Below, piece after piece: positions 1 through 37,943 of a DNA stretch of 37,943 nucleotides. The notes below the pieces were generated by a model. The model was not told where the DNA came from and did not search any database. It saw only the letters and a program-made list of their open reading frames with translations. Position numbers and translations under genes: made by a program. This DNA is from an uncultured Bacteroidales bacterium (GTDB taxonomy: Bacteria > Bacteroidota > Bacteroidia > Bacteroidales > Bacteroidaceae): positions 1 through 37,943 of the forward strand of contig CACZCZ010000022.1 of NCBI GenBank assembly GCA_902779845.1, written 5' to 3'. Position 1 is the first letter of the stretch. Each line of letters opens with the position of its first letter.

Positions 1-69
1 CCGCAGAAGGCGCATTTTCTTGTCTTTCTCATTTGACTCCTTTTTATGTGGTTTTACAATCAATTTCAT
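1..69 (-). CDS. Partial gene cut by the left edge, function unknown
   Basis: A canonical minus-strand promoter at 312..280 and about 200 nt of leader point to a gene that begins near the left edge. Two starts are possible and lie in different frames: ATG at 69, giving a lysine-rich beginning (MKLIVKPHKKESNEKDKK), or ATG at 32, giving MRKTRKCAFCG with a CxxC pair that could open a zinc ribbon. Both stay open to base 1. Too little is visible to name a family. The repeat arrays at 91-120 and 182-231 lie in its presumed leader. Confidence 0.3.
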   Translation of the reverse strand, partial: MKLIVKPHKKESNEKDKKMRLLR

Positions 70-90
70 GCAAACCGCCACGGAGTGAAC

Positions 91-120
91 TTTCGTCAAC
101 CATTGACAATCCTTGTCAAC
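91..120. repeat. Array of three 10-bp repeats (TTGTCAAC type)
   Basis: Units 91-100, 101-110 and 111-120 are in exact 10-bp register: TTTCGTCAAC, CATTGACAAT, CCTTGTCAAC. The middle unit is inverted, which creates the palindrome TTGACAATCCTTGTCAA at 103-119. A one-helical-turn period puts every unit on the same DNA face, as expected for a protein-binding array. It lies in the presumed leader of the left-edge gene. Confidence 0.6.
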
Positions 121-181
121 TCATTCCACGATGTCACGTTCTTCAAATGAGGTCACTTCCTTGTTCTTTTCCCTCTCGTTA

Positions 182-231
182 ATCTGTCAACCGTTGTACA
201 CTCTTGTAAACCTTTGTCAACCCTGTCCACG
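182..231. repeat. Array of five 10-bp repeats (NNTTGTMAAC)
   Basis: Units at 182-191, 192-201, 202-211 and 212-221 read ATCTGTCAAC, CGTTGTACAC, TCTTGTAAAC and CTTTGTCAAC. A degenerate fifth, CCTGTCCACG, is at 222-231. The period is exactly 10 bp and the motif matches the array at 91-120. It could be an operator cluster or iteron-like sites; no matching regulator is recognisable in the window. Confidence 0.6.
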
Positions 232-279
232 AGATGGCAAAATAAAAGCCCTCAAAATTCTCCGCGGTAGAAATGCGTT

Positions 280-312
280 GCAAAGATAAGCGGATTTTTG
301 AGAACCACCAAA
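280..312 (-). promoter_or_regulatory. Bacteroidota promoter for the left-edge gene
   Basis: On the minus strand, TTTG at 312..309, a 20-nt spacer and TATCTTTGC at 288..280 match the Bacteroidota sigma-70 consensus (-33 TTTG, -7 TAnnTTTG). Transcription would start near 273 and run left through both decamer arrays. Confidence 0.7.
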
Positions 313-404
313 AAGCAAGTCCGAAGTGTTAAATTCTAAAAGTGGTTGATATACAAAGATTTATCTCTATATGTTTTTCATTGTTTATAGTTGTTTAGAG
401 GTCT

Positions 405-881
405 CTAAATACATTCATGGAACGCAAAACTTCCTATTGAGGTTACACTATTGGGGATGGTAATGGAGGTGAGGCTAGTGCACTTTTCAAAAGCATCATC
501 TCCAATCGTGGTCACGCTGTTGGGAATGGTTATGGTGGTTAGGCCGCTGCATTCATAGAACGCCCCACGACCTATTGAGGTTACACTATTAGGGATGTAG
601 ATAGATGTCAGGAAAGAGATGCTATCGAAGGCATAGTCTCCAATGGACGTAACGTCGTACGAAGTTTTACCAATATAAACCTTAGATGGAACTGTCAGGT
701 CTGCAGGAATTGTCCCACTAATGCCACGAGTATAGAACTCTTCCTCACCACACAAAGTGGCATTGCTTCCCGAGGTTGTGAAACGCCATATGGTTCCATT
801 GGCATCAGTCCACTCATAAGCCGATGCCGTGATGCTTACGAAGAACGCAAGCAACGTTAAGATAAGATGTTTTAGTTTCAT
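405..881 (-). CDS. BspA-like leucine-rich-repeat protein, probably truncated
   Basis: 158 residues. The N-terminus is a clear signal peptide ([21 protein letters not shown]). After a short region containing WRFTTSG come about four LRR_5 (BspA-type) units with the motif [18 protein letters not shown]. The family is exported and often mediates adhesion in oral and gut Bacteroidota, usually with many more repeats and a C-terminal sorting or Ig-like domain. Here the frame stops in mid-repeat (AFHECI, then TAG) and no sorting domain follows, so I read it as a shortened or decaying copy. It begins 22 bp after the stop of the GIY-YIG-like gene, suggesting one transcript from the promoter at 1899..1868. 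Confidence 0.8.
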
Positions 882-903
882 AGTGATATGATATTAAAAT
901 AGT

Positions 904-1509
904 TTATTTGATGGTTAGATTTCGTTTCTTCCGGTTTACATCATTTAGATATGGATGGAATGCGCCTTTCAAATACTTCTCTGCCAAAGCAATATCATCA
1001 CGATTATTGTTGGAATTGATTGTCGCATCAAAGGCGACGACCTTAAGACGTAGGTCTTGGATGATATTAAAAGCTTTTGCGATGTCTTGATTCTTTTGAC
1101 TTTCTGTCAATTGGTTTCCATTTAGGAAATCCTTCTGATTATTTATACCAGATAATAACCAAGCAATGTTCTTCAACAATATGTTCATGTAATCATCAAT
1201 TCGTGGAGCCAAGTGTGCGCCAATACGAGCTACCAAAGCTCTACTAGAAGACTTTCCTACATACCAAATAGGTTCATCTCTGATTATGGGCTGATGAGTT
1301 TTATTATCATATTCGATAATCTGATACTGACGACCCTGTTGAAACACATAAACTCCGTTGCACTGATTAGCAGGCAAAATCAAGTCTGAATATTTCAAAT
1401 CACGAACTGCCACGCCAGTCATCTTTCTGATGGCATCAGCAAGATTCTTTCCATTATTCGCATTCCAGTTAGGAATGTACCTAATAAGCGTCACTAAGTT
1501 AGGATTCAT
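904..1509 (-). CDS. GIY-YIG-like nuclease-fold protein
   Basis: 201 residues. The signature parts of the GIY-YIG fold are visible in order: GVYVF at 52-56 (GIY strand), WYVGKSS at 82-88 (YIG strand), Arg95 in ARIGAHL, and AEKYLKGAFHPYLN near 176-189, which resembles the catalytic-Glu helix (Glu177) and terminal Asn189. A substrate-side insertion lies between them. The family includes DNA repair, restriction and homing nucleases; which applies here cannot be told. It is AT-richer than most of the window and is followed 22 bp later by the LRR gene. Upstream is a leader of about 350 nt that can form a strong pseudoknotted fold (1561-1746). The ATG at 1509 is the only early start giving the whole domain. 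Confidence 0.55.
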   Translation of the reverse strand: MNPNLVTLIRYIPNWNANNGKNLADAIRKMTGVAVRDLKYSDLILPANQCNGVYVFQQGRQYQIIEYDNKTHQPIIRDEPIWYVGKSSSRALVARIGAHLAPRIDDYMNILLKNIAWLLSGINNQKDFLNGNQLTESQKNQDIAKAFNIIQDLRLKVVAFDATINSNNNRDDIALAEKYLKGAFHPYLNDVNRKKRNLTIK

Positions 1510-1560
1510 ATTGCAAATGATCTCGGATTATAAGTGAATGACGACCCATATACATGCTGA

Positions 1561-1746
1561 AGCGTGGAACTGTATGTTCCATCTTCAAACTGAAGGTCCT
1601 AGGAAAACCCGAATAGGAAAGATGATAAGAGCAGTTCCACGCTAACGCGTGAAGCTGTCATGTCAACCTTCTCCTATTCAGAGTCATTATTACAGGACTC
1701 CGGGGTTCTTTGCAAATAATGAAAATTTCCTAGGTTCTCAGTTTGC
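1561..1746 (-). ncRNA. Structured leader with nested stems and a 12-bp pseudoknot
   Basis: Read on the minus strand, three nested helices can form: about 1745..1726 with 1606..1586 (CAAACTGA...CCTAGGAAA against TTTCCTAGG...TCAGTTTG), AGAACCCCG at 1709..1701 with the GGGTTTTC side near 1610..1603, and GAATAGGAGAAG at 1679..1668 with CTTTCCTATTC at 1621..1611. A small hairpin GAGTC/GACTC sits at 1700..1681. The apical loop contains AGCGTGGAACTG (1643..1632), fully complementary to CAGTTCCACGCT at 1572..1561, giving a 12-bp pseudoknot. A canonical promoter lies at 1899..1868 and the GIY-YIG-like ATG is about 50 nt downstream. It matches no riboswitch, RNase P, tmRNA or retron I can recall. A small palindromic mobile element is the main alternative. 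Confidence 0.45.
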
Positions 1747-1867
1747 AAGAGAAGAGCATAACGCTTCTTTGAATTCCAATAAGTTGTGGGCAGACCGCTG
1801 TCCGCCAATCTCGTCAATCACACTCCTCGCATCATGCAAGGGTGTTGTATATCAGAGGTATCACGCC

Positions 1868-1899
1868 GCAAAAGTAGGGATTAATTCCTTTCGCGCAAA
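1868..1899 (-). promoter_or_regulatory. Promoter of the structured leader and GIY-YIG/LRR genes
   Basis: Minus strand: TTTG at 1899..1896, 19-nt spacer, TACTTTTGC at 1876..1868. Start near 1862, giving a leader of about 350 nt before the ATG at 1509. Confidence 0.7.
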
Positions 1900-1980
1900 G
1901 AAATCACGACACTTTTTGCACTTCAAACCTCAAAAAAGTCCCAATAAGTGTAATATATGCACTTTACGAAACATACACAC

Positions 1981-2017
1981 AAAAAACTTTTGCGGAAAAC
2001 CCTACGAACCCTCCGCA
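1981..2017 (-). repeat. 37-bp repeat, copy 1, after the VirE-like gene
   Basis: Minus-strand reading begins TGCGGAGGGTTCGTAGGG and ends CCGCAAAAGTTTTTT. It is identical over 37 bp to copies at 4455-4491 and 8750-8786. TGCGGA and TCCGCA can pair (6 bp) ahead of the T-run, so it could act as an intrinsic terminator. It lies 18 nt after the VirE-like stop codon, in the direction of transcription. A further inverted repeat (ACTACGCAG at 2035-2043 with CTGCGTAGT at 2056-2064) overlaps the end of the gene. Confidence 0.8.
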
Positions 2018-2035
2018 TGTCCTCCCCCGTAGGGA

Positions 2036-3268
2036 CTACGCAGCCCGGAGGGGGACTGCGTAGTAGGTGCGGTTGTTGCGGCCTTCATCACGCTGGTAGC
2101 CGAGATGTTGGAGGGCGATGCCGAGACGGACGCTGTTGTTATTGGTGTCCTCAACAGCAGGATAGTCTTCAGCGATGATTTTCAGCATCTCCGAGGATGT
2201 CAGAGGACGCACGAATTCGCCATCGTCAGGGATGCGGAAGCAGTTCTGCACCATCGTCTCCAGGTCGAGGGTGCTCTGGTAGCGCAGATTGGCACACTGG
2301 ATGGCGTGCGTCTCCTCGGGCGTGAACCAGTAGCGCTCACCACGCTCCAGTTCTGCCACCACCTGGGCGTAGAGCTGCTCGTAGTCGATCTCCACGCCGT
2401 TGTCAATCAACTGCCCATGGGGCACCTCGATGCAGATGTAACGACGCGAACCCGTGTGGTCGCGCAGGGGGTGGCGGTTGTTGGTCGTGGCCACGAAGCT
2501 TGCGAAGCGGAGGCGGTCGCTCTGCTCACGCCCGTAGATGGGACGCCCATTCACGCGCACCTTGGACAGCATCTGCTTCAGCTCCGCCTGCTGAGAGGGG
2601 CGGATTTGGTCCATTTCATCGAGGTTGACGATGAGGTTGTTTGTCAGCGCCATCTCCTTGTCGAACTTGTTGCCGAGGTTCACGTGGTCAAGGTAGTACT
2701 CACGCAGATGCTCAGGCAGCAGGCGCTGGCAGAAGGTGCTCTTGCCGCAACCCTGATCGCCGATGAGCGTGGGCACACTCTCGTTGCCGTGCAGGCTGTC
2801 CATCTGGCGCCAATGTGCTACCGTCGAGCGCAGCCACACGGAGAGCCAGTAGCGCTGCTCGGAGGTGAGGCCGGGGATGAGGCCGAAGAGGTAGCTGACG
2901 CGGTCCTTGCCGTCCCATGCCGGCAGGCTGTCGAGCCAATGGTCAATGGGATTCCACGCGGGGGTGGCTTCGCTGTAGATGATGTCCGAGAGCTGGCCCT
3001 TCAGGTTCTTCTCATCGGGCAGTACCTTGCGAGCCTGCACAGCGAGGCCGTTGAGCATCTTCTTGTCCAGGTGCCGCCATTCAGTGGCCTCTTTCGGCTG
3101 CAGACCGCTCTGCGCCTCGCGCGTGCGTACCTCTGTTTTATCAGAGAGCACGTTGTAGCGGAATTCATAACGCTCGCTGAGGAAGATCTCAACAGGCAAC
3201 TCAGGTTGTTGTTCGCGAATGTCGCGGCTGTTCATGGTGAACAGACTCTCTTGTGTAATTTTCTCCAT
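2036..3268 (-). CDS. VirE-family (D5-like) helicase/ATPase
   Basis: 410 residues. A Walker A motif GDQGCGKST is at 170-178, Walker B NLIVNLDE at 211-218, and a sensor-like stretch ATTNNRHPLRDHTGSRRY follows; this is the arrangement of virulence-associated E (VirE) proteins, related to phage/plasmid D5-type superfamily 3 helicases. The N-terminal primase-like part found in longer relatives is absent, leaving about 150 residues of unclear role. In Bacteroidota such genes commonly sit beside an HU-like gene, often in mobile or phage-derived regions, as here. A role in replication or mobilisation is inference. Its leader carries 22-bp tandem repeats, and the 37-bp terminator-like repeat follows its stop. 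Confidence 0.85.
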   Translation of the reverse strand: MEKITQESLFTMNSRDIREQQPELPVEIFLSERYEFRYNVLSDKTEVRTREAQSGLQPKEATEWRHLDKKMLNGLAVQARKVLPDEKNLKGQLSDIIYSEATPAWNPIDHWLDSLPAWDGKDRVSYLFGLIPGLTSEQRYWLSVWLRSTVAHWRQMDSLHGNESVPTLIGDQGCGKSTFCQRLLPEHLREYYLDHVNLGNKFDKEMALTNNLIVNLDEMDQIRPSQQAELKQMLSKVRVNGRPIYGREQSDRLRFASFVATTNNRHPLRDHTGSRRYICIEVPHGQLIDNGVEIDYEQLYAQVVAELERGERYWFTPEETHAIQCANLRYQSTLDLETMVQNCFRIPDDGEFVRPLTSSEMLKIIAEDYPAVEDTNNNSVRLGIALQHLGYQRDEGRNNRTYYAVPLRAA

Positions 3269-3275
3269 AGTTTAA

Positions 3276-3360
3276 ATTGGGTTTTGGATGAAGTTAATAA
3301 TTGGGTTTTGGATGAAGTTGATGATGGGATTTGGTTGGGGTTAATAATTGGGTTTTGGAT
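3276..3360 (-). repeat. Degenerate 22-25 bp tandem repeats in the VirE-like leader
   Basis: The plus strand repeats AATTGGGTTTTGGATGAAGTT at about 3276 and 3300, then a diverged unit (GGGATTTGGTTGGGGTTAAT) and a final AATTGGGTTTTGGAT. All lie between the promoter start (about 3376) and the ATG at 3268, so they are transcribed as CCAAAACCCAATT-type units in the 5' untranslated region. Confidence 0.7.
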
Positions 3361-3382
3361 CTCGATGAATGGCTATTCGGCT

Positions 3383-3415
3383 GCAAAGATACAAAAAAAA
3401 ATTGCGGTTTGCAAA
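3383..3415 (-). promoter_or_regulatory. Promoter of the VirE-like gene
   Basis: Minus strand: TTTG at 3415..3412, 20-nt spacer, TATCTTTGC at 3391..3383. Start near 3376, about 108 nt before the ATG. Confidence 0.7.
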
Positions 3416-3566
3416 TTTTGCTTCGCGACTAAAACGCCATGAATCAACGACTTACAACATCAGAACTTCGCGCATCCCCTCCATGGTCAAAACCTGTCAG
3501 CCCAAGGGTGAATACCCTGCAACATCAAGCTCCATACGTGTTAACGTCAAGATGTATATCTTGTCA

Positions 3567-3650
3567 CGCATTGCGCTTTGTACACATCGCAACGCGCTTT
3601 GCGCATATCGCAATAGGGTGTTTTCACGTCGCAACGCGTTTTTAACTATA
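3567..3650. repeat. Four 21-bp tandem repeats upstream of the HU-like promoter
   Basis: Units at 3567-3587, 3588-3608, 3609-3629 and 3630-3650 all begin CGCA. Units 1 and 2 share CGCAnnGCGCTTTG, unit 3 is diverged, and unit 4 restores CGCAACGCG. The 21-bp period is two helical turns. The array ends 15 bp before the -33 element of the HU-like promoter, a fitting place for an operator. Confidence 0.65.
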
Positions 3651-3664
3651 CTTAACGTTCTTGA

Positions 3665-3696
3665 TTTGTTTGGTTCGCGAAGATGACGTAAATTTG
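3665..3696 (+). promoter_or_regulatory. Promoter of the HU-like gene
   Basis: TTTG at 3665-3668, 20-nt spacer, TAAATTTG at 3689-3696. It places the start near 3702 and decides the choice of ATG 3721 over the upstream ATG at 3661. Confidence 0.7.
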
Positions 3697-3720
3697 TCGC
3701 GTCAATCACACATTTACCCT

Positions 3721-4470
3721 ATGCTGGAATACTACAAACAAGAAATGCGCGACTTGCGCGACCCTGAGTCGGGACGGATGCGCGAGGTGTACAAGGTGAA
3801 AACCCGCAACGTAACCGGTGACAGCTTCATGAACTATGTGACAGCCCATTCCTCGCTCACCCCGGGCGAGACACAGCAAGCGTGCATCACCATTGCCGAC
3901 TTCCTGAGAGAGCTGCTGGCGCACACGGGCAGCGTCACGCTGCCTGGCATCGGCACCTTCACCGTCGGCATCCGACCTAAGGAAGGAAAAGAGAAAGGGC
4001 TGATAGACAAGAAGGTGACGATGAGCGCAACGGGACAAAAGCTCAGCGGCGCAGAACAAGAGGACCTGCCAACAGAGGCAACGCCCGAAAAAGATCACGA
4101 CATCAACGCCCGCAGCCTCGAAGTAGGTCGCATCAATTTCCGCTGCAGCAAGGAACTCTTCAAGGATGTCAGCCGTCGCCTGTCTGGCGAAGGCAGCTTC
4201 CGGCAGTCGCGCTATTCGGGCTTTGTGCCGCTCTATTCACCGCTGATTCCCAATCGCCTGAATCGCTTTGCTGCAGCCCGCCAGTATCTGAGGACTCACC
4301 GCTTCATGCGCATCGATGACTATGCCGAGCTCACAGGCCTTTCCTACACCACCGCCCAGCGCGAGCTGAAACTGGCTTCCACCCTCACCCACTCCGGCAT
4401 CGCCGCCACAGGCCGCGGCAGCCACCGCATCTACGTCCTTTCGGCAGCCGCAGCTGCGGAGGGTTCGTAG
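3721..4470 (+). CDS. HU-HIG family DNA-binding protein with C-terminal winged helix
   Basis: 249 residues from ATG 3721. Residues 1 to about 110 fit the Bacteroidota HU-HIG form of the HU/IHF fold (KTRNVTGDSFMNYV, then LPGIGTFTVGIRPK, where the DNA-binding arms are expected). After a charged linker, residues about 195-245 form a second DNA-binding unit with a helix-turn-helix (YAELTGLSYTTAQRELK) and a wing ending RGSHRIYVLS. HU proteins bend and compact DNA; the extra winged helix suggests sequence-specific binding, possibly to the 21-bp array just upstream. It is divergent from the VirE-like gene. The TAG stop lies inside copy 2 of the 37-bp repeat, so the last residues (EGS) are encoded by the repeat. 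Confidence 0.8.
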   Translation: MLEYYKQEMRDLRDPESGRMREVYKVKTRNVTGDSFMNYVTAHSSLTPGETQQACITIADFLRELLAHTGSVTLPGIGTFTVGIRPKEGKEKGLIDKKVTMSATGQKLSGAEQEDLPTEATPEKDHDINARSLEVGRINFRCSKELFKDVSRRLSGEGSFRQSRYSGFVPLYSPLIPNRLNRFAAARQYLRTHRFMRIDDYAELTGLSYTTAQRELKLASTLTHSGIAATGRGSHRIYVLSAAAAAEGS

Positions 4471-4491
4471 GGTTTTCCGCAAAAGTTTTTT
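4455..4491 (+). repeat. 37-bp repeat, copy 2, over the HU-like stop codon
   Basis: Identical to the copies at 1981-2017 and 8750-8786, in the direction of transcription. It supplies the stop codon of the HU-like gene (4468-4470) and then a T-run at 4486-4492, consistent with a terminator. Confidence 0.85.
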
Positions 4492-4575
4492 TGCGTGGCA
4501 AGGTTTAAAGGACTCCATCGAGGGTGTGTCAAAATACAGCCTCATTTGTTTTTGATTGAAGAAATTTGGGAAAAA

Positions 4576-4607
4576 TTTGGCGGGAACAAGAAAAGGGCTT
4601 ACCTTTG
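4576..4607 (+). promoter_or_regulatory. Promoter of the GH43-like gene
   Basis: TTTG at 4576-4579, 20-nt spacer, TACCTTTG at 4600-4607. Start near 4614, directly before the short ORF at 4618. Confidence 0.65.
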
Positions 4608-4617
4608 CGGCAGGAAA

Positions 4618-4677
4618 ATGAAAAAGACAATCATGGCAAGGCCGATTAAAGAGACGCCATCAACCCGTTTGTCATAG
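4618..4677 (+). pseudogene. 19-codon leader ORF, possible remnant of a MARPIKETP-type small protein
   Basis: ATG at 4618 (or in-frame ATG at 4633) gives MKKTIMARPIKETPSTRLS, then TAG. MARPIKETP resembles the start of a small uncharacterised protein family that I recall from Bacteroides and Prevotella; if so, only its first residues survive. It opens just after the promoter and ends 14 nt before the GH43-like ATG, so it may act as a leader ORF. Confidence 0.35.
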
Positions 4678-4691
4678 CACAACTAAATCCT

Positions 4692-6038
4692 ATGAAAAGC
4701 AGATGCTTCAATCGTTCGTTGGGCTTAATGATGCTCACGGTTTTTTCCCTCTTCACGCTTCCTGTCGAAGCACAAATCACGGAGCGTCAGCGTCCTGCCG
4801 AGTGGGTGAACCTCATCCCCGGTGCCCGTTTCATGGATCGATTCCGTCCTATGCAGGGCAATGACCTGCGCAGCGATGTCTGGGGCGCTTACTACGTGAA
4901 GCCCCGCCTGGTGGATAACGGCATTGAGGATGCCTTTTGGAGCTACTGGGGCGGTAACATCGTCAAAGGTGACGACGGGCGCTGGCACCTGTTCGTAGCC
5001 GCCTGGTTAGAGGCTTCGGAGAAGGGACACATGGAGTGGGGCAACTCATGGGTGGTCCACGCCACGGCCCCCACGTCGCACGGCCCTTTCCGTCCGCAGC
5101 AAATCGTAGGCCGAGGCCACAACCCCGAGATCTATCGCACCGACGACGGCACGTGGGTCCTCTATGTCATCGATGCGCGTTACACCTCGCGCAGCTTGGA
5201 TGGTCCGTGGGAAAAGGGTAAGTTCGAGTTCGACCCTCAGGGAAAGCCCATCATCGAAGGGCTGTCGAACCTCTCGTTTGCGCGACGTCCCGAAGGCGGA
5301 TGGCTGATGGTGTGCCGCGGCGGAGGCATCTGGACGAGCGACGATGGTCTGTCCACGTGGCGTCAGATCTCCGACGGTTCGGTGTACCCGAAAGTTGACG
5401 GACGCTTCGAGGACCCCGTGCTGTGGCGCGACTCGGTGCAGTACAACCTGATTGTGAACGACTGGCTCGGGCGCATCGCCTATTATTTGCGTTCTGCCGA
5501 TGGTCGCCATTGGCAAGCGGACGATGGCGAGGCTTATATGCCGGGCATCGCACGTCATGCCGACGGCAGTCGTGAGGAATGGTTCAAGTACGAACGTATG
5601 CGCATCCTTCAGGACGAACACGGGCGTGCCATTCAGGCTAACTTCGCCGTCATCGACACGATTAAGTGGGACGACAAACCGCTCGACCGTCATAGCTCAA
5701 AGAACATCTGCATCCCCCTCGACCCCGGGTTGTTGCTCGCGATTCCCGCCACGACGAAGGCCAATGCCGGCAAGCTCACGCTGCGCATCCGTGCGGAAGA
5801 AGGCTTCGAGCCCCAACGTGACCTCGACCTGAGCAGCTTGCGATGCGGTTCACCTCACGAAGTGGACTACGGCCGAGGCGCAGTTCCCACATCCTCACGC
5901 GTGGAAGGCCGGGATCTCGTGCTTACCTTCCGTATGCGCGACCTGAAATTCACACCCGACGATTTTGCCGCCAAGGTCATCGTGACCCGTCGCGACGGCT
6001 CCGTCACGTTCGGATTTGCTCGTCTGCCGTGGTTCTAA
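4692..6038 (+). CDS. Secreted GH43-like (five-bladed beta-propeller) glycoside hydrolase
   Basis: 448 residues with a signal peptide to about residue 27 (VEAQ). Repeated blade-like motifs are visible: WHLFVAAW near 98-105, GHNPEIYRTDDGTWVLY at 142-158, WLMVCRGGGIWTSDDG near 204-219 and FEDPVLWRDSVQYNLIVND at 239-257. Paired acidic positions such as Glu146, Glu240 and Asp241 are where propeller hydrolases of clans like GH43 carry catalytic residues, but I cannot assign them. The last 120 residues look like a beta-sandwich. The substrate cannot be read from sequence. It is convergent, with a 40-bp gap, with the secreted GH30 gene, so both may act on related glycans. No SusC/SusD pair is near. 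Confidence 0.6.
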   Translation: MKSRCFNRSLGLMMLTVFSLFTLPVEAQITERQRPAEWVNLIPGARFMDRFRPMQGNDLRSDVWGAYYVKPRLVDNGIEDAFWSYWGGNIVKGDDGRWHLFVAAWLEASEKGHMEWGNSWVVHATAPTSHGPFRPQQIVGRGHNPEIYRTDDGTWVLYVIDARYTSRSLDGPWEKGKFEFDPQGKPIIEGLSNLSFARRPEGGWLMVCRGGGIWTSDDGLSTWRQISDGSVYPKVDGRFEDPVLWRDSVQYNLIVNDWLGRIAYYLRSADGRHWQADDGEAYMPGIARHADGSREEWFKYERMRILQDEHGRAIQANFAVIDTIKWDDKPLDRHSSKNICIPLDPGLLLAIPATTKANAGKLTLRIRAEEGFEPQRDLDLSSLRCGSPHEVDYGRGAVPTSSRVEGRDLVLTFRMRDLKFTPDDFAAKVIVTRRDGSVTFGFARLPWF

Positions 6039-6078
6039 ACCGATGGCTTGGCCATTCAAGATACAATGGTATCGTGGA

Positions 6079-8535
6079 TCAGCGCTGGAACTTCTGGCCG
6101 TTGATGATGTAGATGCCGTGGGGCAGTTGCTGGAGGGCGCGGCCGCTGGCTGCGCCACTGAGGACTCGGCGGCCGGTAAGGTCATAGACATCGCCTGAGA
6201 GCGGGGACGTGGGACGGGGCGAGGAGCCGGCGAGCTGATGGATGCCGGTATCTTCGCCGGTGTTGCGCAGCGGGCAGAACATCCAGTGACGATGCGTGGG
6301 CGTGTCGGTGTCGGCGGTGTACTGCCACGTACAGACGGTGGCACCGGCGCTGCTGCTAGCGTTGCTCACGTCGAAGGCATAGCTGCTGTAGCGTGAGGGC
6401 GAAATCTTGTAGTAGGGGAGGTCGATGGCATTGATGGAGAACTGTTGCTCGCCGGATGTGGAGGTCTGCGCAGCCAGCTTCGAGGAACTCGACGCACGGA
6501 ACGATGTCAGCCGCTGCCCGCAAGCGTTTTCAAGGATGAAGGCATTGCCTTTTGCGATGGCCTTCCAGCGCTGGTTGTCGCCGTAGGTGTTCCCCTCGAT
6601 GGTCACCTTCCCGTCTGCAGAGGCAGTAAGCGCACAGGTCAGATTATGCCGAGGCACAATGATATACTCCTCGCCATCCACAATCTGGGGGGCTGTCGTC
6701 ACGCCACCGACCGGCACCACGAGCGTGGTGATGCTCTGAGCAGGCAGTTTCACGAACAGCGTTGAGTCATTGATCTTGAAATCCCTCACGCTCTTCAGGT
6801 TCTCCTCCGCGGAAGTGCGGTAGGCCTTGACAGCGCTGGCAGCAGGGAGGCTTATGAAGCCGGAAAGGTCGATGTCATGGTAGGTCAGACCGCCCTCGTT
6901 GAGCAGCACGAGCACAAGCGTGTCCCGTGCCTCGTTCACGGCAGCCAGCGACTGGTCGTTGAGGGAGGCCACGATGTCGTAGCCGTACTTGATGAAACGT
7001 GAGCATTGCTGGCGCACGTAGAAGTTCTTCACCTTCGCGTAGGTCTGATCCTTGAAGCTGCCGCGAATGGTGCACCACTGGTCGTTGGCCTCTTCCATAT
7101 ACTGCCAGTCGATCCACGTCTCAGGCTGCAGGTAGCGCATGTCGTCGAACAGCTTCTGGGCCAGGCTCAGGTTGCCGCCGATGCCGTTGCCGCCGGCTCC
7201 CACCTCGCTCATCCACAGCGGCATATCGTCCTGATGAGCCAGGAAAGCCATGTGTACACGGTCGGCATTGCTGCCGGAGTAGGTGTGCGTGTTCCATTGT
7301 CCAATCTTCGAAAGCACGCCGCCCTGCTTGAAGGCTTTGTAGCCATTGACGGCCAGGCCCACGTTGGTCTCGTCGGAAGCTGAGATGACGGTAGAAAGGC
7401 CCGAGGCATCGAGGATGGGCTTGAGCACCTTGATGAAGTTCACCTGCGAGGCATAGTCGAAGTGGCAACCCTCCTGCGGACCGTTGGCAAACCAGAAGTT
7501 GGTCACCGACTCGTTGAAGGGCTCCAGCGTCGTGAACTCGATGCCGTATTCGTCCTTGTAATGTTTGCAGACATCTACCAGGTAATGAGCGAACTCCTCG
7601 TAGTACTCGGGCTTGAGGTTGTCCTTGCCGCCATCGACGTTGCCGCTCACGCAGCCGCTGTAGGTCATGTAGTAGGGGCATGAATTGCTGAAGGCCTCGA
7701 AGACGGCGTCGGGACGTTTCTCGCGGATCTTAAGCATGATCTTGCGCTGTGCCTCGTCGCGATCCCAATGGTATTCGTCGCCCGTGAAGTCCTTGAAGCC
7801 CTCCATCTCGGCACGCAGCCCCTTGCCGCTGCCCATGTGGTGAGGCGTGCAGTTCCTGTTCTCAGGGTCGTCGCCGCCACCTATATTATAACGGAAATAT
7901 TGGTAGTTCAAGCCCGTAGGACTTGTCAGCCATGTCACGATCTCATCGATCTTCCTGTCGGTCCACTTGCCGCACTGACCAGCCCACCAGCAGAGCGAGA
8001 CACCCCAACCGTAGAAGTGCTGCCTGACGACAGAGGGGAACACGGCGTAGGAGAGGGTGTCTGTAGGCACCTTGCCGTCGGGTTTGTCGCTGAAGAACCA
8101 GTAGTGCTTGACATCCGAGCCGTTCTTGTCGGAGAAGACCTTGGCGCCGGCATCGTTGGCGTCCGTGCCCAGATACCTGTCGTTGCCCTTGCAGCGGATG
8201 CGGACGTACGCCCCCGACACCGGTTCGATCATGAAGCGGGCATCATCGCCGGAGGCGCTGGTGACGAAGGACGTATTCCACGAATTCAGTTTCGAGAGAT
8301 AGCGCCCCGTCGGCTCCTTGATATAATAGTTGCCGCTGCCATCCGGCTCGATGGTCATCTTCTGGGGATTGGAGACCGTAGCTGCCTCCAACTGCCCGCC
8401 ATAGTCGCTGGCCATCTTCAGATGGTGGCCGCTGCTGTGCATCAAGTACACCGTAGTGGGCGTCGTGAACTCCGTCTGCGCCTGGGCTGTCATCCCGAGC
8501 ATCCAGGCGATTACAAAAGCAATTCTCTTTATCAT
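6079..8535 (-). CDS. GH30-family secreted glycoside hydrolase with T9SS sorting domain
   Basis: 818 residues. A signal peptide ends near residue 20 (TAQAQ). Residues about 22-150 look like a ricin/beta-trefoil-type module (YIKEPTGRYLSKL, CKGNDRYLGT). The catalytic domain spans about 160-600: TLEPFNES gives the likely acid/base Glu342 and PLWMSEVG the likely nucleophile Glu444, the usual GH30 pattern; FYGWGVSLCWWAG is the conserved first strand. A second lectin-like module follows (about 625-760). The C-terminus (YDLTGRRV...LPHGIYIINGQK) is a type A T9SS sorting domain, so the protein should be exported by the GldKLMN machinery encoded downstream and attached to the surface. Similarity to endo-beta-1,6-galactanase-type GH30 enzymes is possible; the exact linkage is not determined. 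Confidence 0.85.
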   Translation of the reverse strand: MIKRIAFVIAWMLGMTAQAQTEFTTPTTVYLMHSSGHHLKMASDYGGQLEAATVSNPQKMTIEPDGSGNYYIKEPTGRYLSKLNSWNTSFVTSASGDDARFMIEPVSGAYVRIRCKGNDRYLGTDANDAGAKVFSDKNGSDVKHYWFFSDKPDGKVPTDTLSYAVFPSVVRQHFYGWGVSLCWWAGQCGKWTDRKIDEIVTWLTSPTGLNYQYFRYNIGGGDDPENRNCTPHHMGSGKGLRAEMEGFKDFTGDEYHWDRDEAQRKIMLKIREKRPDAVFEAFSNSCPYYMTYSGCVSGNVDGGKDNLKPEYYEEFAHYLVDVCKHYKDEYGIEFTTLEPFNESVTNFWFANGPQEGCHFDYASQVNFIKVLKPILDASGLSTVISASDETNVGLAVNGYKAFKQGGVLSKIGQWNTHTYSGSNADRVHMAFLAHQDDMPLWMSEVGAGGNGIGGNLSLAQKLFDDMRYLQPETWIDWQYMEEANDQWCTIRGSFKDQTYAKVKNFYVRQQCSRFIKYGYDIVASLNDQSLAAVNEARDTLVLVLLNEGGLTYHDIDLSGFISLPAASAVKAYRTSAEENLKSVRDFKINDSTLFVKLPAQSITTLVVPVGGVTTAPQIVDGEEYIIVPRHNLTCALTASADGKVTIEGNTYGDNQRWKAIAKGNAFILENACGQRLTSFRASSSSKLAAQTSTSGEQQFSINAIDLPYYKISPSRYSSYAFDVSNASSSAGATVCTWQYTADTDTPTHRHWMFCPLRNTGEDTGIHQLAGSSPRPTSPLSGDVYDLTGRRVLSGAASGRALQQLPHGIYIINGQKFQR

Positions 8536-8556
8536 AGCATCAATACATTTTCGCTG

Positions 8557-8591
8557 GCAAAGGTACAGTTATTTGTTGAATGGTACACAAA
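8557..8591 (-). promoter_or_regulatory. Promoter of the GH30 gene
   Basis: Minus strand: TTTG at 8591..8588, 22-nt spacer, TACCTTTGC at 8565..8557. The leader is short, about 15-20 nt before the ATG at 8535. Confidence 0.55.
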
Positions 8592-8699
8592 AAAGGAAAG
8601 ATTTTTTCACTTACCACATCTTTTTCACCTCTTTATGCAACCTGAGAAGGCACGTATTAGTGCAATTTGGGGACGAGGGCATAAAAACAGGGATTCTTT

Positions 8700-8731
8700 T
8701 TTGGCGGAATACAGAAGAAGGCGTATATTTG
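8700..8731 (+). promoter_or_regulatory. Promoter of the cyclophilin gene
   Basis: TTTG at 8700-8703, 20-nt spacer, TATATTTG at 8724-8731. The start would be near 8738, so the 37-bp repeat at 8750 is in the leader RNA. Confidence 0.7.
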
Positions 8732-8749
8732 CAGCGTTAAAGGTTTTCC

Positions 8750-8786
8750 TGCGGAGGGTTCGTAGGGTTTTCCGCAAAAGTTTTTT
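8750..8786 (+). repeat. 37-bp repeat, copy 3, in the cyclophilin leader
   Basis: Identical to the other two copies, but here it lies between promoter and start codon rather than at a gene end. If the hairpin plus T-run terminates transcription, it would act as an attenuator for the downstream gene. Confidence 0.85.
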
Positions 8787-8801
8787 AAGAACATAGAAGA
8801 T

Positions 8802-9611
8802 ATGAGAAACTGGAGATCGTGGAAAGGAGTGGGCGCAGCAGTGGCCTTCGGCATGATGGCGCTCATCGCTTCTTGCTCGGGGAAGAGCAAGGGAGAAGGC
8901 GGAACGGAGGTACTCATCGAGACGTCGGAGGGCGACATCGTCGTGCGCCTCTACGACGACACGCCCCAGCACCGCGACAATTTCATCCGCAACGTAGAGG
9001 CTCATGCCTACGACAACCGCCCCTTCAACCGCATCGTTCCTGACATGGTCATCCAGGCGGGTGCAGACGAGACGATGGCTGCGGAGCAGTCGCTGCCAGC
9101 AGAGATTCACTACCCACGCTATTTCCACCGGCAGGGCGTCCTCGCCGCTGCCCGCGAACCTGACAGCATCAATCCCGACCGACGTTCCAGCGCACTGCAA
9201 TGGTACATCGTAACAGGAAAGAAATACAGTTCGGCAGAACTCTCGGAGCTGCAGGCACTGCTATATGAGGGGAAGGTGGCAGCACGCTTCGAGCAGTTGC
9301 AGCATGACCACGCCGAAGAGCTCGCCACGCTGAAGACGACAGACCACGCCGCCCATCAGGAACTGCTGAACCGTCTCCAGGTAGAGGCGGAAGAGACATT
9401 GGCCAAGAACCCGCCACGCCCCTTCAACGATGTACAGCGCCAGAGCTATGCCCGCGTGGGTGGGGCACCGCATCTCGACGGTGAATACACGATTTTCGGC
9501 GAAGTCATCGACGGGATGCCCATAGCGCTACGCATCGGCCGCACACCCGTGGATGCCAAGGAACACCCTCGCCGCAATGTCTTCATCAAGCGTGTCACCA
9601 TCCGGAAGTAA
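8802..9611 (+). CDS. Cyclophilin-type peptidyl-prolyl isomerase, lipoprotein
   Basis: 269 residues. The N-terminus is a lipoprotein signal with lipobox LIASC (Cys25), so the protein should be anchored in an envelope membrane. The cyclophilin fold is shown by FNRIVPDMVIQAG (canonical FHRVIPGFMIQGG), GVLAAAREPDSINPDRRSSALQWYIV (canonical GxLSMAN...SQFFI) and LDGEYTIFGEVIDGM near the end. Between the last two motifs is a helical, charged insertion of about 75 residues (YSSAELSELQALL...), a form I recall from Bacteroidota periplasmic cyclophilins. It catalyses proline cis-trans isomerisation and probably helps fold exported proteins. The replacement of canonical MAN/Q-type residues by AAR makes strong activity uncertain. 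Confidence 0.85.
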   Translation: MRNWRSWKGVGAAVAFGMMALIASCSGKSKGEGGTEVLIETSEGDIVVRLYDDTPQHRDNFIRNVEAHAYDNRPFNRIVPDMVIQAGADETMAAEQSLPAEIHYPRYFHRQGVLAAAREPDSINPDRRSSALQWYIVTGKKYSSAELSELQALLYEGKVAARFEQLQHDHAEELATLKTTDHAAHQELLNRLQVEAEETLAKNPPRPFNDVQRQSYARVGGAPHLDGEYTIFGEVIDGMPIALRIGRTPVDAKEHPRRNVFIKRVTIRK

Positions 9612-9727
9612 CGCCACACGGCATCATTTCTCTTTGCATAGTGCTCTCTTTTCTCTCAAAACCTCATTTTTCACTCTTTCAATTTTCATTTTTCACTCTT
9701 TCTTTTTTCATTTTTCATTTAAATCCG

Positions 9728-9735
9728 TATCTTTG
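9728..9735 (+). promoter_or_regulatory. Putative -7 element for the outer-membrane barrel gene
   Basis: TATCTTTG matches the -7 consensus; no TTTG is seen 20 nt upstream, where the DNA is a T-rich quasi-repeat (TTTTTCACTCTTTC type, about 9668-9720). It supports translation from ATG 9764. Confidence 0.5.
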
Positions 9736-9763
9736 CCCACGAAATCCACAAAAACAAACACTC

Positions 9764-11101
9764 ATGAAGAAGTATTTGGTTGCATTAAGTCTGTTTGCGA
9801 TGTGTCTTGGTGCTTGGGCACAAGCGGACTCCTGCAAGAAAGAAAAACCGAACGAATTCAAGTTCAACCTCAACTACCTGACACACGGCGAAATTCGCGG
9901 CGGCGGTCTTCCCAAACCGCCCAGCGAGGACATCATCGTGGAGGATCGTGCGAACTTCCTCATGGGACGTATGCGACTGAACCTGAGCTATAAGCGCAAC
10001 TGGTTGGAGGCGAAGGCTGTCATCCAGAACAACGCCGTGTGGGGCTCGAATTCCAACATGACGATCAATATGTACGAGGCTTGGGTGAAGGCGACGGCGA
10101 AATTCGGTCTCTTCGGACAGGTGGGACGCATCGCGCTGTCCTACGACGACGAGCGCATCATCGGTCCTAACGACTTCGCCATGGCATCCGCCTCGCACGA
10201 CGTACTGCGCTTCGGCTATGAGGGCCACGGCCATAAGGTGCACGCCATCCTGGCCTTCAACCAGAACGCCAGCACTATAGATTATGGCACCTACTACCAG
10301 AACGGCGCCCAGGACTACAAAAGCATGCAGACATTGTGGTACCACTATGACATCCCCAAAGTCCCACTCGGCGTATCGCTCCTGTTCATGAATGTCGGTA
10401 CGCAGACGGGCGAGCCCGGCAACAATATATACCCACCTCACACGGTCTATCAGCAGATGTATGGCGGATACGTGAAATACTGCCCCAAGTACGTGACGGC
10501 GGAGGCCGCCTACTACCGGCAGGGCGGCAAGACGTCGATGGGCCTCGGCGGCATCGACATCAAAGCGTGGATGGCCAGCGCCAAAGTTTCTATTGACCCC
10601 TCGGACCGTTACGGTTTTGACCTGGGATACGACCACCTGAGCGGCGATGACTATGTGGCCGTCATCGTGCCCGGAGGCTTGGGCATGGTGCAGCACACGG
10701 TGCTCAAGGGCTTCACGCCGCTCTATGGTTCGAGCACGAAATTCTACGGTTTGCTGGACTATTTCTACCAGAGCGCCTACATCAACGGCTTCACGCCCGG
10801 CTTGCAGGATGCCAGCGCTGGCGTTCACGGCAATCCCTGGCCCAAGCTGAACCTGAACCTACGCTACCACTACCTGGCCACGGCCACCAAACTGGAGAAC
10901 TACGACCGCACACTGGGACACAGCGTCGAGCTGCTCGCCAGCTACCGCTTCACGACGGACATCAGTCTCGTGGCAAGCTACACTTTCATGGCGGGCACCA
11001 AGACGATGGAGAACCTGAAGCAAGGAGAAGGCAACAAGCACGCCCATTGGGGATGGTTCTCACTGGTCATCTCACCCGACCTGTTCAAGACAAAGTGGTA
11101 A
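9764..11101 (+). CDS. Outer-membrane beta-barrel (porin-like) protein
   Basis: 445 residues from ATG 9764, chosen because the -7 element at 9728 lies between it and the upstream in-frame ATG at 9641, and because it begins a clean signal peptide (MKKYLVALSLFAMCLGAWAQ). The rest alternates short amphipathic strands rich in aromatic and glycine residues (FKFNLNYLTHGEIRGGG, ANFLMGRMRLNLSYKR, KYVTAEAAYYRQGG) and ends with WFSLVISPDLFKTKW, typical of a barrel C-terminus. The GRMRLNLSYKRNW...EAWVKA start resembles substrate-specific porins. The substrate is unknown. A tRNA gene follows, so this is probably a single-gene unit. Confidence 0.7.
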   Translation: MKKYLVALSLFAMCLGAWAQADSCKKEKPNEFKFNLNYLTHGEIRGGGLPKPPSEDIIVEDRANFLMGRMRLNLSYKRNWLEAKAVIQNNAVWGSNSNMTINMYEAWVKATAKFGLFGQVGRIALSYDDERIIGPNDFAMASASHDVLRFGYEGHGHKVHAILAFNQNASTIDYGTYYQNGAQDYKSMQTLWYHYDIPKVPLGVSLLFMNVGTQTGEPGNNIYPPHTVYQQMYGGYVKYCPKYVTAEAAYYRQGGKTSMGLGGIDIKAWMASAKVSIDPSDRYGFDLGYDHLSGDDYVAVIVPGGLGMVQHTVLKGFTPLYGSSTKFYGLLDYFYQSAYINGFTPGLQDASAGVHGNPWPKLNLNLRYHYLATATKLENYDRTLGHSVELLASYRFTTDISLVASYTFMAGTKTMENLKQGEGNKHAHWGWFSLVISPDLFKTKW

Positions 11102-11187
11102 GCCTGTAAAAGGGCGCGAAAAAGAAAAAACGGGTGGCGAGGTGAAAATATTTGAGGTTTTGTGCGGCGTGAATGGAAAATAATGTG

Positions 11188-11195
11188 TACCTTTG
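11188..11195 (+). promoter_or_regulatory. -7 element of the tRNA-Gln promoter
   Basis: TACCTTTG lies 30 nt before the tRNA. A TTTG at 11159-11162 is 25 nt upstream, longer than usual. Confidence 0.5.
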
Positions 11196-11225
11196 CCGCG
11201 CTTTTGGCAACAAAGGCCTTAGGAT

Positions 11226-11299
11226 TGGGATATGGTGTAATGGTAACACAACAGGTTTTGGTTCTGTTTTTCCTGGTTCGAATCCGGGTATCCCAACCA
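11226..11299 (+). tRNA. tRNA-Gln (anticodon UUG), CCA encoded
   Basis: Acceptor arms TGGGATA (11226-11232) and TATCCCA (11289-11295) pair perfectly, followed by discriminator A and an encoded CCA (11297-11299). The D arm has TGGTGTAATGGTAACAC; the anticodon loop TTTTGGT between ACAGG and TCTGT gives anticodon TTG; the T arm contains CCTGGTTCGAATCCGGG. It reads CAA/CAG glutamine codons. The PorP/SprF-like ATG is only 28 nt downstream, so the tRNA may head the secretion-system transcript. Confidence 0.95.
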
Positions 11300-11327
11300 C
11301 CCGCATGATAAGAGGTAGAAGCGAAGC

Positions 11328-12269
11328 GTGAAAAGGCTCAGTCTCTTACTGTTATTGATGCTTGGGTTTGGCACTTCAGTGTGCGCCCAGTACGATGCTG
11401 CGTTCAATCACTATTGGGCGCTGCAATCGTTTTATAATCCTGCCGCATCCGGACTGAAAGGCCAGATTGACGTGCGCGGCGGCTATGCCATGCAGATGAT
11501 GGGCTACGAGCATGCCCCCGCCACGATGATTATCACAGCAGACCTGCCGCTGTGGTTTTTCAGCCAGGCGCACGGTGCCGGTGCAGGTTTCATCAACGAC
11601 AAGATCGGTCTGTTCGAGCACAAGAAGTTCTATATCCAGTACGCCTACCACCAGAGGCTGTGGGGCGGCCGCCTCAGCGCGGGCGTTCGTGCGGCACTGC
11701 TGGCTGAGTCCTTCGACGGCTCTGGCGTGGATACTGAAGAGTCGGGCGACAAGGCTTTCCCGACAGCCGAGGCCAACGGCACGGCCTTCGACCTGGACGC
11801 GGGCATCCGCTACGACGGGCGTCGATGGTATGCCGGCTTCTCGGTGATGCACACCTTGGCGCCAATGGTGAAGCTTGGAGATAACAAAGTGAATGAATAT
11901 GAGGTGCCACAAGTATTTTATTTGACGGGCGGATACAATATTCCTTTCAGAAATCCGTTATTCTCTATGCAGACCTCCGCCATCGTACGCACCGACCTGT
12001 CCGCCTGGCGAGGCGACATCACGGCTCTGCTGCGCTACAATGGCTCGAAACTAAAGATGTACGCAGGCGTGGGCTACAGCCCCACCATCTCGACCTCCGT
12101 CTTCATCGGCGGCGACCTGCACGGCATACAACTGGGCTACTGCTACGAGATCTACACGGGTGGCATCGGTGCCCTCAACGGCACACATGAGATCAACCTC
12201 AGCTACACCACCAACCTGGACCTCTTCAAGAAAGGCAAGAACCGGCACCAGAGTGTGAGGATTCTGTAA
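11328..12269 (+). CDS. PorP/SprF family T9SS outer-membrane protein
   Basis: 313 residues with a signal peptide (LLLLLMLGFGTSVCAQ). The region after it (YDAAFNHYWALQSFYNPAASGLKGQIDVRGGYAMQ) is the characteristic start of PorP/SprF proteins, which begin with a conserved YNPA-type motif. Barrel-like strands continue to FIGGDLHGIQLGYCYE and HEINLSYTTNLDLF. PorP/SprF-type barrels work with the T9SS; in Flavobacterium SprF is needed for secretion of an adhesin, and in Porphyromonas PorP is part of the core locus. The position directly before gldKLMN fits the usual porP-K-L-M-N order. Confidence 0.85.
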   Translation: MKRLSLLLLLMLGFGTSVCAQYDAAFNHYWALQSFYNPAASGLKGQIDVRGGYAMQMMGYEHAPATMIITADLPLWFFSQAHGAGAGFINDKIGLFEHKKFYIQYAYHQRLWGGRLSAGVRAALLAESFDGSGVDTEESGDKAFPTAEANGTAFDLDAGIRYDGRRWYAGFSVMHTLAPMVKLGDNKVNEYEVPQVFYLTGGYNIPFRNPLFSMQTSAIVRTDLSAWRGDITALLRYNGSKLKMYAGVGYSPTISTSVFIGGDLHGIQLGYCYEIYTGGIGALNGTHEINLSYTTNLDLFKKGKNRHQSVRIL

Positions 12270-12300
12270 CATAAATGATAAATAATCAATAAGATATACG

Positions 12301-13848
12301 ATGAAAGTTATTATACGGAATATGAAAGCAATAATTAGTCCACGCGAGGCATGGAAGCCTCAGCGTAAACTATTATTTATCATTTATTCTTTATTATTTA
12401 TTATTTCGTTGGGCGGCTTAGCCTCCTGCGCCGGCGCCAGGTCTAACGCGATGGCGGCGGGCGGTGAGATTACAGGCGTACGCGGCACCTCGTTCGCCGA
12501 GGCAGCACCGTTCGGAATGGTAGGCATCCCTAAAGGCTCGCTGCGCGTAGGCATGGAGAAAGGCGACACGCTGTGGGGCGCCGGCTTCCCCGTGCGCGAC
12601 ATCAGTGTCGATGGCTTCTGGATGGACCAGACCGAAGTCAGCAACGCCAAGTACCGACAGTTTGTGATGTGGGTTCGCGACAGCATTATCCGCGAGCGTC
12701 TGGCAGACCCCGCCTACGGTGGCGACGAGACCTTCAAGATCGAAGAGGACAAGGAGGGCAACCCCATCACGCCCCACCTGAACTGGAACAAGAACATCCC
12801 CTGGCGCAAGGCCAACGAGGATGAACAACGCGCCATCGAGAGCGTATATATCACACACCCCTTCGACGGCACCAAGATGCTGGATGCCAGCCAGATGAAC
12901 TACCGCTATGAGATTTATGACTATGCGGCAGCAGCGCTGCGCAAGCACCGCCTGAAGAACGACCGCGACAACGGTATCGGCGTGTCCTCATTAGAGAAAC
13001 GCGACCTGAACACCGACCACGAATACTCTGATGCCGACGTGATGATCTCCAAGGACACCGCCTACATTGATGACGATGGCCATATCGTGCGCCAGACCAT
13101 CACACGTCCACTGTCCGGACCATGGGACTTCGTCAACACCTACATCGTGAACATCTATCCCGACACGACCTGTTGGATCAACGACTTCAAGAATGCCGAA
13201 AACGAGCGCTACATGCGTCTCTATTTCTCCAACCCCGCCTATGATGACTACCCCGTTGTGGGCGTGTCATGGGAACAGGCACAGGCCTTCTGCCGCTGGC
13301 GCACGGCCTATCTGCTGAAAGGTCTTGGCAACAGCGGCCGCGAGATCCAGGAGTACCGCCTGCCCACTGAGATTGAATGGGAGTACGCAGCCCGCGGCAA
13401 GGACGGCAACCCGTTCCCCTGGGAAGCCAAGGACGTGAAGAGCGACAAAGGCTGCTTCTATGCCAACTTCAAGCCCGACCGCGGCAACTACACCCAGGAC
13501 GGATCGCTCATCACCTCCAAGTGCGGCATCTTCTCCGCCAACAGCAACGGCCTCTATGACATGGCCGGCAACGTGGCAGAGTGGACCTCTACCGTCTTCA
13601 CCGAGGCTGGCGTGGAGTCGATGTCAGACATGAACCCCGAGCTGCGCTACAACGCGGCAAAGGAAGACCCCTACCGCCTGAAGAAGAAGAGCGTACGCGG
13701 CGGCTCGTGGAAAGACCCCGAAAGCCTCATCCGCTCGGCATGGCGCTCCTATGAATACCAGAACCAGCCCCGCTGCTACATCGGCTTCCGCTGCGTCCGC
13801 AGCATGGTGAAGGATGCCAGCGGTGTGAAAAATAAAGGAAAGAAGTGA
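12301..13848 (+). CDS. gldK: GldK/PorK T9SS lipoprotein
   Basis: 515 residues from ATG 12301; an in-frame ATG at 12322 is an alternative. The signal ends in lipobox LASC. The body is a formylglycine-enzyme/sulfatase-modifying-factor fold: VGIPKGSLRVG, DGFWMDQTEVSNAKYRQF, then YPVVGVSWEQAQAFCRWR, YRLPTEIEWEYAARG, GLYDMAGNVAEWT and VRGGSWKD...IGFRCVRS. GldK and GldN form the periplasmic ring attached to the outer membrane in the T9SS. The signal peptide is encoded by AT-rich quasi-repeats (ATTATTTATCATTTATTC) resembling the intergenic sequence just before it. After the stop, CTTCGC/GCGAAG (13855-13868) could form a short hairpin. Confidence 0.93.
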   Translation: MKVIIRNMKAIISPREAWKPQRKLLFIIYSLLFIISLGGLASCAGARSNAMAAGGEITGVRGTSFAEAAPFGMVGIPKGSLRVGMEKGDTLWGAGFPVRDISVDGFWMDQTEVSNAKYRQFVMWVRDSIIRERLADPAYGGDETFKIEEDKEGNPITPHLNWNKNIPWRKANEDEQRAIESVYITHPFDGTKMLDASQMNYRYEIYDYAAAALRKHRLKNDRDNGIGVSSLEKRDLNTDHEYSDADVMISKDTAYIDDDGHIVRQTITRPLSGPWDFVNTYIVNIYPDTTCWINDFKNAENERYMRLYFSNPAYDDYPVVGVSWEQAQAFCRWRTAYLLKGLGNSGREIQEYRLPTEIEWEYAARGKDGNPFPWEAKDVKSDKGCFYANFKPDRGNYTQDGSLITSKCGIFSANSNGLYDMAGNVAEWTSTVFTEAGVESMSDMNPELRYNAAKEDPYRLKKKSVRGGSWKDPESLIRSAWRSYEYQNQPRCYIGFRCVRSMVKDASGVKNKGKK

Positions 13849-13928
13849 AGCTCGCTTCGCTCGCGAAGTTTAAAGTTGAAGGTAAGCACCTTGGACAAAG
13901 ACTTCACAAATGCAGAGCCACCCTCATT

Positions 13929-13956
13929 AAACTTTAAACCTTAAACTTTAAACTAA
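13929..13956 (+). repeat. Four 7-bp repeats between gldK and gldL
   Basis: AAACTTT, AAACCTT, AAACTTT, AAACTAA in strict 7-bp register. The same heptads occur at 24220-24282 and, inverted, at 31009-31036. Confidence 0.75.
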
Positions 13957-13980
13957 AAACTGCGGCTTTCCGCACAAGAT

Positions 13981-14916
13981 ATGTCAAAGTTCTCTCTTAT
14001 AGCCCGTTTGCAGCACTGGATGGATTCCGTGCCGGGCCAGACATTCATGAACTACGCCTACAGCTGGGGTGCGGCCGTCGTCATCCTCGGAACGCTCTTC
14101 AAGCTGACGCACATCCCCGGTGCCAACCTGATGCTGTTCATCGGTATGGGCACGGAGGTCTTTGTGTTCTTCGTTTCCGGTTTCGACCGCCCCTTCAACT
14201 CGCAGAACAACGAGCTGGCCGATGAGTTCATCGACCTGGAAGATCTCGAGGCCATGAAGGACGCCGCCCATGCCGTAGCCGAAGCCGGCTCTGCAGCTAA
14301 TGCCGGTGGCGGCGGTGCCGTCATCATCGGAGGAGGTACGCCTGCCGGTGGCACTGTGGTCATCGGTGGTGGTGCTTCTGCTGGCGATGCTACCGCAGAA
14401 GGCGGCACTACAGTGGTCGGTGGCGGTGTTATCGGCGGTGGTGTCATCGGCGGTGGTGTCATCGGCGGTGGCGGCGGCATCTCCGAGGAGGCAGCAGCCA
14501 ACCTCGCGGCAGCAGCACAGGCCGCAGCAAATGTGGCTGGCGGTTTGCCCGCCGGCAGCGAAGGTCTGCTGGCCAGCGCCCAGGCAGCCAATGCACCCGA
14601 AGTGGAAGATGCCATCGAAGCCTACGTGGATCAGCTGCAGCAGCTCACAGAGGTGCTGGGCAAGGTGCGCGAGCAGGCTGGCCGCATGACGCAGGACAGC
14701 GAGGAGATGGTCAACCTCAATCGTACGCTCACCGGCATCAACACCATCTACGAGATGCAGCTGAAGAGCGTTAGCCAGCAGGTCGGCACCATCGACCAGA
14801 TCAACGACCAGACACGCAAGATGGCCAAGCAGATTGAAGAACTCAACGCCGTGTATGCCCGCATGATAGAGGCGCTCACCGTGAATATGCCCAAAGGCGT
14901 TGCGCCGCAGGCATAA
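13981..14916 (+). CDS. gldL: GldL/PorL T9SS motor subunit
   Basis: 311 residues. Two N-terminal membrane helices are visible (about residues 23-40, AYSWGAAVVILGTLFKL, and 48-64, LMLFIGMGTEVFVFFVS). The second contains a Glu in GTEVFVFF, the type of buried acidic residue used for proton-driven motion in the GldLM motor. The C-terminal third is helical and likely coiled (MTQDSEEMVNLNRTLTGINTIYEMQLKSV), as in other GldL proteins. Between them, about residues 105-165 are extremely Gly/Val rich, including three VIGGG units encoded by 15-bp repeats. GldL surrounds the GldM dimer in the inner membrane. Confidence 0.93.
   Translation: MSKFSLIARLQHWMDSVPGQTFMNYAYSWGAAVVILGTLFKLTHIPGANLMLFIGMGTEVFVFFVSGFDRPFNSQNNELADEFIDLEDLEAMKDAAHAVAEAGSAANAGGGGAVIIGGGTPAGGTVVIGGGASAGDATAEGGTTVVGGGVIGGGVIGGGVIGGGGGISEEAAANLAAAAQAAANVAGGLPAGSEGLLASAQAANAPEVEDAIEAYVDQLQQLTEVLGKVREQAGRMTQDSEEMVNLNRTLTGINTIYEMQLKSVSQQVGTIDQINDQTRKMAKQIEELNAVYARMIEALTVNMPKGVAPQA
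14425..14469 (+). repeat. Three 15-bp repeats coding VIGGG in gldL
   Basis: GGTGTTATCGGCGGT at 14425-14439 is followed by two copies of GGTGTCATCGGCGGT (14440-14469). The unit is a multiple of three, so gain or loss would keep the frame. Confidence 0.85.
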
Positions 14917-14952
14917 TCCAGAAGTCTTATCAGCCACATAAATTCAACAAGA

Positions 14953-16518
14953 ATGGCAGTAAAGAAAAGACCCATATCACCGCGTCAGAAGATGATCAAC
15001 CTGATGTACGTCGTCCTCATGGCGATGCTCGCACTCAATGTGTCGAGCGACGTGCTGAATGGTTTCTCGCTGGTAGATAAGAGCCTGCAGACGACAACAA
15101 GCAATGCCACGCAGGTGAACCAGGGCATCTATGACGACTTCGAGGAGCAGATGAGAGCCAACCCGAAGAAGGTGAAGGAGTGGTATGACAAAGCACAGCA
15201 AGTGCGCCGTATCTCCGACTCTCTCTTCAACTTCGCCGAAGAGCTGAAGGTGCTCATCGTGAAGAAGAGCGACGGCGATGACGGTGATGTACTCAATATC
15301 AAGAACCGCGAAGACTTGGAAGCAGCCACCAGCGTCATGCTGGCTCCCGGCACAGGTCGCGGCGCAGCACTCTTTGACGGCATCAACAACTACCGCGAGA
15401 AGATTGTCAAGATGGTCACCGATTCCGCCCAACGTCGCATTATCGCCAGCAACTTGAACACCGAGGTGCCACAGAGCGTGCGCACACTGGGCAAGAACTG
15501 GCAGGAATATATGTTCGAGTCCATGCCTACGGCCGCTGCCGTCACACTGCTCACCAAGCTGCAGAGCGACGTGCGCTATGCCGAGGGTGAAGTGCTGCAC
15601 GGACTGGCTGCCAACATCGGCGTCAAGGATATCCGCGTGAACGAGCTGAACGCCTATGTGATTCCCAGCTCACAGGTCATCGTACAGGGCGGCCGCTTCA
15701 CGGCACAGATTCTGATGGCTGCCGTCGATACCACAAACCGTCCCACCATTTATATCGGTGGCCGCAAGATTGAGAGCGACCGCGGTATCTACGAGACTGT
15801 CTGCAACACCACAGGTGACTTCACCCTCGTGGGATATATCGAGATGATGAACGCACAGGGCGAGCTCGTACGCCGCGACTTCGAACAGAAATACAGCGTT
15901 GTACCCCCCGCCGCCACCGTGTCGGCCGACCTGATGAACGTGCTCTATGCCGGTTACGACAACCCCATGAGTGTCAGCGTGCCCGGAGTGCCGGCCAACA
16001 AGCTACAGGTGAGCATGACGGGTGGCGACCTGACCTCGAAGGGTGATGGTAAGTTCATCGCACGTCCTACCGCAGTGGGCGGCGAAGCCGTCATCACCGT
16101 AGCAGCCCAAACCGAAGGGCGCCTGCAGGAAATGGGTAAATTCACATTCCGCGTGCGCAAGTTGCCCGATCCTACCGCCTTCATCGCCTATGCCGACGGA
16201 CAAGGTGGCGAGAACCGCTTCAAAGGTGGCAAGCTGGCCAAGCAGGTGCTCATGAATGCCAATGTCCTCGGTGCTGCCGTCGATGATGGCCTGCTGAACA
16301 TCCCGTTCCGCGTGCAAGGCTTTGAGACGGTGTTCTATGACAACATGGGTAACGCCATCCCCGAGGTCAGCAACTCCGCTGAGTTCACAGCCCGCCAGAA
16401 GACGATGTTCCGCAGCCTGGCTCGCGGCAAACGTTTCTTCATCACCCGCATCCGCGCCGTAGGACCTGATGGTGTAGAGCGCACACTGGACGGCGCTATG
16501 GACGTGACGGTGAACTAA
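14953..16518 (+). CDS. gldM: GldM/PorM T9SS motor subunit
   Basis: 521 residues. The start MAVKKRPISPRQKMINLMYVVLMAMLALNVSSDVLNGF is typical: a short cytoplasmic tip, one membrane helix (about residues 16-32) and then a long periplasmic region. The helical first periplasmic domain follows (TTTSNATQVNQGIYDDFEEQM), then beta-rich domains (VIPSSQVIVQGGRFTAQILMAAVD; YDNPMSVSVPGVPANKLQVSM; a C-terminal domain from about residue 410). GldM spans the periplasm as a dimer, linking the GldL proton motor to the GldK/GldN ring. It lies 36 nt after gldL. Confidence 0.94.
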   Translation: MAVKKRPISPRQKMINLMYVVLMAMLALNVSSDVLNGFSLVDKSLQTTTSNATQVNQGIYDDFEEQMRANPKKVKEWYDKAQQVRRISDSLFNFAEELKVLIVKKSDGDDGDVLNIKNREDLEAATSVMLAPGTGRGAALFDGINNYREKIVKMVTDSAQRRIIASNLNTEVPQSVRTLGKNWQEYMFESMPTAAAVTLLTKLQSDVRYAEGEVLHGLAANIGVKDIRVNELNAYVIPSSQVIVQGGRFTAQILMAAVDTTNRPTIYIGGRKIESDRGIYETVCNTTGDFTLVGYIEMMNAQGELVRRDFEQKYSVVPPAATVSADLMNVLYAGYDNPMSVSVPGVPANKLQVSMTGGDLTSKGDGKFIARPTAVGGEAVITVAAQTEGRLQEMGKFTFRVRKLPDPTAFIAYADGQGGENRFKGGKLAKQVLMNANVLGAAVDDGLLNIPFRVQGFETVFYDNMGNAIPEVSNSAEFTARQKTMFRSLARGKRFFITRIRAVGPDGVERTLDGAMDVTVN

Positions 16519-16520
16519 AG

Positions 16521-16676
16521 CCTCACCCCCAGCCCCTCTCCAAAAGGCGAGGGGAGTGAGAAATAAAGTAGATTCGATTCAACTGAAAAAGGAATATATA
16601 GATTACAATGAAAAATAGAAGTTCTCAAAAGCATTTTACTCCCCTCACCCTTTGGAGAGGGGTCGGGGGTGAGGCT
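16521..16676. repeat. Inverted pair of about 40-bp GC-rich palindromic elements across the gldM-gldN junction
   Basis: 16521-16560 contains CCTCACCCCCAGCCCCTCTCC followed by an AAAAGG turn and GAGGGGAG. 16638-16676 is close to its reverse complement (CCCTTTGGAGAGGGG then GGGGGTGAGGC). The pair brackets the gldN start codon at 16608; the second copy lies inside the gldN coding sequence. Similar CCCCTCTCC/GGAGAGGGG palindromes occur inside three other genes of this window. Confidence 0.8.
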
Positions 16677-17711
16677 TTTCTTTTCATGCTTTTGCTTTTG
16701 TCGTCATCTCCTCTTTTGGCACAACCCAAGAAGAGCCGCGTGACAACGGCCTCCGGCACCACGACGCAGAAGAAAGCGACGGGCACAAAGCCCGCCAGCG
16801 ACCGCGCTGCATTGATGTTCCCCACCTCAGATGCAATGCCCGAGGATGTCGTATGGCGCCGTGATATCTACCGGCAGTTAGACCTGATGAAGGATTCCAA
16901 CGCACCGCTTTACTATCCCGTGGAGCCGCGTGGCAAGGAACAGAATTTGTTCACATACCTGTTCCGCCTCTTTGTGTCGGGACGTATCCCCGCCTACCAG
17001 TACAAGCTTGATGGCAACGAGAGCTTCGAGGAAAAGGACAAAGCCGATGCCCGCGAGTTGCTGGAGCGCTACTCCATCTACTACGAGGAGAAGGACGGTA
17101 AGGTCAGCGTGCCTGAAAGCGACATCCCGTCGGCCGAGGTAACTCGTTACTACGTCAAGGAGTCCAACTACTTCGACCAGCGTTCCGCAACCTACAAGAC
17201 ACGCGTCACAGCCCTCTGCCCCGTGCTGATGCGCGGTGCCGACGACTTCGGCACAGAGGCAACGCCCTACCCTCTCTTCTGGATCAATTACGACGATGTC
17301 GCCGCCTACCTCTCGCGAATGCCGCTCATGGCATCGAACCTGAACAATGTCACGAACATGACTGTCGATGACTACTTCACCATGAACCGCTACGAGGGTA
17401 AGATCTACAAAACCAACAACCTGCAAGGGCGCGTTCTGGCCAACTACTGCAAGACGGACAGCGCCATGACAAAAGAGCAGAAACGCATCGAACAGGAGCT
17501 GGAAGACTTCGAACACCGCATCTGGCATCAACCTGAGGTGAAGGACAGCCTCGACAGCATTGCAGCCCTTCAGAATGCAGGCAAGCAGGGCAAGATTAAA
17601 GCTAAGAAAGAGAAGACTTCCTCGCGACGTAGCTCCACTTCGTCTGCTGCCAAGCCCAAGAGCGGAGGCTCCTCGGCGCCGCGCGTGTCGGCACGTAGGC
17701 AGCGGCGTTGA
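16608..17711 (+). CDS. gldN: GldN/PorN T9SS periplasmic ring protein
   Basis: 367 residues. After a signal region and a basic linker, the conserved GldN core begins: PEDVVWRRDIYRQLDLMKDSNAPLYYPVEP, then NLFTYLFRLFVSGRIPAYQYKLDGNE, VTRYYVKESNYFDQRS and PLFWINYDDVAAYLSRMPLM. The C-terminus is a basic, Ser/Lys-rich tail (KKEKTSSRRSSTSSAAKPK). GldN pairs with GldK in the ring. The first 25 residues are unusual: TPLTLWRGVGGEAF is the translation of a palindromic repeat, inserted just before the hydrophobic core FLFMLLLLSSSPLLAQ. Either the signal peptide has a repeat-derived n-region or translation starts internally at Met27, which leaves a short signal. Confidence 0.92.
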   Translation: MKNRSSQKHFTPLTLWRGVGGEAFLFMLLLLSSSPLLAQPKKSRVTTASGTTTQKKATGTKPASDRAALMFPTSDAMPEDVVWRRDIYRQLDLMKDSNAPLYYPVEPRGKEQNLFTYLFRLFVSGRIPAYQYKLDGNESFEEKDKADARELLERYSIYYEEKDGKVSVPESDIPSAEVTRYYVKESNYFDQRSATYKTRVTALCPVLMRGADDFGTEATPYPLFWINYDDVAAYLSRMPLMASNLNNVTNMTVDDYFTMNRYEGKIYKTNNLQGRVLANYCKTDSAMTKEQKRIEQELEDFEHRIWHQPEVKDSLDSIAALQNAGKQGKIKAKKEKTSSRRSSTSSAAKPKSGGSSAPRVSARRQRR

Positions 17712-17734
17712 CAACATCTTAACACCCACAACGA

Positions 17735-18376
17735 ATGAGACGGTTCCTGACCCTTACCATCATTGCATTGAGCGCAGCCATGAGTGCTAGCGCTCAGTTG
17801 CGTTACGGTCTGGACCTCGGTTTGGATATCTCACGTCTGGGCTTCTCCAAGTCCGTGGCAGATGCCAAGAACCGCACAGGCTTCTTCCTCGGTCCCAAGA
17901 TACACGCCAAGATTCCCAAGCTCGGTTTGGGTGCCGACATCGCCCTACGCTATGCCCAGAAGAACGCTGCCATTGAGGTCTATAACACCTTAGAGACGGA
18001 AGTCTATGAGAAGGAAAGGATGCATTTTATCGAGGTGCCGCTGCATGTGCGATGGGACATCACCTTTCTGAAATCCTTCGGTATCTTCATCGCCACAGGA
18101 CCACAATGGGACTGGTACTTAGGCCCTTCGACATGGGAGAGTATGGATCAGTTCAAGGCCACCTTCAACCACCACATGCTAAGTTGGAACGTGGGCGCTG
18201 GCGTTATGCTCTTCAAGCGCCTCAACCTCGGCGTCAGCTACCACATCCCCATCACCGAACAGGGTTCTTTCGTGACCCGCGTCTATAACACCATCTCCAA
18301 GCAGATTGAGAACGCGGAAGTCGATATGAACAGCCATTCCTGGCAGATCTCTCTTTCCTTTTTCTTTAATAAATGA
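17735..18376 (+). CDS. Outer-membrane beta-barrel protein (porin family, PorT-like size)
   Basis: 213 residues with a signal peptide (MRRFLTLTIIALSAAMSASAQ). It has strand-like segments (LRYGLDLGLDISRLGF, LGLGADIALRYAQKNA, MHFIEVPLHVRWDI, SFGIFIATGPQWDWYL, LNLGVSYHIPI) and a terminal aromatic strand WQISLSFFFNK: a small eight-stranded OMP_b-brl type barrel. It starts 23 nt after gldN and its stop overlaps the priA start by 4 bp, so it belongs to the secretion transcript. PorT is a barrel of about this size involved in the T9SS, but I see no motif that proves the identity. Confidence 0.75.
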   Translation: MRRFLTLTIIALSAAMSASAQLRYGLDLGLDISRLGFSKSVADAKNRTGFFLGPKIHAKIPKLGLGADIALRYAQKNAAIEVYNTLETEVYEKERMHFIEVPLHVRWDITFLKSFGIFIATGPQWDWYLGPSTWESMDQFKATFNHHMLSWNVGAGVMLFKRLNLGVSYHIPITEQGSFVTRVYNTISKQIENAEVDMNSHSWQISLSFFFNK

Positions 18377-20421
18377 ATCTCGCGGATGTCCTTTTGCCTG
18401 TCCCTCTGCCGGGACTGTTCACCTATGCCGTGCCGTCGGCATGGGATGCTGCGGCGCAGGCTGGGCGCAGGGTCATCGTGCCTTTCGGAACCAAGAAATC
18501 TACCACAGGCATCATCGTGCGGCGACATAACACACCACCCTCAGACCCGAAGGTGGTGGTGAAGAACCTCATAGAAGTCATCGATGACGAGACCGTAGTG
18601 CTACCGCAGCAGCTGGCGCTGTGGCAATGGATCTCCGAGTACTATCTTTGCTCCATCGGAGAAGTCTTCAAGGCAGCACTGCCGGGGAAACTGAAGAAAA
18701 TTCCCACCTCCTCCCGTAAGAAAGGGGAGGCCTCCGGTCTGTTCGAAGGCATCGCGCAGTCTCGCACCACCCTCACGGCGGGGAACGAGGGCGAGTCTTT
18801 GCCCTCCCTCTCCCCGGCCCAGTCCACAGCCCTCTCCTCCATTCACGACCAATGGCAGCAGCATCCCGTGTGCCTGCTGCACGGCGTGACATCTTCGGGA
18901 AAGACAGAAATCTACATCCACCTCATCGCTGAAGCAATAGCACGTGGAGAGCAGGTCTTGTACCTCCTGCCGGAAATCGTACTCACGAGCCAGCTCACCG
19001 ACCGCCTGCGTGCTGTCTTCGGCGAACGTCTCGGCGTTTATCACAGTAAATTCAGCGACAAAGAGCGCGCCGATGTCTGGATGCGGCAGCTCTCCGATGC
19101 ACCCTACGACATCATCGTGGGCGTGCGCTCTTCCATTTTTCTGCCATTCCAACACCTCGGCCTCGTCATCGTAGATGAGGAACACGAAGTGAACTTCAAG
19201 CAGCAGGAACCTGCGCCGCGCTACAACGCCCGCAATGTAGCCATCCTCATGGCCGCCCGCGCCGGTGCCCGTACACTGCTCGGCACAGCCACGCCCTCCT
19301 TTGAAAGCTACTACAATGCACGCATGGGCAAGTACGGTCTCGTACAGCTCACCGAGCGCTATGGGCAGGTGCAGTTGCCCGATGTGGAAGTCATTGATGT
19401 CAAGGAGCTACGCCGCAAGCGCCTGATGCAGGGGCCCTTTTCGCCACAGCTGTTAGAGGGGATGCGTGCTGCGCTGGATGCTGGCGAACAAGTCATCCTG
19501 TTCCAAAACCGCCGCGGCTTCGCGCCTCAGGTGCATTGCCACGTCTGCGGCTGGGTGCCGCGCTGCCCGCATTGCGATGTGCCGCTGACACTGCACAAGC
19601 GTTCGGGAATGCTGACGTGCCACTACTGCGGCTTCACCACACCGATTCCTGAGCAATGTCCGGCCTGCGAGACTGCCGACCTGCGCGGCTGCGGCTTCGG
19701 CACCGAACGCATCGAGGAGGAACTGGGACGCCTCTTCCCCCAAGCACGCGTGGCCAGAATGGACCTTGACACCACTCACACGCGTACGGCTTATGAACAG
19801 ATATTAGATGATTTCGCACACGCACGAACAGATATACTCGTGGGGACGCAGATGGTCACCAAGGGCCTGGACTTCGAGCGCGTCAGCATCGTGGGCATCC
19901 TCTCGGCTGAGACGATGCTCAACCAGCCTGACTTCCGCGCCTACGAACGAGCGTTTCAGATGATGGCGCAGGTGGCCGGACGCGCCGGGCGCCGACAGCA
20001 GCGTGGCAGGGTGCTGCTTCAGACCATGAGCGCCGACCTGGCTCTCATACGCCAACTGGTAACAAACGACTATGAGCAACTCTATCAGGAACAGATGCTG
20101 GAACGCCGCGAATTCTCCTATCCACCCTTTACACGTTTTGTAATGGTGTATATGAAGCACCGCAGCGCCGACATCATCGATGCCTTGGCACGCGACACAA
20201 GCCATCGTCTGCGCACCGTCTTCGGTTCCCGCGTTCTGGGGCCCGACGAGCCACCAGTATCACGTATCAGCGGCCTCTTCATCCGACGCGTCATCATTAA
20301 AATGGAACCGGCGCTTTCCTTTTCACAGGCGCGCCAGTTCCTATTACAAACACGTGCCGACCTCCTGGCCGAGCACCTGTATGCCTCAGCACATATTTAC
20401 TTTGATGTCGATCCCTTGTAA
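18373..20421 (+). CDS. priA: Primosomal protein N' (PriA), apparently lacking the winged-helix domain
   Basis: 682 residues. The N-terminal 3'-DNA-binding domain is present (NLADVLLPVPLPGLFTYAVP to about residue 105, SIGEVFKAALPGKL). The superfamily 2 helicase has Walker A HGVTSSGKTE (170-179), the DEEH box (IVDEEHEVNFK), the zinc-binding insert with paired cysteines (CHVCGWVPRCPHC, CHYCG, CPAC) and the late motifs VGTQMVTKGLDFE and QVAGRAGRRQQRG. It restarts stalled replication forks. Only about 45 residues separate the 3'-binding domain from the helicase, while Escherichia coli has Walker A near residue 224; the winged-helix domain seems missing, replaced by a low-complexity linker (PTSSRKKGEASGLFEG) coded by a CCTCCTCCC/GGGGAGG palindrome. 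The ATGA overlap with the upstream gene implies translational coupling. Confidence 0.92.
   Translation: MNLADVLLPVPLPGLFTYAVPSAWDAAAQAGRRVIVPFGTKKSTTGIIVRRHNTPPSDPKVVVKNLIEVIDDETVVLPQQLALWQWISEYYLCSIGEVFKAALPGKLKKIPTSSRKKGEASGLFEGIAQSRTTLTAGNEGESLPSLSPAQSTALSSIHDQWQQHPVCLLHGVTSSGKTEIYIHLIAEAIARGEQVLYLLPEIVLTSQLTDRLRAVFGERLGVYHSKFSDKERADVWMRQLSDAPYDIIVGVRSSIFLPFQHLGLVIVDEEHEVNFKQQEPAPRYNARNVAILMAARAGARTLLGTATPSFESYYNARMGKYGLVQLTERYGQVQLPDVEVIDVKELRRKRLMQGPFSPQLLEGMRAALDAGEQVILFQNRRGFAPQVHCHVCGWVPRCPHCDVPLTLHKRSGMLTCHYCGFTTPIPEQCPACETADLRGCGFGTERIEEELGRLFPQARVARMDLDTTHTRTAYEQILDDFAHARTDILVGTQMVTKGLDFERVSIVGILSAETMLNQPDFRAYERAFQMMAQVAGRAGRRQQRGRVLLQTMSADLALIRQLVTNDYEQLYQEQMLERREFSYPPFTRFVMVYMKHRSADIIDALARDTSHRLRTVFGSRVLGPDEPPVSRISGLFIRRVIIKMEPALSFSQARQFLLQTRADLLAEHLYASAHIYFDVDPL
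18707..18730. repeat. GC-rich palindrome inside priA
   Basis: CCTCCTCCC at 18707-18715 faces GGGGAGG at 18724-18730 across an 8-nt turn, read in frame in the linker where the winged-helix domain would normally be. Confidence 0.5.
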
Positions 20422-22538
20422 TACGTGCCCTCATCCGTGTTTTTAGCGGGTTGCGCTTCAGTCTTCAGCGTGGGATAGGACACGCGAGTGTGATAGATGG
20501 TCACCAACTTTTCTTTCAGCACTTTCTTTGTGGTCTGTACATCAGCAAACGTGATGGGACAGTCTTTGAAGAAGCCGTCAGCCATCTGACCATCGATAAT
20601 CTTATCCACCAGTGCACCGATGCTCTCCTCGGTATATTCGCTCAACGAGCGTGCCGAAGCCTCCACGGCATCCACCATCATCAGGATTGCCTGTTCAGTG
20701 GTGCTGGGATTCGGACCGGCATAGGTGTAGTCCGCGATGTTGACGGGCTCATCGGGGTGCTCGTTCTTCTGTGTAATGTAAAAGTACTTCGCCACGCCCT
20801 TGCCATGATGGGTCGCGATGAAATCGCGGATAATTCGCGGTAAGTGGTAGCGATCTGCCAGTTCAAGGCCATCGGTGACATGACGCAGAATGATGCTTGC
20901 GCTCTCCTTGCAGGTGAGGAAGTTATGGGGATTTACGCCGCCCAGCTGGTTCTCGGTGAAGTACTCGGGGTCTTCCAGTTTGCCGATGTCATGGTACAGG
21001 GCACCTGTACGCACAAGCTGTGCCTTGGCCCCAATCTTATTGGCGACCTCGGCTGCCAGATTGCTCACCATCATCGAGTGCTGGAAGGTGCCGGGGGCCT
21101 GCTGCGACAGGCGACGCAGGAGTTCACGGTTGACATTGGAGAGCTCCACCAATGTCACATTACTTGTAAAGCCGAAGATTCGCTCCAGCAAGTACATCAG
21201 CGGGTAGGCAAAGAGCAGCAGCAGACCCGAGATGATCATGTGAAGATAAATGCGGCGATCGGCGAGCTGCGACACATCGTCGCTGAACAGGGTACGGCCT
21301 TGCAGCAGGTCGATGCTCATATAACACACCAGTAACGACAACGTCACCAAGATTGCAGTGCGGAAAATCTGCGAACGTTCCGAGAGGTCGCGCAGCGAAT
21401 AGATGGCCACAAGGCCTGCAACCAGCTGGGTGGAAATGAACTCGAAAGGATAACGTAGCGCCACGGCAGACAGCATCACCGTACCGACATGTACGAAGAA
21501 GGCTGTGCGGGAATCCATGAAAACACGGATAAAGATGGGCAGCATGGCGAACGGAATCAGATACACCGACAATAGCATGTGGCGCACCAGGAACAATGCC
21601 ATCAGGGGGAATGACAGCCCAAGTGCCAGCAACAACAGCACATAGCGTAAATCGTTGACATAATCCTGACGGAACAGATTCAGATAGCCCACCATGCAGA
21701 GCATGATGATGAGCACATAAAGGGTCTGTCCCAGCAGGATAGTGAAGTCAGAGGAGGTAGTCCCCTCGTCGCGCATCGACTGCTCATGGTTGAAGCTGTT
21801 GAGAATCTGCTCTGTCTCTTCCGTGACGATGTCGCCACGATCAATGATGCTCTGGCCGGCAACAACCATTCCGGAGCTGGGAGCCAGTGTTTTCTCCATG
21901 TCCTCCCAAAGCGTGCGGGACTTTTCCTCGTCAAAAACAATGTTACTCTTCAGATAAAGATTCAAGTCCAGGCGCTTCAGCATCTGCTCTTCCAGATGGT
22001 AGTTTTTTGCATCGTTAACGATGTATTCATAAGCAGACAACTGGGTAAAGAGTTGCGACACCTGCCGCGACGTTGCTTCCGTGGCATGATAGATATGGAT
22101 GGACTCCTGATGCTCCTTCTGCAGGCGTTCCAGATCAGCTGGATCGATGATGCCACGTTTGTAAACGGTATGCAGGTGCGTCTCGATATAGGTACGGTAC
22201 GATCCGGGAAGCACGCCCGAGAAGTGAGCACGGTAGGCTGTGCGGAAAGCATCCACTTGCTGCTGTTCTATGCGCGGCTGCAACTCGAAGTAGGGTTCAT
22301 AGAGACGGCGGAGGCTGTCGCGCTCATGCTTCACTTCCGCCTCACTCTTCAGTATCGGGAAATCGTATGGCGCAATGAACTGCCCATACGGCCAAGGCTT
22401 ATTCACTTCGAAATGCATGATACTGCGTTCACCGCGAGGCAAGAACCACACAATGATGAAGGTGGCAAGAACCACCATGAGTGCATGGCTCAAAATATCT
22501 TTCCAGGTCTTATCCTGAGGCTTGTTATATCTGCTCAT
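20397..22538 (-). CDS. 7TM-HD family phosphohydrolase (PgpH-like)
   Basis: 713 residues. One N-terminal membrane helix (about residues 18-33) is followed by a long extracytoplasmic helical domain (7TMR-HDED type), a block of seven membrane helices (about 265-470) and a C-terminal HD domain with [46 protein letters not shown] and FIATHHGKG. In Listeria the same architecture (PgpH) hydrolyses cyclic di-AMP; that activity is inferred for this one from family, not seen. Its last 25 bp overlap the end of priA on the other strand, leaving no space for a separate terminator. A minus-strand TATTTTTG at 22582..22575 may be its -7 element. Confidence 0.88.
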
Positions 22539-22590
22539 AATGCTTTTTCGTCATTCATTTACATATTTCGACTACAAAAATACAACAATA

Positions 22591-22624
22591 TTTGTGCGCC
22601 GTCCAAGAATTTGTTGTATTTTTG
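22591..22624 (+). promoter_or_regulatory. Promoter of gltX
   Basis: TTTG at 22591-22594, 22-nt spacer, TATTTTTG at 22617-22624; start near 22631. It lies downstream of an in-frame ATG at 22522 and so supports ATG 22651 as the gltX start. Confidence 0.6.
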
Positions 22625-22650
22625 CAAAAAATTTAGAAAAAAAAGTATTT

Positions 22651-24228
22651 ATGAACACCCGAAAAGTCCGCGTTCGCTTCGCACCCTCCCCCACAGGTCC
22701 CCTCCATATCGGCGGTGTACGCACTGCCTTATATAACTATCTGTTCGCCCGTCAGCACGGCGGAGAACTCATCTTCCGCATTGAAGACACCGACTCCACA
22801 CGCTTCGTGCCTGGAGCCGAGGAATATATCATCGAGTCTTTCAAGTGGCTCGGCATTCAGTTCGACGAGGGTGTCAGCTTCGGCGGCAACCACGGTCCCT
22901 ATCGCCAGAGCGAGCGCAAGGAGATCTATAAGGAATATGTCCAGAAGCTCTTGGATGCCGGACGCGCATACATCGCTTTCGACACCCCTGAGGAACTCAC
23001 GGCAAAACGTAATGCTGCCGAAGAGCGTAGTGAGAAGTTCCAGTACGACGCTTCCACACGCTCGCAGATGCGCAACTCCCTGACACTCGGCAAGGAGGAG
23101 ACAGACCGCCTCATCGCCGAAGGCCACCCCTACGTGGTACGATTCCTCATCGAGCCCGGCGAGGACATACACGTCAATGACATCATCCGCGGCGACGTCT
23201 GCATCAACAGTTCCATCCTCGATGATAAGGTGCTGTGGAAGAGCGCCGATCAGCTCCCCACCTACCACCTTGCCAACATCGTAGATGACCACCTCATGGA
23301 GGTGACCCATGTCATCCGTGGCGAGGAGTGGCTGCCTTCGGCGCCCCTGCATGTGCTCCTGTATCGCGCCTTCGGCTGGCAGCACACGATGCCGCGCTTC
23401 GCTCATCTGCCACTGCTGCTGAAGCCCGATGGAAAGGGCAAACTCTCCAAGCGCGACGGCGACCGCCTCGGCTTCCCCGTATTTCCGCTGGAATGGCACA
23501 ATCCCGAGACGGGTGAGGTCAGCAGCGGTTACCGCGAGAAGGGCTATCTTCCCGAGGCTGTCGTGAACTTCCTTGCGCTCCTCGGCTGGAACCCAGGCGA
23601 CGATCAGGAACTCATGACGCTGGACGAGATGGTGCAGAAGTTCAATCTTGAGAAATGCTCTAAGAACGGTGCCCGCTTCGACTATGTCAAGGGTTTCTGG
23701 TTCAACCGCGAATATCTCCTGCAGCGCAGCGATGCAGAGTGGGCGCCCGCTTTTGTAAAGATCTTGAAGGAACAGGGCATCGAATGCTCCGAGGATCGTG
23801 CCGCTGAGGTCGTGGCGATGATGAAGTCCAAGGTCATCGAGTATGACACCACTGACGGCCCCCGCAAGCGCAACGTCTCCTTCGTCAGCGACCTGTGGCC
23901 CCTCTGCCGCTTCTTCTTCGTGGCGCCCACCGCCTTCAACACCGAGGACAAGTTCGTCAAGAAGAACTGGAAAGAAGATACTGCCGCCGAGATGCAGCAG
24001 TTGCGCGATGTCCTGGCCACCATCAACGACTTCAGCGTCGAAGGGCAGAAGGCCGTCGTAGATCCCTGGGTAGAACAGACGGGTATCAAGCCCTGGAACG
24101 CCTGGCGCGTATGTCTCGTCGGTGAGGGCCAAGGTCCGGACATGTACGGCCTCGCCGCCTTCCTCGGCAAAGACGAGGTGCTCCGTCGCATGGACTTCGC
24201 CATCTCCACCCTAAGCCCCAAACTTTAA
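22651..24228 (+). CDS. gltX: Glutamyl-tRNA synthetase
   Basis: 525 residues from ATG 22651. Class I signature [20 protein letters not shown] (HIGH-type) is near residues 11-30, [10 protein letters not shown] follows, and the KMSKS-equivalent is [17 protein letters not shown]. It charges tRNA-Glu with glutamate. It contains the Bacteroidota-type insertion around [39 protein letters not shown] and a normal C-terminal anticodon-binding region. It opens a plus-strand run with waaA, the flippase and the fucosyltransferase-like gene. Its stop codon lies inside the first heptads of the array at 24220-24282. Confidence 0.95.
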
Positions 24229-24282
24229 ACCTTAAACCCTATACCTTAAACTTTAAACATTAAACCTTAAACTTTAAACTAA
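24220..24282 (+). repeat. Nine 7-bp repeats between gltX and waaA
   Basis: AAACTTT, AAACCTT, AAACCCT, ATACCTT, AAACTTT, AAACATT, AAACCTT, AAACTTT, AAACTAA follow one another without slippage. The array starts within the last gltX codons, supplies its TAA stop and ends two bases before the waaA TTG start, so it fills the whole intergenic space. Confidence 0.85.
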
Positions 24283-24284
24283 AC

Positions 24285-25547
24285 TTGTACAGCTTCGCCA
24301 TTTACCTCTATATGCTGGCCGTTGGCATCGCTGCCATCTTCAGCAAGCGAGCCCGCAAATTAGCGGTTGGTCATCAGTACGCCTTCGTCCGCCTGAAACG
24401 TCTGGTGGACAAGAATGAGCAGTACATCTGGTTCCATGCCGCCTCCCTGGGCGAGTTCGAACAAGGCCGCCCCCTCATGGAGCGCCTGCGCCGCGAGCAT
24501 CCTGAATACAAGATCCTGCTTACCTTCTTCTCACCTTCAGGCTATGAGGTGCGCAAAGACTGGGAGGGCGCCGACATCGTGTGCTACCTGCCCTTGGACA
24601 CCCCCACCAACGTCCGCATCTTCTTCCACTACGTGCAGCCCAAGATGCTTTTCCTCATCAAATATGAGTTCTGGCATAACTACTTGAAGATCTGCAAACG
24701 CCGCGGCATTCCCGTGTACAGTGTCAGCAGTATCTTCCGGCCCAATCAGGTATTCTTCCGTTGGTACGGCCGGCTCGGCGGCTACCGTCGCGTGCTCGGT
24801 TACATCACACATTTCTTTGTTCAGAATCAGCAGTCGAAGGATCTGTTGGCAACACTGGGCCACACGGACAATGTCACCATCGTGGGCGACACGCGCTTCG
24901 ACCGTGTCCTTGACATCCGTCGCGCTGCCAAGCCCCTACCGCTGGTGGAGAAGTTTGCAGCCGACCACACCGTCTTTGTCGCAGGCAGCAGCTGGCCCCC
25001 TGACGAAGCCCTGTTTATTCCGTGGTTCAAGAGTTCAGCCCTCAACCCTCAGCCCTCAGCCCTCAACCCTCTCCGCCTCATCATCGCTCCCCATCAGATT
25101 GGCGAGGACCACCTTCGCGCCATTGAGCAAGCTCTCGACGGTTGTCGCGTCCTGCGCTATTCGCAAGCCACCGAGGAGAATGTCGCCACTGCCGATGTCC
25201 TCATCATCGACTGCTTCGGGCTCCTCTCCAGCATCTACCGCTATGGTCAGCTGGCAATGGTGGGCGGCGGCTTCGGCGTTGGCATTCACAACATCCCGGA
25301 AGCAGCTGTCTATGGCATCCCTGTCATCATTGGCCCCAACAACCAAAACTTCCGCGAGGCGCGCTATCTGCTTGATGCCGGAGCCTGCTTCGAGGTGCAC
25401 GACGCGAGTGAGTTCAATCACATCGCCGACCACCTTCTCACAGATGCCGAGGCCTATCGCACGGCCGCAGAAGCCGCCCGCAGCTATATCGCCGAGAACT
25501 CCGGTGCCACCGACATCATCTACTCTCAGACCTTTCCTCAACAATAG
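24285..25547 (+). CDS. waaA: 3-deoxy-D-manno-octulosonic acid (Kdo) transferase
   Basis: 420 residues from a TTG start at 24285. TTG is preferred to the ATG at 24312 because MYSFAIYLYMLAVG is the usual beginning of Bacteroidota KdtA/WaaA and gives the complete membrane anchor. Conserved features are YIWFHAASLGEFEQGRPL, KYEFWHNYLK, VGDTRFDRV, VAGSSWPPDE and the C-terminal nucleotide-sugar domain with GGGFGVGIHNIPEAAVYGIPVIIGP. It transfers Kdo from CMP-Kdo to lipid A precursor at the inner membrane, an essential LPS step. Between the two domains, SSALNPQPSALNPL is coded by five GC-rich 7-bp repeats (25035-25069), read in frame. Confidence 0.93.
   Translation: MYSFAIYLYMLAVGIAAIFSKRARKLAVGHQYAFVRLKRLVDKNEQYIWFHAASLGEFEQGRPLMERLRREHPEYKILLTFFSPSGYEVRKDWEGADIVCYLPLDTPTNVRIFFHYVQPKMLFLIKYEFWHNYLKICKRRGIPVYSVSSIFRPNQVFFRWYGRLGGYRRVLGYITHFFVQNQQSKDLLATLGHTDNVTIVGDTRFDRVLDIRRAAKPLPLVEKFAADHTVFVAGSSWPPDEALFIPWFKSSALNPQPSALNPLRLIIAPHQIGEDHLRAIEQALDGCRVLRYSQATEENVATADVLIIDCFGLLSSIYRYGQLAMVGGGFGVGIHNIPEAAVYGIPVIIGPNNQNFREARYLLDAGACFEVHDASEFNHIADHLLTDAEAYRTAAEAARSYIAENSGATDIIYSQTFPQQ
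25035..25069 (+). repeat. Five 7-bp repeats inside waaA
   Basis: TCAGCCC, TCAACCC, TCAGCCC, TCAGCCC, TCAACCC in exact register. They fit the degenerate heptad TYARMCY that also covers TTAAACT/TTAAACC in the intergenic arrays. Confidence 0.8.
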
Positions 25548-25549
25548 CA

Positions 25550-27190
25550 TTGGCATCCTCCTCTCCTTTGTCTAATGATTCGACGCCCCTTCCCAACAGG
25601 GAGGGACAGGGGGGAGAGTCTCTGAAGCGAAAGACAGCCCAAGGCCTCCTTTGGGGCGGCTTCAGCAACGGCATGGTACAGCTGCTGGGGGCGATCTTCG
25701 GGCTCTGGCTGATCAACATCCTCACCCCCGAAGACTATGGAAAGATGGCAGCGCTGGTAATCTTTTCCAACATCGCCAGCGTGCTACAGGAGAGCGGTTT
25801 CACGGCGGCCTTAGCCAACAAACGGGAGCCTACCCATGAAGAGTACAACGCCGTCTTCTGGTTCAATGTCCTCGTAGGCATCATCCTCTACATTCTCCTT
25901 TTCCTGACCGCCCCCTTTATTGCCGATTTCTACCACGAGCCCGTCCTCTGTCCGCTGGGCCGCTTCGCCTTCCTCGGCTTCGTCCTTTCATGCTTCGGCA
26001 CCGCCCAGCGTGCTTATCTCTTCGGCCATCTGATGGTGAAGCAGACGAGCATTATGCAGATGGCCTCCATCACCCTCTCCGGCATCGTCGGCGTCTGCCT
26101 CGCCTATGCAGGCTTTGCCTATTGGGGCTTGGCTGCCCAAAGCCTCGTTTATGTCGGTTCAATCACAGCCTTCGCTTGGTTCTTCTCGCCTTGGCGACCC
26201 ACTCTTCCTGCGGTGCAGGAAGAAGTGAAAAATGAAAAAGTGAACAATGAAAAATATAAGTTACTTGGGCCTCTTAAGGACTGTCCTGTACAAAAGAGAA
26301 AATCTTATTTTTCACTCTTCATTCTTTCACTTTTCACTATTCTCCAGCCCGCCTGGCAGATGTTCGGTTTCTCGTCCAAGCTGCTTGTCAACAGCCTCGC
26401 CTTCCAGTTCAACAACAACGCCTTTGGTGTCCTTCTGAACCGTTTCTTCCCCGGTGGTCATGTTGCCGGCATCTACAGCAATGCCCGTAAGTGGGACGAT
26501 ATGGCCATTGCCACCATTGGCGGTATGGTGCAGGGGGTCGCGCAACCGGTGTTAAGGGAAGCGGCCAGCACAGGACTTGTAGCCGTTTTCCGCAAGCTTC
26601 TCCGCTTCACCTGCTTTGTCAGTTTCCCCTGTCTCTTAGGCTTGGCGCTGATTGCCGAGGACTTCATCGTCCTGCTGGCAGGCGAGAAATGGCACGCCTC
26701 CGCCACCCTTCTTTCCCTGCTCTGTATCTATGGTGCCCTCTCGCCCGTGGTGACGCTCTACTCCAATCTCGTCATCTCGCGCGGGCGCTCCACTATTAAT
26801 ATGGTCATTGGCCTCTTGAACTGCGTTCTGGTATGGGGTGGCATTATTGTCCTCCACGCCTTAAGCTACGACCTAACGGCTATGGTCATCTTCTATGTTG
26901 CTCTGAACATCGCGTGGCTCTTCGTGTGGCAGGCCTGCGCCCGCCGTCTCATCGGACTTCGCTGGCGTCACGCCATCAAAGACATCGTTCCGTTCTTTGT
27001 GTTCGCTTTCGCTGTGATGGCAGCAGCCTATTTTGCCACCCACTCACTGCCCATCTCCTGGCTCCGTATGTTTCTTCGCATCCTCATCGCCGTCATCGTC
27101 TATGTAGGCACTCTTTGGATGGCCAACGCACAAATTCTGCGCGAGAGCTTCGACTATATTCTCCGGCGACACCACGACATCCATACATAA
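25550..27190 (+). CDS. Polysaccharide flippase (Wzx-type, MOP superfamily)
   Basis: 546 residues from TTG 25550, two bases after waaA. No ATG precedes the conserved start (KRKTAQGLLWGGFSNGMVQLLGAIFGLWLI), so a rare start must be used; the first 24 residues include PLPNREGQGGES, translated from a GC-rich palindrome at 25586-25615. The rest has about 12-14 membrane helices with landmarks INILTPEDYGKMAAL, ESGFTAALANKREPT and MFGFSSKLLVNSLAFQFNNNAFGVLLNRFF. It should move lipid-linked glycan across the inner membrane. A hydrophilic-then-hydrophobic segment (about residues 225-263, KNEKVNNEKYKLL...SYFSLFILSLFTIL) is coded by an in-frame inverted repeat and seems inserted. Confidence 0.88.
   Translation: MASSSPLSNDSTPLPNREGQGGESLKRKTAQGLLWGGFSNGMVQLLGAIFGLWLINILTPEDYGKMAALVIFSNIASVLQESGFTAALANKREPTHEEYNAVFWFNVLVGIILYILLFLTAPFIADFYHEPVLCPLGRFAFLGFVLSCFGTAQRAYLFGHLMVKQTSIMQMASITLSGIVGVCLAYAGFAYWGLAAQSLVYVGSITAFAWFFSPWRPTLPAVQEEVKNEKVNNEKYKLLGPLKDCPVQKRKSYFSLFILSLFTILQPAWQMFGFSSKLLVNSLAFQFNNNAFGVLLNRFFPGGHVAGIYSNARKWDDMAIATIGGMVQGVAQPVLREAASTGLVAVFRKLLRFTCFVSFPCLLGLALIAEDFIVLLAGEKWHASATLLSLLCIYGALSPVVTLYSNLVISRGRSTINMVIGLLNCVLVWGGIIVLHALSYDLTAMVIFYVALNIAWLFVWQACARRLIGLRWRHAIKDIVPFFVFAFAVMAAAYFATHSLPISWLRMFLRILIAVIVYVGTLWMANAQILRESFDYILRRHHDIHT
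25586..25615. repeat. GC-rich palindrome at the flippase N-terminus
   Basis: CCCCTTCCC faces GGGAGGG and GGGGGG across short turns. It is translated as PLPNREGQGG ahead of the conserved flippase core. Confidence 0.55.
26224..26339. repeat. In-frame inverted repeat inside the flippase gene
   Basis: The left arm 26224-26260 (AGTGAAAAATGAAAAAGTG...) and right arm 26304-26339 (...TCTTTCACTTTTCACT) are imperfect reverse complements of about 36 bp around a 43-bp centre. Removing the segment would join WRPTLPAVQE to the conserved WQMFGFSSKLL. Confidence 0.7.
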
Positions 27191-27205
27191 ATAATTAACG
27201 GTATA

Positions 27206-28117
27206 GTGAAAGAGAATCTGATGATATTAGAAGGTGGCCTCGGCAACCGAATGCGTGTGGCTGCTGCAGCCTATGCGATGTCACGTCGCAGCGGCATCCC
27301 CTTCCGTGTCCTTTGGACAAAACAATGGGGCATGCATTGCCGTTTCGACGAGCTGTTCAAGAGCCTTGCCACCGCGGATTCTCCCCTATTCACCCTTCGC
27401 GATGCTCGCGGCCCCGAGCGTTTCCTTTTCGCCCGTCCCACGGCCAAGAACCTCCATCTGCCTCGTCTCTTGCAGCGGCTACGCTATCGACATATCATCT
27501 ACTCTCCGCAGATATGGTATCTCAATCGCGATGGCTTTGACTACGAAGCGTGGTTCCGACAGGGCGGCACCTTGATGACCGCCTACCGCGACTTCTGTCC
27601 ATGGACGAGCGCTGACCTGCGCTTCCTCTTTCAGCCTAATGAAGAAGTACAGCACCTCATCGATGAGCGCACCGCAGCTTTTTCTCCTCATTCCATCGGC
27701 GTTCACATCCGTCGCACCGACCACCAGCAAGCCATTGACGAGAGCCCCATTGAGCTTTTCTTCGAGGCAGTAGATAAAGAGATACAGCAATGTGAAAAGG
27801 CTCTCTCCCCCACAGGGGGCGCGGGGAGAGGGGCTACCATTTATCTTGCCACCGACGACGAAGCCACGAAGGAAGCTATGCGACGCCGCTACGGCCAGCG
27901 CATCATCACGTCCAACGCAAAAGCCACACGCGAATCGACCGACGGCATCCGCGATGCCCTCGTAGAGATGTTCGCCCTCAGCCGCACATGCCACATCTAT
28001 GGCTCGGCCGGTTCCACCTTCTCACCCATCGCGGCCTGCCTCGGCAACATCCCCATCACCATCGTGCAGCGCGACGGCAAGGGTACAGTGGACTTGCTCT
28101 GTCAGGAGACAAGCTGA
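27206..28117 (+). CDS. Fucosyltransferase-like glycosyltransferase (GT11/GT23-like)
   Basis: 303 residues from GTG 27206; ATG 27221 would remove KENLM from the first strand. The start LMILEGGLGNRMRVAAAAYAMS and the motif IGVHIRRTDH (near residues 164-173) resemble alpha-fucosyltransferases of the GT11/GT23 type, where HxRRxD binds GDP-fucose; IYLATDDEATKEAM and HIYGSAGSTFSPIAACLG are further family-like motifs. It probably adds fucose or a related deoxysugar to the glycan handled by the upstream flippase, 15 nt away. KALSPTGGAGRGA, between two conserved parts, is coded by a palindrome (27803-27830). The acceptor is unknown. Confidence 0.7.
   Translation: MKENLMILEGGLGNRMRVAAAAYAMSRRSGIPFRVLWTKQWGMHCRFDELFKSLATADSPLFTLRDARGPERFLFARPTAKNLHLPRLLQRLRYRHIIYSPQIWYLNRDGFDYEAWFRQGGTLMTAYRDFCPWTSADLRFLFQPNEEVQHLIDERTAAFSPHSIGVHIRRTDHQQAIDESPIELFFEAVDKEIQQCEKALSPTGGAGRGATIYLATDDEATKEAMRRRYGQRIITSNAKATRESTDGIRDALVEMFALSRTCHIYGSAGSTFSPIAACLGNIPITIVQRDGKGTVDLLCQETS
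27803..27830. repeat. GC-rich palindrome inside the fucosyltransferase-like gene
   Basis: CTCTCCCC at 27803-27810 and GGGGAGAG at 27823-27830 are perfect complements with a 12-nt centre, translated in frame as SPTGGAGRG. Confidence 0.75.
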
Positions 28118-28153
28118 TTCAGGAAGACAATCAGATAGTGAAAAACAGCGGAT

Positions 28154-29161
28154 TCACCGTGCTGCGTAAGTCACGCCCCATTGATAAACCTGCTCGATGA
28201 AAGGAGCCGGGATGTGATGCTGACGCAGCAGATCGCGAATGAAACGCAGACCAAAGGGAAAGTCCTCGATGAAATAGCGACTGGTGAAATCGATGCGCCA
28301 GCCATCGGGGGTCTCGGTCATCGGAGCTTGTATGCCATGGAAAGCTTGGATAGTGCGTATTTTGCGCGTGAGAGAAGCTGCATCAACGGATTCGTAGTAG
28401 GTGAGCAATGGAGGAATCGCTGTTTGCGAAATGCCCAAGCAGTCTGTGAGCTGCATAAACTCAGCATCCATCTGCATAATCATCTCCGAAGCCTCAAGCG
28501 TCCAGTCGTCATAGAACAAAAAAGGAGCCGGGAATGTGTCCTGCTCGTGACCCCGCCACATCGTGAAGAGACGTCCCGTGTGAAGGATGGGGTTGCTGTT
28601 GCTAAGGCTTACTTCGTAGAAGTTGTTAAGCAAAGCTACAGGAGTGCGGAAGAGTTGTTCTAAGGTTAGACGCAGCAACGCTGGGTCATCAGCGTGTTCA
28701 ATCGCCACATGCAGTTGAGGCTTGTAGCCTAAGAGCTGTGCGCGATGACCGTAAGTGCTGATGCGCGAGATGAACGGCACGCGCTGGAAGCCAAACAGCG
28801 GCTGCGAGGCAGGCAGCAGGTTGTGCGCGGCAAAGAAGAACCCCGTGTTGGCAACAATGGCGCCGACAGCAGTCGCAGGCGACAGCCACGGACGAATCTC
28901 CTGTAAGACAGCTTCAATGGAAAAACCGGGCAGACATAGCAGAACGATGTCGGCTTCGGGGATGACTTCGCGGGCATCGGACGTGACACACGACAATGTA
29001 CCCGTGAAGCAGTGTCCATCGGGGTCGATGACCTCGGGCTGCAGGCTCCATTGTTCGGGACGGCGGGTGAGCAGGCTCACCTGGGTGTCCGGCTGTGATG
29101 CCAGGAATCCTGCACACACGGAGCCCAGATTGCCACCCCCGCAGATTGTTATCTTCAGCAT
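28154..29161 (-). CDS. Opine (octopine/nopaline) dehydrogenase family enzyme
   Basis: 335 residues. The Rossmann motif CGGGNLGSVCAG is at 7-18, and a second strand carries the acidic-free LLTRRPEQW, suggesting NADP preference. After ADIVLLCLPGF (70-80), the C-terminal helical domain contains SNSNPILHTGRLF (187-199) with the Asn-Pro-x-x-His arrangement of octopine dehydrogenases (His194 as likely catalytic base). Such enzymes reductively join the amine of an amino acid to an alpha-keto acid such as pyruvate. Its ATG overlaps the stop of the upstream fusion gene (shared ATGCTGA, 29161..29155), so the two are translationally coupled and probably work in one pathway. A role in making a glycan substituent is inference. 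Confidence 0.8.
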   Translation of the reverse strand: MLKITICGGGNLGSVCAGFLASQPDTQVSLLTRRPEQWSLQPEVIDPDGHCFTGTLSCVTSDAREVIPEADIVLLCLPGFSIEAVLQEIRPWLSPATAVGAIVANTGFFFAAHNLLPASQPLFGFQRVPFISRISTYGHRAQLLGYKPQLHVAIEHADDPALLRLTLEQLFRTPVALLNNFYEVSLSNSNPILHTGRLFTMWRGHEQDTFPAPFLFYDDWTLEASEMIMQMDAEFMQLTDCLGISQTAIPPLLTYYESVDAASLTRKIRTIQAFHGIQAPMTETPDGWRIDFTSRYFIEDFPFGLRFIRDLLRQHHIPAPFIEQVYQWGVTYAAR

Positions 29162-30966
29162 AATTCGCGCAGTGCCTTGAGCAATCGGTTATTGTCCTTG
29201 GTGTCACGCACGGCGATGCGGACATAGTTTTTGCCGCCAAAAGCTTTTTTGTAGCCGCAGTCCTTGATGAGAATGTTCACGCGTTTGATGAGCAGGATGG
29301 CCAGTTCAGAAGATGTGAAGCGGTCGGTAACCTCGCAAAGGAAGTAGTTGGCCTCGGTGGGAATCACACGCAGGAAGGGTATCGCGCGCAGCCCTTCCTC
29401 GAAGCGGGCGCGCTCCTCCTGGAAGAGCTGGCAGGCACGGTGGTAGTCGCCCTCATACTTGCCATAAATCTGCATATAGTACTCTCCGAAGGAATTGATG
29501 TTCCAAATGCTCACCTCGCTGCGCACGGCTTTGATGAGTTCACGGTCGGCCGATGCCAGCACGCCCAAGCGCAGGCCCGGGACTCCATAGCTTTTGGAAA
29601 TACTCTTCATGACGATCATCGTGGGGTGTGCCTCCAGCGTCTCATCCTGCAGCAGTGTGCCATCGGGGTAGCACGAAGCGAAATCCACGAACGACTCATC
29701 CACGAGAAAGCGGATGCCGCGCTGCTCACACCACGTAGCCAGACGCAACACATCGGCACGAGGGATGTAGTTGCCGCTGGGGTTGTCAGGATTAATGAGC
29801 AGCAGCATGGCGATCGACTTGTCAGCGTAGAAGCGCATCAAGTCGTCAGCTGTGTAGGAGAAATCGGCGTTCGAGGGTTGGAAAATCACCAATTCATCGG
29901 CTTCCTTTCGGTTGGGATATTCCTCAAAGGTGGGATAGACCACGCCCAAGCGGCCCGGCGTGCGCTCCATCACCACCTTGATGAGTTCTGCAGCGCCGTT
30001 GCCTGGCACGGCATAGTCCTGCGAGATACCGAAGTACTTGCCAGCAAGCAGGGAGTTGACTTGCATGCCGGAGGGGTACTGCGTGAGCAGGGCATCGAAG
30101 CTGGAGAGCAGTTCCTGCTTCAGACGCGGTGAGGGGAAATAGGGATTCACCAGATAGTTGAAGTCCAGCATCCCGGGGAAGCGCCAGAAGCCGCCGAAGC
30201 GTCGCGAGTAGCTGCGCCACAAGTCCTCGCCCTCGGCAAAGAGCGTCTCGGCGATGTCCAAATCCTGAATGTCATCTATCTCATACCACTTCAGATCGTG
30301 GATGGGCAGCGCCTTCAGGTCGGTGCGGTCGAGGAAGGTGAGCACACGCAGCACCTGCTCGTAGTATTCATTCTCGCCCATCGACTTGACATAGACCTCC
30401 AGGAATGGCACATACTTCGTGCACAGGAATTCACGGCTGAACTTATAAACATTCACCGTCTTGTAGTATTGGTCGCGTTCCTCGAAACGGAAGGAGCTCT
30501 TCGGCACAAAGCTAGTGATGCAGCCGTCGTCATCCAGACGCACCATCGTGCCGTCCATCCACGACTCGTACTTTGCCACAAGGGCCAGGTTGGGCCATTC
30601 GTTGTCCAAGAGCAGCGGGAAGAGGCGTTCGTCGAGAATCAGGTCGCTCTCGATGAGTAGCGTGTCGTCCTCCATCAGTTGTTCGCGCGCCAAAGCCAGG
30701 GAGTAGATGTTGTTGGTGCGGTCATAGATCTCATTGACGACATATTCTATGTTCAAGTCCGGGAAGTGGGCATCGATGTGAGCACGGAGGCCGTCGGCCT
30801 GATAGCCTACGACAACCACAATGCGCGTCAGGGGCAATGTGGAGAGTTGGTTAAGGAGGCGGTCGATGAGACGAGTGGCGCCCACTTTGACCATACATTT
30901 GGTTTGCTTGCGGGTGAGTTCGCCAAGGCGGCGTCCCATGCCCGCAGCCAGGATAATGGCTTGCAT
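29155..30966 (-). CDS. LicC-like nucleotidyltransferase fused to a class I/II PLP enzyme
   Basis: 603 residues. Residues 1-240 are a nucleotidyltransferase: AIILAAGMGRRLGELT (3-18), KQTKCMVKVG (20-29), NEIYDRTNNIYSLALAR (78-94) and ESDLILDE (106-113) match the CTP:phosphocholine cytidylyltransferase LicC and its phosphonate relative PntC more than sugar enzymes. Residues about 265-603 are a fold-type I PLP domain like HisC/CobD: INPDNPSGN (391-399), LVDESFVDF (421-429), SISKSYGVPGLRLG (455-468) with Lys458 as the Schiff-base lysine. One protein could thus make an amino-alcohol or aminoalkyl phosphate (by transamination or, as in CobD, decarboxylation) and activate it as the CDP form. LicD across the divergent promoter would be the transferase. 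No PEP mutase gene is present here. Confidence 0.85.
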   Translation of the reverse strand: MQAIILAAGMGRRLGELTRKQTKCMVKVGATRLIDRLLNQLSTLPLTRIVVVVGYQADGLRAHIDAHFPDLNIEYVVNEIYDRTNNIYSLALAREQLMEDDTLLIESDLILDERLFPLLLDNEWPNLALVAKYESWMDGTMVRLDDDGCITSFVPKSSFRFEERDQYYKTVNVYKFSREFLCTKYVPFLEVYVKSMGENEYYEQVLRVLTFLDRTDLKALPIHDLKWYEIDDIQDLDIAETLFAEGEDLWRSYSRRFGGFWRFPGMLDFNYLVNPYFPSPRLKQELLSSFDALLTQYPSGMQVNSLLAGKYFGISQDYAVPGNGAAELIKVVMERTPGRLGVVYPTFEEYPNRKEADELVIFQPSNADFSYTADDLMRFYADKSIAMLLLINPDNPSGNYIPRADVLRLATWCEQRGIRFLVDESFVDFASCYPDGTLLQDETLEAHPTMIVMKSISKSYGVPGLRLGVLASADRELIKAVRSEVSIWNINSFGEYYMQIYGKYEGDYHRACQLFQEERARFEEGLRAIPFLRVIPTEANYFLCEVTDRFTSSELAILLIKRVNILIKDCGYKKAFGGKNYVRIAVRDTKDNNRLLKALRELC

Positions 30967-30992
30967 AAGGAGATGTTTTTGTTATTTTCGCT

Positions 30993-31001
30993 GCAAAAGT
31001 A
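30993..31001 (-). promoter_or_regulatory. -7 element for the LicC-PLP fusion gene
   Basis: TACTTTTGC on the minus strand at 31001..30993. The position of its -33 element falls within the 7-bp repeats at 31009-31036; no TTTG is present there. Confidence 0.55.
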
Positions 31002-31008
31002 AAGAAAA

Positions 31009-31036
31009 GTTTAAAGTTTAAAGTTTAAAGTTTAAA
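31009..31036. repeat. Four perfect 7-bp repeats between divergent promoters
   Basis: GTTTAAA repeats exactly four times, plus a partial unit. It fills the space between the two -7 elements (30993-31001 and 31045-31053) and covers the -33 position of both. It is the reverse complement of the AAACTTT heptad seen elsewhere. Confidence 0.85.
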
Positions 31037-31044
31037 GAAATATG

Positions 31045-31053
31045 TACTTTTGC
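31045..31053 (+). promoter_or_regulatory. -7 element for licD
   Basis: TACTTTTGC, start near 31059, about 22 nt before the ATG at 31081. It excludes the upstream in-frame ATG at 31042. Confidence 0.6.
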
Positions 31054-31080
31054 ACCGAAAAAAACGAAACTATAATAAAA

Positions 31081-31896
31081 ATGGTTCTTTCAGAAACCGA
31101 AAATGCGGCCTTGCGCCAGCGATTTGCCCCCGAGGGTTCAACGTTATGGCGCCAGCAGCAACGTATGCTGGAAATGATGGTGTGGCTCGACGACGTCTGC
31201 CGCCGCCATCGCATCCCCTACTGGCTGGGATCTGGTACGTTGTTGGGTGCCGTGCGTCATGGTGGCTTCATTCCGTGGGATGACGATGTTGACATCGAGT
31301 TCCGGCGCGAGGACTATCCCCGCCTGCTCCAGGTGCTATCGCAGGAGACGGCAGGCACCGACTACGCCCTGCAGACCCACGACACCGACCCGGGCTACTT
31401 CTTCACCTATGCCAAGCTGCGCGACCGCCGCAGCCGCCTGCAGGAGCAAACCGGCTACGACCGCATCTTCACCTACCAGGGCATCTACCTCGACCTCTTC
31501 GTGCTGGAACCCATGACCAAGCCCCTGCATTGGCTCTCCAACCGCACCTTCGGCATTATCTATAAGGTGTTGAGGAATCCCGAGTACAACACGCAGCAGC
31601 TGATTCGCAAAACCGACTCGATTTATCGCGTCAACATGCGCTTTGTGTTCCCCCTCCTGCGTCTGCTTTCGCGTCTGTTCAGCCCCCGGCTGCTCACCTA
31701 CTCGCCCGGCATCCCCTTCGAGAGCCAGCGCGACCCAGCTGAGCTTTTTCCCCTTTCCACCGTCGTCTTCGAGGGCCATCGCTTCTCTGCGCCGCACAAT
31801 CCCGAGGCCTATCTGCGCCGGATGTTCGGCAACTGGCAGCGTCTGCCGGACATAGACAAGATCTCCACCCACACAGCAAGATTGGAGTTCACATAA
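31081..31896 (+). CDS. LicD family phosphotransferase
   Basis: 271 residues from ATG 31081. The family signature is clear at residues 46-74: PYWLGSGTLLGAVRHGGF followed by IPWDDDVDIEF, with the metal-binding Asp cluster; DLFVLEPM and a C-terminal PEAYLRRMFGNW...P follow as in other LicD proteins. LicD proteins transfer phosphocholine, or in relatives other phospho-alcohols, from a CDP carrier to surface glycans. The expected activated donor would come from the divergently transcribed LicC-like fusion. No choline kinase or transporter is in the window, so choline itself is not supported as the substituent. Confidence 0.9.
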   Translation: MVLSETENAALRQRFAPEGSTLWRQQQRMLEMMVWLDDVCRRHRIPYWLGSGTLLGAVRHGGFIPWDDDVDIEFRREDYPRLLQVLSQETAGTDYALQTHDTDPGYFFTYAKLRDRRSRLQEQTGYDRIFTYQGIYLDLFVLEPMTKPLHWLSNRTFGIIYKVLRNPEYNTQQLIRKTDSIYRVNMRFVFPLLRLLSRLFSPRLLTYSPGIPFESQRDPAELFPLSTVVFEGHRFSAPHNPEAYLRRMFGNWQRLPDIDKISTHTARLEFT

Positions 31897-31898
31897 CT

Positions 31899-31946
31899 CG
31901 TTATCCCGTTATCCCATTATTCCGTTATTTCGACATTTCGAACATG
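31899..31946 (+). repeat. Six-unit 8-bp repeat between licD and the acyltransferase
   Basis: CGTTATCC, CGTTATCC, CATTATTC, CGTTATTT, CGACATTT, CGAACATG in strict 8-bp register, decaying from left to right. It begins two bases after the licD stop and fills most of the gap. Confidence 0.65.
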
Positions 31947-31980
31947 ATAATTGTAAATTTGAAAATTGTAAAATCATCCA

Positions 31981-33057
31981 ATGAAACAGCGTCTTGAATG
32001 GCTCGACGCCCTGCGCGGCTTTACGATGCTAATGGTGGTCACCAACCACGTTTATGGCTTCGGTTTCGCCACGAACACGAAGTATTCGATGTTCATGTCG
32101 CTGTGCCTGCTGTTCCGCATGCCGCTATTCTTCTTCATCAGCGGCTTCCTCGCCTACAAGGCGTCCTTCAGCTGGAACCTGCGCGACACCGGGCAGCTCA
32201 TCGCCAAGAAGTTCCGTGTGCAGATCATCCCCACCGTCGTCTTCATGACAGCTGAGATAGCTCTCACGGCAAAAGTGTTCTGGGATAAGTTCAACGAGGC
32301 ATGGATGAGTCCTACGAAAGGCGGCTACTGGTTCACCCTCGTCCTCCTCGAGATGTTCATCATCTACTATGCGGTGTGCTTTATAGCTTCGCTTTTATCG
32401 AGAAAAAAACAGCCCGGTTATTCCAACCTTTCACTCGTTAACCTTTCACTTCTCATTCTTTGGGCTTTCGCCCTCTTCGCCTACGCCACCCTCTATATGC
32501 CCTCGTGGTTCTCGTGGTATAAGGACACCTTCTGGCAGGTGACAAGCCTGACCGAGCTGGCGCGCGATTTCCAGTTCTTCCTTCTGGGCAACCTCGTACA
32601 TCGCTACTGGCCACAGGTGCAACGTCTTCTGGACTCGAAATGGTTTGTGCCGTTGCTGATTTTCATCGCTTTCATCGGAGCCGGCGACTACCTGAAGTGG
32701 CATCTGCTGCGGATGCAATGGGCCAATCTTCCGCGCACCTTGGCGATGTACGCCTTGGTGATGCTCATCTTCGCCTTCTTCCGCAACTATGCCGAATGGT
32801 TCACCAAAGAGAAACGCATCGGCAATATGTTCCAATACATCGGTGTACGCACGCTTGACGTCTATCTCATCCATTATTTCTTCCTGCCCAAACTGCCGGA
32901 TGTAGGCGTATGGTTCAAGGCGCATCCGCACAACTTCGTCCTCGAAGGCACCACAGCCATCCTCCTCGCCTTCCTCGTCATTGCCTTCTCCATCCTCACC
33001 AGCCATGTTCTTCGCATCAGCCCCGTACTCAAGAAATGGCTGTTCGGCAGGGAGTGA
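31981..33057 (+). CDS. Acyltransferase family 3 membrane protein
   Basis: 358 residues. It starts RLEWLDALRGFTMLMVVTNHVYGF, the acyltransferase-3 signature (LDxLRG and an early His), followed by FRMPLFFFISGFLAYK and about ten membrane helices; the C-terminal part has IGVRTLDVYLIHYFFLPKLP. Relatives O-acetylate or otherwise acylate LPS, capsule and other glycans in the inner membrane. Its place after licD suggests it modifies the same glycan. The segment NLSLVNLSLLILWAF is coded by the quasi-repeat AACCTTTCACTCGTTAACCTTTCACTTC. Confidence 0.85.
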   Translation: MKQRLEWLDALRGFTMLMVVTNHVYGFGFATNTKYSMFMSLCLLFRMPLFFFISGFLAYKASFSWNLRDTGQLIAKKFRVQIIPTVVFMTAEIALTAKVFWDKFNEAWMSPTKGGYWFTLVLLEMFIIYYAVCFIASLLSRKKQPGYSNLSLVNLSLLILWAFALFAYATLYMPSWFSWYKDTFWQVTSLTELARDFQFFLLGNLVHRYWPQVQRLLDSKWFVPLLIFIAFIGAGDYLKWHLLRMQWANLPRTLAMYALVMLIFAFFRNYAEWFTKEKRIGNMFQYIGVRTLDVYLIHYFFLPKLPDVGVWFKAHPHNFVLEGTTAILLAFLVIAFSILTSHVLRISPVLKKWLFGRE

Positions 33058-33061
33058 AGCA

Positions 33062-33081
33062 GAGTTCCACCCGTGGAACTC
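33062..33081. repeat. Perfect 9-bp palindrome after the acyltransferase gene
   Basis: GAGTTCCAC at 33062-33070 and GTGGAACTC at 33073-33081 with a CC turn, 4 nt after the stop codon. No T-run follows, so a classical terminator is doubtful. GTGGAACT/AGTTCCAC is also the core of the pseudoknot pair at 1561-1643. Confidence 0.6.
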
Positions 33082-33236
33082 GCCATAAGAGCAAGGTCTT
33101 CTCGCCATAAGAGCAAGGTCCTCCGGCCATAAGAGCAAGGACTTCCGGCCATCGCACCAAGCTGCAAACGCCCTCACACCAAGCTGCAAACGCCTTCACA
33201 CCAAGCTGCAAACGCCATCGCACCATGGTCTTCTTT
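33079..33236. repeat. 22-bp tandem array with two unit types
   Basis: Units at 33079-33100, 33101-33122 and 33123-33144 share GCCATAAGAGCAAGG. After a 4-bp offset, units ending at 33170, 33192 and 33214 share CACCAAGCTGCAAACG, and 33215-33236 is a partial unit. There are no unique spacers, so this is not a CRISPR array. Confidence 0.75.
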
Positions 33237-33286
33237 TTTGGGGGGCTCATTCGAGCACTCCAACCCCTGCAGATCATTTACCTACA

Positions 33287-33540
33287 TATTTTGGGGAACC
33301 TTCATCATTTCGGGCCTAAGCAGCTGATCTACAATCAGCAACGTAATTACAAACCTACATAAAACCTACATAGAACATACATGCCAATATGAGTCAAGGC
33401 ATCAAAACGGATGCGCTTACTCCCGAGAGTGTAAGGATGTGGGGGCTATGTAGGTTATATGTAGGTTCCATGTAGGTTGTTTTTGCTACAATCGACTAGA
33501 AACCAACTGCTTAATCGGAAAATGATGAAGGTCCCAAAAT
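33287..33540. repeat. 254-bp near-palindrome between convergent genes
   Basis: Outer arms 33287-33327 (ATTTTGGGGAACCTTCATCA...) and 33501-33540 (...TGATGAAGGTCCCAAAAT) are reverse complements with few mismatches. Inside are three CTACAT-type units at 33353-33383 facing three ATGTAGGTT units at 33447-33478. The centre has a bulged hairpin, GAGTCAAGGCATC (33391-33403) against GATGCGCTTACTC (33410-33422). It lies beyond the ends of the acyltransferase and glycosyltransferase genes and contains no credible ORF. It may be a MITE-like element or a structured bidirectional 3' region. Confidence 0.75.
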
Positions 33541-33562
33541 TCTCTATAATACTGAGAATCCG

Positions 33563-34498
33563 TCAACTCATCAACTTCTTGAGCCATCGGAGGAGTTTAC
33601 CGAGGAGGGTGTAGCGAATGCCCCAGTCGTGTAGGGCGGCAGCAAGGGCTGACTCGATGTACGGGTCAGCATGTGGTTCCTGATACTTGAGAGTGAGTGG
33701 GCGGCTGTAAGGCTCGCGGTCATACTCAAAACGCTGAATCCATCGCGTTGGAATGGGGAATCTTCGAAAATGTGTGCCTGCATCCAGACCGATATTGCGA
33801 ACCAGCGTGCGAGCAGGATAGAGACAGAGGCCGTGAGCACGATGAATGGCGATGCCCCAGCAGATGTCCCAGGGGATCGGGTCGCGATCCAGGTGTTTCA
33901 AGCATGGGAATTTACCTCCATACTCAAGCTCTTCCAAGTCCTGCGGCGTGAGCCCCTGCAGTGCCTCTGCACGCGAAGCATAGTGGTGGAAGTGCTGCTG
34001 CCAGCGGTCGCGCCAAGTGCCCCACCCCCAACCGGCCATGAAAGGTGTGAAGTAGGATGACGAATGAGGGTCTTCGATTCTCGTAAAACCACTCACATGC
34101 ATCACACGGGGATCATCGCGATAGAGGCTGAAGGCATCGTTCATGAACTGCAGGAAATAAGGAGCCGTGACGATGTCGTCCTCCAGGACGATAATGGTCT
34201 CATGTTTGGCGAGCACAGCAGCAATGCCCTCGATGATGTTGCGCTCCAAGTAGAAGTTCACGGGGCGCTCCACAATGGTCATACTCAACAAGGAGTGCGT
34301 GCACGCCACCTCCTCCTCGACCTCGTGCAGCACAGCCCGCACGGCGTTCACCTCGGCCCACGATTTTTCATCCTTTCCACCGTCGGAAAAGACATAGAGG
34401 TCGGTCTGCGCAGCCAGCGTATTGTTCAGCAGGGCTCGCAGTGTCGCGCGGGTGTTGTCAGCGCGATTATAGACGAAGAGGGCTACGGGGCTACTCAT
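33563..34498 (-). CDS. GT2-like glycosyltransferase with EDD motif
   Basis: 311 residues. It begins VALFVYNRADNTRATLRALLNNT, typical of GT-A fold enzymes, then DLYVFSDGG (33-41) and the metal-binding IIVLEDDIVTAPYFLQFMNDA (102-122, EDD at 106-108). GWGWGTWRDRW near 155-165 and WDICWGIAIHRAHGLCLYPARTLVRNIGLD follow, as in Bacteroidota glycosyltransferases resembling the GNT-I group. It should add a sugar to a surface glycan; donor and acceptor are unknown. It is convergent with the acyltransferase across the 254-bp palindrome. The promoter at 34537..34505 predicts a transcript starting about at the ATG. Confidence 0.8.
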   Translation of the reverse strand: MSSPVALFVYNRADNTRATLRALLNNTLAAQTDLYVFSDGGKDEKSWAEVNAVRAVLHEVEEEVACTHSLLSMTIVERPVNFYLERNIIEGIAAVLAKHETIIVLEDDIVTAPYFLQFMNDAFSLYRDDPRVMHVSGFTRIEDPHSSSYFTPFMAGWGWGTWRDRWQQHFHHYASRAEALQGLTPQDLEELEYGGKFPCLKHLDRDPIPWDICWGIAIHRAHGLCLYPARTLVRNIGLDAGTHFRRFPIPTRWIQRFEYDREPYSRPLTLKYQEPHADPYIESALAAALHDWGIRYTLLGKLLRWLKKLMS

Positions 34499-34504
34499 TT
34501 TGCC

Positions 34505-34537
34505 GCAAAAATACTAGGTTCTGTTGAATCCGCCAAA
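34505..34537 (-). promoter_or_regulatory. Promoter giving a nearly leaderless glycosyltransferase mRNA
   Basis: Minus strand: TTTG at 34537..34534, 20-nt spacer, TATTTTTGC at 34513..34505. The expected start is about 34499, within one or two bases of the ATG at 34498. Confidence 0.65.
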
Positions 34538-34650
34538 GGAAACCCCACTTTTTTGTCCAAAGGCTGTTGAAATAACTATGTTCGCGTACGCACGAGAGGA
34601 AGGCAGCCTAAAAAAAACAGCCCACAGGCGCACTTTTTTCTTAAAAAAGC

Positions 34651-34680
34651 TTGCGTGTTCACAACAAATCGTTAACTTTG
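34651..34680 (+). promoter_or_regulatory. Promoter of the large secreted protein
   Basis: TAACTTTG at 34673-34680 is a good -7 element; TTGCG at 34651 is a weak -33. An AT palindrome (CTTTTTTCTTAAAAAAG, 34633-34649) lies directly upstream. The start near 34687 gives a leader of about 250 nt. Confidence 0.55.
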
Positions 34681-34803
34681 TCCCCGCTATGGGTATATTA
34701 TGCCCTTTCAAAAACGAATCATTAACATTCTTTTATTTACTAACTCATTCAATATTAACAAAAAAACAAAATCACTATCATCTACCAAAAAGACAAACGT
34801 GAA

Positions 34804-34923
34804 ATGACAACGCGGCTGGCCTCACCACTCAGACTGGGAGGCTGTGAACGGCTTGCAGCCGCGAAACCCCAAAACCGACTCTACCATGCGCCAACAAGCC
34901 TTCAGCGCATCATAATTAACTAA
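34804..34923 (+). CDS. 39-codon leader ORF with strong RNA hairpin
   Basis: ATG 34804 opens a 39-residue, Arg/Leu-rich frame (MTTRLASPLRLGGCERLAAA...) that stops with TAA at 34921, 13 nt before the next gene. Its early codons overlap a stem CGCGGCTG (34811-34818) with CAGCCGCG (34856-34863), enclosing a second stem GCCTC (34819-34823) with GAGGC (34838-34842). No family is recognised. It could be a regulatory leader peptide, or the ORF could be incidental to a structured 5' RNA. Confidence 0.4.
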   Translation: MTTRLASPLRLGGCERLAAAKPQNRLYHAPTSLQRIIIN

Positions 34924-34936
34924 ATCAAACAAACAA

Positions 34937-37900
34937 ATGCGAAGTTTTACAAGAGTATTTCTCATGGTGTTGCTATGCATGATTGGATTGCAGACAGCGC
35001 AGGCAAAGACCGAAAAGGTACACGCCACCTTTGCGGAGCCCTCCAACACCAACACCACTTGGAATGCTGAGACGAAGACCTTCACATGGTCAACAACGTA
35101 TTACAACCAGCTCAAGAACATTGGTCTGCCTAATGGCGACTTGACTAAGTACAAGAAGTTGGTCGTTGACTGTGATATTAAGTCCGGCAATCAGTTCCGT
35201 ATCTTGTTCTACAAGGGTGGTTCCAACTTGACCCTCTATGCCAGCAATGGTGTAAACGAGTTTATTTTGGCAGACACGCTGAAAGCTATCGCTCCTAATG
35301 ACTACAACGAGTATCTGTTAGCATGCGATGAAATCTGTCTTTCTGGTAACAATTCGGCAGCTCCTGGTGAAGCGGTCATCAATGATGTCTATCTCGAGAC
35401 TTATGATGATGAAGGTGAGAAGGTTTATGCCACCTTTGCGGAACCCAGCAACACCAACACTACTTGGAATGCTGAGACGAAGACCTTCACATGGTCAACA
35501 ACGTATTACAACCAGCTCAGGAACATTGGTCTGCCAAATGGCGACATTACAAAGTACAAGAAGTTGGTCGTTGACTGTGATATTAAGTCCGGCAATCAGT
35601 TCCGTATATTGTTCTACAAGGGCGGTTCCAACTTGACCCTCTATGCCAGCAATGGTGTGAATGAGTTCATTTTGGCCGACACACTGAAAGCTATCGCTCC
35701 TAATGACTACAACGAGTATCTGTTAGCATGCGATGAAATCTGTCTTTCTGGTAACAATGCGGCAGCTCCTGGTGAGGCTGTAATTAACGCAGTCTATCTG
35801 GAGACTTATCCTGAAAACGAATCTGTTGAGATTCCCGACATTGTCTATGAAGAAGACCCGGGCAAGCCCGTAGGCGACTTCGTAGATTTCACTGAAGCAT
35901 TCCCCGCTCTCCAACCGAGAATAGGCTTAGGCCTTGATGGACATCCCATCGTACTTGGCAACGGTGATGTGGTTGTTGGACAGAGAACAAAGGATGTTAT
36001 TGCCGACCTCTCTGCTTACAGCAAGCTCACGATGGTGACATCTCCCAACCTGAAGCTCGTGGTTTACATGAACCATGAGGTGGATGCTCAGCAAAATGCC
36101 GGCGACTATGCTCCTGAAGACGAAGGCAAGTATGTATTCCTGAATGTTCAGGCAGACGAGAACGGTATTATCGAAATTGACCTGACTCAATACGACAAGC
36201 AGGATTTGAACTGCATTTGCTTGCCTTGGGACAATAGCAACAAGGGAACAGTTTGGTATCTGTTGCTGACAAACAAGGAAGAGGAGTCTTCTGACTATAC
36301 TGATTATATCCAGAATGCCGACTTCTCCTCCACCGATGGTTGGACCGCAGTAACATCAACGCAATACAAAGACCTTGGCAACGGATTGATAGGCGAATAT
36401 AATGTGCGCATCTCTCCTGCCACAGTTGATGAAACTCATTTGGCTACCGAGTATTGTCTTGGTTTCGAGTGTCGTTGGAACACAAACTTCGCTTCTTACA
36501 CTCAAACCGTTACGACCCTGCCTGCAGGTTCGTATTCGCTTGTTTATGACGTGGAGAATGTTAATGCTGCAACGACTGCAGCCGATTACGAGAACCGCTT
36601 CACGGTGACCGTAGGCGAAACTGTTTACACCGACAGCTTCACAGAATGGATGAAGGGTAAGAGCGCTTGGACAACTCATGCTATTGTATTCACAGTAGAA
36701 GAGGGCCAGCAAGTTACGATAAGCCTAGGTTATGGTACAGGCTCTAATAACTTTAGCGCAGACAACACTCCTGCCATCTATGTAAGCCATCTGAAATTGG
36801 CTGGCGCCGCTACTGGCGAAGCCCTTATACTTGCAAAGGCTAAGGAAGAAAAGCTCGCAGCTCTCAACGCACTGGTTCCCGGTGAAGGTCTGTTCCAGTA
36901 TGACGCACAGGCTATCAACCTGGCCAAGGAAGCTGTGGTGCTCGCTGAGACCTTGGAGGCTGTGGAGGCTGTGGCTATGCCTACTCCCACCCAGCCCGAT
37001 GCTGAGAAGCAGTACACTCTGCAGCAGAAGGCTTCAGGCTTGTACATGTCGCTCAGCGATGGAGTTAAGCTCGCAGCTAAGGCTTATCCCTTGTCTTGGG
37101 TAGCAACCGAGGGTGGTTGGTATATCAAGAACGAGGACCTCTATGTTGGTCTTGCTGGTTCTGATAACTGGACGATGTCGACAGATGCCGACAAGAAGCT
37201 GGTCATCACTCCTGCTGCTATCGATGTTGAAGGTGTTGTTTATTACACTCTCAGCGAAGTTAAGGGTATGATTGCATCTGATGGTACAGAGGCTGGCTCT
37301 GCTTGCTACACTGACAAGAGTGTCGCAAAGAGCGGCGACAAGGCATACTGGACGATCGCCGAGTATGTTGCTCCCGTGCTGTACTCCGTTTCCATCTCCA
37401 ATGAAATCGAAAACGGTACCGTTGCTGCTGAACCCGCCAGCGCTGAAGCCGGCACGAAGATTCAGCTGACCGCAACTCCCGCTGAGGGCTATCAGCTCAT
37501 CAGCTATGACGTGAGAGGCGTTGAGGTGAACGAGGTAATCCTCGTTGCCGAGGATGGCACCTTCGAGATGCCCGCATTCGACGTTAGTGTCTCCGCTACC
37601 TTCGCCGAGCAACTTGACGTGACGATCTCCGATGAAATAGAGAACGGTACGGTTACCGCTGAGCCCGCAAAGGCCGCTGCTGGCACGAAGGTTCAGTTGA
37701 AGGCGACTCCCGCAGAAGGCTACCGACTCGACAGCTACATGGTGACTTGCAATCATCGCGATGAAGTGATCTTGGTTGCTGAGGATGGTTCCTTCACCAT
37801 GCCCAATGATGACGTGACGGTTTCCGCTACTTTCATTAAGGCTATTTACATCGAGACCGACCTGACGGCTCAGTTCCCGATTGACTGGAATGGCTGGACT

Positions 37901-37943
37901 GGTGCCACAGGCTATGTCGGATGGGCTGCCCCCGAGGTGACCA
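34937..37943 (+). CDS. Large secreted multidomain repeat protein, cut by the right edge
   Basis: At least 1002 residues, open at the window end. A signal peptide (FLMVLLCMIGLQTAQA) is followed by two nearly identical modules of about 135 residues (ATFAEPSNTNTTWNAETK... and LNVNA-free but conserved TKYKKLVVDCDIKSGNQF). Next come a related beta-rich region (FVDFTEAFPALQPRIGLG), a module starting DYIQNADFSSTDGWT that resembles carbohydrate-binding jelly-rolls, a helical stretch (KAKEEKLAALNALVPG), a lectin-like part (YTLQQKASGLYMSLSDG) and two InlB-B/divergent repeats (SISNEIENGTVAAEPASAEAG; TISDEIENGTVTAEPAKAAAG). It looks like a surface glycan-binding or glycan-degrading protein. A catalytic or sorting domain may lie beyond the edge. 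Cargo of the T9SS is plausible but unproven. Confidence 0.8.
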   Translation, partial: MRSFTRVFLMVLLCMIGLQTAQAKTEKVHATFAEPSNTNTTWNAETKTFTWSTTYYNQLKNIGLPNGDLTKYKKLVVDCDIKSGNQFRILFYKGGSNLTLYASNGVNEFILADTLKAIAPNDYNEYLLACDEICLSGNNSAAPGEAVINDVYLETYDDEGEKVYATFAEPSNTNTTWNAETKTFTWSTTYYNQLRNIGLPNGDITKYKKLVVDCDIKSGNQFRILFYKGGSNLTLYASNGVNEFILADTLKAIAPNDYNEYLLACDEICLSGNNAAAPGEAVINAVYLETYPENESVEIPDIVYEEDPGKPVGDFVDFTEAFPALQPRIGLGLDGHPIVLGNGDVVVGQRTKDVIADLSAYSKLTMVTSPNLKLVVYMNHEVDAQQNAGDYAPEDEGKYVFLNVQADENGIIEIDLTQYDKQDLNCICLPWDNSNKGTVWYLLLTNKEEESSDYTDYIQNADFSSTDGWTAVTSTQYKDLGNGLIGEYNVRISPATVDETHLATEYCLGFECRWNTNFASYTQTVTTLPAGSYSLVYDVENVNAATTAADYENRFTVTVGETVYTDSFTEWMKGKSAWTTHAIVFTVEEGQQVTISLGYGTGSNNFSADNTPAIYVSHLKLAGAATGEALILAKAKEEKLAALNALVPGEGLFQYDAQAINLAKEAVVLAETLEAVEAVAMPTPTQPDAEKQYTLQQKASGLYMSLSDGVKLAAKAYPLSWVATEGGWYIKNEDLYVGLAGSDNWTMSTDADKKLVITPAAIDVEGVVYYTLSEVKGMIASDGTEAGSACYTDKSVAKSGDKAYWTIAEYVAPVLYSVSISNEIENGTVAAEPASAEAGTKIQLTATPAEGYQLISYDVRGVEVNEVILVAEDGTFEMPAFDVSVSATFAEQLDVTISDEIENGTVTAEPAKAAAGTKVQLKATPAEGYRLDSYMVTCNHRDEVILVAEDGSFTMPNDDVTVSATFIKAIYIETDLTAQFPIDWNGWTGATGYVGWAAPEVT
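35024..35810 (+). repeat. 405-bp tandem duplication within the secreted protein gene
   Basis: Copy 1 runs 35024-35428 and copy 2 from 35429 to about 35810. The period is 405 bp, exactly 135 codons. The encoded modules differ at about four of 127 positions and most of the DNA is unchanged, so the duplication is recent or kept identical by recombination. Confidence 0.9.

What the first reader, a model, noticed from the sequence alone, without database searches (positions are those of the whole stretch)
28154..31896. Possible undescribed glycan-decoration pathway: LicC-PLP fusion coupled to an opine dehydrogenase, facing LicD
The fusion joins a LicC/PntC-like cytidylyltransferase (NEIYDRTNNIYSL, ESDLILDE) to a HisC/CobD-like PLP domain with intact Lys458. 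Its stop overlaps the start of an opine-dehydrogenase-family gene, and LicD is divergent from it. Seen: motifs, overlap and layout. Known: LicC makes CDP-choline, LicD transfers phospho-alcohols, CobD-type enzymes decarboxylate phospho-amino acids, opine dehydrogenases make N-carboxyalkyl amino acids. Inferred: the PLP domain makes an amino-alcohol phosphate (for example from a phospho-amino acid), the NTase makes its CDP form, the dehydrogenase may N-carboxyalkylate an amine, and LicD attaches the product to the glycan. A CDP-ethanolamine-like or opine-bearing donor made without choline uptake would be new to my knowledge.
Basis: partly seen in the sequence, partly recalled or inferred. Interest (0 to 1): 0.7.

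Follow-up and report, generated by a model that had tools for sequence, protein, structure and literature searches.

The report
Pathway for opine-capped ethanolamine-phosphate glycan decoration
A gut bacterium carries a small gene set that probably makes ethanolamine phosphate from scratch, caps its nitrogen with a keto acid as in the opines of plant tumours and shellfish muscle, and attaches it to surface sugars; related bacteria keep swapping in an unrelated enzyme for the capping step, which suggests the step matters.

Summary
Confirmed: a LicC-CobD fusion, a 7-bp-overlapping octopine-dehydrogenase (ODH) gene, and a divergent licD. The set is conserved. In 92 Bacteroidota fusion loci, the stretch downstream holds ODH in 54, an unrelated ornithine-cyclodeaminase/mu-crystallin reductase (OCD) in 20, both in 1, neither in 16, undetermined in 1. 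The fusion tree needs 14 ODH/OCD changes. In 10 loci ODH and LicD are one protein. Among 101 related genomes, 17 of 18 with the fusion have exactly one module reductase; 1 of 83 without it does. That exception carries the OCD as last gene of an aminoethylphosphonate operon. The 22 OCD genomes found have either the fusion (18) or phosphonate genes (4). The constant thing is a CMP-activated 2-aminoethyl phosph(on)ate plus a reductase of a family that includes opine dehydrogenases. Best reading: Ser-P to phosphoethanolamine to CDP-ethanolamine, N-carboxyalkylation, LicD transfer. No biochemistry is shown; amine, keto acid and order of steps are inferred. The parts are known (Cj1436, SMUL_1544, LicC/PntC, LicD, opine dehydrogenases), and I recall N-carboxyethyl phosphoethanolamine from a Proteus O-antigen. 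I did not find the assembled pathway or the swap in searches of an open-access library. New variant of a known kind.

The parts
29155..30966 (-). LicC/PntC-type cytidylyltransferase - CobD-type PLP enzyme fusion (603 aa)
   Evidence: Pfam NTP_transf_3 + Aminotran_1_2; TIGR01140 CobD 173 bits, HisC 119 bits, both under cut-off; AF2 model pLDDT 86, best single-domain fold matches 6oux and CobD; 33-row alignment
30232..30966 (-). Cytidylyltransferase domain (residues about 1-245)
   Evidence: PDB matches 6pd1 PntC-AEPT (2e-11) and 1jyk LicC (1.1e-8)
29158..30183 (-). PLP domain (residues about 262-603), Lys458 in the Schiff-base position; proposed O-phospho-L-serine decarboxylase
   Evidence: 6oux SMUL_1544 4e-36, CobD 1lc5 2.7e-30; conserved residues; substrate inferred
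29155..29161 (-). 7-base overlap of fusion stop and ODH start
   Evidence: 59 of 71 fusion-reductase pairs overlap or lie within 30 bases
28154..29161 (-). Octopine-dehydrogenase-family imine reductase (ODH)
   Evidence: PF02317 2e-33; 3c7a octopine dehydrogenase 6e-21; His194, Arg295 and Asp300 invariant in 25 rows, aligned with His212, Arg324 and Asp329 of 3c7a
31042..31896 (+). LicD phosphotransferase, divergent from the fusion
   Evidence: PF04991 2e-39; a LicD hit in 71 of 92 fusion loci
31981..33057 (+). Membrane acyltransferase (PF01757), recurrent neighbour
   Evidence: cluster 5 in 17 of 92 loci
25550..27190 (+). Wzx-type flippase
   Evidence: PF13440 8e-54; cluster 3 in 40 of 92 loci
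27206..28117 (+). Fucosyltransferase-like protein (weak PF19745)
   Evidence: cluster 9 in 9 of 92 loci
33563..34498 (-). Glycosyltransferase-like protein
   Evidence: weak GT matches, below cut-off; cluster 4 in 31 of 92 loci; the 922-aa ODH-LicD protein of L064 also hits it at 22%

Best explanation
The module makes and attaches an N-carboxyalkylated ('opine') 2-aminoethyl phosphate to a surface glycan. (1) The PLP half of the fusion decarboxylates O-phospho-L-serine to phosphoethanolamine [inferred from homology]. (2) The NTase half activates it with CTP to CDP-ethanolamine [inferred from homology]. (3) ODH, or in other strains the unrelated OCD, condenses the primary amine with a 2-oxo acid (pyruvate most likely) and reduces the imine with NAD(P)H, giving N-(1-carboxyalkyl)-ethanolamine phosphate or its CDP form [inferred from family chemistry, the reductase swap and the phosphonate case]. 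(4) LicD moves the phospho-headgroup to a sugar of the glycan that Wzx exports [inferred]. Shown here: gene order, co-occurrence, mutual replacement of ODH and OCD, ODH-LicD fusion, and the OCD in an aminoethylphosphonate operon. Not shown: any reaction, the keto acid, its stereochemistry, the order of steps 2 and 3 (or whether N-alkylation follows transfer), and the acceptor.
For: Downstream of the fusion in 92 loci: ODH 54, OCD 20, both 1, neither 16, undetermined 1; 14 ODH/OCD changes on the fusion tree. Same-context swaps: window ODH vs L048 OCD with 92% identical fusions; L045 ODH vs L043 OCD. OCD is PF02423, a family with sponge tauropine dehydrogenase (PMC4113996 and PMC3840593, passages), which N-carboxyethylates taurine [reaction recalled], a 2-aminoethyl anion like phosphoethanolamine. 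ODH-LicD single proteins in 10 loci (Pfam run on two). Genome level: 17 of 18 fusion genomes vs 1 of 83 others (Fisher 4e-17, relatedness ignored). The exception G033 has PntC-PEP mutase-phosphonopyruvate decarboxylase-AEP transaminase-OCD in one operon; PEP mutase, decarboxylase and transaminase pass NCBIfam equivalog cut-offs. Of 22 OCD genomes 18 have the fusion and 4 phosphonate genes. Nearest PLP relative by sequence and fold is 6oux, titled 'a decarboxylase'. Elsewhere a fusion relative lies next to a CDP-alcohol phosphatidyltransferase (Rahnella) or a methyltransferase and LicD (Gloeothece), as expected of a CDP-amino-alcohol maker.
Against: No assay, metabolite or glycan structure from any of these organisms. 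The PLP fold cannot tell decarboxylation from transamination; TIGR01140 is under its cut-off (173 of 290 bits), and 6 positions invariant in the fusions match CobD but not 6oux. Seven fusion genomes show neither reductase (L046, L066, L083, L093, L094, L120, L125), so the reductase is not indispensable. In 10 further cases it lies elsewhere in the genome, some with no glycan genes beside it. L107's genome has both and L108 has both in the locus. LicD was not found in 21 of 92 loci, some of them short contigs. No ODH was seen with a phosphonate operon in Bacteroidota; this was not searched for on its own.
Confidence: 0.7

Rival explanations
1. The PLP half makes a different amine phosphate (serinol phosphate by transamination of DHAP, or (R)-1-amino-2-propanol phosphate from Thr-P), and the rest of the pathway is as proposed.
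For: The fold class includes transaminases, and Cj1437 makes serinol phosphate for a capsule (PMC12409886, passage). CobD, a Thr-P decarboxylase, is the second-best single-domain fold match.
Against: The best sequence and single-domain fold match is SMUL_1544; that it acts on Ser-P is recalled. Of the positions invariant in 33 fusions, 17 match 6oux but not CobD and 6 match CobD but not 6oux (counted from the listing). The OCD also serves genomes with AEP genes, whose amine is 2-aminoethyl phosphonate, the isostere of phosphoethanolamine rather than of the other two.
Confidence: 0.17
2. ODH and OCD act on another amine of the same glycan (an amino sugar or amino acid substituent), not on the ethanolamine.
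For: Such groups exist: a review lists N-[1-carboxyethyl]-alanyl (alanopine) and N-epsilon-[(S)-1-carboxyethyl]-L-lysine in Providencia O-antigens (PMC10609480, passages).
Against: The reductase follows the fusion or AEP genes across different glycan loci, lies within 30 bases of the fusion in 59 of 71 pairs, and is fused to LicD in 10 loci.
Confidence: 0.1
3. An ordinary PntC-AEP-transaminase phosphonate enzyme, with the module as a phosphonate pathway.
For: Best whole-chain fold match is PntC-AEPT 6pd2 (9.8e-30). Phosphonate genes do accompany the OCD in 4 genomes.
Against: The PLP half is class I/II, CobD-like, not class V as in AEPT. Of 18 fusion genomes 16 have no PEP mutase hit over the cut-off; the two over it (G078, G094) are partial matches of 34 and 38 bits against 184 in G033 and were not looked at further.
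Confidence: 0.03

Closest known systems
Lic-1 / LicC-LicD phosphocholine decoration
   Same: Cytidylyl activation by a PF12804 NTase and transfer by LicD.
   Different: The headgroup would be made de novo by the fused PLP enzyme, and its amine carboxyalkylated rather than trimethylated. Choline uptake and kinase genes were not searched for.
Pnt pathway, PntC-AEPT fusion (Treponema denticola, 6pd1/6pd2)
   Same: NTase-PLP fusion of similar length; CMP activation of a 2-aminoethyl phosph(on)ate; LicD-like genes nearby (PMC6697681, passages).
   Different: AEP transaminase and PEP mutase there (class V: on the L139 homologue); class I CobD-like enzyme here, and no PEP mutase over cut-off in the own genome.
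Cj1436 (Campylobacter capsule) and SMUL_1544
   Same: Cj1436 decarboxylates Ser-P to ethanolamine phosphate for a capsule (PMC12409886, passages); SMUL_1544 is the nearest solved relative of the PLP half.
   Different: In Campylobacter ethanolamine phosphate is amidated to glucuronic acid and then dephosphorylated (same passages); that route uses no CDP donor or LicD [recalled].
Octopine dehydrogenase (PF02317) and sponge tauropine dehydrogenase (PF02423)
   Same: Families of the two interchangeable reductases.
   Different: Those act in energy metabolism of marine animals [recalled]; here they sit in glycan loci and would act on ethanolamine phosphate.
2-[(R)-1-carboxyethylamino]ethyl phosphate in the Proteus mirabilis O14 O-antigen
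   Same: The structure this pathway would make with pyruvate.
   Different: Recalled only (Perepelov et al. 1999); no call confirmed it, and I know of no gene assignment there.

Membership tests
CobD / Ser-P decarboxylase-type PLP enzymes | Fold type I domain with the active-site residues of CobD (Asn157, Asp185, Lys216, Arg224, Arg337) | tested here: met
   Asn395, Asp423, Lys458, Arg466 and Arg583 invariant in 33 fusions and aligned to them; fold match 6oux, 1lc5. That these are the active-site residues is recalled.
CobD / Ser-P decarboxylase-type PLP enzymes | NCBIfam equivalog cut-off for CobD | tested here: not met
   TIGR01140 173.4 of 290.55 bits; so it is a relative, not a CobD
CobD / Ser-P decarboxylase-type PLP enzymes | Decarboxylation of Ser-P | not testable with these tools
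   needs an assay
LicC/PntC cytidylyltransferases | PF12804 domain related to LicC and PntC | tested here: met
   PF12804 1.9e-12; 6pd1 2e-11, 1jyk 1.1e-8
LicC/PntC cytidylyltransferases | CTP specificity and amine-phosphate substrate | not testable with these tools
   needs an assay
Octopine dehydrogenase family | PF02317 domain above cut-off and catalytic His/Asp | tested here: met
   116 bits against 30; His194 and Asp300 invariant in 25 rows, aligned to His212 and Asp329 of 3c7a; their catalytic role recalled
Octopine dehydrogenase family | NAD(P)H-dependent amine + 2-oxo acid condensation | not testable with these tools
   needs an assay
LicD phosphotransferases | PF04991 above cut-off | tested here: met
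   136 bits against 22.6
Lic-1 pathway | Choline permease and kinase (LicB, LicA) with LicC and LicD | not tested
   no search for LicA or LicB was made
PntC-AEPT phosphonate pathway | Class V AEP transaminase domain fused to NTase | tested here: not met
   PLP half matches Aminotran_1_2, no class V model at E 0.001
PntC-AEPT phosphonate pathway | PEP mutase in the genome | tested here: not met
   own genome 21.8 bits, cut-off 31.5; genome 86% complete

The most novel reading that the evidence does not exclude
Gut Bacteroidota make a whole class of 'opine headgroups': N-carboxyalkyl 2-aminoethyl phosphates and, in some strains, phosphonates. They build it from exchangeable modules: amine made from Ser-P or by the C-P route; reductase ODH or the unrelated OCD; transferase LicD or, in six loci, a CDP-glycerol-transferase-like protein. 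The result turns a zwitterionic headgroup into one with an added carboxylate.
Probability: 0.55. Interest if true: 0.75.

Novelty: new variant of a known kind. Interest (0 to 1): 0.68.

Why it matters
It gives a testable gene set for opine-type phosphoethanolamine decorations on bacterial glycans. It shows two reductases of different families replacing each other at one place in a pathway, which points at the chemistry. It predicts N-carboxyalkyl aminoethylphosphonate, which I do not know from any glycan (recall, not a search). The charge of such headgroups could bear on immune recognition and phage adsorption in the rumen and gut.

Tried and rejected
Rejected: ordinary PntC-AEPT phosphonate enzyme; chance neighbours; that ODH is the only reductase.

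Led nowhere: the AF2 model of ODH alone, without alignment, was useless (pLDDT 40). The even phylum sample of 395 genomes, at E 1e-60, held no OCD, ODH only in the window's genome, and the fusion in two, so it says little beyond that the module is rare outside the window's relatives. Paper searches aimed at the pathway or the Proteus O14 structure found neither (in one search only 20 of 196 papers were listed). Plasmid search with the OCD at E 1e-20: no match. ODH plasmid hits at 23-33% identity are not close relatives of the module's ODH; three of their neighbourhoods were read and hold other gene sets, a fourth (Rhizobium sp. 007) is listed under things noticed, the two Proteus ones were not read. 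Not examined: 338 of the 418 related stretches; how common AEP operons are in genomes without OCD; LicA/LicB in the own genome.

Limits: loci are not independent (related genomes); the Fisher value ignores this. Of the 101 relatives only 41 are at least 90% complete and at most 5% contaminated, so absences are weak. My ORF picker chose the longest frames and sometimes took antisense ORFs (for example L056, L057, L104, L165); the counts use tblastn (E 1e-6) instead. 'None' means no hit centred within 3 kb downstream on the same strand with at least 1.1 kb of sequence there. One of the 22 OCD genes (G550) has a stop inside.

Recounted for this version: the 6oux/CobD positions (17 and 6, earlier miscounted), and the six loci with the CDP-glycerol-transferase-like gene, all of which lack a LicD hit.


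Full report
WHAT IS THERE. The finding is correct in its facts. On the minus strand a 603-aa protein (29155-30966) joins a cytidylyltransferase-like domain to a class I/II PLP domain; its stop overlaps by 7 bases the start of a 335-aa octopine-dehydrogenase-family protein (28154-29161). A LicD gene (31042-31896) is divergent from it. Around them lie a Wzx-type flippase, a KdtA-like transferase, a weakly fucosyltransferase-like protein and a membrane acyltransferase. The PLP domain is nearest, by sequence, to 6oux (SMUL_1544, 4e-36) and CobD (2.7e-30), ahead of histidinol-phosphate aminotransferases, and scores 173 bits with the CobD model and 119 with HisC, both under cut-off. An AF2 model from 33 fusions (pLDDT 86) matches PntC-AEPT over both halves (two similar folds in a row, but rmsd above 21) and then 6oux and CobD for the PLP half.

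CONSERVATION. A scan of genome contigs (one genome for each of 84,980 species) gave 418 related stretches, of which the best 80 were kept. Their titles name Bacteroidota, mostly Bacteroidales, many from ruminants; one says only 'uncultured bacterium'. With 11 of the 17 loci and the window I had 92 loci. By tblastn, the stretch within 3 kb downstream on the same strand holds ODH in 54, an unrelated OCD/mu-crystallin protein in 20, both in 1 (L108), neither in 16, undetermined in 1 at a contig end. Among 71 fusion-reductase pairs with called ORFs, 59 overlap or lie within 30 bases; four lie more than 1 kb apart. LicD is found in 71 of 92 loci. In six of the 21 loci without a LicD hit (L080, L089, L092, L098, L113, L119) the second downstream gene belongs to one cluster; in the two members tested Pfam places it, weakly but over cut-off, with CDP-glycerol glycerophosphotransferases.

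THE SWAP. On a tree of the 92 fusions, ODH and OCD need 14 changes among the 74 loci with one of them (quick method, 48 of 89 inner branches starred). The window (ODH) and L048 (OCD) have 92% identical fusions in the same gene context; L045 (ODH) and L043 (OCD) share another context. ODH and OCD are different families (PF02317, PF02423). What they share is NAD(P)H chemistry on imines: OCD's family contains the sponge tauropine dehydrogenase (cited in passages of PMC4113996 and PMC3840593; originals not read) and SbnB (4m54 is one of the OCD's PDB matches; that this is SbnB is recalled; the SbnB model scores 69 bits, under cut-off). Replacement of one family by another at one place argues that the reaction, not the protein, is selected.

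ODH-LICD FUSIONS. In 10 of 56 ODH ORFs (L064, L070, L091, L097, L103, L109, L110, L117, L122, L123) the same ORF also hits LicD; nine are 590-608 aa, and the 922-aa one of L064 also hits the window's glycosyltransferase-like protein at 22%. Pfam was run on two of them and found both domains, but no glycosyltransferase in L064. On the ODH tree the fused state needs at least 4 changes. This ties the reductase to the transfer step.

GENOME LEVEL. Of 101 related genomes, 18 hold the full-length fusion. Module-type ODH (E below 1e-140) is in 11 genomes, all with the fusion; one other genome (G067) has two weaker ODH hits (2.3e-51 and 8e-27), not counted. Module-type OCD (E below 1e-130) is in 7, six with the fusion. 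So 17 of 18 fusion genomes have exactly one of the two and G050 has neither; 1 of 83 others (G033) has one (Fisher 4e-17, relatedness ignored). Of the 17 loci with no nearby reductase or undetermined, 10 have one elsewhere in the genome (L107 both) and 7 have none: L046, L066 (a 1.3-Mb genome), the clade L083/L093/L094/L120, and L125 (a 41-residue ODH fragment in L040's genome not counted).

THE EXCEPTION. In G033 the OCD is the last gene of an operon: PntC-like NTase, PEP mutase with N-terminal cytidylyltransferase-like domain, phosphonopyruvate decarboxylase, AEP transaminase, OCD. PEP mutase, decarboxylase and transaminase pass their NCBIfam equivalog cut-offs (401, 506 and 472 bits). A sample of 229 genomes of the family gave 15 more OCD genomes; 12 have the fusion, and the other three, G582, G613 and G710, have homologues of PntC and AEPT followed by LicD, with PEP mutase beside them in G710 and directly upstream of the OCD in G613; in G582 no PEP mutase lay in the stretch fetched. 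So 22 of 22 OCD genomes have one of two routes to a CMP-activated 2-aminoethyl phosph(on)ate. How common AEP operons are in genomes without OCD was not measured. PEP mutase is not over the cut-off in 16 of 18 fusion genomes; the two over it are partial hits of 34 and 38 bits.

MECHANISM. The common denominator is a primary 2-aminoethyl amine on a phosphate or phosphonate, CMP activation, an imine reductase and a phosphotransferase. The simplest chemistry is Ser-P to phosphoethanolamine to CDP-ethanolamine, reductive N-carboxyalkylation, and LicD transfer. Ser-P decarboxylation for a capsule has precedent in Cj1436 (PMC12409886, passages), though there the product is amidated and dephosphorylated. 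Order of steps 2 and 3, the keto acid and the stereochemistry are open. Octopine and tauropine both arise from pyruvate (recalled), and the product with pyruvate is the structure I recall from Proteus mirabilis O14; no call confirmed that. On plasmid records, relatives of the fusion (12 records cover at least 80% of it, at 25-46% identity; six were opened) lie next to a CDP-alcohol phosphatidyltransferase (Rahnella), a methyltransferase plus LicD (Gloeothece) and near LicD (Fusobacterium); the Priestia and Pseudonocardia ones were opened too and show no such clear partner by annotation, the latter with a weak LicD hit nearby. A distant Bacteroidota fusion (31-33%, L164) is followed at once by a LicD, with no reductase hit in 18 kb. 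This fits a core of fusion plus phosphotransferase to which different N-modifying enzymes are added.

NOVELTY. All parts are known kinds. The assembled route, the ODH/OCD replacement and the opine-phosphonate variant did not turn up in ten paper searches, seven of them aimed at it, of an open-access library that lacks most subscription journals. Listings were capped at 20 papers (20 of 196; 20 of 29). I rate it a new variant of a known kind, with no biochemical step shown.

Noticed in passing
L139 (G033) 1716-7076: Complete aminoethylphosphonate operon ending in an OCD-family reductase: predicts N-carboxyalkyl aminoethylphosphonate.
   Followed up: yes
L205 (Gloeothece verrucosa plasmid) 5977-9439: Fusion relative, class I methyltransferase and LicD in a row: perhaps N-methylated ethanolamine phosphate made de novo.
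   Followed up: partly
L201 (Rahnella sikkimica plasmid) 5980-8458: Fusion relative next to a CDP-alcohol phosphatidyltransferase: possible CDP-amino-alcohol lipid route.
   Followed up: no
L202 (Rhizobium sp. 007 plasmid) 1-13669: PEP mutase, cytidylyltransferase, CDP-alcohol phosphatidyltransferase, three class I/II aminotransferases, an octopine-dehydrogenase-family gene (27% to ODH), methyltransferase and methylaspartate ammonia-lyase in one stretch.
   Followed up: no
L206, L207, L208 (Burkholderia, Paraburkholderia, Mesorhizobium plasmids): Two octopine-dehydrogenase genes near a tyrosinase gene in each of the three, with a phytanoyl-CoA dioxygenase and a methyltransferase gene in two: a different, unexplained system.
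   Followed up: no
L080, L089, L092, L098, L113, L119, second gene downstream of the fusion: A CDP-glycerol glycerophosphotransferase-like family; none of the six loci has a LicD hit.
   Followed up: partly
L200 (Fusobacterium vincentii, record labelled plasmid of 2.1 Mb): Fusion relative (46%) in a glycan locus with LicD, followed by a DUF1015 protein; the record length suggests a chromosome.
   Followed up: partly
window 31009-31036: Four tandem copies of GTTTAAA between the divergent fusion and licD genes.
   Followed up: no
L043 and L045: An amino-acid permease (Pfam on L043) and a second, stand-alone LicC-like NTase lie between the fusion and the reductase.
   Followed up: partly
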